Shown: positions 1 through 64,000 of the stretch, piece by piece
Position numbering within the stretch: position 1 is the first letter of the stretch
How the letters are laid out: each line of letters begins with the position of its first letter
NCBI GenBank assembly: GCA_033391075.1
Contig: JAWPMV010000001.1
Location: forward strand, 6,634,001 to 6,698,000
DNA: 64,000 nucleotides
DNA from: Bacteroidia bacterium
GTDB taxonomy: Bacteria; Bacteroidota; Bacteroidia; J057
Reading direction: 5' to 3'
Position numbers and translations under genes: made by a program
Notes under the pieces: model-generated
What the model was told of the DNA's origin: nothing
Seen by the model: only the letters and a program-made list of their open reading frames with translations
Database searches by the model: none

Positions 1-1618
1 CCAGTTTTTTAGTCAAACCTGTATCTGGAGAAAGTTTTTCAAAGTCTTCTTTTTTCGGTCTGCGTATGCCGTCCCAGGTTCCTTTGAGGAAAGGTGCATG
101 CTCCAGTTTTTCTGTCGCACGAGATTCCTCCAGTTCTTCCTGTAGCATTTTCTTAAACTCCCGCTCCAGCTGTTTAGCCATTTCTCCTTCAAGAGCACCC
201 GCTTCTACCAGTTTATTCACATAGATCTGACGAGGATCCGGATGCTTTTTAATGGTTTTATATAGGAGTGGTTGGGTGAAACTGGGTTCATCGGCTTCAT
301 TATGACCATGACGACGGTAACACAGCAAATCTATAAATACATCTCTATGGAAAGTCTGACGAAATTCCATTGCTAATTCAATCGCAAATACCAGGGCCTC
401 CACATCATCTCCATTTACATGGAAAACCGGAGAGCCTGTGATTTTGGCAATATCCGTACAATAGGTACTGGATCTCGCGTCTGTATAATTGGTCGTGAAT
501 CCGATTTGGTTGTTGATCACCATGTGGATGGTTCCTCCTGTCTGGTAACCTTCGAGGCGAGACATTTGAATCACCTCATAGACAATCCCCTGAGCCGCGA
601 CTGCAGCATCCCCATGTATGAGAATCGGTGCCAGCTTCTCATGATCTCCTCCATATTTGTGATCAATCTTTGCACGGGAAACTCCTTCAACCACTGGATT
701 TACCGTTTCCAGGTGAGAAGGATTGGGCATAAGGCTCAAATGCACCTCATTTCCAACAGAAGTTTTGATGTCTGCAGAAAAGCCCATGTGATACTTTACA
801 TCTCCCTGAAAGAGGCTGTCTTCATATTCTTTGCCTTCAAATTCAGAAAAGACTTCATCATATTCTTTGCGAAGGATGTTGGTCAGCACATTCAATCTTC
901 CTCTATGAGCCATACCGATGATGAACTCTTTTATTCCCAACTCCGCACCTTTCTCTATAATGGAATCCAAAGCTGGAATCAAAGCCTCCGCTCCTTCAAG
1001 AGAAAAGCGCTTCTGTCCCACAAATTTGGTTCCCAGGAATTTTTCAAAGAAAACTGCCTTATTCAGCATTCCCAGCAAATGCTTCTTCTTATCCATTGAG
1101 AAATTAGGGGTATTTCTACTTCCCTCCATTCTCTCCTGCATCCATTCGATTCTTTCCGGATGACGAATGTATCGATATTCGGCTCCTATGGATTGGCAAT
1201 AGGTTTGCTCAAGCAGAGTAATAATATCTTTCAATTTTGTCGGGCCAGAAAATCCAACGTCTTTCCCCGCTTGAAACATATCGTTCAAATCCCCCTCATC
1301 AAGACCAAAGTTTTTCAACTCCAGGGTAGGGGAGTATTTTCTTCTATCTCTAACTGGATTGGTTTTGGTAAATAAGTGTCCTCTGGTTCTGTAGGCATTG
1401 ATGAGATTCAATACCGCGAGTTCTTTACTTCCTAACACATCACTCGTCTCCTGTCCATTCGAACTTCCATTGGAATAGTTTTGCTGAGCAAATTCAAAAC
1501 CATCAAAAAATCTTTTCCAGGAAGGGTCAACGGAAGCTGGATCTGCCTGATAATCTTTGTAGAGGTTTTCTACAAATTCTGGGTTGCTGTTGCTTAAAAA
1601 TGACAAATTGTCCGACAT
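1..1618 (-). CDS. sucA: 2-oxoglutarate dehydrogenase E1 component, 5' part
   Basis: Thiamine-diphosphate E1 subunit of the 2-oxoglutarate dehydrogenase complex, which decarboxylates 2-oxoglutarate in the TCA cycle. About 539 codons are visible. The gene starts at an ATG at 1618 and runs off the left edge, so the C-terminal half is missing. The translated protein opens with the E1 N-terminal helix (FLSNSNPEFVENLYKDY), which usually docks on E2. It carries the hallmark GMAHRGRLNVL near residue 235 and RRHGHNEADEPSFTQP near residue 435, both family signatures. No stop or frameshift was met while translating the visible part. It is transcribed away from the divergent thioesterase gene, with about 210 bp between the two starts. 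The identification is firm. The E2 gene would be expected beyond the window edge. Confidence 0.96.
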   Translation of the reverse strand, partial: MSDNLSFLSNSNPEFVENLYKDYQADPASVDPSWKRFFDGFEFAQQNYSNGSSNGQETSDVLGSKELAVLNLINAYRTRGHLFTKTNPVRDRRKYSPTLELKNFGLDEGDLNDMFQAGKDVGFSGPTKLKDIITLLEQTYCQSIGAEYRYIRHPERIEWMQERMEGSRNTPNFSMDKKKHLLGMLNKAVFFEKFLGTKFVGQKRFSLEGAEALIPALDSIIEKGAELGIKEFIIGMAHRGRLNVLTNILRKEYDEVFSEFEGKEYEDSLFQGDVKYHMGFSADIKTSVGNEVHLSLMPNPSHLETVNPVVEGVSRAKIDHKYGGDHEKLAPILIHGDAAVAAQGIVYEVIQMSRLEGYQTGGTIHMVINNQIGFTTNYTDARSSTYCTDIAKITGSPVFHVNGDDVEALVFAIELAMEFRQTFHRDVFIDLLCYRRHGHNEADEPSFTQPLLYKTIKKHPDPRQIYVNKLVEAGALEGEMAKQLEREFKKMLQEELEESRATEKLEHAPFLKGTWDGIRRPKKEDFEKLSPDTGLTKKL

Positions 1619-1827
1619 TACTTCTTCTTTTTTCCTTTGCTAATAGGTTGACGGAAATAATCCTGCTAAGGTACGGAATTATCTATTTCTATATATGCTA
1701 AAACTGTGCGAAAGCTTTTTGTTTAGACAATTAAAAAACGATAGAGTATCAGAAATCTTTAGTTTATTGGAAAAAACTATTTAATTGTGTCTCCATGTAG
1801 CTAAATCACGAGGAAATCTTTCTTAGC

Positions 1828-2235
1828 ATGAGAAAATCTTATACTGAAATAACTGTCAGAAGCTGGACCCTTGACCTATATGGTCAGGTCAGCAATTCCA
1901 AATTTTTAGAGTTTTTGGAAGAAGCTCGTTGGAATCATTTCCAGGGATTCTTTGAATCTGGTATGTTTATGGATCTGGGGCTGGCTTTCGTTTTGGTGAA
2001 TGTAAACCTCAATTATAGTGGCGCAGCCCGATTGGGAGAAATTTTAGATATCGAAACCTGCATAAAGCGTTTTGGAGAAAAAAGCATAACGCTTGAGCAT
2101 AAGGTCGTCATGCGCAACAAAAAGAAGATCATCCTTGATGGGGAAGTTACTTTTGTGGTGAAGGACCTGGAAAAAGGACATGCAGTTCCAATTTCCGGTA
2201 GAATGAAAGATATGTTTCTCAGAGATGCTGGTTAA
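1828..2235 (+). CDS. acyl-CoA thioesterase, hot-dog fold (4HBT/YbgC-like)
   Basis: Small hot-dog-fold protein of 135 residues, the usual size for YbgC/4HBT acyl-CoA thioesterases that hydrolyse acyl-CoA thioesters in the cytosol. The N-terminal segment LDLYGQVSNSKFLEFLEEAR matches the family pattern Asp-x-x-Gly-His-Val-Asn-x-x-x-(Y/F)-(x)n-Glu-x-Ala-Arg. Gln replaces the common His and the catalytic Asp is kept. The central beta strands (FVLVNVNLNYSGAARLGE) also fit. It is a single-gene unit. Its stop codon overlaps the stop of the convergent AAA ATPase gene by 4 bp, so no separate terminator fits between them. The substrate cannot be told from the sequence. Confidence 0.8.
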   Translation: MRKSYTEITVRSWTLDLYGQVSNSKFLEFLEEARWNHFQGFFESGMFMDLGLAFVLVNVNLNYSGAARLGEILDIETCIKRFGEKSITLEHKVVMRNKKKIILDGEVTFVVKDLEKGHAVPISGRMKDMFLRDAG

Positions 2236-4865
2236 AAGCCAACCCGGCTTTGACCACCACCTTCCAGCAATTTGTCTACGCCCGGAGTAAATTCTTCGAC
2301 ATCTTCCAGACTAAGCTCTTTTAACATAGCTTCCGTTCGCTTTTTCGAGTCCATTTGAGCAAGTCGCAGGTGTTGATTCTTGATAGATTCTTCAACCACT
2401 TTTCTCACTGCACGAGCATTTCCAAAGAATTTATTTTTCTGGCTATGAAGGTGCTGGAAATATTTTTCCAGATGATCCATAGCTTCTTTACTGGCTTCGA
2501 TTTCCTCTTGTTTAAAGCTCAGCTTTGCGATTTCGAGAAGTTGATCTGGCGAATAGTCCTGAAATTCAAATTTGCGATCAAAACGAGAACGAAGACCGGG
2601 ATTCGCATCCAGGAATTTCTTCATATTGTCGGGATAGCCTACGGCAATCACTACCAGTTCACCCCTCATATCTTCCATCCGTTTCAAGACAGCTTCTATG
2701 GCTTCCTTTCCAAAATGATCTCCCGCTCCCTGGCTTAATGCATAAGCCTCATCTATAAATAAAACTCCTCCACGTGCTTTCTCAATTACCCCAGCTGTTT
2801 TGATAGCGGTTTGTCCTACATGCCCTGCCACCAAATGCTGACGATCACATTCTACCAAGCTCCCTCTTTCCAAAATTCCGAGAGCTTTATAAATTTTCCC
2901 CAGAATACGAGCAACAGTCGTTTTTCCTGTTCCCGGGTTGCCTGTAAATACTGTATGAAGAGAGAATCGATTTAAGACATCCTTGCCGACCTCTTTATAG
3001 AAGCGCACCAACTTCACCAAATCCTGTACCTCTGTCTTCACATTTTCCAGGCCGATCAAACGATTCAACTCATCCAGGGCCTCGGCAAGTAGGGTTTCAT
3101 CCACCGGAATCCGAGCCATCTTTTGGGATTTGGTCTCAAAGATCGCTTCCACATCCTCCATTTGAATTACTGAAAGATCCTCTTTGGTCAAATCATCTTT
3201 ATCTTTTTGGGCCATGATCCTCAAACCGAGGTTCATTTTGGCTTCTGTGATCAGAGATATTGCATAGCGGGCATTCCCAAAACTGCTATCTCTCCCTCGA
3301 TAAGCATCTGTAAGTTTTTTATTCAATACTTCCAGAGCTTCCGGAGAAAGAGAAACCAGGCTCTTTCTGGAGGAAAGCAAAGCAATCTCTTCCAATTCCT
3401 GTGGTGTATAGTCATCAAATTCAAATCTCATATTGAAACGAGATTTGAGACCGGGATTGGAATGAAGGAAGGTATCCATCTCTTTGGGATAACCCGCAAC
3501 TACGATGGCCAGGTCATCTTTCCCACTGGTCATTTCTTTTATCAACAGTTCAATCACTTCCCGACCATAGTCTTTGGTATCATCTCCTCCTCTTGCCAAT
3601 GCATAGGCCTCATCAATAAATAAAATACCCCCACGAGCTTTTTCGATTGCATCTTTTACCTTAGGCGCGGTTTGTCCTATGTATTCTCCAATGATGTCTG
3701 CACGATCGACTTCATGTACATGTCCTTTGGTCAGAAGTCCCAATTTCTTATAGATCCGTCCCAACATTCGCGCAACCGTCGTTTTTCCTGTACCCGGATT
3801 TCCGGTAAATACCACATGAAGATTTACTCCCTGATTATCATCAAAGCCTTTTTCTTTCCGAAGTTGAAGGAAGTTCAGGTATTGGGCGTATTCCCGAATG
3901 CGGGTTTTGACCGTTTCCAAACCAATCAACTCGTCCAGCTCTTTCAGGACTTCTTCCAGAGTCATCTCATCCAATTCGGAGAGGGAGGGCATACCAAGCA
4001 CTGCCTGACCGGTTTCATCAGGAAGCAAGAGCTGATTATCTCCTTCTATGCTGGTCTTATCTACTTTAAAAGGAACGATTCCGATGAGATTGTCCATGAA
4101 GACAATCTCCACTGTATAGTTATCCGGGAACCAGGTGCCTTTATGATCTGAGCCCCAACCGGAAGTAATGACTAGCTCATCCTGTTTCTCCTTAACAGGA
4201 TACAGCTCAACTGTCCTTCCTTTCAATTGGCGTGCATCATTATAAAAATTGAAGACCAGCTCCGCCATCCAATTGGTCTTGAATTTATTTTTGGCTTTGA
4301 ATTCGATCCAGACGAAACGAGATTCATCGCTGCTAAATTCCTTTAAGTAAAGTGGATTTCTTTTTTTGCTATCCTGATTGGAACCTTCGTAGAGTTTTAC
4401 ATGCTCGATCTCCAGATACGGATTGTTGTGAGCACTTACCGTTCCTGCATTATATATATAGAATTGCTGCGTCCCAACTTTGGTCCCGTCAATATAGGCT
4501 TCCCAATAGTAGGTACCCTCTTTCCAGAACATGCCTTTCTTTTCCATGCCCCAGCCTTCACGGATGTAAACAATATTGAGGTCTTTGGAGACAGCTTTGG
4601 GAATATCGATGGAACACATCTCGGTTCCTTTCTTTCTTCTATCTGAAGGTTGGGAAAATGCTTTTAGCTGAATCTGGGCATCCCAGTCTTCTTCATCAAA
4701 CAATTTATTGAAGAAAGAAAGCTCTGCATATATATAGGTTATCTCATTTTTATCAAATACCTGTCTATATTTCTTTTTACTCTCAGCAAGCCATTCAGTA
4801 GAAGCATAGGTCTTCAATGCTTTGAACTTATGCTTCACAAAATCTGATGGTTTTGTATTTGACAT
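2232..4865 (-). CDS. tandem CbbX/SpoVK-type AAA+ ATPase with duplicated N-terminal domain
   Basis: Cytosolic 877-residue protein with two complete AAA+ modules of the CbbX/CfqX (rubisco activase, SpoVK) type. Walker A GNPGTGKTT occurs near residues 354 and 640. Each is followed by a Walker B (GILFIDEAYAL and GVLFIDEAYAL) and by arginine-finger-type SRF segments (LKSRFNMRFEF, LRSRFDRKFEF). The first ~300 residues hold two related beta-rich repeats that end similarly (KEGTYYWEAYIDGTKVG and PDNYTVEIVFMDNLIG), so both halves of the protein are internally duplicated. Single CbbX proteins are about 300 residues. No rubisco genes are near, so a generic remodelling role is more likely than rubisco activation. 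The target is unknown. Start chosen at the only plausible ATG, downstream of a hairpin at 4918-4945. Confidence 0.88.
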   Translation of the reverse strand: MSNTKPSDFVKHKFKALKTYASTEWLAESKKKYRQVFDKNEITYIYAELSFFNKLFDEEDWDAQIQLKAFSQPSDRRKKGTEMCSIDIPKAVSKDLNIVYIREGWGMEKKGMFWKEGTYYWEAYIDGTKVGTQQFYIYNAGTVSAHNNPYLEIEHVKLYEGSNQDSKKRNPLYLKEFSSDESRFVWIEFKAKNKFKTNWMAELVFNFYNDARQLKGRTVELYPVKEKQDELVITSGWGSDHKGTWFPDNYTVEIVFMDNLIGIVPFKVDKTSIEGDNQLLLPDETGQAVLGMPSLSELDEMTLEEVLKELDELIGLETVKTRIREYAQYLNFLQLRKEKGFDDNQGVNLHVVFTGNPGTGKTTVARMLGRIYKKLGLLTKGHVHEVDRADIIGEYIGQTAPKVKDAIEKARGGILFIDEAYALARGGDDTKDYGREVIELLIKEMTSGKDDLAIVVAGYPKEMDTFLHSNPGLKSRFNMRFEFDDYTPQELEEIALLSSRKSLVSLSPEALEVLNKKLTDAYRGRDSSFGNARYAISLITEAKMNLGLRIMAQKDKDDLTKEDLSVIQMEDVEAIFETKSQKMARIPVDETLLAEALDELNRLIGLENVKTEVQDLVKLVRFYKEVGKDVLNRFSLHTVFTGNPGTGKTTVARILGKIYKALGILERGSLVECDRQHLVAGHVGQTAIKTAGVIEKARGGVLFIDEAYALSQGAGDHFGKEAIEAVLKRMEDMRGELVVIAVGYPDNMKKFLDANPGLRSRFDRKFEFQDYSPDQLLEIAKLSFKQEEIEASKEAMDHLEKYFQHLHSQKNKFFGNARAVRKVVEESIKNQHLRLAQMDSKKRTEAMLKELSLEDVEEFTPGVDKLLEGGGQSRVGF

Positions 4866-4917
4866 GTTTCGTAGAGAATTTTTAATCTAAATCGAGTCGA
4901 ACAAAAATCGAATTTTT

Positions 4918-4945
4918 ATTTGATTTCCACAATTGGGAATCAAAT
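4918..4945 (-). promoter_or_regulatory. inverted repeat in leader of the AAA ATPase gene
   Basis: Arms ATTTGATTTCC and GGGAATCAAAT flank the loop ACAATT, an 11-bp stem with one mismatch. It lies 53-80 nt upstream of the ATG of the tandem AAA ATPase gene. It could be an operator or a leader hairpin. There is no U-run, so it is not a terminator. Confidence 0.35.
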
Positions 4946-5291
4946 CAAGCCTAAACAAAATAAATTTTTGCATTAACTGGAACGAAATTTGTTCCTAAAA
5001 AGTAGTAATCTTTCCCTTCTGGCCATATTCTCCCCCCCAATCAGGCCATTTTAGCCACCCACAATTACAAATTCGTAACAAATTACCCATTTATAAAGGG
5101 TAATATTTTAATTTTTGACCGCTCGCAAAAAATCTAAAAAAACGGCCCAAATCTTACATATTGTTTCCTTTGCGAAATATTTGTTATATAATTGTTTCAA
5201 AATAAAGGGTCAGAACAAAATCAACACATGATCTAGATTCGCCTTTTGTTTTTGGGGTTTTTTTCAAAATTTATTTTAAAGTCTATAGACT

Positions 5292-5309
5292 ACACTTGGA
5301 CGCAAGTGT
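5292..5309 (+). promoter_or_regulatory. perfect 7-bp inverted repeat upstream of the AraC-type gene
   Basis: ACACTTG-GACG-CAAGTGT, a perfect dyad about 100 bp before the AraC-type start codon, in otherwise AT-rich sequence. It is a possible binding site for this or another regulator. Inference only. Confidence 0.35.
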
Positions 5310-5409
5310 GCCTTGTTGATACTCATTCTCATTCTTATTCTCATTCTTTACAGAATAATGGAGAGTGAAATTAAATATTTCATGTTTGGTTGGTTAATTA
5401 ATGTAACGT

Positions 5410-5817
5410 ATGAAAATCCAATTTTCTCCTGATAACCCACGATTGCTCCAGATATTTGACAGACACGCCCAGAATTTCCTCGTTTCACAGACCGAGAACG
5501 ATACCTACACTACCAAGGTTAATCGTCTATTAGTAAATCAGTTGAAAAATGATGCGCCTGGGATTGAGGTCGTAGCTGATCACTTGTCTATGAGCGTTCG
5601 CAGCTTGCAGATGAAGTTGAAAGAAGAAGGCACCAGCTATCAGAAACTACTGAATGCTGTACGCAAAAACTTCGCTATTGCATACCTGCGTGAAAGAAAG
5701 GTTAGCAAAGGAGAGATTGCCCACATGCTCGGATTCTCTGAAATAAGCGTTTTCTCCAGAACCTTTAAGAAATGGACGGGCAAAAGCCCCTCCGAATATC
5801 AGGCCGCATTTGGCTGA
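5410..5817 (+). CDS. stand-alone AraC-type DNA-binding domain protein
   Basis: 135-residue putative transcription regulator consisting almost only of an AraC/XylS HTH_18 domain. The first helix-turn-helix is around IEVVADHLSMSVRSLQMKLKEEG and the second around SKGEIAHMLGFSEISVFSRTF, followed by the typical KKWTGKSPSEYQ end. Usual AraC proteins have about 270-330 residues with an N-terminal ligand-binding domain, which is absent here. The upstream DNA is AT-rich with no coding look, so this is probably a genuinely short regulator rather than a broken one. It is monocistronic, closed by the strong terminator at 5855-5879. A 7-bp dyad at 5292-5309 could be its operator. Confidence 0.8.
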   Translation: MKIQFSPDNPRLLQIFDRHAQNFLVSQTENDTYTTKVNRLLVNQLKNDAPGIEVVADHLSMSVRSLQMKLKEEGTSYQKLLNAVRKNFAIAYLRERKVSKGEIAHMLGFSEISVFSRTFKKWTGKSPSEYQAAFG

Positions 5818-5854
5818 TTAGAACGAAAGTGCTTAACAAAATATCATTTGCCAG

Positions 5855-5879
5855 GGCCTGTCTTTGAGACAGGCCTTTT
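5855..5879 (+). terminator. Rho-independent terminator after the AraC-type gene
   Basis: Perfect 8-bp GC-rich stem GGCCTGTC / GACAGGCC with loop TTTGA, followed by TTTT, 38 bp after the stop codon at 5817. Confidence 0.85.
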
Positions 5880-5944
5880 GCATATACTGGAAAATCCTCG
5901 GGAAATCCCTAATTTTGCATCAATTTGAGAGAATTTTTATCAAA

Positions 5945-6343
5945 ATGACAGACGAGGAAAAGGAACTGATCCTGGAATCTATCCGAAATGATGTGGCACT
6001 AGTTGGCAAAGCCTTAAAAACCATTTCCGAAAAGGTGGTCGAGGAAGGCATATCTGAATATCCTTTATTTATCGCTTCTCAGGAGTATGTAGATATAGGA
6101 AAGCCAGTCTTTGACCGGGATAGTGTACAACTAAACTGGTTTTTCAATGCTTCCATCCTGGAGGATTTCACGCAAAAGAGATTGATCACCCCGGATAAAG
6201 CAGCCAACTTCACCCGGACATTTGGGGATCCTTCAGAGAAAGCCTGCATCTTTGTGATCAAAGGAGGAGAAGCATTTTTTGTTTTCGTTCCCTATGATCC
6301 GGACCAGGAAGAGATGAAAGAAAATGGGAAAGATGTAACTTAA
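5945..6343 (+). CDS. conserved hypothetical protein, 132 residues
   Basis: I do not recognise a named family. The protein begins MTDEEKELILESIRNDVALV and is acidic and soluble, with no signal peptide or membrane segment. It has alpha-helical N and C ends and a central beta-rich part (ACIFVIKGGEAFFVFVPYDP). The reading frame is open further upstream to 5864, but that extension would run through the terminator hairpin of the previous gene, so the ATG at 5945 is preferred. It ends 75 bp before a histidine kinase gene on the same strand and may be co-transcribed with it. Function unknown. Confidence 0.6.
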   Translation: MTDEEKELILESIRNDVALVGKALKTISEKVVEEGISEYPLFIASQEYVDIGKPVFDRDSVQLNWFFNASILEDFTQKRLITPDKAANFTRTFGDPSEKACIFVIKGGEAFFVFVPYDPDQEEMKENGKDVT

Positions 6344-6418
6344 ATCCTCAGATTGACCATCTTTTCATGAAAAAATAACAGACCTTGCAATACCAGAATA
6401 CTGTCTGTATATACGCTA

Positions 6419-7216
6419 ATGTCTAAGAATTTTCCCTCAAGCTTCGAACATGCTCTTCAGAATCCCATGAATTCTTTTCAAGCCCCCAAAGAAAATAATC
6501 TTCAATCGGAATTGGAGCAACTCAAACGAACCAATGAGTCTTTGGAAAAAGAGTTGAATATGCTGGCCTATGCTGTTTCTCATGATCTTGAGCAACCGCT
6601 TCGTCATATTATGGCTTTTAGCAAGCTACTGGGAAGGAAGATTCAGGATTATGATGATGCCGAGGTACTGAAATATGCTGAATTTGTTCAAAATTCCGGA
6701 GAGATATTGGAAAAGCGAATCAATGCCATTCTGAAGTTTTCTCGCCTGTCTCAGCATGAAATAAAAATCAGTACCGTTTCCACCGAAGCTTTGGTACAGA
6801 ATATCATCGAGAAAATCCAGCTAGATCAGACTAAAGCAAATATTGAAACAGAGCTTCAGAATCTTCCCGAACTGGAAAGTGATAAAGAACTGCTGAAGAC
6901 ACTTTTCTCAGAACTACTGGATAATGCTTTGCATTTTTGTTCTCAGAAAGAGGCTCCCAAAGTTCGAATATGGGGAGAAGGGGATGGGACGAGCAAAAGC
7001 ATCATTATTGAAGATAATGGCATTGGGCTCGGCTCTCAAAAGCTGGAGCGATTGATCAAATTGTTTCAACAAGCAGATGATGGCTTTCCCAGAAATGCCC
7101 AAAGTATCGGGATCGGACTTTCTATGGCCCAAAGAGCCGCCAATATGCTGGGAGCCAAAATTTGCCATACAGAAACTCCTGAAGGCAATACCCGTTTTCA
7201 AGTTCTATTTACCTGA
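6419..7216 (+). CDS. soluble sensor-less histidine kinase (HisKA-HATPase_c)
   Basis: 265-residue two-component kinase with no membrane segment. A coiled-coil start (residues ~27-50, LQSELEQLKRTNESLEKEL) leads into the H-box AYAVSHDLEQPLRHI with the phospho-acceptor His. The HATPase domain follows: N-box ELLDNALHF, G1 IEDNGIGLG, F-box LIKLFQQ and G2 GIGLSMAQRAANML. The sequence is closest to the C-terminal module of phytochrome-type kinases. No PAS, GAF or periplasmic sensor is attached, and no response regulator is adjacent, so it is an orphan that may receive its signal from a partner protein (perhaps the small upstream protein). Its 3' end overlaps the convergent PKD gene by 8 bp. Confidence 0.88.
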   Translation: MSKNFPSSFEHALQNPMNSFQAPKENNLQSELEQLKRTNESLEKELNMLAYAVSHDLEQPLRHIMAFSKLLGRKIQDYDDAEVLKYAEFVQNSGEILEKRINAILKFSRLSQHEIKISTVSTEALVQNIIEKIQLDQTKANIETELQNLPELESDKELLKTLFSELLDNALHFCSQKEAPKVRIWGEGDGTSKSIIIEDNGIGLGSQKLERLIKLFQQADDGFPRNAQSIGIGLSMAQRAANMLGAKICHTETPEGNTRFQVLFT

Positions 7217-10200
7217 TCAGGGTGACAGTACCCGCCTGGCTAAATAAGGTTCCGTCATAGCCGATTCCTTCCACCCGAAAAACATATACTCCTTCCTGAA
7301 CAGGCTTTCCTTTATAGAGGCCATCCCAGCCAATATTTAGATCTGTACTCTCAAATAGTTTTTCTCCCCAACGATTGAAAATCATGATCCTTGCCTCCTC
7401 TACAAAGAGGCTGGTAATGGTAAATCTTTCATTGTGTTGATCTCCGTTTGGGCTAAAGGCATTGGGGTAAAAAATCTGGGGGCCAATGGGAACACAAACA
7501 ATATTGGATATACTTGTGAGTTCTTTTCCTCCACTTTCATCTGCCAATAAACGATAACAATATTCTCTTTGAGGAAGGTCGGTTTCCCGATCAATGAATT
7601 CAGTAAAAGAAGCACCAATATCACTGACTGGCTCAAAGCTTTGTGTAGCTTCATTGAAAACTTCCAATCGGTAATTTCGAATTCCCCCCAGCCAGTCTTC
7701 ATAAGGATTCCAATTGAAAAACACATTTCCTACCTGGCGATTGGCTTCCAAATAGATGCTCCGGGCGATCCTTCCTATAGGTGTTTGCTCCCCACAACTA
7801 TCGGTAACATAGGCTCTATAGCGATAGGATTGATCATGAACTTTTACGCTTTCATCTGTCCAGCTCAAAACAGGATCGGTAGCTGGCTGTCGATAAACCG
7901 CTGTATATCCATTTCCTGCATCTTTTTCGATGATCAATTCACGGGCATAGGGGATATCTGGAAGAGGGCTCCACTGGATTTGGACGAAAGTGTCTTCGAA
8001 GACAGTAGCCAAACAAAGATCCATAGGGAGAGTAGGGGCCTCATGCAAAGGCATTTCCGATTGGATATTGCTCCAGGAAATGAGGATATCATTGGCTTTG
8101 AATGCTTCCACTCGATAGGTCTCTTCTTCTTCACAAAAGACATCCGTATCCTCATAAGTTGTAACTGTTCCCGGCAATTCAGCTATCAGCTGGATATTGC
8201 TCAGGCCATAATTCTGAACTTTATATAGCCTGTACCTTTCCACTTCCCGCCAGCCCACATAGTCAGACCAATTCAGATTGACCTGTCCCAGAGCCCCTTG
8301 GGTTTCAAGCAGGATGCTGCAATGTTCATTGGCTGTAGTCAAGTCAGACACTTTGCCGCATTCATTCGCTACCTGAAGTTTGTAGCAATAGCTGGTATTT
8401 CGGGTATTCAGGCTCCGATCTACAAATCGAGTCGTCTGAAGGTTGTTGATGGTTTGGATGGGAATATAATTTCCCCCGGCATCTTCCCGATACAAAATAT
8501 AGCTCTGGAAGTCATCAAAAGTATTGGGAAAAGGATCGTATTCGATCTCAATTTCAGAATCACTCAAAACACTTACGAAGCGAATTTCAGGAGCTGTGGG
8601 ATCAATATTCGGTTCGACTATCACTCCTGCTGGCTGAATCATCGTATCTCGACATCCTGACTGATTGGTCACGATCAATTGGATATCATAAGAGCCGGGA
8701 TTTGAGAAAATGACCGTAGGGTTTTGAAGATTGGAAGTGGTAAAGCCAAAATCCCATTCCCATAGGACGATTTGATTATCAGAAGTACTTTGATCCGTAA
8801 AGGTCAGGGTATCCCCTCCACATAATTGACCTGCACTTATCAGGAAATCGGCTGTAGGTTTGGGATAAATTAAAATGCTGTCTGGCGACTGAATCAGGAC
8901 CTGGCATCCGGCATTATCTTCCGCGATCAAAATCGGATAGTAAATGCCTGAATCCGGATAGGCGTAGATGACATTTGCACCACTATCGAGCGTCCCATTT
9001 TGAAAGTCCCAGATGAAGCGAGACACATTCACCACATTTTGGGTAGTAAAGGAAATGGGCTCACCCGGACAGGCCGTTCCAGGTGTAAAGGAGAAATCTA
9101 CCTGAGGGCCTCCGATTTGGATAAAATCTGGTTCTACAACATTCGCCACACAGCCCGCTGTTGTCGTACCCATCAGACTCACATCAAAGTCTCCACTTTC
9201 CAGATACAAATGAGAAGGATTGATTCCGGTAGAACTGGCCCCATCGCCAAAGTCCCAATTCCAGGCCGTAAAGCTATGGGGAGAAAGGGCATTTGCGGTA
9301 AAGTTTACCAATAGGGGAGGACAGGCAGCAGCAGTTGTATCTGCCGTAATAGAGATCAGAGGATCAGCTATTATGATGTATCCGGGCAAAAAAAGCGTAC
9401 TATCGCAGCCATTAAAGTCCGTAACCGTAAGACTTACATCATAGACTCCATTAGCTGTATAGCTATGAATGGGGTTCGTTACGGTCGAAGTAGTACCATC
9501 TCCAAAGTCCCACAAATAACTCAAGCCATTTCCAATAGAAGTATTGAAAAAGGTAATGGGATTGTTGACACAGTTGATGGGTTCGTCCGCATTGAAATTC
9601 GCTATGGCCTGAAAGACAGAGATATAGTTTCTTCGAGTTAAGGTATCGGTACAACCGAGGGTGTCGCTGGCAATCAAACTCACGGTATAAGTCCCGGGAT
9701 TTGTATAGGTAAAAATGGGATTCTCATCCGTAGAAGTAGCCCCCGCAGGCCCAAAGGTCCATTGCCAATTTGTTACGTTTGAGACGGAAGTTGTAAGATT
9801 GTCAAACTGGACTGTATAGGGTGCACATCCCCGTACATCCGGCAAAACCTGAAAATCGACTACCGGTTCCGAAACAGGAACCGGAATGCTCAGCTGCTCA
9901 TTACAGCCTGCGCTATTAAAGGTGATCAGAGTCAGATTATATACTCCCGGATCGGTATACACATGTATAGGGTTTCTCAGGAAAGAGGAATCACCATCTC
10001 CAAAATACCATATCCGTCCAATGGAATTTGAAGTAGAATCTTCCAATTGAAGAATGACGGGATTGCAGCCTCCTTGAGAAGTGAATCTCAATTGGGGATC
10101 TATGGTTTCAATATTGAGAGGAAGGGAAACCGAATCCACACAGCCTGTACTATCATTGAAGGCATAGAGTTTTATCTGATAACTTCCTTCCTGGGTGTAG

Positions 10201-12173
10201 GTATGAACGGGTACCGTATCGGTATAGGTAGTTCCATCACCCATATCCCATAAATATCGATGAGCATCTATAGACTCATTTGCAATTAAGGGCACATAAG
10301 GAATACTGCAGCCGCTTGGTGAAGTACGGAAGGCAGCAACTGGAGAAAGTATATCAATGTATTGAGGTCTTGTCAAAGTATCCGGACAACCATTATGAAA
10401 GGCGATCAAGGTTACATCCATCAGACCGGTATCCCGAAAAACATGAGTCGGTTCATATATCCTCGAATTCTGTCCATCTCCAAAAATCCAAAATGCACTA
10501 TCTGCACCTATGGATAAATTCGTGAATTCAACGGATTCACTGGCACAAAGCTGAAAGTTGTTTGCTACAAAATCAGCGATAGGTTTTTCTCCTACCTGCA
10601 CGCCTCTACTTCTACGCAGGGTATCTCTACATCCATGCTCCGTATCAATGATGAGGGTAATAGTATAAACACCTGTATCCGGATACACATGAGAAGGCAT
10701 AGAATCTGTCGAAGTTGTCCCATCTCCAAAATCCCAGAACCAACTATTGACCCTTGAGGGAGTTGGGCTAACTTCCAGGAAGCTTACAGACAGAGGTGCA
10801 CAGCCCTCCGGAGGAATAGCAGCGAAGGCTGCCTGGGTTTGTCCGGTAACTATCCTATTGGGTCGAATGATGGTAGCCGGGCAGCCATCCGCATTATAGG
10901 CTGTCAATTTCACATCATACAAATACGGCTGGCCCGTTGGAGAACTGATAGGCAAAGTCGGATAGGTGTGTGTGGGATTAGGATCGGTAGAAGTGGTTCC
11001 ATCTCCAAATTCCCATAAATAGGAAAGGGCCGAAGAACTGCTATTGGTAAAGCTGGTAATATGAGGAGCTTCACAAAGTAAGGTATCCGAAACTGAGAAA
11101 TCAGGAGTAGGTGGTGTACTCACTCTGATTTGCTGACTGGATTGAAAACTACATCCACTGGGATCTAATATTGTTACGTTTACGGTATAAAGGCCCGGTG
11201 TCCGGTAGGTAAAAACGGCATTACAATCCGTGCTACTTCCTCCCGGAACTCCAAAGTCCCAATTTACTACACTGCCAAAGCCTCCTCCACAAAAGAAATC
11301 TACTGCTTGTCCCACACAGGCTACAGAATCACTCACCTGAATATTCACCTGTACATTTCCTACATTGATCAGACCGGCCTTCACAACAGTATCTGAACAT
11401 CCCAAAGGACTGCTGACAATGTGGGTAACATCAAAGCTTCCATTTCCATTGTAGGTGGTGGAAGGATTGACCTGATTGGAGGTCTGTCCATTCCCCAAAT
11501 CCCAGGAATGGGTAAAAGCAGAACCTGATCCTGTGCTAAAAAAATTGACAGGGAAAGGGGCTGCACAGCCTAAAGCATTATCTGCGATAAAGGAGGCATC
11601 AGGCCTGGGATTCACTATGATAAGGGCTTGCTTTTGTTCCGTTCCTTCACAGCCTCTTACATCTGTGGCAATTAGGCTTACACTAAAGGTCCCGGGGCTG
11701 GTATAGATATGATTTACGTTTTGTACACTTCCTGTATCGCCATCTCCAAAATCCCAGAGCCAGGAAGTAATGGGATTGCTGCCCGGCTGAGTTTGGTCGG
11801 TAAACTGAACGGATTCTCCTTCACAAATCTGTATAGGACTGGCGGTAAAATCTGCAATGGGATTGTCAAAAATCTCTATGTAGTTACTTTTAGTGATTTC
11901 CCTTGTTCCCCCTCCCGGATAAATCGCTCGCATACGAACCGTATAGAATCCCGGATTTATATAGGTAACTCCCGGACTGACCGCATTAGAGTTGGTTCCA
12001 TTTCCCAAATCCCATTCATAGGAAGTAGCGCCTGGGGCATTGGGCGTAAAAACAATCACCTGGGGACTACATCCCTGACTGACACTGGCAGTAAAATCGA
12101 CTTGAGCCTGCAAAGGGAAAAAAGTTCCCAAGAGGAAAACGCAGAGTAGATAGATGTGTGTATGTTTTAACAT
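7209..12173 (-). CDS. giant secreted PKD-repeat protein with type B T9SS sorting domain
   Basis: 1654-residue surface or secreted protein. Order: Sec signal peptide (residues 1-24, cleavage after LQAQ); about 14 PKD repeats over residues ~25-1170, each with a W-(D/E)-F-G-D-G core such as YLWDFGDGTTST; a fibronectin-like region (~1180-1560) with paired cysteines; and a C-terminal gliding-motility-associated domain beginning FYPNAFSPNGDQHNERF and holding IFNRWGEKLFES and GVYVFRVEG. This last domain is the CHU_C/type B signal of the Bacteroidota type IX secretion system. PKD domains usually mediate adhesion or polysaccharide binding, so an adhesin role is likely but the ligand is unknown. It is monocistronic, and its stop overlaps the histidine kinase gene end. 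Confidence 0.95.
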   Translation of the reverse strand: MLKHTHIYLLCVFLLGTFFPLQAQVDFTASVSQGCSPQVIVFTPNAPGATSYEWDLGNGTNSNAVSPGVTYINPGFYTVRMRAIYPGGGTREITKSNYIEIFDNPIADFTASPIQICEGESVQFTDQTQPGSNPITSWLWDFGDGDTGSVQNVNHIYTSPGTFSVSLIATDVRGCEGTEQKQALIIVNPRPDASFIADNALGCAAPFPVNFFSTGSGSAFTHSWDLGNGQTSNQVNPSTTYNGNGSFDVTHIVSSPLGCSDTVVKAGLINVGNVQVNIQVSDSVACVGQAVDFFCGGGFGSVVNWDFGVPGGSSTDCNAVFTYRTPGLYTVNVTILDPSGCSFQSSQQIRVSTPPTPDFSVSDTLLCEAPHITSFTNSSSSALSYLWEFGDGTTSTDPNPTHTYPTLPISSPTGQPYLYDVKLTAYNADGCPATIIRPNRIVTGQTQAAFAAIPPEGCAPLSVSFLEVSPTPSRVNSWFWDFGDGTTSTDSMPSHVYPDTGVYTITLIIDTEHGCRDTLRRSRGVQVGEKPIADFVANNFQLCASESVEFTNLSIGADSAFWIFGDGQNSRIYEPTHVFRDTGLMDVTLIAFHNGCPDTLTRPQYIDILSPVAAFRTSPSGCSIPYVPLIANESIDAHRYLWDMGDGTTYTDTVPVHTYTQEGSYQIKLYAFNDSTGCVDSVSLPLNIETIDPQLRFTSQGGCNPVILQLEDSTSNSIGRIWYFGDGDSSFLRNPIHVYTDPGVYNLTLITFNSAGCNEQLSIPVPVSEPVVDFQVLPDVRGCAPYTVQFDNLTTSVSNVTNWQWTFGPAGATSTDENPIFTYTNPGTYTVSLIASDTLGCTDTLTRRNYISVFQAIANFNADEPINCVNNPITFFNTSIGNGLSYLWDFGDGTTSTVTNPIHSYTANGVYDVSLTVTDFNGCDSTLFLPGYIIIADPLISITADTTAAACPPLLVNFTANALSPHSFTAWNWDFGDGASSTGINPSHLYLESGDFDVSLMGTTTAGCVANVVEPDFIQIGGPQVDFSFTPGTACPGEPISFTTQNVVNVSRFIWDFQNGTLDSGANVIYAYPDSGIYYPILIAEDNAGCQVLIQSPDSILIYPKPTADFLISAGQLCGGDTLTFTDQSTSDNQIVLWEWDFGFTTSNLQNPTVIFSNPGSYDIQLIVTNQSGCRDTMIQPAGVIVEPNIDPTAPEIRFVSVLSDSEIEIEYDPFPNTFDDFQSYILYREDAGGNYIPIQTINNLQTTRFVDRSLNTRNTSYCYKLQVANECGKVSDLTTANEHCSILLETQGALGQVNLNWSDYVGWREVERYRLYKVQNYGLSNIQLIAELPGTVTTYEDTDVFCEEEETYRVEAFKANDILISWSNIQSEMPLHEAPTLPMDLCLATVFEDTFVQIQWSPLPDIPYARELIIEKDAGNGYTAVYRQPATDPVLSWTDESVKVHDQSYRYRAYVTDSCGEQTPIGRIARSIYLEANRQVGNVFFNWNPYEDWLGGIRNYRLEVFNEATQSFEPVSDIGASFTEFIDRETDLPQREYCYRLLADESGGKELTSISNIVCVPIGPQIFYPNAFSPNGDQHNERFTITSLFVEEARIMIFNRWGEKLFESTDLNIGWDGLYKGKPVQEGVYVFRVEGIGYDGTLFSQAGTVTLIR

Positions 12174-12356
12174 GGTCGCAAGGGTTGTGTTGTGAATACC
12201 AGATTCACCTATTTGCCTTAATGATTTCTACGGTTGATGCGAGCCACTATTTCTTATTACGAAGCTAATCGGGAAATCGTAGCCTGACAATATTTAATTT
12301 GAACAAAATAGTAATTCAACAATTAAACAATATCATTATATATATTTAGCATCTCA

Positions 12357-13400
12357 ATGGATTCACTAACACAGATCGTACTTGGGGCAGCCGTTGGAGA
12401 AGCTGTTTTAGGCAAAGAAGTCGGCAATCGCGCAGCTCTTTGGGGAGCTATTTGTGGGACAATTCCCGACCTTGATGTAATCGGGGGTGCTTTCACCGGA
12501 GAACTGGCAGCTTTAGTTAATCACCGTGCAGCCTCACATTCTATTTTATTTTCCGTTCTGGCAGCTCCAGTAATAGGTTGGTTGTTGAATCGATATTATC
12601 GAGGGAAATGGGGTGATCAGAAATCCTGGACCTGGCTGGCCTTCTGGGCCTTCTTTACCCATCCACTTCTGGACTCATTTACGACCTGGGGTACCCAACT
12701 CTTTTATCCTTTTTCTGATTATCGGGTCGCTTTCAATAATATATTTGTAATCGATCCCCTTTACACCCTCCCCTTTCTTATCTGTCTCATTCTGGCTCTC
12801 CGACTTCCCCGAACAGCTCGATGGAGATACCTCTGGAACTGGATTGGTATAGGAATCAGCAGTTTTTACCTCATTCTCACCCTGACCAATAAGTTGGTCG
12901 TCCATGAGGTTTTTTCTAATGCCCTGCATCAGCAAGGGGTTGGGGGCTACGGTTTTTCCACTTATCCCACTCCTTTCAATAGCCTGCTTTGGTATGCGGT
13001 GAAAGAGGATAGTTATGGACGAAATATTTATACAGGAACCTACTCCATTTTAGGCGATCCAACTGCTATAGAATTTCGAAAAATTCCCAAGAATAGTCAT
13101 CTGATAAAGTCTGACAGCAGCAATTATGTCATCGATCGATTACTTTGGACGTCGAAAGGTCAATTTGCCATAACGGAAGAAGATAGTAGTCTTGTCTGGA
13201 ATGATTTGAGATTTGGAATGATGGATGGATGGGAAGAAGATAAGGAAGCGGTATATACCTTTAGCTATAGGCTTCTGGAAAAAGAGGATGAGTTTGTGGA
13301 GATTGAGCAGCTGGAATCTACCAGAAATGTTTCGGGTAAATCTCAATCTGAATTGATGGGAGACTATTTGGGAGATGTTTGGCGAAGGATTTGGGAGTAA
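12357..13400 (+). CDS. membrane-bound metal-dependent hydrolase family (YdjM/DUF457)
   Basis: 347-residue inner-membrane protein of the YdjM/DUF457 family. The N-terminus MDSLTQIVLGAAVGEAVLG, the acidic IPDLDV motif (~residues 36-41), NHRAASHSILFS and FFTHPLLDSFTTWGT supply the conserved Asp/His residues thought to bind metal. At least four hydrophobic segments are visible (around residues 60-80, 95-110, 137-150 and 160-177), followed by a C-terminal soluble part. The physiological substrate of the family is not established. Single gene; downstream lies a palindromic repeat (13408-13527), then a convergent dehydrogenase gene. Confidence 0.85.
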   Translation: MDSLTQIVLGAAVGEAVLGKEVGNRAALWGAICGTIPDLDVIGGAFTGELAALVNHRAASHSILFSVLAAPVIGWLLNRYYRGKWGDQKSWTWLAFWAFFTHPLLDSFTTWGTQLFYPFSDYRVAFNNIFVIDPLYTLPFLICLILALRLPRTARWRYLWNWIGIGISSFYLILTLTNKLVVHEVFSNALHQQGVGGYGFSTYPTPFNSLLWYAVKEDSYGRNIYTGTYSILGDPTAIEFRKIPKNSHLIKSDSSNYVIDRLLWTSKGQFAITEEDSSLVWNDLRFGMMDGWEEDKEAVYTFSYRLLEKEDEFVEIEQLESTRNVSGKSQSELMGDYLGDVWRRIWE

Positions 13401-13407
13401 TAGTCCA

Positions 13408-13527
13408 TGTCATCCCGAGCAAAGTCGAGGGAACTAAATCAAGTGCTCTAATAACCCATTCAACATAGGATCTGGCAAAGCCCTGGGCAAGTATTTTAGG
13501 CCCCTCCACTTCGGTCGGGCTGACACA
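13408..13527. repeat. REP-like imperfect inverted repeat
   Basis: Left arm begins TGTCATCCCGAGCAAAGTCG and the right arm, read in reverse complement, begins TGTCAGCCCGACCGAAGTGG. The arms are about 25 bp and roughly 80% complementary. They fill the gap between two convergent genes and could serve as a bidirectional terminator. The family differs from the CATTGCGAGC palindromes at 16.8 and 17.9-18.8 kb. Confidence 0.6.
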
Positions 13528-13535
13528 ACAGTTGG

Positions 13536-14462
13536 TCAGAGAACTTCCTTCACATGCCCAATAATTCGATCCACCGTATTCCTTCTCGACTCCACCGACC
13601 AACCTCCGATATGGGGAGAAAAGATGATGTTTTCGTAGGCGAATAGGCGGCTGTACAAATCTTTCTCTTCCTCACTCAACTTCTTGAAATTCTCATTGGG
13701 AAGGACATCAATGGCAGCGGCAATCACTTTCTCCGAATCAATCGCTTTCATCAAATCTTCCAAATTCGTGATCGGACCTCTTGCCAGATTTAGGAAGTAG
13801 ATGGGCTTGGAAAAAGAATTGAAAAAATCGGTATTGGCTAAATGATGCGTTTCTTTTGTCAGGGGAATGTGCAAACTCAGGGCATCTGCTTCCCGAAAAA
13901 TTTCCTCCATCCCAACAGCCTCTGCATATTCATCCCCATAATTCTGCAAGTATTTATCATAGGCAATCACCCTGGCACCGAATCCACTGATTTTTCTTGC
14001 AGTCGCTTTGCCGGTATTTCCATATCCGATAATCCCCAGGGTCTTTTTTCCCATTTCATGCCCTCGATTTTCCTCCCGGCTCCAGATGAAATTTTTCACC
14101 TGTTGATTGGCTCTGTGTAAATGATGACGAAGCGCCAGCAGCATAGCTACACTTTGTTCTCCCACAGAATCCGCATTTACTCCCGGACAATTTTGCGCGC
14201 GCACTCCTTTGCTTGCCAGGTATTCCATATCGATGTGGTCCATACCAACTGCTCCTCGGATCAATAGCTTCAATTTGGGAGCAGCATCTGCGGCTTCTTT
14301 ATCAATGTTAATCCGACTATTCATGATGAGAATCTCGGCTTCAGGCAATCGTTTGAGTATCTCTGCCCGACTCAGAGCCGGCTCATAAGTATAGCTCACA
14401 GGAAGTTTATCCAGCTCTTCCAGCAAGGATTCATGGTAGGGATCGATGATGAGGACCTTCAT
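13536..14462 (-). CDS. D-isomer-specific 2-hydroxyacid dehydrogenase (SerA-like)
   Basis: 308-residue NAD-dependent D-2-hydroxyacid dehydrogenase, in the phosphoglycerate dehydrogenase class. The nucleotide-binding motif GIIGYGNTGKATA is near residue 148, the substrate-side Arg is in NLARGP, and the catalytic His is in SPHIGG near the C-terminus. IRGAVGMDHIDMEYL and NCPGVNADSVGEQ are also family-typical. There is no ACT domain, so it is shorter than classical SerA (~410-530) and the substrate is uncertain. The start at 14462 (MKVLIIDPY) is preferred. An upstream in-frame start at 14573 would add 37 residues made from the octanucleotide-repeat leader and overlap the desaturase gene. Confidence 0.88.
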   Translation of the reverse strand: MKVLIIDPYHESLLEELDKLPVSYTYEPALSRAEILKRLPEAEILIMNSRINIDKEAADAAPKLKLLIRGAVGMDHIDMEYLASKGVRAQNCPGVNADSVGEQSVAMLLALRHHLHRANQQVKNFIWSREENRGHEMGKKTLGIIGYGNTGKATARKISGFGARVIAYDKYLQNYGDEYAEAVGMEEIFREADALSLHIPLTKETHHLANTDFFNSFSKPIYFLNLARGPITNLEDLMKAIDSEKVIAAAIDVLPNENFKKLSEEEKDLYSRLFAYENIIFSPHIGGWSVESRRNTVDRIIGHVKEVL

Positions 14463-14490
14463 GCCGCGAAGATAAGGGAAATGCGGGGAA

Positions 14491-14538
14491 GGTTTTAGTG
14501 TGTTAGCCTGCTTGGGTTTGACAGTCTGGCTTTTGGTA
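14491..14538 (-). repeat. single-arm 8-nt-phased repeat in leader of the dehydrogenase gene
   Basis: Read on the minus strand, the leader holds A/C-rich octamers in register (CAAACCCA AGCAGGCT AACACACT AAAACCTT), ending about 28 nt before the ATG. It resembles one arm of the two-armed elements at 49.4, 51.8, 53.8 and 61.6 kb. No complementary arm is present. Confidence 0.45.
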
Positions 14539-14547
14539 AGGGACTCC

Positions 14548-15726
14548 TTAACCTTCCATAAGTTCCGGTCCAATCTGAAAACCTATTTTCTTGAGGGTCC
14601 GGACGTGTGATGACAAGACCTCTTTATAGGGCAGTCTATGGTAGGTTTCATCTTTGAATTGCTTCATATCGCATACCTCTCGAAGGATTTTTGCCAGAGC
14701 GGGGTAATGAACGTATGAGATTTTGGGCCAAATATGATGAATGCACTGGTAGTTCAAACCGCCCCAATACATAGTTGCCAGCCAATCGACCGTTTGATTA
14801 TTTCCCCAATAAAAATCTACGGAGCTTTTCATTTGATGACGCACAAAAGTGTCCTTTCCTGATGCTTCATCCAGGTGTTGAGGCGCCCACTCATTGATAT
14901 GAGCGAGTTGAAAAATGGGGGTCAATTTGAAGCCGGCAATAATTACACAAGTAAGCCATAATACCAAAGCATGCACAAAGGGAACTCCCAACAAGTATGG
15001 GAGTACAAGTACAATCCCAAAAAATATGATCTTGGACATGATCAGTTGCACAAGTTGGCGCTGATAGGACTTTTTTCGGGTGTTCATATAGCCTTTCTCA
15101 CAATACATATGGAGCTGCTTGAAATCGGCGATTATAATTCGAGACAGGAAACTCAAGCCATAAAGTGCCATTCCATAAATATGCTGGTATCGGTTAATCC
15201 AGGACGTTTCGGCATACTTGGAAAAATAGATAGAGCCTTCTCCTGAGTGCAGATCACCATCTACTCTATGAATATTTGTGTGCGTATGATGAAGGGTAAC
15301 ATGTTGAATAAACCAGATGTCGTCAGCGGCGCCAATGATCCAGACCAATTTCTTCACAAACTTATTGATGTGTTTGTTTTGGTGGAAGGAACCATGACTT
15401 CCATGATGCATATTGGTGCCGATCATGACAAAGCCATTACTCTGTATCACGCCCAGCAATAAGACCCACCAAATATTAGGTAACATCCCTGCCAGTAATA
15501 GTAGATAGGGGACCAGGTAAAATAAGAGTGCAAGGGCAAGATTCATAAAGACGGCTGCGCCTCCGTCATGTTTGCATAAGCCATTTTCGATAAAATAAGC
15601 ATCCGCTCGATCGCATAGCACTTTACTAAATTCATCGGGCTTTTGGTAGCGACTTATGATCTCCTTTCTGTGTTTGAGCTTTATTTCTTTCTGCCTAGTA
15701 GTGTTCATCGGCAGCAAGAGTAGCAT
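14548..15726 (-). CDS. membrane fatty acid desaturase
   Basis: 392-residue integral-membrane di-iron acyl desaturase of the acyl-lipid/front-end type. The three histidine boxes are visible: HHGSH (~107-111), HVTLHH (~142-147) and QCIHH (~327-331). Hydrophobic segments at ~59-80, 85-105, 200-215 and 235-260 fit the four-helix desaturase fold. It introduces a double bond into membrane fatty acyl chains, taking electrons from a ferredoxin or cytochrome b5-like donor. No cytochrome b5 domain is fused. A second in-frame ATG at 15708 (MNTTRQKEI) is equally possible as start. The dehydrogenase gene follows 85 bp downstream on the same strand. Confidence 0.92.
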   Translation of the reverse strand: MLLLLPMNTTRQKEIKLKHRKEIISRYQKPDEFSKVLCDRADAYFIENGLCKHDGGAAVFMNLALALLFYLVPYLLLLAGMLPNIWWVLLLGVIQSNGFVMIGTNMHHGSHGSFHQNKHINKFVKKLVWIIGAADDIWFIQHVTLHHTHTNIHRVDGDLHSGEGSIYFSKYAETSWINRYQHIYGMALYGLSFLSRIIIADFKQLHMYCEKGYMNTRKKSYQRQLVQLIMSKIIFFGIVLVLPYLLGVPFVHALVLWLTCVIIAGFKLTPIFQLAHINEWAPQHLDEASGKDTFVRHQMKSSVDFYWGNNQTVDWLATMYWGGLNYQCIHHIWPKISYVHYPALAKILREVCDMKQFKDETYHRLPYKEVLSSHVRTLKKIGFQIGPELMEG

Positions 15727-15901
15727 TGTTAAGAGGAATATCCTAATATCTGGCCCTATATTTTAAGAGAGTTCTATACAAGTATGCTGATACAAAATGG
15801 CTAAAACAGCTTTGGTAAATACCCATCTTTGTGTTTTGCTCTATCATTTCTCCTTCCATTTAGAGGAAAGAAAGAGTATTTTCTACTTCAAAAGTATAAT
15901 C

Positions 15902-15941
15902 AACACTAATACCCTAAAACCCAAACACCCTAATACTTCCT
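15902..15941 (+). repeat. single-arm 8-nt-phased repeat directly before a start codon
   Basis: Five octamers in register: AACACTAA, TACCCTAA, AACCCAAA, CACCCTAA and TACTTCCT. The last one ends 2 nt before the ATG at 15944. It is of the same kind as the A/C-rich arms of the hairpin elements elsewhere in the window. It lies in the 5' leader, so it may be transcribed and affect translation. Confidence 0.5.
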
Positions 15942-15943
15942 TT

Positions 15944-16780
15944 ATGAAAATCGCCGTATGCGCCGCCAGTGGACAATTAGGTTCTGCCATTATCAGCGCT
16001 CTTAAGAAAGCCGTTGATCCCCGTCAAATTGTTGCTTTAGCCCGAACTCCCGAAAAGGCTGCTCATCATGGAGTTGAGCTGCGAAAGGGAGACTATACGC
16101 TAAAGGCTGATTTTGACGAAGCACTACAAGATATCGATGCAGTTCTTCTCCTTTCAGCTAATGGCGAACCCATGGCTCGCATTCCTCAACACAGAAATGT
16201 GATCAATGCCGCCAAAGAAGCCGGAGTAAAAAAGATTGTCTATACGAGTGTCGGAGGAGACTTTGGGCCGGTAGTGAAAAGCAATCGACAGACGGAAGAA
16301 GACATAAAAGCCAGTGGTTTGCAATATGCGATTGGGCGAAATGGCATCTATATAGAGCCGGATGTGGACTATATCGAAACCTATAAGCGCGACGGAAAAA
16401 TCACAAACAGTGCTGGAGATGGAAAGTGTGCTTATACGAGTCGGGATGAATTGGGTGCAGCTTATGCGAAAATGTTATTGGAGGATGTGCATAATGGGCA
16501 GACCTATTCTTTGACGGGGGAAGCCATTACTCAATACCAATTGGCAGATTATTTGAATCTGGCCTTCGGAACAAATCTGGTCTATGAACCGATGAGTGTT
16601 GAGGAGTATGAAAAAGAAAGAAAGGCTGAATTAGGGGATTTTCTGGGAGGGGTAATTGCTGCGATTTATGGAAGCATCCGCCGAGGTGATTTTGATACAC
16701 CTTCAGATTATGAAAAAGCTGCTGGAAGGCCGCATATAGGTTGGGAAGATTATTTTAGGGGATTGCAGCAGTTGGCTTAG
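15944..16780 (+). CDS. NmrA-type NAD(P)H:quinone oxidoreductase / SDR (QorB-like)
   Basis: 278-residue atypical short-chain dehydrogenase of the NmrA/QorB type. It begins MKIAVCAASGQLGSAIISAL, with the dinucleotide-binding AASGQLG motif at the extreme N-terminus. A middle VYTSVGGDFG segment and RNGIYIEPDVDYIETY fit QOR2-class proteins that reduce quinones or act as NAD(P)H-sensing proteins. An upstream frame extension to 15797 is rejected because this ATG is flush with the Rossmann motif. Single gene, converging on the DUF1330-like gene, with a palindromic repeat in between. Confidence 0.85.
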   Translation: MKIAVCAASGQLGSAIISALKKAVDPRQIVALARTPEKAAHHGVELRKGDYTLKADFDEALQDIDAVLLLSANGEPMARIPQHRNVINAAKEAGVKKIVYTSVGGDFGPVVKSNRQTEEDIKASGLQYAIGRNGIYIEPDVDYIETYKRDGKITNSAGDGKCAYTSRDELGAAYAKMLLEDVHNGQTYSLTGEAITQYQLADYLNLAFGTNLVYEPMSVEEYEKERKAELGDFLGGVIAAIYGSIRRGDFDTPSDYEKAAGRPHIGWEDYFRGLQQLA

Positions 16781-16837
16781 GTAAAAAGTGCGCGGGTAAT
16801 AAGAAAGCTGAAATAGAAATAAATAACACCAAGGCGT

Positions 16838-16939
16838 GTCATTGCGAGCCGGAATTTACGGCGAAGCAATCCCCTTGAATACAAACCCTATTTTAGAATC
16901 AAGGAGATTGCTTCGCCCTCGTTTAGGGCTCGCAATGAC
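16838..16939. repeat. CATTGCGAGC palindromic repeat, solitary copy
   Basis: 102-bp long-armed palindrome from GTCATTGCGAGCC to GGCTCGCAATGAC, with inner pairs GCGAAGCAATC/GATTGCTTCGC. Each arm carries its own small hairpin (GCCG-GAATTTA-CGGC and GCCCT-CGTTT-AGGGC), so it can fold as a cruciform. It is the same family as the four copies at 17.9-18.8 kb but with different side-hairpin sequences. It sits between two convergent genes. Confidence 0.85.
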
Positions 16940-16972
16940 AGGCTGTTTTGTTTTAATAAGATATTCTGGAAG

Positions 16973-17791
16973 CTACTTCTTCGCAATTATCAAAGCCGTT
17001 CGCTCCAATCCCGCAGTCCGATGGTCAATCGCCTTTTTGTATCCGGGCATATGTTCGAGCGAAAAGATTTTTTGAGGCTGAGGGTACTCCATGATGCCGA
17101 TTCCTTCCCAGGGACCTTTTGTAGCAAGGGGCGCATTGCTTTCCAGAATCGGCTCTCCCATTCTACCTGCCAAGACAAGATTTCCTCCTGTCATAATTAC
17201 GGATCGCATGGCTGTGAATCCATACCTTCGGTAATAGGCAGTTGCTCCCCGAACAGTGGAATTTCCGGGATACTGAGCAATCTTATAGGACTGCAACAAA
17301 TTGATCATATAAGCTTTTGATTGGCGAGTATTGGAAAAGTGCTTTTCCAATTGATCTTTGCGTGGAGTGATTCCCCCTCCGCTAAAAATTTTTCGCACTT
17401 CTTCTTGATCTAAGCCCTTATCCAGAAAGTTCCCAATGGGTCGTAGCAGTTTGAAAAGAAAGAGAATGAAGGCCGGGACTTTCGTTTGTTTCACTGCAAA
17501 AGCCTGTATGCCTTCTACCTCTGTACTTTGAATTCCTTCTTGAGCAGCTGTTTCTATTGAAGTCAGGTCCGGAAACTGTACCACAGCCGCATGGGTCCAG
17601 CAGTCTTCGCCTTCACCTATGAAGGTGTATTCGCATTCCCACCAATGCAGGACCTTTGCATTATGTTGAAGGAAGGTCTTTTGCGTTTCTTCTCCTGCTT
17701 TTTCTGAGGCTGTGATGTTGAAGAAGTAGAAAAAGAGCGTTCGATTATTGAGATCGGATAGCTCTTCGATTTGCGGTAGTAGCTTTTGCAT
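16973..17791 (-). CDS. DUF1330-like protein, two ferredoxin-like halves
   Basis: 272-residue soluble protein without a clear named family. The C-terminal half (GILESNAP...GPWEGIGIMEYPQPQKIFSLEHMPGYKKAIDHRTAGLERTALI, given here only in part) has the shape of DUF1330/dimeric alpha-beta-barrel proteins: a beta strand, 'Y P', a helix, 'Y..A..HR.AGL', and a closing strand. The N-terminal half (NRTLFFYFFNITASEKAG...AAVVQFPDLTSIETAAQ) looks like a second, diverged copy. Start chosen at 17791 (MQKLLPQIEEL), because the frame extension to 17872 lies inside an inverted fragment of the neighbouring repeat array. Function unknown. It converges on the qorB-like gene. Confidence 0.6.
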   Translation of the reverse strand: MQKLLPQIEELSDLNNRTLFFYFFNITASEKAGEETQKTFLQHNAKVLHWWECEYTFIGEGEDCWTHAAVVQFPDLTSIETAAQEGIQSTEVEGIQAFAVKQTKVPAFILFLFKLLRPIGNFLDKGLDQEEVRKIFSGGGITPRKDQLEKHFSNTRQSKAYMINLLQSYKIAQYPGNSTVRGATAYYRRYGFTAMRSVIMTGGNLVLAGRMGEPILESNAPLATKGPWEGIGIMEYPQPQKIFSLEHMPGYKKAIDHRTAGLERTALIIAKK

Positions 17792-17811
17792 GATTGCAAG
17801 AACGCGAATGG

Positions 17812-17860
17812 GAAGCCTTCCGCGCAAGCTCCCTTTCCCTTTTTCGAATGGAAAAATGGA
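17812..17860. repeat. inverted fragment of the 251-bp repeat unit
   Basis: In reverse complement this resembles the second part of the 251-bp units (matching their CTCCC...TTTTTCG...GGAAAAATGG hairpin). It borders the array on the left and has been captured into an in-frame extension of the upstream gene's reading frame. Confidence 0.5.
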
Positions 17861-17871
17861 AACAACCCACA

Positions 17872-18866
17872 TGCAGCAATTTGAGAATTAAAAATACACC
17901 CAGCATTAACACTCCAAACAATCTGTCATTGCGAGCCTTTGACAAAGGCGAAGCAATTCCCTTGACCTAAAAAAGACTATTCGAGTCAAGGAGATTGCTT
18001 CGCCGGAAATTCCGACTCGCAATGACACAGCAGTGTCATAAAAAATGGAATGCGCTCCTCCCATTTTTTGCAAAAAAAGGGGAGGTTAGCCTGCGCGGAG
18101 GGGTTCCAGGAAACCACGTGCATACGCGCAATTAGAGATTAAATCTACGCATAGCAATAACACCTCAAACAATCTGTCATTGCGAGCCTTTGACAAAGGC
18201 GAAGCAATCCCCTTGACCTAAAAAAAAACTATTCGAGCCAAAGAGATTGCTTCGACGGAGATTCCGTCTCGCAATGACACGCTAGTGTAATAAGAAATGG
18301 AATGCGCACCTCCCATTTTTCCAACGAAAAAGGGGAGCTTGGCCTGCGCGGAGGGGTTCCAGGAAACCACGTGCATACGCCCATTTCGAATTAGATTTCC
18401 CCCCAGCATTAACACTCCAAACAATCTGTCATTGCGAGCCTTTGACAAAGGCGAAGCAATCCCCTTGACCTAAAAAGGATTATTCGAGTCAAGGAGATTG
18501 CTTCGCCTGTATTACAGGCTCGCAATGACACGCGAGTGTAATAAGAAATGGAATGCGCACCTCCCATTTTTCCAACGAAAAAGGGGAGGTTTGCCCGTGC
18601 GGAGGGGTTCAGGAAAATCAAGCGCACACGCCCATTTCGAATTAGATTTACACCCAGCATTAACACCCCAAACAATCTGTCATTGCGAGCCTTTGACAAA
18701 GGCGAAGCAATCCCCTTGACCTAAAAAGGATTATTCGAGCGAAGGAGATTGCTTCGCCTGTATTACAGGCTCGCAATGACACGGCAGTGTAATAAGAAAT
18801 GGAATGCGCACCTCCCATTTTTGCAAAATAAGGGGAGGTTGGCCCGAGCGGAGGGGTTCCAGGAGA
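17872..18866. repeat. tandem array of four ~251-bp units, each with a cruciform palindrome
   Basis: Palindromes at 17925-18026, 18176-18278, 18428-18529 and 18679-18780 recur every 251, 252 and 251 bp. A partial unit tail precedes them and the last unit ends against the viaA stop. Each unit is a GTCATTGCGAGC...GCTCGCAATGAC palindrome plus about 150 bp holding a second hairpin (ACCTCCC...GGGGAGG with A/T inner arms), then the sequence ACACCCAGCATTAACAC. Side-hairpin sequences differ between copies but stay self-complementary. Short open frames inside the array repeat the same peptide and are not genes. Confidence 0.92.
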
Positions 18867-18868
18867 GA

Positions 18869-20539
18869 TCAAATATCCATCTCCTGCAAACGCTCAAACG
18901 TCTGAAAGTGATCAATCGTCTGGCGCATGACTGCCGGATTGTCTATGTCGTAAACCCAATGATTGTCAAAAATGGGTAGGGGAGGGAGATCCGGATCAGG
19001 CCGGCGGGTGATAAAAAGGCTGTGGAAACGAGTGCCTCTTTTTCGGCGAGTATCCTGTATGGCATCAAACATCTTTCTGTCGATGCGAGGAATAACAAAA
19101 TCAGAGATGACCAAAACATCTGCGGTATGATAGGATTCCTTCTCCAGAATTTTGAGGGTTTCATCCAGGGCCGGTTGAATATCTGTCCCTCCATGAAAGC
19201 TCATGCGCAGGAAATCGATCAGACGCCCGTGATCATTCTCCATACCTGTCAATTCTAAGGCCTGAAATCCCGTGGAAAAGGAAATGAGAAAGGCCTTGCG
19301 TTTTTGAGGGAGGGCGATATTGAGCAAAGCTAAAGCGAGAGCCTTTGCGATGCGTTCGGGGCGGCCAAACATCGAACCGCTGGTATCAATACAAAGGATC
19401 ATCGGACCCTGTTTTTTGGTCTCAGATTTTTGAATGACTTCTTCCTGTATTTCTTCTGTGCCGCTTTCCTCTATCGATCTGTATTTGAAGGTGAGCAACT
19501 TCTTTTCGATGTATTTTTTGGACCAAATGAGTTCCATTTGTGGAGAGCTCAGATAGGTAATTTCCGAAGGAAGCATGGCAGACAAATGATCGCTATGATG
19601 GATGCCGACTATCTCTGACTTTCCATAGGGACTGGGCTTCCATTTTTGTCGGGGAATGGCCTTCATGACTTTTTTCTCCTCGACTACTTTGGCCTGTTTC
19701 TGCCAACGCCCCAGGATGTCTGCCAGTTCCCGGAGTTGTGAATCGCGCTCAAGGCTTTTGGCATATTCCTCCATTTCATCCCAATCGATCTTATTCCAAT
19801 TGCTGAGGGAGTCGTTCCAAATCTGTCCGAGGAAGTTGTAAAAAGGAGCCAGTAGTTCACCCAGTTCTTCCAGCTTGGATACTTTGCCTTTGAGGTCTTT
19901 GAAATAACTGTTCAGGCTTTCTTCTAAATAATCCTCTTCATGCCGGCTTTTTTTTCGGCCCAATAATTCCGACCAGTCATTGAGGATGTTTTGACGAATA
20001 ATAAGCAGGTTTTGCTCTGTCCGATTATTGGGAGATGCCGCTTCCTGTATTCCTGCATTTTCGCGGGAAAGGGCTTTCTCATAAAAATCCCAATTGGTCG
20101 ATTGTTTGGGATACAGCTCTTTAAGCGTCCTCAATTGCCCCTGCCAGCTGCTCAAGTCCCTGCTTCGCAAAACGCGATTCAAGGAATTGAAGTCCTTCTC
20201 TTCTTTAACATACTCATGGACAGAACTATAATCCTGATTGGTTTGACCGATCCATGAAAGGGTCTCCCGGGCAATGCTCAAGGCAAGGTCTTCATTGTTC
20301 AAGGTGAGATCACGCAAGGATTTATTCTCCAAAATGCGAATGAAGAGTCTGGCCCAATTGGGATAGCTTTGAGGAATCTCGGAATGCTTTACCTTGGGAA
20401 TGGCATCGAAGCCGGGATCGAGGAGATGAAAATACAGAAGCTCTGCCGCAAACCTTCGCAAGGCTTCCGTCATCAAATCCGATTTCTGGATGAAATCACT
20501 GAGTTCTTCCTCAATCCTTAACCATCGATTCGTAGGCAT
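18869..20539 (-). CDS. viaA: VWA-domain protein, ViaA-like partner of the MoxR ATPase
   Basis: 556-residue cytosolic protein with a C-terminal von Willebrand factor A domain (~378-550). The MIDAS motif is ILCIDTSGSMFG, with a following GGTDIQPAL threonine loop and ISDFVIPR. The N-terminal ~370 residues are helical. It partners the MoxR/RavA-type ATPase encoded upstream. Their frames overlap by 29 bp, indicating translational coupling. In E. coli RavA-ViaA assist Fe-S/respiratory complex and membrane stress functions. E. coli ViaA is about 480 residues, so this one is longer in the N-terminal part. It is the last gene of the minus-strand run and its stop touches the 251-bp repeat array, which may supply transcription termination. 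Confidence 0.85.
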   Translation of the reverse strand: MPTNRWLRIEEELSDFIQKSDLMTEALRRFAAELLYFHLLDPGFDAIPKVKHSEIPQSYPNWARLFIRILENKSLRDLTLNNEDLALSIARETLSWIGQTNQDYSSVHEYVKEEKDFNSLNRVLRSRDLSSWQGQLRTLKELYPKQSTNWDFYEKALSRENAGIQEAASPNNRTEQNLLIIRQNILNDWSELLGRKKSRHEEDYLEESLNSYFKDLKGKVSKLEELGELLAPFYNFLGQIWNDSLSNWNKIDWDEMEEYAKSLERDSQLRELADILGRWQKQAKVVEEKKVMKAIPRQKWKPSPYGKSEIVGIHHSDHLSAMLPSEITYLSSPQMELIWSKKYIEKKLLTFKYRSIEESGTEEIQEEVIQKSETKKQGPMILCIDTSGSMFGRPERIAKALALALLNIALPQKRKAFLISFSTGFQALELTGMENDHGRLIDFLRMSFHGGTDIQPALDETLKILEKESYHTADVLVISDFVIPRIDRKMFDAIQDTRRKRGTRFHSLFITRRPDPDLPPLPIFDNHWVYDIDNPAVMRQTIDHFQTFERLQEMDI

Positions 20540-22067
20540 GTCGAGTCTTTTCTATCTCCAATTTCATATCCAGTAAGTCATGCATGGTTTGGTCCAGGCC
20601 CTGAAAAACATGTTGACTGTACTCTTCTGAGAGAAAGAGATGATCATCCATATGTATCTCATCTTCCATCTTTTGCTTCTCCAAAGCTTCCAGCTGCTTT
20701 TCACAGGTGTCCAACAAAAGTTTTATCTGGGTATCCCAAATCCGGATCATGGCCTGACTGGGTTCTTTCGAAATGACTTTCTCGACTTCGGTTTGCTCTG
20801 TATCGAAAGGGGATTCCTTGCCTTTATTCTCAATCAGCAAATCCGATTTAAATTCTATCTCGGCTGTTTGAAAAGGACGGAAACTTCTGGCAGCCTCTTC
20901 AAAAACGGGAATAAAGGCTTTCTCTTCTTTCTTTACTTTTTCAAAATCTGCCGTCCGAATAAAAACGGCACTTTCTCCCCAGAAATCCATGACTTTGTAA
21001 TACTCCTGGCCTTTATCGTCTTTGGTAACTTTTTTGACCTCTAGCTGCTCAATCAGTACTTCCTGGGTTTCGCTACGAATCTCTTCTTTCAAAGTATCCA
21101 GCTCTTCAGTCAACATAGTCAGATTGACCAGTTTCCGATATCCATAACTTGCAATACATCCCAGGACCAGATCATAAGATTCTTTGATTTCATCTTCTCT
21201 ATCCCAAATGCAATCCTGAATAAGAAAGCAGTCCATAACCATGACTTTTTTCCGCCCATTCAGGAAAGCAGAACTTCGAAGCAAACGGGTGATTTTTCTC
21301 CACCTCCGATCCGACACATAAATTTGTCTGCTTTCATCAGCCGTCACATTCCTCTGAGCGAGTATCCGCCTGACATGATGGATCAAGCCCAAAATATGAT
21401 CGGGCACTTCAACCTCATCGATATCATCTTCCCAGGCATCGTACTCCGCGTCTGTGATTCGCATCTCCTGATCAATCAGAGAATCTTCATCCATCTTCCC
21501 CTTCATGGTGATCATGCGGTTGAATAAATCTTCATCTTCAATTCCCCCTACCATCAGCCGGATCAGAAAACGGTCATAAATTGCCTCGAGTCCTTCTCCT
21601 TTCAATGGAAGTTCATTGGAAGCTGAAATCAAACCACGGATGTTTACTTTGAATACCTGATCCCCATTTCGGTAAATCTTTTCATTGAGAACCGTAAGCA
21701 AAGAGTTTTGGATGGGAGGACTAGATTTCCAGATTTCATCCAGAAAGACGATGTTGGCGCCTGGTAGGTAATTTTCTGTGAGGCGTTCATATTTATCTTC
21801 GTCCTTGAGCTTGCTGATGGAAACCGGACCAAATACTTCATCAGGCGTACTGAATTTCCCCATCAGGTATTCAAAAGATTTCGCATCCTTGAATGCGTAT
21901 TTCAATCTCCTTGCTGCCATACTTTTTGCTACTCCCGGAGGTCCCAGCAGAAAAATACTTTCTCCCGCAATGGCAGAAAGGAAAGCCAGTCCCACGACCT
22001 TCTCTTTTTCGAAGAGGCCTTCATTGAGTTGCTTCAGTAAGTAGGCTATGCGCTTCTTTATGTTCAA
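20511..22067 (-). CDS. ravA: MoxR-family AAA+ ATPase, RavA-like
   Basis: 518-residue AAA+ ATPase of the MoxR family, RavA branch. Walker A GPPGVAKS at ~42-49, Walker B ANIVFLDEIWK at ~104-113, then the RavA-typical LLTVLNEKIYRNG and SDRRWRKITRLLRSSA lid segment. The C-terminal ~150 residues are acidic and helical, where RavA carries its LARA/triple-helical parts. It probably acts as a chaperone-like motor with the downstream VWA protein. The only start in a sensible place is a TTG at 22067, one base after the lpxK stop, which suggests tight coupling. No ATG is available upstream of Walker A. Confidence 0.87.
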   Translation of the reverse strand: MNIKKRIAYLLKQLNEGLFEKEKVVGLAFLSAIAGESIFLLGPPGVAKSMAARRLKYAFKDAKSFEYLMGKFSTPDEVFGPVSISKLKDEDKYERLTENYLPGANIVFLDEIWKSSPPIQNSLLTVLNEKIYRNGDQVFKVNIRGLISASNELPLKGEGLEAIYDRFLIRLMVGGIEDEDLFNRMITMKGKMDEDSLIDQEMRITDAEYDAWEDDIDEVEVPDHILGLIHHVRRILAQRNVTADESRQIYVSDRRWRKITRLLRSSAFLNGRKKVMVMDCFLIQDCIWDREDEIKESYDLVLGCIASYGYRKLVNLTMLTEELDTLKEEIRSETQEVLIEQLEVKKVTKDDKGQEYYKVMDFWGESAVFIRTADFEKVKKEEKAFIPVFEEAARSFRPFQTAEIEFKSDLLIENKGKESPFDTEQTEVEKVISKEPSQAMIRIWDTQIKLLLDTCEKQLEALEKQKMEDEIHMDDHLFLSEEYSQHVFQGLDQTMHDLLDMKLEIEKTRHAYESMVKD

Positions 22068-22068
22068 A

Positions 22069-23136
22069 CTAATTTTGTGTTGAGTTGTCTCTGTGTGTTT
22101 TCAAGTTAAGTCCCTCCAGCTTTTCTAGCAAAAATTCCTCTCCCTGTAAAAACTTGAGCTGAATGGGAATGTAGTAGAAAGCCTCTCCGCTTAGTCTCTC
22201 CGAAAAGCTTTTGTTGAGCAAGCGGTAGAAATCCTTTTCGGTGCAAAGGAAGATGCTATTTGCTCCCTTCTCCTTCAATAGGCGATCGATATCTTTTCCC
22301 TTGAAATCATAATGATCCCCAAATTTGATATGCTTTTTCAGCTTCCATCCAGCGGCTTGAATTTGGGCTTCGAAAAAGTCTGGATTCCCGATTCCTGAAA
22401 AAAGAACTACTTCTTTCTCCTCCTTCAAATTCATTTCTGTGAAGTCTTGAGATGGATCAAAAGCTTTGATTTCCTTTTGCTCCACTTGCATAAAAGCTAC
22501 TTTCTTTTGCCAGCGAGATAGTTTTGGAGTAATGTTCTCAATTTGCGAATCATGTTTAATCTTATTGACCAGCAATAAATCCGCCCGCTTTAGGCCCTTG
22601 ATACTTTCTCTTAACGTCCCTGCCGGAACTACCCAATCTTCAACAGGCAATCGGTTTGCGTCTATCAAAAGCAGGTCCAGATCGCGAGCTACTTTTCTAT
22701 GCTGAAAGGCATCATCCAAAATGATGAGTTCGACCTCTTCCTTCAATAATTCCCGAATGCCTTTTTCTCTATTTTCTGAAACCGCCACGGGAAATTTGGG
22801 AAACTTATGAGCCACCTGAAAAGCTTCATCTCCATAGTCATCTGCATTTCCAGAATGAGGGTCTACCCGAAGATAGCCTTTGGTTTTTCTCCCATAACCC
22901 CGACTCAGGTAAGCAGCTTTGATTCCTCTTTCCTCCATCTTCCTTAGTAGAAATTCGGCCATAGGAGTTTTGCCGGTTCCTCCCATGGAAATATTTCCCA
23001 CAGAAATTACAGGGACAGGGGCATTATAAATTTTGAAGATATGCTGCTCGTAGCAAAAATTGCGGATTGCGAGTATCGCCCCATATAGGAGAGAGAAGGG
23101 GAGGAGTAAAATGGAAAGGAAAGTAGGTACTCGCAC
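22069..23136 (-). CDS. lpxK: tetraacyldisaccharide 4'-kinase
   Basis: 355-residue inner-membrane-associated kinase of lipid A synthesis. It phosphorylates the 4' position of the tetraacyl disaccharide-1-phosphate. An N-terminal hydrophobic anchor (TFLSILLLPFSLLYGAIL) precedes the P-loop VGNISMGGTGKTPMAEFL. Further family motifs are LSRGYGRKTKG, DYGDEAFQVA and LIILDDAFQHRKVARDLDLLL, plus PAGTLRES. Length is normal. The start is a GTG at 23136, because the next upstream codons reach a stop. It follows the PAS-like gene by 42 bp and is followed after 1 bp by ravA. It proves an outer membrane with lipid A. Confidence 0.95.
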   Translation of the reverse strand: MRVPTFLSILLLPFSLLYGAILAIRNFCYEQHIFKIYNAPVPVISVGNISMGGTGKTPMAEFLLRKMEERGIKAAYLSRGYGRKTKGYLRVDPHSGNADDYGDEAFQVAHKFPKFPVAVSENREKGIRELLKEEVELIILDDAFQHRKVARDLDLLLIDANRLPVEDWVVPAGTLRESIKGLKRADLLLVNKIKHDSQIENITPKLSRWQKKVAFMQVEQKEIKAFDPSQDFTEMNLKEEKEVVLFSGIGNPDFFEAQIQAAGWKLKKHIKFGDHYDFKGKDIDRLLKEKGANSIFLCTEKDFYRLLNKSFSERLSGEAFYYIPIQLKFLQGEEFLLEKLEGLNLKTHRDNSTQN

Positions 23137-23178
23137 AATCTTTCAAATGGATGTGCCACAAGATAATGATCTTTTAGA

Positions 23179-23583
23179 TCAGCCGGCTTTCTTGCTTCGG
23201 GTCTCTTTTTCCATCAGCAATTCATTTCGCTGTTGCTGGATTTTCTGGTAATAGCGGTAAACAGAACTGTTATCAATCGCCAGCCAGGCTCTCAGGTCCG
23301 GGTAATCGGGATGAACACTGATTTGGAAGTCAAAAAATCCCTTTCTACCAAAAAAATCAAACTCTACGCATGGGATAAAGATGGGATCAGATTTCGTATG
23401 CATCCCTTCTATCAGTCGCTCCATACTTTTGAACAAAGGATCCAGGTCGTAAAGAGAACTATTGATGAAAGCACTTATATCTTCCATGCTTTGGCAAGAG
23501 TTAAGCATAGGGCCATCCTTCCCAAATACAATTACCTGGGTTTTGGGTTCGATAAGGCTCAATTTCAACTCATCAAGATTCAT
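23179..23583 (-). CDS. small PAS-like protein of the GTPase module
   Basis: 134-residue soluble protein. The pattern VIVFGKDGPMLNS near the start, a helical middle (LFKSMERLIEGM), a strand pair (FIPCVEFDFFGRKGFFDFQI) and WLAIDNSSVYRYYQKIQQQRNELLMEK at the end resemble a PAS domain followed by the coiled-coil that usually leads into a histidine kinase, but no kinase is attached. Its start overlaps the Rab-like GTPase gene by 11 bp, so the two are almost certainly translated together. It may be a sensor or effector of the GTPase. Identification as PAS is by pattern only. Confidence 0.6.
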   Translation of the reverse strand: MNLDELKLSLIEPKTQVIVFGKDGPMLNSCQSMEDISAFINSSLYDLDPLFKSMERLIEGMHTKSDPIFIPCVEFDFFGRKGFFDFQISVHPDYPDLRAWLAIDNSSVYRYYQKIQQQRNELLMEKETRSKKAG

Positions 23584-24085
23584 GGGCAGCTAATAATTTG
23601 CTGGCAAGCATATTAAACAAGTCTTCCACATTATCATTCTCTTTGGCACTGGTACTTATGTCTGGTCTGATTTCGCAGGAGGCCAGCACCTCTTCCAGTT
23701 CGCTTGCTGAAAGGAGGTCTTTTTTATTTGCAGCAATCACCATTTCAGCTCCGGGGACCATGCTCTGGATCATGTGCAATTTGGTCTTCAAATCCTCATA
23801 AGTTGAGGGCCTGCTCACATCAATGACGTAAATAAAACCTCCACATCCATTGAGGTAATACTGTGGGATATGCGCCATATTTTCCTGTCCCGCAATATCC
23901 CAAATGATCAACTCCAGTCTGTGATCTCCCAATTCTACGGTCTTCTTATCGACTTTCAAACCGATAGTTGACAAATAACTTTCAGGGAATTTTTGTTCTA
24001 CAAACTGACTGATCAAAGAGGTTTTTCCTACTGCATGATAGCCCAGAAGAGCGATCTTCTTACTTATCCAATTGGTTGAATCCAT
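23573..24085 (-). CDS. Rab/Ras-like small GTPase
   Basis: 170-residue stand-alone small GTPase strikingly like eukaryotic Rab/Ras proteins. G1 GYHAVGKTS (~15-23), switch I YLSTIGLKVDKK with Thr40, G3 WDIAGQE (~62-68) keeping the catalytic Gln, G4 NKKD (~120-123), and G5 TSAKE (~145-149). It lacks a C-terminal prenylation motif and ends AAHES. Bacterial relatives (MglA, the Rab-like 'Roc/Rup' groups) act in polarity, motility or unknown roles. ATG at 24085 chosen; a TTG at 24106 is the alternative. It overlaps both neighbours (a longin-like protein upstream, a PAS-like protein downstream), forming a compact three-gene module. Confidence 0.9.
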   Translation of the reverse strand: MDSTNWISKKIALLGYHAVGKTSLISQFVEQKFPESYLSTIGLKVDKKTVELGDHRLELIIWDIAGQENMAHIPQYYLNGCGGFIYVIDVSRPSTYEDLKTKLHMIQSMVPGAEMVIAANKKDLLSASELEEVLASCEIRPDISTSAKENDNVEDLFNMLASKLLAAHES

Positions 24086-24914
24086 AAAAGTGTTCCTTAA
24101 GCTCAAGGGAAAGGGAGTCTATAACGGCTTTATTGAGGGATTGATCGGTGATCACATCATTCTTTTCGCAAAATGCGAATATGCTGTTTTGAAGTTTTTC
24201 TTTAAACTCTGCTTTAATAGGTCCTTTCTCTACTGCTGCGAAATAAAAAGTCTTAAAATTGAAAATTAATATGGTATATGATTCATATTCCAGGGTTTCT
24301 AACTCCTGTGAAGTTTTCTCAAAAGCGTGTTCAATAAAACTCTTGATCCCTGTCAACATGCCTGCAATCATATCTGGATGCGAAACATCATTGAGTGAAA
24401 AATGCCCCATCAGCAAACCATCCTCTTTCCGAATCACAAATATTTCCTCCAATATGGCAATAACCCCTTCTCTCATCAACATCTCCTGATAGGATACGCC
24501 AGAGAAAAATGCTTTCACCCGAAAGCGGAAATTTGCAAAAGGATCTTCCAATCTATCATCAACTCTCTGGCTGATCCGGTCAATCTCTGCACGGATATAT
24601 TTGGCAATAAGCTTACCAATAATGGGATACAATGCATCGATGATCTCATCTTGCGAATCTCTTATTTGAGCTTTGATCGCTGTGGCAAGGTATTTGGAAA
24701 ACAAATCGGGAAAGTTCTCCTGTAAATAGCTGATGTTTTTTTCAAAATGAGGCTTTATTTTTTCTTCAAATAACTCCTCATCCCGAATTTCTTCCTGCAA
24801 TGAGTCAATACGCGAGATAAATTCCGCTTTTTCTTCGGAATCATCGAATCGGAGCAAGCTCCTCAACTCATTTAACAGGCCTTCAGCCTCTTTTTTAGAT
24901 TGAACTTGTAGCAA
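24060..24914 (-). CDS. helical protein with longin/roadblock-like C-terminal domain, GTPase partner
   Basis: 284 residues. The first ~135 are charged and helical (LLRFDDSEEKAEFISRIDSL...). The rest (from YQEMLMREGVIAILEEIFVI) alternates strands and helices in a longin/roadblock-like order: ILEEIFVIRKEDGLLMGHFS, a helix MIAGMLTGIKSFIEHAFEK, strands YESYTILIFNFKTFYFAAV, and a final helix. Longin and roadblock domains are the usual partners and GAP/GEF platforms of small GTPases (MglB for MglA). Here the gene overlaps the Rab-like GTPase gene by 26 bp, so a regulatory complex is the natural reading. Fold assignment is by eye and tentative. First gene of the minus-strand run. Confidence 0.6.
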   Translation of the reverse strand: MLQVQSKKEAEGLLNELRSLLRFDDSEEKAEFISRIDSLQEEIRDEELFEEKIKPHFEKNISYLQENFPDLFSKYLATAIKAQIRDSQDEIIDALYPIIGKLIAKYIRAEIDRISQRVDDRLEDPFANFRFRVKAFFSGVSYQEMLMREGVIAILEEIFVIRKEDGLLMGHFSLNDVSHPDMIAGMLTGIKSFIEHAFEKTSQELETLEYESYTILIFNFKTFYFAAVEKGPIKAEFKEKLQNSIFAFCEKNDVITDQSLNKAVIDSLSLELKEHFYGFNQLDK

Positions 24915-25111
24915 TTGCTAAAAAATTTTTCCTTACAAAATACACGCAGGACATGAATTATCCCATAAAGAGCAAAGTTTATTTGAGAATCCCTACCCTG
25001 AATATTATAACTTTTTTAATTTCGCGCTAATTAAACCGAATTTTACTTAGAACTTCCTTGGTAAATTCTAATGCCATTGAATTTAACCCTATATAAATAT
25101 TGACAACGGAT

Positions 25112-26959
25112 ATGGAAAAAGGTAACATTTCAGTCAGTACGGAGAATATATTTCCTATCATCAAACAGTCGCTCTATTCAGAACAGGAAATTTTCTTGCG
25201 CGAACTGGTTTCTAATGCTGTCGATGCCACTCAAAAATTAAAATACCTTTCCTCAAAAGGAGAATTTACGGGAGAAGAGGGAGACCTCACCATTCGTATT
25301 AAGATTGACTCAGAAGCCAAGACCCTGCACATCAGCGATACCGGGATTGGTATGACAGAAGAAGAAGTAAAAAAATACCTGAACGTAGTCGCATTTTCCG
25401 GGGCAGAAGAATTCCTCAAAAAATATAAAGATGCCGACAAGCAGGAAGATATTATTGGGCGATTTGGCCTGGGCTTCTATTCCGCATTTATGGTAGCCGA
25501 TACCGTAGATGTGATCAGCCTTTCTTTTAAAGAAGGGAGTGAGGCGGTCAAGTGGACCTGTGATGGGACGACTTCTTACAGCATTGACAAAGGAGAAAAA
25601 GAGAGTAGGGGAACCGAAATCATTCTTCATCTCTCTGAAGATGCTCAGGAGTATCTTGAAGATGAGAAGATCAAAGGCATCCTCAACAAGTATTGCAAAT
25701 TCCTGCCGGTTGAGATCAGCTTCAATAATGAAGTAATCAACAATCCCAATCCTCTTTGGAAAAACCCCCCTTCTGAATTGAAGGATGAGGATTATCAGGA
25801 ATTCTTCAAAGAGCTGTATCCTTTTTCTGAGGAACCCCTCTTTTGGATTCACCTCAATGTTGATTATCCCTTCAATCTGACCGGGATACTTTATTTCCCG
25901 AAAATTCGTCAGGACATCGATCCCAGGAAAAATAATATCCAACTGTATTCTCGTCAGGTATTCATTACGGATGAAGTAAATCAGATCGTACCGGATTATT
26001 TGATGTTGCTGCAGGGGGTGATTGACTCTCCAGACATCCCTCTTAATGTTTCTCGTAGCTACCTCCAGGGAGATGCTAATGTGAAAAAGATCAGTAGCTA
26101 TATCACCCGTAAAGTTGCGGATAAGCTAAATGAGATTTTTAAAGAAGACAGAGGGAAATTCGAAGAAAAATGGCAAGACATTTCTGTATTTGTGAAATAC
26201 GGAATGCTGACTGATGATAAATTCAAGGAGAAAGCGAGCAGCTTTGTTTTACTTGAAAATGTCCATAGCAATTTTTACACGCTTGATGACTATCGGGAGA
26301 AAATTGCCAAAAAGCAGACAGATAAAGATGAGAATGTCGTATATCTCTATGCTACTGATAAAGCGAGCCAGGATATGTACATCTCGGCAGCTGATAGCAA
26401 AGACTATGATGTCCTCCATATGAATGGCGTTTTGGACAGCCACTTTATCGGCCTCCTGGAAAGAGATACTGAAAAGTCTCGTTGGGTACGGGTAGATTCA
26501 GATACGCTTGAAAAACTCATCCCGAAAGCCGAGGAGGAGAAAGAAGCGGATGAGGGCTCTCTGCTTTTAAGTGAAGAAGACGAGCAAAAGATCAAAGTCG
26601 TCTTTGAAGAAGCGGTTGAAAAACCCGGTATGGTAGTCGTGATGGAAAAACTCAGTAGCGATTCTCTACCTGTTCAAATCACACGTCCTGAATTTATGAG
26701 ACGGATGAAAGAAATGGCAGCTGTAGGTGGTGGCGGAATGACGATGATGGGAGAAATGCCGGATAATTTCAATCTGGTTGTAAATACCCAACATCCCCTG
26801 GTTCAGGCTATGGTTGAAAGTCGTGTTCGTAAAGACACCGCTCGTCAATTGATCGACCTCGCTTTACTTTCTCAGCATATGCTGGAAGGAAAGGATTTGA
26901 CAGAATTTATTCACCGCAGCGTGGATATTCTGGCGAAAAAGCGTGTGAAGAAGAAATAA
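25112..26959 (+). CDS. htpG: molecular chaperone HtpG (Hsp90)
   Basis: 615-residue cytosolic Hsp90. The GHKL ATPase N-domain shows LRELVSNAVDAT (ATP-binding Asn/Asp), ISDTGIGMT, and IIGRFGLGFYSAFMVAD (lid and G motifs). The middle domain follows with RQVFITDEV and IDSPDIPLNVSRSYLQ, then a C-terminal dimerisation domain ending in a Lys-rich tail. There is no eukaryotic MEEVD. ATG at 25112 (MEKGNISVSTENIF) is preferred over a TTG 12 bp upstream. Single gene with a perfect 12-bp terminator after it. Divergent from the GTPase module with about 200 bp between them. Confidence 0.97.
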   Translation: MEKGNISVSTENIFPIIKQSLYSEQEIFLRELVSNAVDATQKLKYLSSKGEFTGEEGDLTIRIKIDSEAKTLHISDTGIGMTEEEVKKYLNVVAFSGAEEFLKKYKDADKQEDIIGRFGLGFYSAFMVADTVDVISLSFKEGSEAVKWTCDGTTSYSIDKGEKESRGTEIILHLSEDAQEYLEDEKIKGILNKYCKFLPVEISFNNEVINNPNPLWKNPPSELKDEDYQEFFKELYPFSEEPLFWIHLNVDYPFNLTGILYFPKIRQDIDPRKNNIQLYSRQVFITDEVNQIVPDYLMLLQGVIDSPDIPLNVSRSYLQGDANVKKISSYITRKVADKLNEIFKEDRGKFEEKWQDISVFVKYGMLTDDKFKEKASSFVLLENVHSNFYTLDDYREKIAKKQTDKDENVVYLYATDKASQDMYISAADSKDYDVLHMNGVLDSHFIGLLERDTEKSRWVRVDSDTLEKLIPKAEEEKEADEGSLLLSEEDEQKIKVVFEEAVEKPGMVVVMEKLSSDSLPVQITRPEFMRRMKEMAAVGGGGMTMMGEMPDNFNLVVNTQHPLVQAMVESRVRKDTARQLIDLALLSQHMLEGKDLTEFIHRSVDILAKKRVKKK

Positions 26960-26981
26960 AAATCATAAAATATTGCAAATG

Positions 26982-27017
26982 GTAGGGTCAGATAATAATC
27001 TGACCCTACGTATTTTT
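26982..27017 (+). terminator. terminator after htpG
   Basis: Perfect 12-bp stem GTAGGGTCAGAT / ATCTGACCCTAC with loop AATA, followed by GTATTTTT. Confidence 0.9.
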
Positions 27018-27022
27018 AGCCT

Positions 27023-27469
27023 ATGTCTATCGAATCTCATATAGCTCCTGAATGGGCCATCGAAAGTTTGGATGGATCGGAGGTTCCCAGTCTGGCATCT
27101 TTTCGGGGCAAATTTGTCTTAATCCTCATTTTTAGCAGAGGCTGCCCGGGCTGTATGGGAAGGGCTATTCCCTTTTCTCTGGAACTGCAAAAGAATTATC
27201 CCGAGCTTCAGACCATTGCTATACATAGTCGTTTCGAAGGTCCTGAATACTCGAATCATCAGATAGAGGAAGTAAAGCTTTACTTTAAGTTACCCTATCC
27301 CCTTTACAAAGATCAGGGCAAAGAAACCTATGAGCGATATCGAGCCGAAGGTACTCCTCACTGGATTCTACTTGATAAAGAAGGTCGAGTAATTCGATCA
27401 ATGTGGGGTTCTATGGCCAATGTGCAAAACCGTTTGCAATATGCGATGGCAGAATTGTTTGGAGAGTAA
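27023..27469 (+). CDS. thioredoxin-fold peroxiredoxin/TlpA-like protein
   Basis: 148-residue thioredoxin-fold protein without signal peptide, so probably cytosolic. The active site CPGC is in IFSRGCPGCMGRAIPF, and the cis-Pro loop is in EGTPHWILLDKEGRVI. This is the AhpC/TSA-Redoxin layout, with a CxxC typical of TlpA/ResA-like reductases rather than a lone peroxidatic Cys. It starts 5 bp after the U-run of the htpG terminator, so it is expected to have its own promoter or depend on readthrough. Substrate unknown. Confidence 0.82.
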   Translation: MSIESHIAPEWAIESLDGSEVPSLASFRGKFVLILIFSRGCPGCMGRAIPFSLELQKNYPELQTIAIHSRFEGPEYSNHQIEEVKLYFKLPYPLYKDQGKETYERYRAEGTPHWILLDKEGRVIRSMWGSMANVQNRLQYAMAELFGE

Positions 27470-27562
27470 GGATGAGTTTTGCTTTAGTACAAGAAAAGAG
27501 AAATTGGGCTAAGTCAGATTTTTTTATATTGGTAAGTATCTTTACCTATCGCAACACACAAA

Positions 27563-30500
27563 ATGTCTAAACGCCCCGTAATTTTCCTGGCTTTTGCCAA
27601 TGAAAAAGAACAAGCCGCACGATACCTAAGAGGCCTCGCCATTGAGCAAAGAAAACTAAAAGCAGCCTTAGAACCAGCCGTAGATGCGGGCCTTTGTGAA
27701 TTGGTAGTAGAAAGCAATGCTACCCTGGAAAGCATCATCAATACTTTTCAAAAGGCTCGATATCGCGACAGGATTGCTGTATTTCATTATGGTGGGCATG
27801 CCGATGGCTATCAACTATTGCTGGAAACGGCAAATGATAACAATGAAATTGCACATGGGGCAGGTCTGGTTTCCTTCCTTGGTGGGCAAAAGGGATTGAG
27901 ATTTATTTTTTTAAATGGATGCTCGACTCAACAACAATCTCTAGAACTACTGAAAGCAGGCATCCCAGCGGTTATTGGTACGTCCAATTCCATCGCTGAC
28001 AATATCGCTACCCAATTGGGTGCCAGATTCTACAGCAGTATTGGTCAGGGAAATAATCTCGCGAGAGCCTGGAAAGAAGCCCAGGATGAAATCAAAATTC
28101 GGAGTGGCGCTTCTACAGATTTGCGATCTCTTTATTTCGGAGATGAAGATGATACTCAGGTTCAGGCCGATCGTTTCCCCTGGGATATTTACTATCGAGA
28201 GGGTTCGGAAATTGTGAAAAAATGGAATCTGCCAGATGCCGGGAACAATCCTCTTTTTGGATTACCTGATATCCCTGGTTCCTATGAATACCCTCAAAGT
28301 CCTTTCCGCTTTTTGAAAAGATATACCCGGGATGATTCTCGTGTATTCTTTGGTCGGTCCAGCTCCATCCAATCTTTGTATAAGCAAGTCACCGATCCCA
28401 ATGCAAGTCCTTTACTCCTTTTTCACGGACAATCAGGAGCGGGAAAATCATCTTTACTGGATTCTGGTCTATTGCCCCGAATTGAGGACAGTCATGTGGT
28501 GATCTATCTGAGGAGAGATGTAAACAAAGGACTCCTGGGTACCTTACAGGAAGGATTGGGAGTAGCCAGTCGAGAGCTCAATCTTCAGCAGCTAAAAAGC
28601 ATGAGCCATGAATTTGATACGAGTGAGCAGGAGGAGCTTCAGCGATTCATCCAATTATTAAGTCAAAAGAAGGAAGCTAGTCCTGCGCCAGTCACATTTA
28701 GTGAAGAAGAACTTGAAGGATTCCACCAGGCAAAAAACCTCTTGCCTGTTTGGCTAAAAATTGAAGAAAAAACGGGAAAACCCATGATCCTGATACTCGA
28801 TCAGGTAGAAGAAATGTATACCCGGCCTCAGGGAAAAAAGCTCAATTCTCCTTTTGCGGAAAATGATGCTCAATTGTCAGAAGATGAATTCAATCTCTTC
28901 TTAGCAGCTCTTCAAAAACTCCTGAATACCAAAAACGGATCTTTCAAAGGAAAACTGATTCTCGCATATCGAAAAGAATACCATCCGGAGATTGAGGAAA
29001 GACTTAAAAATGCAGAGATTCATCGGAGTACCATTTTCCTTGAACATCTCCATGCAAAAAATATCGAGGAAATCATCCAGGTTTATGGCCATAGACCTGC
29101 CTTAAAAAAGGCCTATAATCTAAAAATTGAAGAAGGACTCCCCGAACTCATTGCTAAAGACTTAAGCTCAAATCCTGATTCTCCTGTTGCACCGGTTTTG
29201 CAGATCATCCTCAGCCGTATGTGGCAAATGGCTTTGAAAGAAAATCCGGAAGAGCCCATTTTCAAGCATGCATATTATAAGCAACTCCTGAATGAAGGAA
29301 TTGAGTTGCGGGATTTCTTTTTGAAGCAATTGGAAGTCATGCGGTCGATGAAGAAACAATTGGGGGAAGTAGTGGACTCGGGACTGGCTTTGGATCTGCT
29401 AAAATTTCATGTCACAGAATTAGGAACGGCAGGAAGTCAAAAAATGGAAAAGATCCGGGATCGCTACCAGGATCATATGGAGGAAATAGAAGAACTGGTC
29501 AGCCGTTGCGAAGACCTCTCATTGCTGGCCTCTCTCGACGATGCCGAACAGACCATGCTCGCTCATGATACCCTCGCTCCCATCGTTGAGTTTGAATACA
29601 ATGAATCTGATAAGCCTGCCCAGCGGGCTTCCCGAATTCTTTCTGCCAAACTGATGGACCTGAATGCCCTCGAAAAGCAGGCGGATACCGAATGGGAAAA
29701 GGAAGCCCTGAAAGAAAAAGTCTTTCTGGATGAAGTCGATTTGGGAGTGGTTGAAAGTGGAATGAAACATATGCGTTCCCTTCAAACAGGGGAACTTGAA
29801 TTAATCCAGAGAAGTCAGAAGATCAGAAATAAAAAACGAGCAGAAAAGAAGCGCAACCGACTCATACAAATCGGAAGTGGCATTGCCCTCATATTAGGTG
29901 CAGTCATTTTTGCTTTCTTTCAGCGGTATAATGCACAGGTAATTCTGGAAGCGAATACGGTACGAGTAGAAAGGAATATTGAGCGGGCAAATGAAGCTAT
30001 TCATCGCTTGCGATATCCTATAGCCCTGGAGTTTCTGGAAGAATCGGCCAGCATGAAACTCAATGTTGAGCAAACCCTGAGCGGACTGAATGAACTAGCT
30101 TTCGTTTACCAGCAAATAGGCAGATCTGATTCTGTGCTTAAAATTCTGGATTTAGCCGAACCTTTACTGGAGGGTTCCAATTCAGATGAATTTAGCAGGC
30201 ATTTGAATTTGGCAAGGAACAATCCCTCGGATTCTCTTTTACAACTTAGCAGGCTACACCTTTCCTCCACAGAAAAGGAAAAACTGCTAGCAGAAAAATA
30301 TTTCCCCATTACCCTTCCAGTAGAAGGAGGAGAATTTTTCATGGGAACTGATGAACCTGTTCGAGATGAAGAAGATGCCCAGCCCAGACATAAAGTCGCT
30401 GTTTCGGATTTTGAAATGGGGAAGTTTGAGATTACGGCAGCACAATTTCATCTATTCGGCATGTTGACCGATAGTATGCCTGCTATGCCTTCCTCTGACT

Positions 30501-31000
30501 GGCTGGCAGATCACCCGATGGTCGCCATAAATTGGAACCTGGCCAGTGCCTATTGCAAATGGCTTTCGATCAAAACCGGAGAAAGGTATCGCCTTCCTAC
30601 TGAAGCAGAATGGGAATATGCCGCTTCCGGAGGCAAATTGAGTAAGGGGTATTTGTATTCTGGTTCAAATAAAATCGGAGAAGTAGCTCATTATAAAAAG
30701 AATTCAAACTTCACTTCTGCTGTAGGCCAAAAGGCAGCCAATGAATTAGGGCTTTATGATATGAGTGGAAATGTAAAGGAATGGTGCTATGACTATTACG
30801 CGCCTTATTCCGGGACTTTTCAAGAAAATCCCACAGGCCCCAATGAAAATGAGATCAATGGAACCGCCTTCGTTATAAATCGGGGTGGGGGATGGAGTCA
30901 GGAAGTTTCCCAAAGCAGAAAAACTTTCCGCTTGTATAATCTGGTGACCTACAAAGATGTTGTTCTTGGTTTTCGGGTAGTGAAAGAAATACAGAAATAA
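27563..31000 (+). CDS. CHAT protease - nSTAND NTPase - TM - FGE-sulfatase fusion
   Basis: 1145-residue signalling/conflict-type protein. Residues 1-215 are a CHAT (caspase-like) peptidase with catalytic His79 in HYGGHADG and Cys120 in LNGCST. After the linker PQSPFRFLKRYTRDDSRVFFGR comes an nSTAND NTPase with Walker A GQSGAGKSS (~289-297), Walker B ILILDQVEE (~409-417) and the AHDTLAPIVEFEY motif near 665. One membrane helix lies at ~767-787 (IGSGIALILGAVIFAFF). After a helical stretch, residues ~913-1143 are a formylglycine-generating-enzyme/C-type-lectin fold (GEFFMGTDEP, YRLPTEAEWEYAA, YDMSGNVKEWCYDYY, VLGFRVVKEI). Probable logic: the lectin-fold end senses, the STAND part oligomerises, the CHAT part cleaves a protein. 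The target is not visible. Monocistronic, with a strong terminator. Confidence 0.9.
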   Translation: MSKRPVIFLAFANEKEQAARYLRGLAIEQRKLKAALEPAVDAGLCELVVESNATLESIINTFQKARYRDRIAVFHYGGHADGYQLLLETANDNNEIAHGAGLVSFLGGQKGLRFIFLNGCSTQQQSLELLKAGIPAVIGTSNSIADNIATQLGARFYSSIGQGNNLARAWKEAQDEIKIRSGASTDLRSLYFGDEDDTQVQADRFPWDIYYREGSEIVKKWNLPDAGNNPLFGLPDIPGSYEYPQSPFRFLKRYTRDDSRVFFGRSSSIQSLYKQVTDPNASPLLLFHGQSGAGKSSLLDSGLLPRIEDSHVVIYLRRDVNKGLLGTLQEGLGVASRELNLQQLKSMSHEFDTSEQEELQRFIQLLSQKKEASPAPVTFSEEELEGFHQAKNLLPVWLKIEEKTGKPMILILDQVEEMYTRPQGKKLNSPFAENDAQLSEDEFNLFLAALQKLLNTKNGSFKGKLILAYRKEYHPEIEERLKNAEIHRSTIFLEHLHAKNIEEIIQVYGHRPALKKAYNLKIEEGLPELIAKDLSSNPDSPVAPVLQIILSRMWQMALKENPEEPIFKHAYYKQLLNEGIELRDFFLKQLEVMRSMKKQLGEVVDSGLALDLLKFHVTELGTAGSQKMEKIRDRYQDHMEEIEELVSRCEDLSLLASLDDAEQTMLAHDTLAPIVEFEYNESDKPAQRASRILSAKLMDLNALEKQADTEWEKEALKEKVFLDEVDLGVVESGMKHMRSLQTGELELIQRSQKIRNKKRAEKKRNRLIQIGSGIALILGAVIFAFFQRYNAQVILEANTVRVERNIERANEAIHRLRYPIALEFLEESASMKLNVEQTLSGLNELAFVYQQIGRSDSVLKILDLAEPLLEGSNSDEFSRHLNLARNNPSDSLLQLSRLHLSSTEKEKLLAEKYFPITLPVEGGEFFMGTDEPVRDEEDAQPRHKVAVSDFEMGKFEITAAQFHLFGMLTDSMPAMPSSDWLADHPMVAINWNLASAYCKWLSIKTGERYRLPTEAEWEYAASGGKLSKGYLYSGSNKIGEVAHYKKNSNFTSAVGQKAANELGLYDMSGNVKEWCYDYYAPYSGTFQENPTGPNENEINGTAFVINRGGGWSQEVSQSRKTFRLYNLVTYKDVVLGFRVVKEIQK

Positions 31001-31001
31001 A

Positions 31002-31035
31002 AAAAGCGGGACTGAGAATACTCAGTCCCGCTTTT
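31002..31035. terminator. bidirectional terminator between convergent genes
   Basis: Perfect 15-bp stem (AAAAGCGGGACTGAG and its complement) with loop AATA. A-run on the left and T-run on the right let it stop transcription from both sides. Confidence 0.92.
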
Positions 31036-31060
31036 CATTTATAGGTGTTTCTTTTCTGCT

Positions 31061-32479
31061 TTATTCTATACCTGAGAAGGCCCCCACGCCAAAGTTCAAC
31101 AATTCTTTCCCTCCATCCGGATCCATGCTCAGGCTGAAATGCATGAAGAAGTCATAATTGGTAATTATATACATCCTTTCTCCTCCTTCCATATCAGATT
31201 CTCCATCGACGGATTCATAATCTGTATAATAAATACAAGGAAGGTCTGCTTTATGTAAAATCAATTCAAAATCTTCTTCTGGCCCATCTTCCTCATTGAA
31301 ATCCTGGGGATAATGCTCCCGGTCAATGACTCCATAATGCCCTTCTCCTTCGCGTTCTTCTATGGATAAAAATCCTCCGCCACTTCCATAATCTACATCT
31401 GACTGGATGTACAAATAAGAACCGGAAGGATCATATTCACTATATTCACCGGCCATATCTGTAATTCTCAACATCTGAAAATATCCGTTACCTACTCCCA
31501 GGTCGATGATCATTACGGCCTCTTCTTCATTAGCAAAGCCCATCCCTGCAAAGAATAGTCCCATATCAATGAAATCTTCTTCCTCTTCAGCAATACTCGC
31601 AGATTCCAGGTCGATGAAATAGGTATCAAAGGTTTCAAGATTTTCTTCATTGACTGTATAGCCCCCAATCAGAACTTCTCCGTCTACTTCAAAGGTCAAA
31701 TCGCCTTGCATAACCATTGCAATTTCTTCTTGCATGAGCGAAATCTCTTCTTCCAGATTGACTTGTTCCGGCAACCACTCATTGGTATTGTAGATTTTCA
31801 TAAGAAAGGAACCTGTTAGCGGTTCTTCTGGATCATGTGCGAATAAAGCGAGTCCCCAGTTCATACCTTCGCTGTAACCCTGATCAGCATCATGCTCTTT
31901 CAGGTTGAGGTGCAGTACGATATAGGCTCCATCGAAGTATTGGAAATTCTCAGCATTATTGACTTTTGTATTGATGCCCGAATAGATGCTGACTAATTCT
32001 GTTCCGCCCGGAAAGTTGGTCGCAACGAATTTGTCCTCCAATTCAACTCCATAAAAATGGGAGCCGTCTTTCTCGAAGTGGTAAATATCCGAGTTCGCTT
32101 TTTCCTGGGGATCATTGTAGGTGTCAAATTCTCCGTATTCTTCTTTGCCGCTGGTCAGATTTTCTGCACGATAAAGCTGTGAAGATCGATCAAATTCATA
32201 AAGGATGATATCTCCGGGAGTACCAGCTCCTGTACTTATGGTTTTGCCGACAGCATCTCGATTGATGGTTTTACCAACGGTGTTTACTTTATCACCTGTC
32301 GGGGCAGAACGTGAGTCGGAAAATAGCTCGGCATTGTTGTCTGCAGCAGCGTTATTTTCTGCAGCATTTTCGGTTGAAGATGGAGGGGTTGAAGTAGCTG
32401 TACTTTCTCCACCACCCCCGCAAGCAGATAATAAAAATACTGATAGATAGATCAAAAATAGTTGTGGTGTTCGTTTCAT
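31061..32479 (-). CDS. putative lipoprotein, 472 residues
   Basis: Type II signal peptide with lipobox LLSAC at residues ~16-20, followed directly by GGGGES, so the mature N-terminal Cys is acylated. A run of Gly after the Cys is typical for surface-exposed Bacteroidota lipoproteins. A low-complexity Ser/Thr/Asn/Ala linker follows, with a doubled GKTI segment (VGKTINRDAVGKTISTG). The remainder is acidic (Glu/Asp-rich) and beta-rich without any domain I recognise. Single gene on the minus strand, sharing the bidirectional terminator with the CHAT-FGE gene. Function unknown. Confidence 0.72.
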   Translation of the reverse strand: MKRTPQLFLIYLSVFLLSACGGGGESTATSTPPSSTENAAENNAAADNNAELFSDSRSAPTGDKVNTVGKTINRDAVGKTISTGAGTPGDIILYEFDRSSQLYRAENLTSGKEEYGEFDTYNDPQEKANSDIYHFEKDGSHFYGVELEDKFVATNFPGGTELVSIYSGINTKVNNAENFQYFDGAYIVLHLNLKEHDADQGYSEGMNWGLALFAHDPEEPLTGSFLMKIYNTNEWLPEQVNLEEEISLMQEEIAMVMQGDLTFEVDGEVLIGGYTVNEENLETFDTYFIDLESASIAEEEEDFIDMGLFFAGMGFANEEEAVMIIDLGVGNGYFQMLRITDMAGEYSEYDPSGSYLYIQSDVDYGSGGGFLSIEEREGEGHYGVIDREHYPQDFNEEDGPEEDFELILHKADLPCIYYTDYESVDGESDMEGGERMYIITNYDFFMHFSLSMDPDGGKELLNFGVGAFSGIE

Positions 32480-32572
32480 GACGATTTTTGTTTTAAGGCA
32501 TTCATTTCCAATGTATGAAAATTATTAAGCCTTAAAAAACATCAAAAATCTAAACAAGCCCAGCTGAGGGTT

Positions 32573-32750
32573 TCGCTTACTGTAGGAATCTTATATTCCT
32601 TTCTTCCCTATTTATAGAAGCTCCAGCACTTCTTTCTTGCCCTTCCTGTTTGTCGATATCAACTTCTCCGGGCATTGCTCTCCAGCTTGACCGAGGGTTT
32701 CAACAACTTTTTCCTGCTGAACACTGATCCTTTGCATGATGAGAAATTTA
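32573..32750 (-). pseudogene. deletion remnant of a paralogue of the GreA/Rnk-like gene at 34812-35255
   Basis: On the minus strand this matches both ends of the intact gene at 34812-35255 (5': GAAACCCTCGGTCAAGC versus GAAACCCTTCGCAAAGC; 3': AAGGAATATAAGAT versus AAGGAATACAAGAT). The middle, corresponding to 263 bp of the intact gene, is missing. The junction falls at GGCAAGA, which occurs at both matching places in the intact copy (35134-35140 and 34871-34877), so this is a microhomology deletion. The start codon is changed, the frame is shifted, and the stop codon position reads GAA. It lies immediately after the S74 gene stop. Confidence 0.8.
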
Positions 32751-34493
32751 TTATTTAAGTTCTTTTTCTAGTTTTTCGAGCCTTTCCTGAAGGTCTTCGA
32801 TCACCTTCGCTTGTATTTCAATCATATCTTGTTGCTCCTGAATCGCTTTGATAGCCAAAACACTGAATTCAGCATATTTTAATCCTTTGATTCCCTCCTT
32901 TTCGATTAGCTGATTGGGAAATAGCTCTTCCACTTCCTGAGCAATAAAACCAGTCGAAAGAGGGGCATCTTTCTTACTGTCCTTGAATTGATAGGTGCTG
33001 GGACGGAGCTGTAAAATTCTTGGCAGTACATCTGGCAATAGTTTGATGTTCTTTTTAAGACTACGATCAGACGTTTTTATATAGCTTCCATCCGAATCCA
33101 GGATATAGGATTTCAGGGAATTGTTAAAATAAAAATTATAATCAGCCGACTGGTCAACCGATGTTTCCCAGTGCCCAGCTCCAGAAAGATTGAGGAAGAT
33201 TCCATTACCTATGCCTGGGTTGGGTTGCTCAATGTCCAGCATGGATCGGGGGCTGTTGTGGTTTATCCCGACTCTCGCATTTTTCAGAACGGTAAATGCA
33301 TTAGAACGGTTGAAAGTATCTATGCTATTTCCCACTTCAAAAATCGGGTCGTCTGCATGCCAGGCATTTGGACTTCCTCCTCCAATATTACCTGCCCCTA
33401 CTGCGGTTGAAACGAAGGCATCTGCTCGTGTATAATATCCTGCTGAGACGGCTGAATTTCCAATGGTTCTGGAAAGGTGTCCTAAAGCTACTGAACCAAA
33501 ATTAGTTGACGAAGCTCGAATTCCTATGGCTATTGATCCCGCTCCTGTTGCTTTTGTATTGTTTCCTATTGCCACAGAAGCCCAACCGACATTTGCTGGG
33601 TCCCAAAAATCGAATCCTGTGCCCCCAATTATGGAACCATCAGCATTGAGTTGACCTGCGCGAAAGGCCCCTCCTCTTCCAGGCTTGAACATCACTTTGG
33701 GATCTGGAAAGAAATTACTTTTCCCGAGTGTATCTGCACCAAACAGGACTGTATTCCCTTCTCCTACATGAAAAGGTGCCTGGGCAGGGAAATTACCTAC
33801 TAGAATCCCAACACGTCCATTATCATAATGTATCCCCAAGCTGTCTTGATTCCAAAGAGCTTGAGGTATCCTAATAGTTCCTCCTCCCCTTGACAAAGAA
33901 AGGTCATTCCCAGAGAGAGAAATGCTCTGGATCTCATTCATCGGGTCAGCGTCTATATCGCTGGTCTCATCAGCCTGAGGAATCCATGCTGTACCGTTCC
34001 ACTTTAAGACTTCCCCGATAGCAGCTTGAGCAACAGAAACTTCCTCAATGTCAGCTAGACTAATACTTTCTACTGAATTAGCTTTATCCGCGAACAAGCT
34101 GTATGGGACACTCTGAAGTTGGGTATTTCCCATATCCTGAAATCCATTACCCTGATCTACCTCTATTTTAAGGTCAAATATGTCTGATCCCCAGGCTATG
34201 TCTGAAAAATTACCCGTATGTGTTGAAGAACTTCCAATGGTCAAATTTATCAAGCCAAATTCATTGGTATTCTCGGCATGAGTTTCTACATAGCTCACAA
34301 TTCCACTGCTCCTTGGAATGATGGAGAAACGAATAAGTACCACTTGGTTTTTAATAATTCCTGAAGCGTCCCTTAATACGGATTGGTAGTTGATACCTTG
34401 AGGAGATTGGGCTAAAGAAACTGAAGGCAAAAGGCATAACATCAGCCAAACCCAGCTTAACATCAATGATGGGGGGATTCTTAGGTTTTTCAT
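32751..34493 (-). CDS. secreted hep-hag / tail-fibre-type protein with S74 chaperone domain
   Basis: 580-residue exported protein. Signal peptide (residues 1-28, ending SVSLAQ), then GINYQSVLRDASGIIKNQ, a common N-terminal domain in Bacteroidota. Residues ~300-375 contain YadA-like head repeats (GAGSIAIGIRASS, FGSVALGHLSR, NSAVSAGYYTR, FVSTAVGAG). The C-terminus is a peptidase S74 intramolecular chaperone: SDRSLKKNIKLLPDVL, GFIAQEVEELFP, YAEFSVLAIKAIQEQQ, ending in a coiled coil. In phage endosialidases the Ser of SDRxLK self-cleaves after trimerisation. It is likely a trimeric surface fibre. The pseudogene follows directly. Confidence 0.85.
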   Translation of the reverse strand: MKNLRIPPSLMLSWVWLMLCLLPSVSLAQSPQGINYQSVLRDASGIIKNQVVLIRFSIIPRSSGIVSYVETHAENTNEFGLINLTIGSSSTHTGNFSDIAWGSDIFDLKIEVDQGNGFQDMGNTQLQSVPYSLFADKANSVESISLADIEEVSVAQAAIGEVLKWNGTAWIPQADETSDIDADPMNEIQSISLSGNDLSLSRGGGTIRIPQALWNQDSLGIHYDNGRVGILVGNFPAQAPFHVGEGNTVLFGADTLGKSNFFPDPKVMFKPGRGGAFRAGQLNADGSIIGGTGFDFWDPANVGWASVAIGNNTKATGAGSIAIGIRASSTNFGSVALGHLSRTIGNSAVSAGYYTRADAFVSTAVGAGNIGGGSPNAWHADDPIFEVGNSIDTFNRSNAFTVLKNARVGINHNSPRSMLDIEQPNPGIGNGIFLNLSGAGHWETSVDQSADYNFYFNNSLKSYILDSDGSYIKTSDRSLKKNIKLLPDVLPRILQLRPSTYQFKDSKKDAPLSTGFIAQEVEELFPNQLIEKEGIKGLKYAEFSVLAIKAIQEQQDMIEIQAKVIEDLQERLEKLEKELK

Positions 34494-34811
34494 AGCATTT
34501 GTGTGTTTATCAAAAACAATTCCCGGTAGTGCAGCTGATTGCCTATCTATTTTCCCTCAATAGCAAAATATTAGCTCTCAAAAACATGGAGTCGCAATGA
34601 GAAAATTACCAGAAGAAATGAGAATGAATTTTACTCGGATAAGTCGGTTGAATATATAGTCCATAAAGTATGGCTAGCCTAAGCCTGGATTTCATCTTTA
34701 CTTCTTAGGAAGTAAATACTACAGGGTTTAATCGCAAAGCCAGGCACTCCAAGCCTCCTATTGAAAGTGCTCTTCATATAAGAATAAAGTACGAATCTAT
34801 GGGAAAGCAAT
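34494..34811. other. 318-bp gap with no recognisable gene
   Basis: It holds the leader of the S74 gene and the trailer of the GreA-like gene. A small hairpin TACTTC-TTAG-GAAGTA lies at about 34698-34713. The longest ATG frames are about 20 codons. Nothing else is seen. Confidence 0.5.
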
Positions 34812-35255
34812 CTAGCTTACTGCACGTATCTTGTATTCCTTCTTACCAATAGAAATCCTGTCTCCTTCTTTCTTGCCTTTTAGTTGGAGGTAAATAGGGG
34901 CATGTGTAGAAATCCCAATTACTTTTCTGTCTTCCACCTGAAAAGGTAGGGAAGAAATTCCGACAAAGAAGTTGAGGTAATCGGTTTCAACCAAGGAGCC
35001 TACTTTTACTTTTTCCACTTTCTCCAAAGGAATCGATTGAATTCGTGCCAGATCGCTTTCAGCTATCTTCAACTGGGTTTCCATTCTTCGCCAGAGGTCT
35101 GTTGCCTCTTCCTGATGAGAATAGTCTTCCGGATCTTGCCCTTCCTGTTCGTCGATATCAGCTTCCTCCTGGTATTGCTCTACGGCTTTGCGAAGGGTTT
35201 CCACAGCTTCTTCCTGCTGTTCTATGATGCTTTTCTTGATGATAGATTTATCCAT
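34812..35255 (-). CDS. GreA/Rnk-like C-terminal-domain protein
   Basis: 147 residues. An N-terminal helical coiled coil (MDKSIIKKSIIEQQEEAVETL...ATDLWRRMETQLKIAESDLARI) is followed by a small beta domain (VKVGSLVETDYLNFFVGIS, ISTHAPIYLQLKGKKEGDRI, IGKKEYKIRAVS). This is the layout of Gre-family transcript-cleavage factors and Rnk, which enter the RNA polymerase secondary channel. The Bacteroidota '3-oxoacyl-ACP synthase/GreA-like' small proteins share it. The start at 35255 is preferred, because the frame extension to 35342 runs through the terminator of the upstream gene. A broken paralogue lies at 32573-32750. Confidence 0.65.
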   Translation of the reverse strand: MDKSIIKKSIIEQQEEAVETLRKAVEQYQEEADIDEQEGQDPEDYSHQEEATDLWRRMETQLKIAESDLARIQSIPLEKVEKVKVGSLVETDYLNFFVGISSLPFQVEDRKVIGISTHAPIYLQLKGKKEGDRISIGKKEYKIRAVS

Positions 35256-35313
35256 AGTAATTTTTATAAAAGGTATATCACTCAGGTAATAGGCATTTAC
35301 CTGTTCTTGAAAC

Positions 35314-35342
35314 AAAAAGTGCATCAGAAAGCTCTGATGCAC
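35314..35342 (-). terminator. terminator after the hemopexin-repeat gene
   Basis: Perfect 10-bp stem GTGCATCAGA / TCTGATGCAC with a 4-nt loop. On the minus strand it is followed by TTTTTG. It sits 64 bp after the stop codon at 35406. Confidence 0.85.
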
Positions 35343-35405
35343 AATGATTTATTTATGGGGAATGAATGAGAAAAGTCAATCCCCATTAGCTTTCTTCAAC
35401 AATTC

Positions 35406-44454: not shown

Positions 44455-45258
44455 ATGAAAAAGATCATTTTTATCATTTGCTCTGTCCTCATTTGTTTCA
44501 GCCTCACTGCTTTTGGTTTTATGAACTGGGGCGAAGAAACAAAAGCCCCTAAACCACCTGCCTTGGAAGAAGGATCAGCCTTCTTTGTCAATGATTTAGT
44601 TGGGAGTGTAATCAATCCTATCGAGGATGATTTCGTCTACAACATCGATACCCGATTCATCGCAACCATCACAAAAGAGAACCTACATGCAGCCAGTTCC
44701 ATTCGAGAAATTCTTCCGGAAAAAGCAACGGGACCTAATGTCCATTACCAGGATGTAAAAGTTTCCATCTTTGAGCAAGAAATGATCAGTCAATTTGGGG
44801 GAAATGCTCTCTTAAGTGAAGCTCAACTCAAGCTGATGCAAACGACCGATTATTCTCAAAACATCGTGGTCGAAGCCAATCATGAAATCCCTACGGGCTT
44901 CAATGATCAAACTCAATTGAACTACATCAGTTACCACATGACCGTCGTTCCCGAGCAGGAAGCTGAATACCTCGATGGTATGGATGGCTTGATTCAGTTC
45001 CTAAAAGCTGAAAGTTTGTCGGCAAAAGCGGGAGTTGAAAAAAATCAGCTAAAACCTGGCAGGCTCTGGTTTACCATTACGAAAGAGGGAGAGGTCGCAA
45101 ATGCAAAACTGGATTCCAGTTGCGGCTATCCTGCCCTGGATGAAAAGATGCAGGAGTTGATGGAAAATCTGCCTGAAAAATGGGAGCCCGCAAAGAATGC
45201 AGCAGGAGAAGCTGTTGAGCAGGAGTTGGTGTTCTTCTTTGGGATGCAGGGTTGTTGA
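44455..45258 (+). CDS. exported protein with TonB-like C-terminal domain
   Basis: 267 residues. Signal peptide or N-terminal anchor MKKIIFIICSVLICFSLTAFGF. The C-terminal ~70 residues match the TonB/energy-transducer fold: KPGRLWFTITKEGEVANAKLDSS, then GYPALDEKMQELMENLPEKWEPAKNA and a closing strand ELVFFFGM. There is no Pro-rich TonB linker, so this is not a classical TonB. An in-frame ATG at 44407 would add 16 residues before the signal sequence. It follows the STAND/OmpA gene by about 120 bp and ends in a terminator at 45300. Confidence 0.7.
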   Translation: MKKIIFIICSVLICFSLTAFGFMNWGEETKAPKPPALEEGSAFFVNDLVGSVINPIEDDFVYNIDTRFIATITKENLHAASSIREILPEKATGPNVHYQDVKVSIFEQEMISQFGGNALLSEAQLKLMQTTDYSQNIVVEANHEIPTGFNDQTQLNYISYHMTVVPEQEAEYLDGMDGLIQFLKAESLSAKAGVEKNQLKPGRLWFTITKEGEVANAKLDSSCGYPALDEKMQELMENLPEKWEPAKNAAGEAVEQELVFFFGMQGC

Positions 45259-45282
45259 GGGATATTTTTTTGAACCAAATTA

Positions 45283-46374
45283 TCAATTTATACCTAGGGA
45301 AAGGGCTTTTGATTGTTCAGAGCCCTTTTTTATTTGAGCATTATTTTCATCCAAATCAGCAAAATATTCCATTAGCATTCGGTGAATAAATATATAGCCA
45401 CCTCCTACCTGTTGCATGAATTGGAGGTCATTGACAACATAATCCAGAAATCTTTCATAATTCCAGGGACCGTAGCCTCTGATATATATATAAAATCGTA
45501 AAGCATAATGGCGGATTACAAAAATTCCGCTGTTCGATTTGAAGTAAAAAACTAATAAACCGATAGAAAAACCTGCCCATATTGCACCTAACAATGAATA
45601 AATTAAAGAGTCGTATACATTTTCTCCTATCGATAAGCTGAAAACAAAGATCAATATTGCGCCGACAAAGCCAGAAATAAACATGCCATTCTTTCCATTT
45701 CTAAATGCATCCTTCTTTAATTTTTTTATACCGTAGTTTGGAATTAAAGAATCCGTTTCAAATACAGATTTAGCTTTAGCAATATCACTTATCATTTTCT
45801 TCCTCATTCGGCTAGATGCAATTACCATTGCCACAATACATACGAGATAGATCCATAAAAGGAAACCGATAAAAAAGAATAGGTAAAATTCCATAACCAA
45901 GATAGATGGAGATCCCACAATACCCGCTACAGAGCCAAAAAATATCCCTATAAGAGTAAGAAGGATCCATCTCTCTTTTATTATATTTTTTATTTCCCGA
46001 AACATATATTTATTTCGGGCCATAAAATTACTCTTGCTATCAAGTACTCCACCTATGGGTAAAATAGCTCTTTCTATTTTTTTAGGATTGGAAAAAAAAA
46101 CATAAAAAATCCAAATTATTAATCCTAGGAGCCACGTTATCAGCATCCCTGGATTTACTATACAAATAGGGATAAAAACAAGTACCTCAAAGAAAGAATT
46201 GAATATCCAATACATTCGTTTATCCCCTTTCCTTGTCAACCAGCTAGACTGTAGCTGTTCTATCATGAAAATAGTTTGTTGTTGTTGCTGCATATTTTTT
46301 GCTAGCCACGATAACCATTTATCCGTCTTTTTTTGAGGATAGCAAGGCATTTCTTTTAGATAAGGATTCTTCAT
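45283..46374 (-). CDS. multi-pass membrane protein, detached C-terminal part of the CHAT-NACHT protein
   Basis: 363 residues with about eight hydrophobic segments (for example LVFIPICIVNPGMLITWLLG, WILLTLIGIFFGSVAGIVG, GMFISGFVGAILIFVFSL). It starts with YPQKKTDKWLSWLAKNM and IFMIEQLQSSWL and ends with GPWNYERFLDYVVNDLQFM and GGGYIFIHRMLMEYFADL. In single-chain NACHT proteins of this type these elements follow the NACHT domain in the same polypeptide. Here its ATG overlaps the upstream TGA as ATGA, so it is a translationally coupled split gene or a frameshift. AT content looks higher than in the surrounding genes. Its last codons lie over the terminator of the opposite-strand gene. Confidence 0.82.
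   Translation of the reverse strand: MKNPYLKEMPCYPQKKTDKWLSWLAKNMQQQQQTIFMIEQLQSSWLTRKGDKRMYWIFNSFFEVLVFIPICIVNPGMLITWLLGLIIWIFYVFFSNPKKIERAILPIGGVLDSKSNFMARNKYMFREIKNIIKERWILLTLIGIFFGSVAGIVGSPSILVMEFYLFFFIGFLLWIYLVCIVAMVIASSRMRKKMISDIAKAKSVFETDSLIPNYGIKKLKKDAFRNGKNGMFISGFVGAILIFVFSLSIGENVYDSLIYSLLGAIWAGFSIGLLVFYFKSNSGIFVIRHYALRFYIYIRGYGPWNYERFLDYVVNDLQFMQQVGGGYIFIHRMLMEYFADLDENNAQIKKGSEQSKALSLGIN
45300..45332 (+). terminator. terminator after the TonB-like gene
   Basis: Stem AAAGGGCT / AGCCCTTT, 13-nt loop, then TTTTT on the plus strand. It overlaps the 3' end of the convergent membrane-protein gene. Confidence 0.75.
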
Positions 46375-48527
46375 GCCTTTGAAAGCTTTTTATTTTGACT
46401 CGCGTGTCGATTCGCGACGAAGGCTGCCATTAATTGTTTATTCGATTCCTTAACCGACTTAAATTCAGATGTTATCATGTCTTCTATACTGACGTCTGGG
46501 AAAGTTCTCATCATAAGATTTAGGTTAAAAGGGAATTCTGCTAATTCTAGAAAAGAAGAGTCCCTAGCCAAAAATTCCCTCAATTCATCAAAAGCTGGAC
46601 CTGCTTGTACAAGGTGGTTCATAATTTTTTCTTCTGAAAATCCTTTCACCCTAATTGCCCCATTGAGGATCAACTTTTCGCCAAGCTCAACATACTCCTT
46701 ATATCTACAACAAACCGCAACACCTGTATTAGGCTGCTTTTTTATATAATCATTTATCGCTTTTACACATTCATTCCTTCTTTCAGGGTCTTCAATTTCA
46801 TCCAGGCCATCCAGCATAAGTAATAAATTCGAGTTCTTAAGTATAGGTTTTGCTACTGGAACCGGAATTTTATATTTCATGCTCAACTCATCAATCAGCC
46901 AATCAGTAAAGGATTTATCGTAAAAAGCCCAGGAAGAAAGTTTAAAGACAACAGGTAAATCAAAGTCAGGCTGTTTTTCATAGGTGTCGAGCAGTTCCTC
47001 AACCATACTCAACAATAAAATCGTTTTTCCGGATCCAGGATCTCCTAAAACAAGCATAGATCGGCCTATTTTATGAAACATCCCTCCGAGGCTTTCATTG
47101 ACTTCAATAGGTATTCTACCGAAGGGACTTTCAACCTCAGTAGGTTCATGGAGTTTAACAAGGTCTATTAAGCCAGAATGTTGTAAAGAAGGTTTTAAAA
47201 ATCCCTCAATCCAGGAATGTTTTACCTTCTTCTTCAAATCATTTAAGCTCTTTTTTAAGGTTTCCAGGGAAAGAGTGCTTTGACTTAGCAGAGGCTTAAT
47301 GGGTTTTATTTCCTGGGAATTAGTTTGGTAGGATGCCAATCGTATTGAATCTTCAATATTGAATAAGTTGCCACTTGGGGCACGCATATGCAAAACCGGA
47401 GTTCCCCATTCTGTAGTTTTATCATTGGCAAACTTGATTCGTCTCCGGGCCAATCGTAGTGCCTCCTCCAAAGGAATCCCTTGACCAATCCATTTGTAAA
47501 ATTCACGCGAGAATTCTAATGCTGCCTTGTCTGTAATTTCATACTGCATCGAAATCACAGCTGGAATTCCTTTGCGGATTAAATTTGCCCCAGCACTCGA
47601 AAATAAGTCTGTTTTGCTACTACGAGCCCCTTCACATGAATTTAAGATAACTATTCTTAGAGATTCGTAATCTTCCAGAAGTAGCGCAAGATTACTAGCT
47701 GTTAGAAAATGAGAACTTCCATCCTCTTGAACAAGAGCAATCCCTCCTTCTTTGGTATCCGGATTAAACCCACCATGACCGATGAAATGCAACATATGCC
47801 AGGGACCTTTATCTAAAGCAGATTCTAAATCATCCAAGGTTTGTCCTTCAACCCAACAAATATCTATGACAGCTTTACCTCTTAAATGATCAACTGCTTT
47901 GAGCATATCAGCTTTTTCCTTTTCAACATTCAGAGGAGGTAGGTCATTAGGACTTGCTATCATACCTAGAATTTTCAAGGGCGGTTCGATAGTCAAAACT
48001 TCCGATGACTGGGTTAATTCCAGATAACGGATCAGTGGGGTTTTATTTGACAAACAAATATGTGTTCCAAGATCCTGATCATACAGATATTCCCAAGGTA
48101 GGCATGCTAAATCTGCTGCCTCAATTCGTATTCTAATCCTTAGCCCTTTCTTTTCTCCCTTTGCTTTTTCAAGACTCCTTCGGTAAAGGCTCCTGATTTC
48201 AGACTCTGCATCAAAAAGTTTTTGGAATAATATTATCCCTATTTTCTCAACTGTTTTATTTTCATCACCGTCAAGTAACGGTAAACGTATAGCTCGCGTA
48301 CTATCTATTTTTGGATTATTAGAAGTTTTTCGCGTGTTACTAGCTCCGTGTAACCCACGGATTTTATCAATTCCACCCAAACGTTTTTGGAACTTGGGAT
48401 CTTCCAATGGAAAAGAGACCAATGTGCTTTTTTCTCCGACTGGTGAATTTATAACCGATACAGGATAGAGATCATTGCTCTTTTCTCCGATCTTAAGATC
48501 AAAATTAAGGTATTCTTTATTTTTCAT
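46371..48527 (-). CDS. CHAT protease - NACHT NTPase
   Basis: 718 residues. The N-terminal ~180 residues include a leader domain (KGLRIRIRIEAADLACLPWEYLYD), typical before CHAT. The CHAT peptidase (~185-390) has catalytic His251 in HFIGHGG and Cys298 in LNSCEGA, then GIPAVISMQYEI and WGTPVLHMRAPSG. The NACHT domain (~480-690) has Walker A LGDPGSGKT (~494-502) and Walker B LLLMLDGLDEIED (~568-580), followed by CRYKEY. It lacks the usual C-terminal membrane part, which is encoded by the next, ATGA-overlapping gene. ATG at 48527 (MKNKEYLNFD) is preferred over TTG at 48551. Probably a membrane-tethered NLR-like switch that releases a protease. Confidence 0.9.
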   Translation of the reverse strand: MKNKEYLNFDLKIGEKSNDLYPVSVINSPVGEKSTLVSFPLEDPKFQKRLGGIDKIRGLHGASNTRKTSNNPKIDSTRAIRLPLLDGDENKTVEKIGIILFQKLFDAESEIRSLYRRSLEKAKGEKKGLRIRIRIEAADLACLPWEYLYDQDLGTHICLSNKTPLIRYLELTQSSEVLTIEPPLKILGMIASPNDLPPLNVEKEKADMLKAVDHLRGKAVIDICWVEGQTLDDLESALDKGPWHMLHFIGHGGFNPDTKEGGIALVQEDGSSHFLTASNLALLLEDYESLRIVILNSCEGARSSKTDLFSSAGANLIRKGIPAVISMQYEITDKAALEFSREFYKWIGQGIPLEEALRLARRRIKFANDKTTEWGTPVLHMRAPSGNLFNIEDSIRLASYQTNSQEIKPIKPLLSQSTLSLETLKKSLNDLKKKVKHSWIEGFLKPSLQHSGLIDLVKLHEPTEVESPFGRIPIEVNESLGGMFHKIGRSMLVLGDPGSGKTILLLSMVEELLDTYEKQPDFDLPVVFKLSSWAFYDKSFTDWLIDELSMKYKIPVPVAKPILKNSNLLLMLDGLDEIEDPERRNECVKAINDYIKKQPNTGVAVCCRYKEYVELGEKLILNGAIRVKGFSEEKIMNHLVQAGPAFDELREFLARDSSFLELAEFPFNLNLMMRTFPDVSIEDMITSEFKSVKESNKQLMAAFVANRHASQNKKLSKA

Positions 48528-48788
48528 GAAAAGGGCGGCGTTTCCATACAATATAACTTTTTTTGGGGGGAAATTTCTACCGTGCCTTTTTTAGATTTTT
48601 CCAAAAAATGGTTAATAAATAGCCCATTAATTGATTTTTCTAATACATGCAGAACTGGAGGACCAGAAAGTAAAGAAACATTTGAAGGCTTAGCCTCATC
48701 TAGTATGTGCTATTTTTAGCTTTCAAAAAGTAAGCATGAGTAATTCCAATTTTTGAATTAAACTAAAGAACCATCTTATCCTAAATTC

Positions 48789-49127
48789 ATGAATCCAGCC
48801 TCCATTATCCAGCAACAAGTAGAAGCCTATAACCAGCGAGATATCGACGCCTTTGTCGCTTGCCATCATCCGCAGGTAGAACTATACACTTTCTCCGAAG
48901 CCAGGCCATTTGCGACAGGCAGAGAAAAAGTACGAGAGATTTACGGCGATGTCTTTGAGCATTCTCCCAATCTGCATACAGAAGTCATGCAAAGAATAGT
49001 CATCGGAAATCGGGTGATTGACTACGAAACAGTTCGGGGAAGAAAAGGAATCGAGGAAATCTTATTTGTGGCGATCTATGAAGTGGAAGAGGATATGATT
49101 CGGAAGGCACATTTTATAAGGGGGTAG
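48789..49127 (+). CDS. SnoaL-like nuclear-transport-factor-2 family protein
   Basis: 112-residue cytosolic NTF2-fold protein of the steroid delta-isomerase/SnoaL type: QQQVEAYNQRDIDAFVACHHP, VELYTFSEARPFATGREKVREIY and a closing strand pair (HTEVMQRIVIGNRVIDYETV). Length is normal for the single-domain family. It has no sequence similarity by eye to the tandem exported pair at 39-40 kb beyond the fold. Single gene. Substrate unknown. Confidence 0.82.
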   Translation: MNPASIIQQQVEAYNQRDIDAFVACHHPQVELYTFSEARPFATGREKVREIYGDVFEHSPNLHTEVMQRIVIGNRVIDYETVRGRKGIEEILFVAIYEVEEDMIRKAHFIRG

Positions 49128-49188
49128 GGGGAGAATTTGTAAGCAAAATTTCCTGATTGAAATATATTCATAAGAAACACCTGAAAGC

Positions 49189-49222
49189 AAAAATCCCTGC
49201 AAGCTAGGCTTACAGGGATTTT
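49189..49222 (-). terminator. terminator of tRNA-Phe
   Basis: Perfect 10-bp stem AAAATCCCTG / CAGGGATTTT with a 13-nt loop. On the minus strand it ends in TTTTTGC, starting 6 nt after the tRNA 3' end. Confidence 0.85.
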
Positions 49223-49227
49223 GTTTG

Positions 49228-49300
49228 TGGTGCGGGCCAGAATCGAACTGGCGACACCAGGATTTTCAGTCCTGTGCTCTACCAACTGAGCTACCGCACC
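49228..49300 (-). tRNA. tRNA-Phe (anticodon GAA)
   Basis: Full cloverleaf on the minus strand. Acceptor GGTGCGG/CCGCACC, D arm GCTC-AGTTGGTA-GAGC, anticodon stem CAGGA/TCCTG with loop CTGAAAA (anticodon GAA at 49267-49265), and T arm GCCAG-TTCGATT-CTGGC. The discriminator is A. CCA is not encoded. A terminator follows. Confidence 0.97.
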
Positions 49301-49617
49301 GACCGCTCTAGTTTAGAGTGCTGCAAATGTAGCATAATTGAATGTTTATCTCCAAAAATTTTTGATAAAAATTTTGGGGAGGTGTTCATGTGTTCTCGTA
49401 TTCTGCTGTTCTTGGGAGGAAATAAACTTGAACACAAGAATAGATGAACACCAGAACACCCTCGGTTCCATAAATTAAACCCGTTTATTTGAGGCACTTC
49501 AAACAAGCCTTAGATTTGATTTGTTATGCTTGCATACTATTTATTGTAATGGATTAGTCGCTTTATTCTTGCAAAAGCAGAATATCGCCCATATTTTGAA
49601 GGAATATATATCAACCC
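49301..49617. other. 317-bp gap between tRNA-Phe and the Fe-S gene
   Basis: It contains the tRNA promoter region and the 8-nt-phased hairpin at 49382-49465. The remainder is AT-rich and I see no gene in it. Confidence 0.5.
49382..49465. repeat. 8-nt-phased hairpin element A
   Basis: Left arm octamers GTGTTCAT, GTGTTCTC, GTATTCTG, CTGTTCTT; spacer GGGAGGAAATAAAC; right arm TTGAACAC, AAGAATAG, ATGAACAC, CAGAACAC, then CCTCGG. Arms pair unit by unit with mismatches. Confidence 0.7.
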
Positions 49618-50988
49618 ATGATACAGAGCATCCTTTTTCTACTACTTCTGATTGCCGGTTTCGGCTTCTTTGGATACCAGCTTAAATCAATCATACAAAA
49701 TATTAAACTCGGCAGGCCCGAAGATCGCAGCGACCGCCCCGGCGAACGTTGGAAGAATATGATATTGGTTGCCTTTGGCCAGCAGAAGATGTTCAAAAGA
49801 CCCATCCCGGCGCTTTTGCACCTGGCCATATATGTGGCTTTTATCATCACACAGATCGAACTAGTAGAGATCATCGTGGATGGGATCAGTGGCAGCCATC
49901 GGATTTTCAGGCCTCTATTGGGAGGATTCTATACCTTCACCATCAGTTTCATTGAGATTCTTTCGGTACTCGCATTTGTAGCGACCCTGGCATTTTTGAT
50001 CAGAAGAAATTTGCTCAAGCTGCCTCGCTTTCACATGGATGAAATGACGGGCTGGCCTAAACTGGACGGGAACATCATTTTGTACCTGGAAATCATGTTG
50101 ATCATTTTCATCTTCATGATGAATGGGGGAGATGAGGCCTTGTATAATATGGCGAAAACCCATACGGTAGGAGCTGCAGGAGAAGCGGGTTCATTTGGAT
50201 TTTCGATTAGCAAAATATTAGGACCTGCTTTGTTTGGGGGAATGAGTGAAGCAAGCCTGCATATCATCGAACGTATTGGATGGTGGGGTCATATCCTTGT
50301 GGTATTTACTTTCCTCAATTACCTACCGATTTCCAAGCACTTCCATATCATGCTGGCTTTCCCCAATACCTATTTTGCCAGATTGGAGCCCGCTGGAGAA
50401 TTGACTTCTCCCCAAAATATTCAGGAAGAAATAAAAGCCATATTCGATCCCAGCTATCAACCCGCAGAAGATCCCAATGCCCCCAATCGTTTTGGAGCCA
50501 AGGATGTGACGGACCTGAGTTGGAAGAGTTTGCTCGATGCCTATACCTGTACGGAGTGCGGAAGGTGTTCCTCTGTTTGCCCTGCCAATCTGACTGGGAA
50601 GAAACTTTCTCCCAGAAAGGTCATGATGGATACACGAGACAGAATGCAGGAAATCCAGCAATTCAAACTGAAGCCGGATGATACAGGCATGATGGTTCCC
50701 GGAAATGGGGTAGAAGGGGCAGAAGAGGCTGCAAAAAACACCTTATTGGGAGAAAAGTACATTACAGAAGAAGAACTACGGGCTTGTACAACCTGCAATG
50801 CCTGTGTAGAAGCTTGTCCTGTAATGATCAATCCGGTAGATATTATTGTAGAACTTCGCCGCTACCTCGTCATGGAAGAATCTTCTATGCCGGAAGAGTG
50901 GGCATCGATGTCAAACAATATAGAGAATAATGGAGCTCCCTGGGCTTTTCCTGCAGCGGACAGATTTAATTGGGCAAATGAGGAGTAG
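49618..50988 (+). CDS. membrane Fe-S oxidoreductase subunit (HdrC/GlpC-like with NarI-type helices)
   Basis: 456 residues. The N-terminal ~270 residues carry about five membrane helices (first MIQSILFLLLLIAGFGFFGY) with conserved His residues, as in cytochrome b (NarI/DsrM-type) parts. The C-terminal part has two 4Fe-4S motifs, CTECGRCSSVCP (~309-320) and CTTCNACVEACP (~390-401). It is usually called an (Fe-S)-binding protein of the heterodisulfide-reductase type, and probably moves electrons between a soluble donor (often ETF) and the quinone pool. The following gene supplies the CCG-domain subunit 37 bp downstream, so the two form one complex. Confidence 0.88.
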   Translation: MIQSILFLLLLIAGFGFFGYQLKSIIQNIKLGRPEDRSDRPGERWKNMILVAFGQQKMFKRPIPALLHLAIYVAFIITQIELVEIIVDGISGSHRIFRPLLGGFYTFTISFIEILSVLAFVATLAFLIRRNLLKLPRFHMDEMTGWPKLDGNIILYLEIMLIIFIFMMNGGDEALYNMAKTHTVGAAGEAGSFGFSISKILGPALFGGMSEASLHIIERIGWWGHILVVFTFLNYLPISKHFHIMLAFPNTYFARLEPAGELTSPQNIQEEIKAIFDPSYQPAEDPNAPNRFGAKDVTDLSWKSLLDAYTCTECGRCSSVCPANLTGKKLSPRKVMMDTRDRMQEIQQFKLKPDDTGMMVPGNGVEGAEEAAKNTLLGEKYITEEELRACTTCNACVEACPVMINPVDIIVELRRYLVMEESSMPEEWASMSNNIENNGAPWAFPAADRFNWANEE

Positions 50989-51025
50989 GCGTAGGACATA
51001 AATTTTGACTATTGACAAAAAAAAT

Positions 51026-51805
51026 ATGCAAGTACCTGTAATGGCCGACATGGCCGCTCAAGAAAAAAAACCTGAATATCTCTTTTGGGTAGGTTGTGCC
51101 GGTTCCTATGACGCACGCTACCAAAGGGTAAGTCGGGCTTTTGTCAAAATCCTCAATCATGTAGGTGTTGACTATGCTGTTCTGGGACCGGAAGAAACCT
51201 GTAATGGTGATCCGGCCAAACGTGCAGGTAATGAGTTCTTGTTCCAAATGCAGGCCATACAGAATATTGAAACGATGAATATGTACGAGGTGAAAAAAAT
51301 CATCACGGCCTGTCCACATTGTTTCAACACCCTCAAAAATGAATATCCTGCTCTGGGAGGAAATTATGAGGTTATTCACCATTCTACTTTCCTTCAGGAA
51401 TTGATCGATGCCGGTAAGGTAAACCTCAAAGGCGGAGGTTCATTCAAAGGAAAGAAGATCACCTTCCATGACTCTTGCTACTTAGGTCGCGCAAATGGCA
51501 TTTATGAAGCTCCCCGAAAGGTCCTCGAAGCCCTGGATGCCGACCTGGCAGAAATGAAGCGTTGTCGTACCAAAGGCCTCTGTTGTGGAGCAGGTGGTGC
51601 GCAAATGTTCAAGGAAGCCGAAAATGGAAAGAAAGAAATCAATGTTGAGCGCGCAGAAGAAGCCCTCGAAACCGGAGCCAAAATCATTGCCGCTGGTTGT
51701 CCTTTCTGCATGACGATGATGACAGATGGCGTAAAACACTTTGAGAAAGAAGAGGAAGTACAGGTTCTGGATTTGGCGGAGATGGTAGCGGAAGACTTGG
51801 AATAA
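51026..51805 (+). CDS. CCG-domain Fe-S protein (HdrB-like)
   Basis: 259 residues, cytosolic. Two CCG (cysteine-rich) domains: the first with VGCAGSYDARYQR, ETCNGDPAKR and ACPHCFNTLKNEYP, the second with HDSCYLGRANGIY, KGLCCGAGGAQMF and AGCPFCMTMM. These bind the non-cubane or cubane clusters of HdrB/GlpC/LldE-type proteins. Partner of the preceding membrane subunit. ATG at 51026 (MQVPVMADMAAQEKK) is chosen over an in-frame TTG at 51005. Followed by an 8-nt-phased hairpin, then the convergent uspA gene. Confidence 0.9.
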   Translation: MQVPVMADMAAQEKKPEYLFWVGCAGSYDARYQRVSRAFVKILNHVGVDYAVLGPEETCNGDPAKRAGNEFLFQMQAIQNIETMNMYEVKKIITACPHCFNTLKNEYPALGGNYEVIHHSTFLQELIDAGKVNLKGGGSFKGKKITFHDSCYLGRANGIYEAPRKVLEALDADLAEMKRCRTKGLCCGAGGAQMFKEAENGKKEINVERAEEALETGAKIIAAGCPFCMTMMTDGVKHFEKEEEVQVLDLAEMVAEDLE

Positions 51806-51822
51806 GCCGAAGGCTTATGGAA

Positions 51823-51902
51823 GTTTTATAGTTTTGTAGTGTTATAGTGCGGTTGTTGTATATCACTTTAACTACAACACTAAAACACTACAACACCTCC
51901 TC
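51823..51902. repeat. 8-nt-phased hairpin element B
   Basis: Left arm GTTTTATA, GTTTTGTA, GTGTTATA, GTGCGGTT, GTTGTATA; spacer; right arm ACTACAAC, ACTAAAAC, ACTACAAC, ACCTCCTC. GTTTTGTAGTGTTATAGTG pairs with the right arm at 17 of 19 positions. It fills the gap between two convergent genes. Confidence 0.75.
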
Positions 51903-52735
51903 TATTGCACCGCAACTAAGAGCGGCACCTGCGTCCTGAAAATAAAATTCCTCGCCAGAGATCCATTTATCCAATGCTTATAACTAGCCTTGCGAGGAAG
52001 GAGCAAGGAGATCAAATCAGCTTTATACATATTGGAAAACTCCCGGATACCATTGAGTACGTTTCGATGGATCAGGGTATAAAAGAATATTCTATTGCTG
52101 GGATCTTCCTGTAGGCGAAAAATGCGCTCAAGCTTAGCACCTTTGATCTTGCCGTGTACATCATCCTCTGTCTTTACGTAGACGCAGGAAACATGGGCAT
52201 CGGCCTCCATAGCCAATTGTTCAACCTTACAGGGAACTCGGGTATCTTCTTCCTGGAAACTGGTTCCGTAAACCAGATGATTGATGGGTTTCCATTCGGC
52301 ATCGGGCGGAATGATCAGAATAGGGCAGGGGGCCTTTGATAGAATAGCTGTAGCCGTATTCCCCAGCATTTTCTTTTTGAAGCTCTGTGTATTTCCTGAA
52401 CCCATGATGATGAGATCCACCTCAGAATAATCCGCATATTCCGAAATGGCGTCTTCGGCTTTTCCAGCTTTTAGAACTGGATGAATAGATACGACCTCAT
52501 TTAAATCTGCACGAAGGTGTTTGAGGTATTTAAGGAAATGCTTCTGAGCCGTAAACTCTCCTTCTCGCTCCAGAGAATTATGAATTTCATCGGGAATGAG
52601 TTTTGATTTTCCCCGACCCAATTTATAGGCATGTATAAAAGAAAGTGTCGCTCCGATCTGAGCTGCCAATTGTATAGCATATCTTCCGGCGTGATCAGAA
52701 CCCTCCGAGAAGTCCGTAGCAATAAGTAGTTTCAT
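51902..52735 (-). CDS. tandem universal stress protein (UspA family)
   Basis: 277 residues comprising two Usp domains. The first (1-145) begins MKLLIATDFSEGSDHAGRYA and ends with the ATP-binding loop IIMGSGNTQSFKKKMLGNTA and CPILIIPP. The second (~150-277) is diverged: it keeps ISLLLPRKASYKHWINGSLAR and VPLLVAV but lacks the G-x2-G-x9-G(S/T) loop. One half is therefore likely nucleotide-binding and one structural, as in many double Usp proteins. Single gene, divergent from the transglycosylase. Confidence 0.92.
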   Translation of the reverse strand: MKLLIATDFSEGSDHAGRYAIQLAAQIGATLSFIHAYKLGRGKSKLIPDEIHNSLEREGEFTAQKHFLKYLKHLRADLNEVVSIHPVLKAGKAEDAISEYADYSEVDLIIMGSGNTQSFKKKMLGNTATAILSKAPCPILIIPPDAEWKPINHLVYGTSFQEEDTRVPCKVEQLAMEADAHVSCVYVKTEDDVHGKIKGAKLERIFRLQEDPSNRIFFYTLIHRNVLNGIREFSNMYKADLISLLLPRKASYKHWINGSLARNFIFRTQVPLLVAVQ

Positions 52736-53069
52736 TTGGTAGATCGAAAGCTTTGACGGATGTACGAATCTACAAAATAATAATGAGGATGAATAGTCAA
52801 AGATTTATATAAAAACGCAAGCTCGCCTATACAGAATTGTACGTTTCTGTACATGTTTTCCAAAAATATTAGCAATGGCATTAGCATTGCTAATCATCTT
52901 CCCAAAACAAATATCCACCCAATCCTCTTATTATCAAACAATTATGCACAATTTTGCATTTCTGGCATCCTCTTTGATAATTTTGTTTGCATAAATACTA
53001 AATTAATTAGTACATTTGTAATAAGCATTATTTTTATTCGCATGAATTGGACCTTCAATCTTTGATGGC
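52736..53069. other. 334-bp divergent intergenic region
   Basis: AT-rich. It carries the leader of uspA on the minus strand and, near its right end, a Bacteroidota-type promoter for the transglycosylase gene. No gene is seen. Confidence 0.5.
52986..53018 (+). promoter_or_regulatory. Bacteroidota-type promoter before the transglycosylase gene
   Basis: TTTG at 52986-52989, 21-bp spacer, then TACATTTG at 53011-53018, matching the -33 TTTG / -7 TAnnTTTG consensus of Bacteroidota primary sigma. It is about 50 bp before the ATG. Confidence 0.5.
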
Positions 53070-53804
53070 ATGAGTACTTATGGACAAAAGCCCGCTATGA
53101 GAGGGCAGAGGCGCTACCTCGTTTTATCTTTACCTTCCTTTCTTTCCGGTAGAAATACCAAATATCTTTGGATCGTTCTCCTGGTATTTGGGAGCAATTA
53201 TCTCACACACAAAATGTGGAACGATGGGAGCAGTATACAGACTGATATTATAGGAGCCACCTCAAATGAATTGTATCTGACGGAGAAAGCGGGTATGTAT
53301 ATACAGGATACCAAAAGCTTTACCCGAAGAGTAGAAGAAATCGCAGGCATGCTGGATGTACCCGCAGAATGGCTAATGACAGTCATGTATGCCGAATCCC
53401 GATTTGACGCAGGAGTAGCCAACTTTAAAGGGAGCGGAGCTGTAGGCCTGATCCAGTTTATGCCAGCTACTGCCTCTGACATGGGGATATCCGTAGACCG
53501 CTTAAAACACATGACTCCCGTTCAACAAATGGAGTATGTATTTATTTATCTACAAAGAAATAGAGAGCGCTATGGTGAATATGATAGCCTGACAGATCTT
53601 TATCTATCTATATTATACCCCAAAGCCAGAAAGCAAGATTACTGCTACACCCTTTATGCCAAACCTTCCAGGGCCTATAAACAAAACTCCGGACTGGACG
53701 AGGACAATGACGGCAGAGTTAATATTTCTGATATAGACAAGCATTTGAAACGTTTACACCCTACCGCATATATGATAGAGAAATACTCAAGTGAAGAAGG
53801 ATAA
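53070..53804 (+). CDS. lytic transglycosylase, SLT domain
   Basis: 244 residues. One N-terminal membrane anchor (KYLWIVLLVFGSNYL, ~30-45), then a Slt/goose-lysozyme-like domain. The catalytic Glu is in VMYAESRFD (~109), followed by GSGAVGLIQFMPATA, MTPVQQMEYVFIYL and SLTDLYLSILYP. It cleaves peptidoglycan glycan strands with anhydro-product formation, on the periplasmic side. The C-terminus holds a dockerin/EF-like Asp-rich loop (DEDNDGRVNISDIDKHLK), which is unusual and suggests calcium binding. Confidence 0.88.
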   Translation: MSTYGQKPAMRGQRRYLVLSLPSFLSGRNTKYLWIVLLVFGSNYLTHKMWNDGSSIQTDIIGATSNELYLTEKAGMYIQDTKSFTRRVEEIAGMLDVPAEWLMTVMYAESRFDAGVANFKGSGAVGLIQFMPATASDMGISVDRLKHMTPVQQMEYVFIYLQRNRERYGEYDSLTDLYLSILYPKARKQDYCYTLYAKPSRAYKQNSGLDEDNDGRVNISDIDKHLKRLHPTAYMIEKYSSEEG

Positions 53805-53808
53805 AAAA

Positions 53809-53887
53809 GTGTTCTGGTGTTCAAGTGTTCTCGGTTTCTGGCAAATAATAGCTATAACACCAGAACACTTGAACACGAGAACACCTC
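53809..53887. repeat. 8-nt-phased hairpin element C (clearest copy)
   Basis: Left arm GTGTTCTG, GTGTTCAA, GTGTTCTC, GGTTTCTG; 15-nt spacer; right arm AACACCAG, AACACTTG, AACACGAG, AACACCTC. The arms pair at about 26 of 29 positions, including an uninterrupted GTGTTCAAGTGTTCT. It begins 4 bp after the transglycosylase stop. Confidence 0.85.
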
Positions 53888-54268
53888 CCCCTATGTTAAA
53901 AACATAGCAATATTAAATCGAAAGTTCGAAATATTTTTCTCACCTTTGTAGAGCATTAAGCACATTCCATCCCTCATTAGCTCAAAATTTTATATTCCGT
54001 GACTTCGTAGTAAGGCTTTACGTCTAAATAGCATTAAAGCAAGAAACGATGATCGAAAACTACGACTTTCTACTATCGGCGGGCTAAATTGTCCATAGAC
54101 GCAAATTTTATTCTTTATGCATATACTTCGGATATCCGGATAAATATGTAGCTAAAAATAAATTTTTGTAAATCATCCAAACCACACTCGATATGGCCTG
54201 ATTGTTGTCTTTTAAAGATTATTCATTCTTGTACAAGATTCAATGGGGAATTTTAAAATCAAAGCTTA
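53888..54268. other. 381-bp gap, no recognised gene
   Basis: AT-rich sequence with a small hairpin CTATGTT-AAA-AACATAG at about 53891-53907 and short frames only (for example 12 codons from the ATG at about 54048). It could hold the promoter of the small membrane protein gene at 54269. I see no structured RNA that I recognise. Confidence 0.4.
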
Positions 54269-54439
54269 ATGAACTCAGTTTTAGATGCGGTAATTGTTCT
54301 ATTTTGGTCTACCTTTTTCTTAGCTACTGTCCTAGGGGTTATTAATGAATATCGAAAGCACGAAGAAAACTACAGCGAGGAGCAAAGCCTCGATGATGAT
54401 GATCCCGTTTTTCTTATGCAGGGACAAATGGAAAAGTAG
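54269..54439 (+). CDS. small single-pass membrane protein, 56 residues
   Basis: Short frame MNSVLDAVIVLFWSTFFLAT... with one membrane helix (~6-26) followed by a charged, acidic cytoplasmic tail (YRKHEENYSEEQ, DDDDPVF). The bias towards hydrophobic residues, then a positive-charge stop-transfer (NEYRKH), then acidic residues supports a real gene. No family recognised. It converges on the RHH protein gene. Confidence 0.5.
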   Translation: MNSVLDAVIVLFWSTFFLATVLGVINEYRKHEENYSEEQSLDDDDPVFLMQGQMEK

Positions 54440-54489
54440 CTATCCCTATTCAATAGCTAATCTCTTCAATTATAAATCTCTCTTATCGA

Positions 54490-54936
54490 TTAGAGTTTAC
54501 CATCGTTTTCTACGTACCATTTCAATGCAATGTGAATCACCTCTTTAAGATTGAGTTGTTTCAATTTTGCAATTTCCTTGGCACGATCAAGGACATTGGT
54601 GGGTATGCTGGTACTCAGACGAGTTTCGAACTCCTTATTTAATGTTGAGGTATTTTTCTTTTTCTGAGTCCAGGAAGGATTATTAGGAATGATATCATCG
54701 AAGGCATTGTTTTCCAGGGCATCTTCTATAGATTCCAGAAAGCTTTTCCTTCGCTTTTTTGTGTCTGCTGTTTTCGAAGAAGTAAATGCGCTTTTCTTTT
54801 CTGACTTTTCATCTTGCAAAGCTTTGAGAAAGTTCTTCCTCTTCGCGGGCTTCTGACCCTTACGCATAGGAATCACGTCTTGAAGCATATCATCTTCAAA
54901 TACATCTCCCAAAGTTTCCAAGAATTTCTTTGCCAT
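54490..54936 (-). CDS. ParA-partner protein: repeated FLE motif plus C-terminal RHH-like domain
   Basis: 148 residues, basic. Two copies of a ~20-residue motif are visible, KKFLETLGDVFEDDMLQDVIP (from residue 3, one residue longer) and KSFLESIEDALENNAFDDIIP (from about 64), with a shorter third (KNFLKALQDEK). Lys/Ser/Thr-rich linkers separate them. The C-terminal ~45 residues (STSIPTNVLDRAKEIAKLKQ...EVIHIALKWYV) look like a ribbon-helix-helix domain as in ParG/Omega-type centromere-binding proteins. It starts 15 bp after the parA stop. It probably stimulates ParA and binds DNA or a cargo. Not a classical ParB. Confidence 0.7.
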   Translation of the reverse strand: MAKKFLETLGDVFEDDMLQDVIPMRKGQKPAKRKNFLKALQDEKSEKKSAFTSSKTADTKKRRKSFLESIEDALENNAFDDIIPNNPSWTQKKKNTSTLNKEFETRLSTSIPTNVLDRAKEIAKLKQLNLKEVIHIALKWYVENDGKL

Positions 54937-54951
54937 CTATTAAGTTTCTTT

Positions 54952-55710
54952 TTAAAGAGCTACTTCTACTTGTAATCTGTGAAGGACTTCCTCAGCCAGG
55001 CTGGTATAATCTATCGCTCCATTGCAATCAGGGTCATATTCAAAAATATGCTGCCCCAAACTCTGCGATTCTGCCAAGGCTACATTTCCCCTGATCTTGG
55101 TTTTGAACACTACCTCATCATATTGCTGAGTGGCATGCTCAAGGATATCTCTATGTAATACTTTACGGTGATCAAATTGGGTAGTTACGATTCCCAATAA
55201 TTCCAGCTCGCTATTCATGCGGGTTTTAACGGTCCGCAAGATCTTGATAAAGTCTGTCATCCCCTGCAGAGCCAGAAACTCCGGCTGTAAGGCGATCAGT
55301 ACTACATCGCTCGCTGTAAGAGCTGAAATGGTCAGAGCCCCCAGAGATGGCGGACAATCTATCAGAATAAAATCGAAGTCATCCTTAATGGATGAAAGAC
55401 TTTCCTGAAGGATAAACTCTTTCCCAACTTCCGTATTCTTTTCAAAGCCGGCCAAATGAACGGAAGCCGGAACGATGAACATATCAGAAATAGGTAGAAT
55501 CATTTTTCTGATATCCTCACCAAATGCCAAAACCTGGTAAATGGTCCGGTCCTGTTTCTTTAGACCTACGGAGAAAGTCGCATTTGCCTGGGGATCCAAA
55601 TCCAGGATCAACACACGAGCGCCGGTACGGGCCAGTGCTGCTGCCAGGTTAACGGTTGTGGTTGTTTTCCCTACGCCGCCTTTATGATTAGCAATTGAGA
55701 TTACACTCAT
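54952..55710 (-). CDS. parA: ParA/Soj-family ATPase
   Basis: 252-residue ParA-type deviant Walker ATPase. Walker A' KGGVGKTTT at ~10-18, A'' LDLDPQANAT, Walker B DFILIDCPPSLGAL, and ALQPEFLALQGM. It binds DNA non-specifically in the ATP state and moves a partner-marked cargo along the nucleoid. No N-terminal HTH is present, so it is the short chromosomal or type Ib type. No gidA/gidB/parB genes accompany it, which marks it as an orphan ParA whose partner is the downstream small RHH-like protein. The leader on the minus strand carries TAATTTTG (55746-55739), matching the -7 box only. Confidence 0.92.
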   Translation of the reverse strand: MSVISIANHKGGVGKTTTTVNLAAALARTGARVLILDLDPQANATFSVGLKKQDRTIYQVLAFGEDIRKMILPISDMFIVPASVHLAGFEKNTEVGKEFILQESLSSIKDDFDFILIDCPPSLGALTISALTASDVVLIALQPEFLALQGMTDFIKILRTVKTRMNSELELLGIVTTQFDHRKVLHRDILEHATQQYDEVVFKTKIRGNVALAESQSLGQHIFEYDPDCNGAIDYTSLAEEVLHRLQVEVAL

Positions 55711-56151
55711 AGAAGTTTTTTTGCAAATCCTGTTTGATCAAAATTAGCCAATCGCTAAGAGAATAAAAAATCTGGAGACTGGAATTTCCGAAAGCATTTT
55801 ATTTAATTTTTTTAGGACCAATGCTTCAACTGATTTTTTTCAAAAATCTGACTATCAGGAATATATATAGCTTCACATAGTTCATTGCTTTAAATTATTT
55901 TTTTTCTCCTTCTTATGCGTGAATTCTCAAATTTCGATCCATTTTATGATACTTGCCTTCTTTTTTGACGAAAGCTGAAATCCCCCTGATAAGATTTGAT
56001 TATATATGCAAAAGCTATTATCCTTCCTCTATTTTATAACTGAATACCCTTTGAAAATAACCATTGAATCATAAAGGCTGGAAAGATAGAAGGGAGAGAC
56101 CTAGATTTATGAGAACATTCCGTTTGGGTATAAACAGATCTTTCTTATTTC
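55711..56151. other. 441-bp divergent gap between parA and the DUF695-RraB gene
   Basis: Very AT-rich, with poly-T runs and no ORF above ~20 codons. It includes a TAATTTTG (-7-like) sequence on the minus strand for parA at 55739-55746 without a good upstream TTTG. No repeats of the families described elsewhere were seen. Confidence 0.5.
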
Positions 56152-56928
56152 ATGAACCATACTGTAATTGATCACTCTCATACAGAGTGGGATTTCTACT
56201 TTTGTACAGTAGAAGACAAGCCAGCATCTATTATGCTGGATCTTGCTCTCATAGATCAAGCACCGATAATAGGAAAAATAGATTTTATTCAGGTTGCTGT
56301 AGATCTAAACAGTCCAAATGAACACGGCCTTACTATGCCAGGTGAAGCAGAGGTACTATATGTTATGGAGGACAGACTCGCAGAACATATGTCCGAATCA
56401 CTTGGAGGCATGTATGCCGCTCGCAACACAACCAATGGACAAAGAATTTTTTACTTCTATTGCAATTCTTCTATCGGGCACGAAGCCATCATAGAAGAAG
56501 TAATGGAGAGCTTTGGAGATTATACATATAAGATTAAAGCGCATCTCGATACAGAGTGGGCCTTTTATCTCCAATTTATCTATCCGTCCCGGCTAGAGTA
56601 TCAGTCTATCCTCAATCGTAGAGTTTTGGATAAGATTGGACAGCATGGGGATCCTATGACTGAAGCCAGAAATGTAGATCACTATGTTCACTTTGAGTCT
56701 GAACAGGATAGAGAGGAATTCATTCAGGAAGTAAAGCCGGAAAACTTTCGCATTATGAAAAAAGGATTTGATCCGCTGCGAAATGGACTTCCCTATTCTT
56801 TGATCATTAGTAGATTGGAGCAAATGGAGACTGCTACCATTGATGAAGCCGTATTCTACCTCATACAGGCAGCAGAAGCCAGTCAGGGAGAATATGACGG
56901 CTGGGAAACCGGTGTGATCCTCGAATAA
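56152..56928 (+). CDS. DUF695 - RraB-like fusion protein
   Basis: 258 residues. The N-terminal ~140 resemble DUF695 (EWDFYFCTVEDKPASIMLDLAL, VAVDLNSPNEHGL, RIFYFYCNSS). The C-terminal ~110 resemble RraB/DUF1260, the E. coli inhibitor of RNase E: DKIGQHGDPMTEARNVDHYV, FRIMKKGF and a final acidic helix with GEYDGWETGVIL. Each is known as a separate bacterial domain, and fusions occur. Bacteroidota have an RNase G/E-type enzyme, but a regulatory role here is inference. Single gene; stop 4 bp from the Nramp gene end. Confidence 0.75.
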   Translation: MNHTVIDHSHTEWDFYFCTVEDKPASIMLDLALIDQAPIIGKIDFIQVAVDLNSPNEHGLTMPGEAEVLYVMEDRLAEHMSESLGGMYAARNTTNGQRIFYFYCNSSIGHEAIIEEVMESFGDYTYKIKAHLDTEWAFYLQFIYPSRLEYQSILNRRVLDKIGQHGDPMTEARNVDHYVHFESEQDREEFIQEVKPENFRIMKKGFDPLRNGLPYSLIISRLEQMETATIDEAVFYLIQAAEASQGEYDGWETGVILE

Positions 56929-56932
56929 GTGT

Positions 56933-58231
56933 TTATTTGAAGATCCTGTAAGCCAACCAGGCTGAGATCAGGACAGAAAGTCCGATCAAGATAAAAAGGT
57001 AGGTACCCAAGGCAGGTAATTCAAGGGATAAAGCCGAGAAAGAAGCTTTCATCACTTGATTCAAGCCAAGGACAATGCTCACCGCCACGATTAACAAGGA
57101 TACAAGATTCAAGCCCGTAGAATTTCTAAATTCTGCGGGCATTAATTTTTTATCATTTACCACCAGCAGAAGAAAGGCTGCAACAAAAGGTAGGAGTAAT
57201 CCATTGAGTGCCTGCGCCAGAATGATAATCGGAATAGGTTTTACTCCCATTACCCCAAATGCCATACCGCTCACTAATACGATGCCCCAGACTCCTATAT
57301 AAGATCGGGATTTCTCTCCCCATTCATTTCCCTCTTTGGCAAAGATACTTTGTGCGGTAACAGCTGCCGCGAGAGGAGCCGTTACAGAAGAAGTAAATCC
57401 GGCAGCGAAAAGTCCAATTCCAAATAAAACGGCGGCCCAGTTTCCAAGACCACTTTGCATAGCCTCAGCCATACCTGCAAAGCTAAAAGGCGCCTGCATA
57501 GTGCTCCCCACTAATAAAATGGCCATGGAAATCAATCCTCCCAGAATAATCGCAATCCCAAGCCCCCATCTCATTTCACGTATGTCCTGATTTTTACTCA
57601 TGCCTGAGCCTAAAAAAAGGTTGTAAGGCACAATGGTAGTACCAATCAATCCAATGACGAGAATGCCCGATCCTTCGGGGAAAGTCGGGATCAGACTGCT
57701 TCCCAGTGCATTTCCCCAACTTACCTCCGAACTCAGCGCAACCACAATAAAAGCAAATCCCATGGTAGCGACCACCATTCCCAAAATGCGAGAAATACGC
57801 TGGATATTTGCCAGAAGTAGGACACCCGCTGCAAGCAAGGCAATTACAATGGTAAAGATGAGTTGCCAGTTCATGGCCCCACTTTCCCCAAATAATAAGA
57901 TAGCCCCCGAAACAGAACCCAGGATATTGCCGGCCTGATAAGCAATTCCCCCTGAAATGATCGCAACGGCCATTGCTACCGGAATGAAATGTCCATGCCC
58001 ATATCGTTTTACCAGGGCTTGTCCAAGATTTAATCCGGAAGCAAGGGGAATTCTGGCAGCTGCTTCCTGTAAAAGAAAGCAGGCAAAAGTGGAAAAGGTC
58101 AAAGCCCATAAAAGGCTAAGTCCGTATTCTGCACCTGAAGAGGCTGCAGTTGTAACGGTACCGGGTCCAATGAATGCGGCCGAGATTACCGACCAAAAGA
58201 TGATACGACTGAGTTTTATTTTCGCCACCAT
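56933..58231 (-). CDS. Nramp-family transporter lacking the canonical metal-binding residues
   Basis: 432 residues, 11 predicted membrane helices of the LeuT-fold Nramp family (FWSVISAAFIGPGTVTTAAS, SSGAEYGLSLLWALTF). In canonical Nramp (MntH) TM1 has DPGN and TM6 MPH. At the aligned places this protein has GPGT (AAFIGPGTVTTAA) and VPYN (GTTIVPYNLFLGSG), so the Asp, Asn, Met and His that hold Mn/Fe are all replaced. It is therefore probably not a standard manganese/iron importer. The gene overlaps the adenylate cyclase gene upstream by 16 bp, so the two are co-expressed. Confidence 0.85.
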   Translation of the reverse strand: MVAKIKLSRIIFWSVISAAFIGPGTVTTAASSGAEYGLSLLWALTFSTFACFLLQEAAARIPLASGLNLGQALVKRYGHGHFIPVAMAVAIISGGIAYQAGNILGSVSGAILLFGESGAMNWQLIFTIVIALLAAGVLLLANIQRISRILGMVVATMGFAFIVVALSSEVSWGNALGSSLIPTFPEGSGILVIGLIGTTIVPYNLFLGSGMSKNQDIREMRWGLGIAIILGGLISMAILLVGSTMQAPFSFAGMAEAMQSGLGNWAAVLFGIGLFAAGFTSSVTAPLAAAVTAQSIFAKEGNEWGEKSRSYIGVWGIVLVSGMAFGVMGVKPIPIIILAQALNGLLLPFVAAFLLLVVNDKKLMPAEFRNSTGLNLVSLLIVAVSIVLGLNQVMKASFSALSLELPALGTYLFILIGLSVLISAWLAYRIFK

Positions 58232-59970
58232 GGTTTTTTCTGAGGCTTAGGAGTAGTAGCTTGAAAGTTCTTCTTGACAAATAAGTCATTTACGAAGTAC
58301 ATATCCACTGCTCCGGCATTTTTTACCTCAATTTTTCCTCTTGGGGTAGTGCTGGCAACTTTTTCGATCAGTTGCTTGGTTCGAGCGGAGATGTTGATTT
58401 TGCCGGGTTCTCCACTGGATTCCATTCGACTCGCCATATTTACCGCATCCCCCCAGATGTCATAGGCAAATTTGTGTTGACCAATCACTCCGGCTACGAC
58501 CGGTCCTGAATTGATCCCTATGCGAAGTTCCCAGGGAGTCTCTCCTTTGCGAAGCTTTTCGGTCCTCCACTTCTTCATGAAAGCCTGCATCTCTAAGGCT
58601 ACCCCAACTGCATCCAGGGCATGGTCCTTACTAGGATTGGGTACCCCTGCCGCAGCCATATAAGCATCCCCGATGGTTTTGATTTTTTCCAGTCCGTATT
58701 TCCGGGTGATATGATCAAAGGTTTCAAAAGCATAATCCAGATCTGCTACCAGTTTATCCGGTGAAAGGCTGGCTGCTATTTTGGTAAAGCCCTTGAAGTC
58801 GGTAAATAATATGCTGACTTCCTGATACTTCTGTGGTTTGGCTTTCCCTGCTACCATGATTTCTTTAACAATGGGTTCAGGCAGCACATCGTATAATAAG
58901 CTTTCGGATTTTAGTTTCTCTTTTTCTATGGCTTTGGCATGTTTCCTTCTGGAGCGAATCCTGCCAAACATAAATAGCACAGTCAGCAAGAATACAATCC
59001 CGCCTCCAAGTCCTAAGAGTTGATAACGTTCTTCCTCTCTTTTCTGGCGTTCCAATTGAGCTTCCTGTTCGGCTTCGATTTTATTTTTCTCAGCCTCAAT
59101 CATGGCATTCTTAAGCTCTAGCTTGTCCAGCTCCTGTGCCTTCAATTCAATCTCCGCAATCTTTGCATCTCGCTCCATTTCTGCCAACTGCTTCTCAGTT
59201 ACCAAAGTCTCAGCAAATTCTTCTTGTTCTTCTATTTTTTGCTGAGCATTTTCGATTTCCTGTTGGGCTATTTTAACTTCATTTTCTGCTTCTTCTTTTT
59301 CCAGGCGAGTTTCCAAAACAGCCATGCTTGCCGTTTTGATACGATCTGCATTTCGAGAAAGGGTACTCATGCCCAACTTATTTGCCTGTTCTATGCTTTT
59401 ATCCAATGCCCCAACCGCTGTCGCATGATCTCCCATTTTATTTTGCAATTGGCCAACCTGAAACATCCCCCATGCATATTCATGTCGATTTTTACTTTCG
59501 ATGGAATAGCGCACACCCGTTTGATAGGACTTCAGGGCAGCCTGATCTTTCCCACTTTGTTCTTCACAGTGTCCGATCAGTCGGTAGTCTTTGGCTATAC
59601 TGCTTTTATAGGAGGCTTTTTTAGGGATGAGCTGCTTTTTGAGGCTCACGGCTTTATTGAGATTATCCAGGGCTTTGACACAATTCTTTTTGTTGATGTA
59701 TAAAAGCCCCATATAACTATGGCTTTGAACCACCCCTTCTTTGCTTCTTCTTTTTTGAGAAAGATCCAGAGCTCCCTGCGCAAATTCGAGTGCCGCATCA
59801 GGATTTTGGGAGGATACTTTCCGGGCAGCATCCAGGTACATTTTCACCTTATTGAAATCATCAGGAGCTGCAGCTAATTCATTGCGAAGCTCTTCAAGGC
59901 TTTGTGCCTGAAGGTTTATACTGATGACTGCAAGGAAGAAAAGGGAACCAAAAAGGGATCTGAAATTCAT
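58216..59970 (-). CDS. TPR adenylate cyclase (class III), membrane-bound
   Basis: 584 residues. Signal sequence MNFRSLFGSLFFLAVISINLQAQ, TPR-like helical repeats (~30-210, for example DAALEFAQGALDLSQKRR), a long Glu/Lys/Gln-rich coiled coil (~215-315), one membrane helix (LLGLGGGIVFLLTVLFMF, ~320-338), and a cytoplasmic class III cyclase domain (~380-560). It has metal-binding Asp in SILFTDFKGFT, EKIKTIGDAYMAAAG (Lys at the adenine-specifying site), YDIWGDAVNMASRM (Asp at the second specificity site) and the transition-state Asn/Arg. This points to ATP, not GTP, as substrate. A cNMP-binding protein is encoded divergently next to it. ATG at 59970 gives a clean signal peptide. Confidence 0.93.
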   Translation of the reverse strand: MNFRSLFGSLFFLAVISINLQAQSLEELRNELAAAPDDFNKVKMYLDAARKVSSQNPDAALEFAQGALDLSQKRRSKEGVVQSHSYMGLLYINKKNCVKALDNLNKAVSLKKQLIPKKASYKSSIAKDYRLIGHCEEQSGKDQAALKSYQTGVRYSIESKNRHEYAWGMFQVGQLQNKMGDHATAVGALDKSIEQANKLGMSTLSRNADRIKTASMAVLETRLEKEEAENEVKIAQQEIENAQQKIEEQEEFAETLVTEKQLAEMERDAKIAEIELKAQELDKLELKNAMIEAEKNKIEAEQEAQLERQKREEERYQLLGLGGGIVFLLTVLFMFGRIRSRRKHAKAIEKEKLKSESLLYDVLPEPIVKEIMVAGKAKPQKYQEVSILFTDFKGFTKIAASLSPDKLVADLDYAFETFDHITRKYGLEKIKTIGDAYMAAAGVPNPSKDHALDAVGVALEMQAFMKKWRTEKLRKGETPWELRIGINSGPVVAGVIGQHKFAYDIWGDAVNMASRMESSGEPGKINISARTKQLIEKVASTTPRGKIEVKNAGAVDMYFVNDLFVKKNFQATTPKPQKKPWWRK

Positions 59971-60049
59971 GTGGAAAGGCTGTCTTTCGAATGAAACAAA
60001 TTTACGCATCAAAGCCAGAACAAGGAATCATTTCTGTTTAAAGGAGCAA

Positions 60050-60057
60050 TAATTTTG
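60050..60057 (+). promoter_or_regulatory. possible -7 box (TAATTTTG) of the cNMP-binding protein gene
   Basis: TAATTTTG matches TAnnTTTG, about 110 bp before the ATG. The -33 TTTG is poor (TTTCTG at about 60031), so this is tentative. Confidence 0.3.
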
Positions 60058-60168
60058 TCTGGTACAAAATATTTTTAGGGGGAGAAGAATCGTAGCTGAA
60101 CAAAAATGCGAAAGAAAGAAGTAAAAACCTATTATCTTTAGGCGCCGAATTTCTTTCGAGGAAGCCAT

Positions 60169-61560
60169 ATGGAGTTTAGTAAAATTAAAGAGAACCTTCA
60201 GCTCTCCTCTCTTTTCTCAAAGTTGACAGAAGAAGAACTAGAACGTGTGGCTCAAAGAGCCAAGTTCCGTCAATTTTTTGCAGGAGACGTGATTGTGTGG
60301 CAGGGTCAACCCAGTACGACACTTTTCATCGTTGTAAATGGGATCGTAGCAGTGAAACAGGTATCCTCTGACCGGGAACGCCTATTGGCATATCTGATGC
60401 CTGGAACCACCTTTGGAGAGGTAGGGATATTGGAGAATGCTCCTCGTTCGGCTACTGTTGATGCCCTAAGTGAAGTAGATGTTTTGGTCATTCAGAGAAA
60501 AGATTTTCTGGATATCATGAACAGTCATCCCAGTGTTGCCATAGAACTTGCCAGAATCCTGGGTCGTTATCTGGTCGATTCCAATAGACGCCATAGTAAG
60601 GCTTTTAAGGAAAGTAAACTGATCCTGGTTTTTCATCCGGAAGACAAGAACAATGGTAGTACCAGTTTTTCTGCTTTGCTGGCAGAAGAAATGGCCCATA
60701 CCCTGCATACCCCTACAGCTCTCTTTGAATATCCCAATCCCTGGCGTATTCTCAGAGGATATGATCTGGGGAAAGGCAGCAGTGTATACCACCATCATGA
60801 AGGTTACGATATTCTTTTTCCGACCGGAGAAAGATATCTACCCGTAAACACTCGGGTTACCTTGATGCTCGACAATATTCGAAGCAATTATGATAATATT
60901 GTCATTCACGTTCGAAACCATGTGGATGAAGGTGTAGGTATCATGGTCGAACAGGCGGACCAGATCGTTGTGATGGTTTCTCCTACTGATAAAGGGATCA
61001 AAAATGGAGAAAGGATCATGAAGCAACTTAAAGGGAAAATCAAGCCCAATGAGACTTCGGTTATTACGATCTCCAATCACGGTCGACCTGAATTTAAAGA
61101 GCTTGAACCCATTGCCTGGGCAGACTATACCCTTCCTTTTGAAGAAGCCTTCCCAAGATTCCAACTTCCCAATCGAGTAGTCGAAGAAGTCCCTGAATCA
61201 TTTTCCAGTTTACTATCAAATTGTATAGAAAGACTGGAGCGAACCAATAGCATAGGGATATTTATTCCAACTACTCTGGATGCAGATCAGGAAGCTGACA
61301 CTTCAAAATATATGGATCAGGCTATGAATTTTATGGCCGAAAGGTTTGGAGGGGCCACCTGCAAAACAGCCAATGGTGTATGGCACAGTGAGAAATTGGG
61401 ATTGATTGGAGAAGTCGTGTACATCGTCCATTCCTATATCACACAGGCGGATATGAATAGCCATCTGGATGAAGTAGTAGATTATATCAAAATCCTCAAG
61501 AAAGAACTCCGCCAGGAGGCTATGGCTCTTGAGGTAAATCAGAAACTGACTTTGATTTAA
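60169..61560 (+). CDS. cyclic-nucleotide-binding protein with degenerate MinD/ParA-like C-terminal region
   Basis: 463 residues. Residues ~13-135 are a CRP-type cNMP-binding beta barrel with the phosphate-binding cassette FGEVGILENAPRSATV (Glu and Arg retained), so cAMP binding is likely. There is no helix-turn-helix. The rest (~150-460) has the strand/helix order and SKLILVFHPEDKNNGSTSFSALLAEEMA start of CpaE/MinD-type proteins, but the Gly-Lys-Thr P-loop is replaced. It continues with NIVIHVRNHVDEGVGIMVEQADQIVVMV. Together with the divergent adenylate cyclase 200 bp away it makes a synthesis/receptor pair. The downstream GCS2-CBS gene follows after a phased hairpin. Confidence 0.82.
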   Translation: MEFSKIKENLQLSSLFSKLTEEELERVAQRAKFRQFFAGDVIVWQGQPSTTLFIVVNGIVAVKQVSSDRERLLAYLMPGTTFGEVGILENAPRSATVDALSEVDVLVIQRKDFLDIMNSHPSVAIELARILGRYLVDSNRRHSKAFKESKLILVFHPEDKNNGSTSFSALLAEEMAHTLHTPTALFEYPNPWRILRGYDLGKGSSVYHHHEGYDILFPTGERYLPVNTRVTLMLDNIRSNYDNIVIHVRNHVDEGVGIMVEQADQIVVMVSPTDKGIKNGERIMKQLKGKIKPNETSVITISNHGRPEFKELEPIAWADYTLPFEEAFPRFQLPNRVVEEVPESFSSLLSNCIERLERTNSIGIFIPTTLDADQEADTSKYMDQAMNFMAERFGGATCKTANGVWHSEKLGLIGEVVYIVHSYITQADMNSHLDEVVDYIKILKKELRQEAMALEVNQKLTLI

Positions 61561-61565
61561 GATGT

Positions 61566-61644
61566 GTAAACGTACTGGAGTCTTGGCTTGTTGGAGTTGT
61601 ATCCAAAAATTTACACCAGCACGCCAGCACCCCAACACGTTTAT
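61566..61644. repeat. 8-nt-phased hairpin element D
   Basis: Left arm GTAAACGT, ACTGGAGT, CTTGGCTT, GTTGGAGT; spacer with AAAAATTT; right arm ACACCAGC, ACGCCAGC, ACCCCAAC, ACGTTTAT. Reverse complement of the right arm aligns with the left arm unit by unit (ATAAACGT/GTAAACGT, GTTGGGGT/ACTGGAGT, GCTGGCGT/CTTGGCTT, GCTGGTGT/GTTGGAGT). Confidence 0.7.
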
Positions 61645-61692
61645 GGAAAATTCTATATATTATGGTGTAGGACTATTAAAACGAAACAGCCC

Positions 61693-63618
61693 ATGGGAGA
61701 CCTCAATGTAAAATCTGTACGCACGCAGGAAGAACAGCAAAAATTCGTAAGGTATTTACTTCAAGATACACATGCATTAGAGCGCATGCTGAAAGAGGAA
61801 TGGTTTGAAGACGATATCACACGAATAGGGGCCGAACAGGAGATGTGCCTTGTGGATAGATTTTGGAAACCCATGCACATAAATCTTCAGGCCCTAAAGA
61901 CCATAGATAATGATCTTTTCACTTCCGAATTAGCCAACTTCAATTTGGAAGCCAATATGATGCCGCTGGAGTTTACAGGAAGTAGTATTTCTGATATGCA
62001 TGCTTCTCTGAAAAAAACCCTGGATACGGCTCAGGAAAAGGTAGAGGCTTTAGGGGCAACCATCTTGCTTTCAGGGATTTTGCCCACTATACGTAAAGCA
62101 GATGTTGAGATAGAAAATATTACTCCTTTGGATCGCTATCGTGCGTTGATGGATGGTTTAAAAGAACTAAGAGGGGAAGCTTTTGAGTTGCGAATAGAAG
62201 GGATAGATGAACTTAATCTGAAACAGGATACAGCTATGTTGGAGGCTTGTAATACCAGCTTCCAGGTCCACCTGCAGGTCGCGCCCAATGATTTCGTTCG
62301 CAAATACAATTACGCACAGGCTCTGGCAGCTCCTGTCATGGCAATTTCTGTGAATTCTCCCCTTTTGTTTGGAAGAAGATTGTGGAAAGAAACGCGAATC
62401 GCTTTGTTCCAGCAATCCATAGATATCCGCACCCTGACAGAACACTTTAGAGACAGAAGCCCACGGGTAACTTTCGGAAGCGACTGGCTGAAAAATTCCA
62501 TTATGGAAATTTATCAGGAAGACCTTGCACGATTTCAGGTCTTGCTTTCCACAGACGTAGACGAAGATGTTTTTGAGAAACTTAATAAGGGAATCACCCC
62601 CAAACTTCGTGCACTCAATATCCACAACTCAACGGTTTATCGCTGGAACCGGCCTTGTTATGGTATTTCCCCCAATGGCAAGCCTCATTTGCGAATTGAG
62701 AATCGCATCCTTCCAGCTGGTCCAAGCCTTCCCGATACCATGGCAAATGCCACTTTCTGGTTGGGATTGATGAATGGAATGGAAGAGACCTATCCGGATA
62801 TTTCCCAGGAGCTAGACTTTGCCGATGTGAAAGCCAATTTCTTCAAGGCTGCCCGTTTTGGAATGGATACGCAATTCTGTTGGACAAAGGGGCGGAAGAT
62901 TTCGCCTGCTCAACTCATATTAGAAGAGCTTTTGCCTATTGCAAAAGCAGGCCTTGAGAAAGCCAAAATTTCACCCAAAGATATCGAGTACTATCTGGGC
63001 ATCATCGAAGCCCGCTGTAAGTCCGGAATGACAGGTTCCCACTGGATCCTTACCTCATTCTCTAATCTTCGCAAAGAGGGAGTAACCCGGGATGAAACCA
63101 TTTCTGCCATTACCGCATCCATTTATCGTCAACAACATCAAGGCAAACCTGTCCATGAATGGGAGTTGGCCAAATCTGACGATACCGATTACGAACCTAC
63201 AGCACTCCTTGTAGAAGAATTTATGAGTACCGATCTCATTACGGTCAAAGAAGATGATCTCATCGATTTTGCTGCCAGTTTGATGGACTGGCGAAAAATC
63301 AGGCATGTTCCTGTAGAAGATAAAAAAGGTAAGCTTGTAGGAGTATTGACTATGCGGAGGTTGCTACGGTCTTATTTGGAAAGAAATCATGAGAATAAAT
63401 CGGAAGATGTACCGACCGTAAAATCTGTCATGTTCAAAAATCCCAAAGGAATATCTCCAGAAGATAGCATTCACAAAGCCATGGAGATTATGCAGGATCA
63501 TCAGATCGGTTGTTTACCTGTTCTTAAAAATGATACCCTTGTGGGCATGATCACCGAGACTGATTTCCTAACGATTACTGGAAATCTGATTCGAAGATTG
63601 GCGAGGAAGCTGAACTAG
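61693..63618 (+). CDS. glutamate-cysteine ligase (GCS2)-like protein with C-terminal CBS pair
   Basis: 641 residues. Residues ~15-500 belong to the GCS2/carboxylate-amine ligase superfamily: RIGAEQEMCLVD near the start (the nucleotide/metal Glu), FNLEANMMPLEFTG, NTSFQVHLQV, HLRIENRILPAGPS. The last ~120 residues are two CBS domains (VEEFMSTDLITVKEDD...KIRHVPVEDKKGKLVGVLTMR and VKSVMFKNPKGISPEDS...GCLPVLKNDTLVGMI), which bind adenosyl nucleotides and regulate. ATP-dependent peptide-bond formation is likely; the amino acid partner is uncertain. ATG at 61693 (MGDLNVKSV) is chosen because the open frame upstream runs through the phased hairpin. Its stop is 3 bp from the glycosyltransferase start, so they form an operon. 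Confidence 0.85.
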   Translation: MGDLNVKSVRTQEEQQKFVRYLLQDTHALERMLKEEWFEDDITRIGAEQEMCLVDRFWKPMHINLQALKTIDNDLFTSELANFNLEANMMPLEFTGSSISDMHASLKKTLDTAQEKVEALGATILLSGILPTIRKADVEIENITPLDRYRALMDGLKELRGEAFELRIEGIDELNLKQDTAMLEACNTSFQVHLQVAPNDFVRKYNYAQALAAPVMAISVNSPLLFGRRLWKETRIALFQQSIDIRTLTEHFRDRSPRVTFGSDWLKNSIMEIYQEDLARFQVLLSTDVDEDVFEKLNKGITPKLRALNIHNSTVYRWNRPCYGISPNGKPHLRIENRILPAGPSLPDTMANATFWLGLMNGMEETYPDISQELDFADVKANFFKAARFGMDTQFCWTKGRKISPAQLILEELLPIAKAGLEKAKISPKDIEYYLGIIEARCKSGMTGSHWILTSFSNLRKEGVTRDETISAITASIYRQQHQGKPVHEWELAKSDDTDYEPTALLVEEFMSTDLITVKEDDLIDFAASLMDWRKIRHVPVEDKKGKLVGVLTMRRLLRSYLERNHENKSEDVPTVKSVMFKNPKGISPEDSIHKAMEIMQDHQIGCLPVLKNDTLVGMITETDFLTITGNLIRRLARKLN

Positions 63619-63621
63619 TTT

Positions 63622-64000
63622 ATGAGAATAGGATTCGACGCAAAAAGACTCTTCCACAATTTTACCGGCCTGGGAAACTATAGCAGAAGTCTGCTGAGCA
63701 ATCTTTCGCAATATGCGAATGAGGATTGGGAACTTCATTTATATTCTCCAAAGCTATCTTCACATGCCCGAGTACAGGAATTTTTGGACAAACCTTATCA
63801 TCGGCATACAGGAAAGGGAGTATTGTGGCGAAGTAGAGGCATTAGCAAAGATCTCCAAAAAGATGGGATCGATATCTATCACGGCCTTAGTCATGAGATT
63901 CCTTTGAGGGTAGGGGAGAAGGGAATCAAGAGCATTGTAAGCATGCATGACCTGATCTTTCTCCATCATCCCCATCTCTATCCCTTTATCGATAGGAAAA
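63622..64000 (+). CDS. GT4-type glycosyltransferase, 5' part
   Basis: The first 126 codons of a glycosyltransferase of the GT-B group 1 family. It opens MRIGFDAKRLFHNFTGLGNY, where the G-x-G-N-Y loop is the donor/acceptor-cleft Gly-rich loop of GT4 enzymes. DIYHGLSHEIPL and SIVSMHDLIFLHHPHLYP are also typical of mannosyl/glucosyl-transferases. It runs off the right edge, so the nucleotide-sugar-binding C-domain is unseen. It begins 3 bp after the GCS2-CBS stop and is almost certainly co-transcribed with it. Confidence 0.88.
   Translation, partial: MRIGFDAKRLFHNFTGLGNYSRSLLSNLSQYANEDWELHLYSPKLSSHARVQEFLDKPYHRHTGKGVLWRSRGISKDLQKDGIDIYHGLSHEIPLRVGEKGIKSIVSMHDLIFLHHPHLYPFIDRK

Follow-up and report, generated by a model that had tools for sequence, protein, structure and literature searches.

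Intergenic octamer hairpins of a Bacteroidia genome as probable gene-less relatives of repeat-array elements that carry an S23 gene

The window, a 64,000-nt stretch of a Bacteroidia bacterium sequence (contig JAWPMV010000001.1), contains four intergenic hairpins and one solitary array, all built from short units in register (Table 1). Inverted arms of register units are clear in elements 1–3 and weak in element 4, and the folding of all four elements beats every one of 200 dinucleotide shuffles each. No S23/PF05635 gene lies between the arms of the window elements, whose loops measure ~10–30 nt. A sequence-only reading of this DNA had listed the four hairpins, all of which are real, and had missed the solitary array. 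Its description of a shared format rather than a shared sequence was too strong, since 5′ units of the consensus GTGTTNNN and 3′ units of the consensus AACACNNN are common to the four elements, and its placement of an element after a tRNA has to be reversed, element 1 lying upstream of tRNA-Phe. This tRNA was the sole match in the window to reach the Rfam threshold, both with respect to insertion of the elements in an rRNA gene and with respect to a known RNA family, which was thereby ruled out. A sixth cluster in the window (268–331) looked like chance on reading and was rejected as a member.

Table 1. Repeat-array elements of the window (window coordinates) and related genes of the genome (C1 coordinates)
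Feature	Coordinates	Strand	Composition	Fold z	Context
Element 1	49382..49465	.	GT arm (GTGTTCAT GTGTTCTC GTATTCTG CTGTTCTT), loop, AC arm (AACACAAG AATAGATG AACACCAG AACACCC)	−4.6	Between tRNA-Phe (minus strand, 49227-49300) and gene starting 49618
Element 2	51823..51902	.	NTA-type units (GTTTTGTA GTGTTATA ... AACACTAA AACACTAC AACACC)	−3.4	Flanked by convergent genes, stops 51805 (+) and 51902 (-)
Element 3	53809..53887	.	C-type units (GTGTTCTG GTGTTCAA GTGTTCTC ... AACACCAG AACACTTG AACACGAG AACACC)	−10.8	Starts ~4 nt 3′ of stop codon (53804)
Element 4	61566..61644	.	Most diverged copy; AC arm recognisable (CACCAGCACGCCAGCACCCCAACACG), GT arm weak	−4.0	Between stop (61560) and same-strand gene called from 61693
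Solitary AC-type array, four units	15908..15936	+	AATACCCT AAAACCCA AACACCCT AATAC		7 nt before ATG
PF05635 gene	C1:243215-243520				Bracketed by GT arm and AC arm
PF05635 gene	C1:3235091-3235387				Bracketed by GT arm and AC arm
Y1 transposase gene	C1:1090665				>5 kb from nearest listed array match

Analysis of the whole genome revealed that these hairpins belong to a real family in 8-nt register, as the sequence-only reading had proposed. The exact three-unit pattern GTGTTNNNGTGTTNNNGTGTT has 243 matches (128 + 115), compared with 4 for the reversed pattern. Further elements are found outside the window: clusters in a 400-kb contiguous sample and the window numbered 28 + 6, versus 4 + 0 on reversed sequence, and when these 464 kb were searched without a motif for hairpins whose arms resemble themselves at a lag of 5–12, eight were found, seven of them with a lag of 8 and one with a lag of 6, and none in the control. 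A stricter search of this kind had yielded 4 + 2 elements in this genome and not one in three others, after which the criteria were loosened. Array size is narrow, ranging from three to seven units with a mode of four. Clusters in the order GT then AC outnumbered those in the order AC then GT by 25 to 1 in the 400-kb sample and by 6 to 0 in the window, a count without a clean control, as reversed sequence gave 2 versus 10 and 0 versus 2, presumably through partial matches of the reversed arms to the pattern.

The claim that arm partners match unit by unit holds as an average tendency. True partners pair better than permuted ones (13.9 versus 11.3 over 20 elements, a value reached by 3 of 5000 permutations), yet the true partner is the best-pairing one in just three of 20 elements of this genome, indicating that much of the pairing is due to the shared consensus. 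Another reading is that the elements are bidirectional terminators or stabilisers of mRNA 3′ ends, kept by selection and of no mobile origin. Many do start a few nucleotides past a stop codon, and 11 of 33 elements are flanked by convergent genes, compared with 28 of 186 among the intergenic gaps that measure at least 80 nt. Nevertheless, we regard this explanation as very improbable: a scan of 49300–62000 for intrinsic terminators (a GC stem followed by a T run) names none of the four elements, element 1 is upstream of a tRNA, the solitary array precedes a start codon, ten arrays examined in a second genome (below) have no stem partner, and the S23 gene and its association with the arms would be left unexplained.

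Each of the two PF05635 (S23/23S-rRNA-IVP) genes of this genome has a GT arm on one side and an AC arm on the other, both belonging to the window-hairpin family and made of the same unit. S23/IVP proteins are present in 157 of the 198 genomes of the class searched, and a first survey of named S23 loci (79 of 80 counted, one flank being too short) found significant flanking inverted arms at 52 of 79, versus 3 of 70 control ORFs from the same loci. A wider search, allowed to extend 25 nt into the ORF, found significant arms at 120 of 151 S23 loci and none at the other 31; 118 of the 120 have a unit length of 7, 8 or 9 (best lag 7 in 94, 8 in 20, 9 in 4, 10 in 1 and 4 in 1). By group, arms were found at 2/2 loci of this genome, 50/66 of same-class genomes, 60/75 of named genomes and 8/8 on plasmids, where the narrower search had given 5/8. 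These loci are best-scoring matches rather than a random sample, with 8 of 20 plasmid matches examined; 157 loci entered the wider search, those not counted having no stop, no 85-codon ORF or too little flank, and the short loci L074, L076 and L078 were left out. Pooled arm self-identity is 0.587 at lag 7, 0.352 at lag 8 and 0.23–0.30 at other lags, compared with a flat 0.27–0.33 in control-ORF flanks. The 8-nt step of the sequence-only reading thus occurs as one of several, 7 being commoner and 9 also found.

The rows of lag 7–9 with significant arms span 20 named phyla, the same-class genomes being assumed to be Bacteroidota. They include a locus within an LSU rRNA gene, the 23S rRNA intervening sequence (IVS) of an Azospirillum plasmid (L178), which has heptamer arms. 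Heptamer arrays lie on both sides of three S23 genes of Nostoc plasmids, and in two plasmid stretches of 50 kb direct arrays are confined to lags 7 and 8 of the lags 5–10 tested. The full element consists of one S23/23S-rRNA-IVP four-helix-bundle gene with an array of short degenerate units on either side, the two arrays being inverted relative to each other; its units are octamers (GTGTTNNN/AACACNNN) here and in a Neomarinimicrobiota genome, heptamers in most other lineages and nonamers in a few. Elements of such build within 23S rRNA genes are the known IVS. Heptamers have already been published for one such element, that of Coxiella, and our literature search found no paper stating the general rule of an S23 gene between repeat arms.

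The nearest S23 relative of this genome's proteins (L091) is in that Neomarinimicrobiota genome, where dispersed arrays of the same octamers give 119 matches, with a control of 0; the same octamer was found in none of 12 same-family genomes checked. The L091 protein joins both S23 proteins of this genome in a supported clade (100/96), and dispersed gene-less arrays occur in two phyla that have this clade. None of ten dispersed arrays examined in the L091 genome has a hairpin partner, and most arrays there are solitary, indicating that what these copies have in common is the array and not the hairpin; the hairpin as a universal form was dropped. Gene-less periodic hairpins numbered 0 in 200 kb of a genome with ten S23 genes (G076; control 5), 4 in one with 14 (G128; control 0) and 1 in one with none (G092; control 0), so dispersed copies do not simply follow S23 gene number.

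Across phyla, arm sequence is predicted by how closely the S23 proteins are related. A Mantel test of protein relatedness against arm similarity gave a rho of 0.246 (top of 500 permutations, 0.065), and cross-phylum pairs (n = 4253) gave 0.182 (top of 1000 permutations, 0.092). For the 16 cross-phylum pairs with at least 60% protein identity, median arm similarity was 0.48, versus 0.19 overall, and the arms of L059 are, among 117 others, closest to those of L091 and L060. For the nearest cross-phylum protein neighbour, arms were above background in just 62 of 116 rows (mean 0.288 versus 0.212). Unit length also clusters on the S23 tree, with 16 changes compared with a shuffled mean of 22.7 (0 of 200 as low).

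Presence and absence of the element was followed at one orthologous site in one genus, located through thiolase matches (30 of 32 had loci). The 30 sites comprise 8 full, 7 empty (3–24 nt), 3 gene-less hairpins, whose heptamers differ from those of the full element, 2 remnants and 10 other. Full/empty sister pairs are strongly supported, and in two of these pairs the insertion lies directly 3′ of the stop codon with the old spacer of 3–4 nt retained; a target-site duplication, which together with terminal inverted repeats would mark a MITE of a DDE transposon, was not evident by eye at these two pairs, but their flanks are A/T-rich. Many losses of one old insertion could also give the full/empty pattern.

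These data bear on the possibility that the units arise by polymerase slippage, with hairpin-templated repair keeping the arms complementary and the S23 gene carried by chance, a process akin to the slippage or templated copying suggested by the sequence-only reading. Slippage surely adds and removes units, as heptamer number changes between strains in the Coxiella element (PMC4990558), and the degenerate arms pair not just with their partner but with other elements too. As the sole explanation we consider it unlikely, however, because both S23 genes of the genome lie within arms, flanking arms accompany S23 loci far more often than control ORFs, protein kinship predicts arm sequence between phyla, array size is narrow, the octamer recurs in a second phylum, alongside the same S23 clade, and in none of the 12 same-family genomes, and the presence or absence of the element at a site would be left unaccounted for.

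We therefore favour the view that the window hairpins are probably gene-less (non-autonomous) members of a family of S23-gene repeat-array elements, kin of the rRNA IVS. The enclosure of an S23 gene by two arrays of repeats 7 to 9 letters long suggests recognition of these repeats by its protein, so that the repeat-binding protein invoked by the sequence-only reading gains a candidate in the S23/IVP four-helix-bundle protein, its binding being putative and predicted from gene position and from kinship with the arms. Solved structures exist for S23/IVP ("four helix bundle") proteins. We propose that S23p, as a ring of five four-helix bundles set against arrays typically of four to five units, would bind the repeat units as RNA or single-stranded DNA, which could favour the persistence and spread of the element, or of an array that lacks the gene. 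RNase III, which cleaves the stem of the rRNA IVS (PMC4990558), may also cleave that of the element, and such cleavage would make insertion into transcribed regions tolerable.

More speculatively, and with considerable doubt, these elements might represent a bacteria-wide mobile class without transposase, recombinase or reverse transcriptase, consisting of a ring-forming S23 protein and its own recognition-unit arrays, in which the ring reads one 7-, 8- or 9-nt unit per subunit; such an element would seed solitary arrays and hairpins into intergenic gaps and rRNA, and would be the common source of the rRNA IVS and of many enigmatic intergenic short tandem repeats.

We found no stated function for S23/IVP proteins, and the origin and function of the rRNA IVS are called unclear (PMC4990558); if each protein has a cognate repeat unit, both become a question of binding. 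Such pairing would also supply a mechanism for the prominence of unit lengths 7 and 8 among intergenic repeats of bacteria, and would allow the very many hairpins without an explanation in each genome to be annotated as non-autonomous elements. For a type of repeat that has been puzzling in bacterial DNA, the S23-element reading offers an origin that can be tested.

Comparison with known systems begins with the accessory protein Avd of diversity-generating retroelements (DGRs), whose fold the S23p model resembles. For the L091 protein model, 2GSC (Xcc0516) is a match, and Avd (4DWL) and DGR RNP chains are weaker ones; the scores of this protein against the Avd profiles (PF22296, 27 bits, and DivGenRetAVD) are below the family cut-offs, and a resemblance of S23p to Avd is also drawn from PMC10053308. 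This likeness raises the possibility that S23p, as an Avd relative, hands element RNA to a host reverse transcriptase for copying to new sites, which we think quite unlikely, as reverse transcriptase PF00078 (RVT_1) has no match in this genome (99% complete), the L091 genome or G040. Together with the single Y1 transposase gene far from the elements, this means that no strand-joining enzyme was identified.

REP/BIME sequences with their RAYT (Y1) transposases resemble the window family in the very many short intergenic palindromes per genome and in a candidate protein encoded elsewhere. REPs are usually defined as GTAG/CGTC-tagged palindromes of 20–40 nt with an adjoining RAYT gene (compare PMC3733652), whereas the window family has no single conserved palindrome and is built of register units GTGTTNNN; this, and a single Y1_Tnp gene that is not beside the listed arrays, led us to reject identity. 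Cyanobacterial short tandem heptamers, Xanthomonas GGGAATC and Beggiatoaceae TAACTGA are likewise intergenic arrays of 7-nt units and differ in having no link to S23 in the available parts of PMC4692102 and PMC4679880. The heptamers published for Xanthomonas, Nostoc and Beggiatoa showed no excess in S23 arms relative to shuffled controls, one of the six being a rotation of its original and hence no control, and their equality with S23 arm units was rejected; a link between published short tandem heptamers and S23 elements is a prediction, not a result.

Among the closest systems is the 23S rRNA IVS with an S23p ORF of Leptospira, Coxiella and alphaproteobacteria, in which terminal inverted repeats enclose an S23/PF05635 gene as in the full element, with published heptamers (GACAGAT) in Coxiella (PMC4990558) and heptamer arms in the Azospirillum plasmid IVS described above. 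The window elements differ from it in lying outside rRNA genes, in being gene-less, in their octamer units and in their very many dispersed copies.

Analysis of the four window elements (see table) confirmed that they are genuine inverted repeats in 8-nt register, as the sequence-only reading had claimed, with 5' (GT) arm units of GTGTTNNN and 3' (AC) arm units of AACACNNN. The genome-wide scan which that reading had asked for revealed many further elements, the exact pattern GTGTTNNNGTGTTNNNGTGTT matching 243 times in the 9.49-Mb genome versus 4 for its backward reading; 24 of the 243 matches fall within the first 400 kb, and scaling up from exact matches gives, very roughly, an estimated 250 elements in the whole genome. 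Array clusters numbered 28 in the first 400 kb and 6 in the window (reversed control, 4 and 0). The period of eight also held in a motif-free scan, with lag 8 (the unit length at which an arm resembles itself) in seven of eight hits and none in the control. With calls from a simple gene caller (coding share 87% in the 400-kb sample and 82% in the window), none of the 33 clusters having a called gene on both sides lay inside a gene, and 11 of the 33 occupied convergent-gene gaps, compared to 28 of all 186 intergenic gaps of at least 80 nt.

The 43 arrays called in 464 kb carry three to seven units (10, 18, 10, 4 and 1 arrays with 3, 4, 5, 6 and 7 units, respectively), versus 4 arrays in the reversed control. 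By reading of the arrays, the outer ends are usually GANGTGTT / AACACNTC, with AACTAC or a similar sequence frequent as the inner unit. The variable triplet of the unit has CTG-like, NTA-like and NGN-like subtypes. The proposal that arms match unit by unit stood in part: true partner arms paired better than arms in permuted combinations, of which 3 in 5000 scored as high, but an arm's own partner was the best in only 3 of 20 elements. The window also holds a separate palindromic repeat and a large ORF (see table).

Features located in the window and at S23 loci of other genomes
Feature	Location	Description
Hairpin element	window 49382-49465	
Hairpin element	window 51823-51902	
Hairpin element	window 53809-53887	
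Hairpin element	window 61566-61644	
Solitary AACAC-type octamer array	window 15908-15936	7 nt upstream of a start codon; family member without GT arm
Palindromic repeat TTGCGAGCC..GGCGAAGCAATC	window 16751-18781	four near-identical copies at 17929, 18180, 18432 and 18683; spacing 251-252 nt
Large ORF	window 46371-48551, minus strand	presumably CHAT-type protease + NACHT-like NTPase, from reading the translation
S23 gene with long heptamer arrays (L176)	Pseudanabaena plasmid NZ_CP112875.1	between cas6 and cas4
Third S23 gene of Neomarinimicrobiota genome G243	contig C36 17299-17611	appears split, two overlapping matches

A family search found two PF05635 (S23/IVP) genes in this genome, and both lie between arms of the window-element family, CTG-type at one and NTA-type at the other, with a GT arm and an AC arm bracketing the gene about 0.45 kb apart; the product of L059, an S23 locus of this genome, matches PF05635 (105 bits) and also TIGR02436. 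Of the 198 genomes searched in the class, 157 encode PF05635, and among 29 full-length S23 loci the arm score exceeded 13 in 22 and z exceeded 4 in 19. Named genomes were scanned with an alignment of 15 proteins and 80 loci were kept. Under identical settings, significant flanking arms (better than all 25 shuffles and z >4) occurred at 52 of 79 S23 genes; among 70 control ORFs there were 3 with such arms, and two of these themselves resemble unit arrays. At these 52 loci, arms were about 4.5 units long (quartiles 4.0-5.5) and G exceeded C in the 5' arm in 46. A wider search found significant arms at 120 of 151 S23 loci, with a best lag of 7 in 94, 8 in 20, 9 in 4 and another value in 2. Three S23 loci on Nostoc plasmids have heptamer arms. 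Separately, 50 kb of Nostoc plasmid NZ_CP040276.1 contains gene-less hairpins of both kinds, five built from octamers resembling GCAGAGGA and two from heptamers (control, 1); when lags 5-10 were tested there, direct arrays occurred at 7 and 8 alone.

Comparison of S23 proteins with their arms revealed that protein identity correlates with arm similarity (rho 0.246, permutations <=0.065; 118 loci), also across phyla only (rho 0.182, permutations <=0.092; 4253 pairs, nameless genomes taken as Bacteroidota). The effect is concentrated in close pairs: among cross-phylum pairs, the 16 that share 60% identity or more had a median arm similarity of 0.48 versus 0.19 overall, and the nearest cross-phylum neighbour exceeded background in only 62 of 116. 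Unit length was grouped on the protein tree (16 changes versus a shuffled mean of 22.7). Both S23 proteins of this genome form one supported clade with that of L091, a Neomarinimicrobiota locus, and share its octamer. Array matches number 119 in the L091 genome (control, 0), while octamer arrays were absent from 12 same-family genomes and matched one to three times in 6 of 47 other relatives. This distribution points to transfer of whole elements. However, none of the ten arrays examined in the L091 genome had a stem partner, indicating that the array of four to five units, rather than the hairpin, is the common denominator; 15 arrays there comprise 2, 7 and 6 with 3, 4 and 5 units.

In five class genomes an element sits between genes that we take, on reading their translations, to be 3-hydroxyacyl-CoA dehydrogenase-like and thiolase-like, with both neighbours displayed for four and the upstream one alone for locus L063. 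Across 30 genomes of one genus, with states assigned by the analyst, 8 have a full site (470-557 nt) and 7 an empty one (3-24 nt); at this site 3 carry a hairpin of heptamers without a gene and 2 a remnant, and the content of the other 10 is of different kinds, among them other repeat families and other genes. On the thiolase tree the full state requires 8 changes, 7 of them forced by starred branches, and strongly supported sister pairs combine full and empty sites (L251/L255, 97/95; L256/L258, 100/100; L249/L253, 96/94). Gains and losses can each produce such a pattern. One full site has as its sister a gene-less hairpin built on another heptamer (L276/L278, 100/99), and the presence of different motifs at a single site favours independent insertion in at least some cases. 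In two pairs, the old spacer of 3-4 nt is still present at the full site, the insertion lying directly after the stop codon. Other inserts occur at this site too (L268, L270, L254 and L275): one is, by eye, a nucleotidyltransferase-like gene, and there are a further insert and other palindromic repeats, of TCATCCTGA and CCTCTCC types.

The L091 protein as modelled by AlphaFold (pLDDT 88.9) matched all five chains of both 2GSC (Xcc0516) and 2RLD and, with lower significance, Avd, the accessory protein of diversity-generating retroelements (4DWL), and chains of the DGR ribonucleoprotein. Xcc0516 is described as a toroidal homopentamer (PMC4990558) related to Avd (PMC10053308). The median pI of S23 proteins is 8.8 (n=151), which makes them mildly basic. 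Five subunits and four to five units per array would fit a ring in which each subunit may bind one repeat unit.

Our search of the open-access literature found, among the papers listed, no statement of a general rule joining S23 genes to repeat arms. Heptamer repeats are treated in PMC4679880 and PMC4692102, whose relevant passages do not mention the S23 link, and S23/IVP genes are listed in parts of PMC8700078 and PMC5524665. The placement of L176 agrees with the published association of S23 genes with cas loci, for which passages of PMC3936711 give 18 S23/IVP genes. The family identity of the window elements is well supported, and we limit our assignment to gene-less relatives of S23 elements, not filed as rRNA intervening sequences because they lie outside rRNA and are without an S23 gene. 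Sections of PMC4990558 describe the Coxiella intervening sequence as carrying heptameric GACAGAT repeats and being excised by RNase III, and give an older idea that the ORF of such sequences helps mobility. The Azospirillum plasmid locus L178 lies inside an LSU rRNA gene and has heptamer arms, tying the S23-arm family to these classical intervening sequences.
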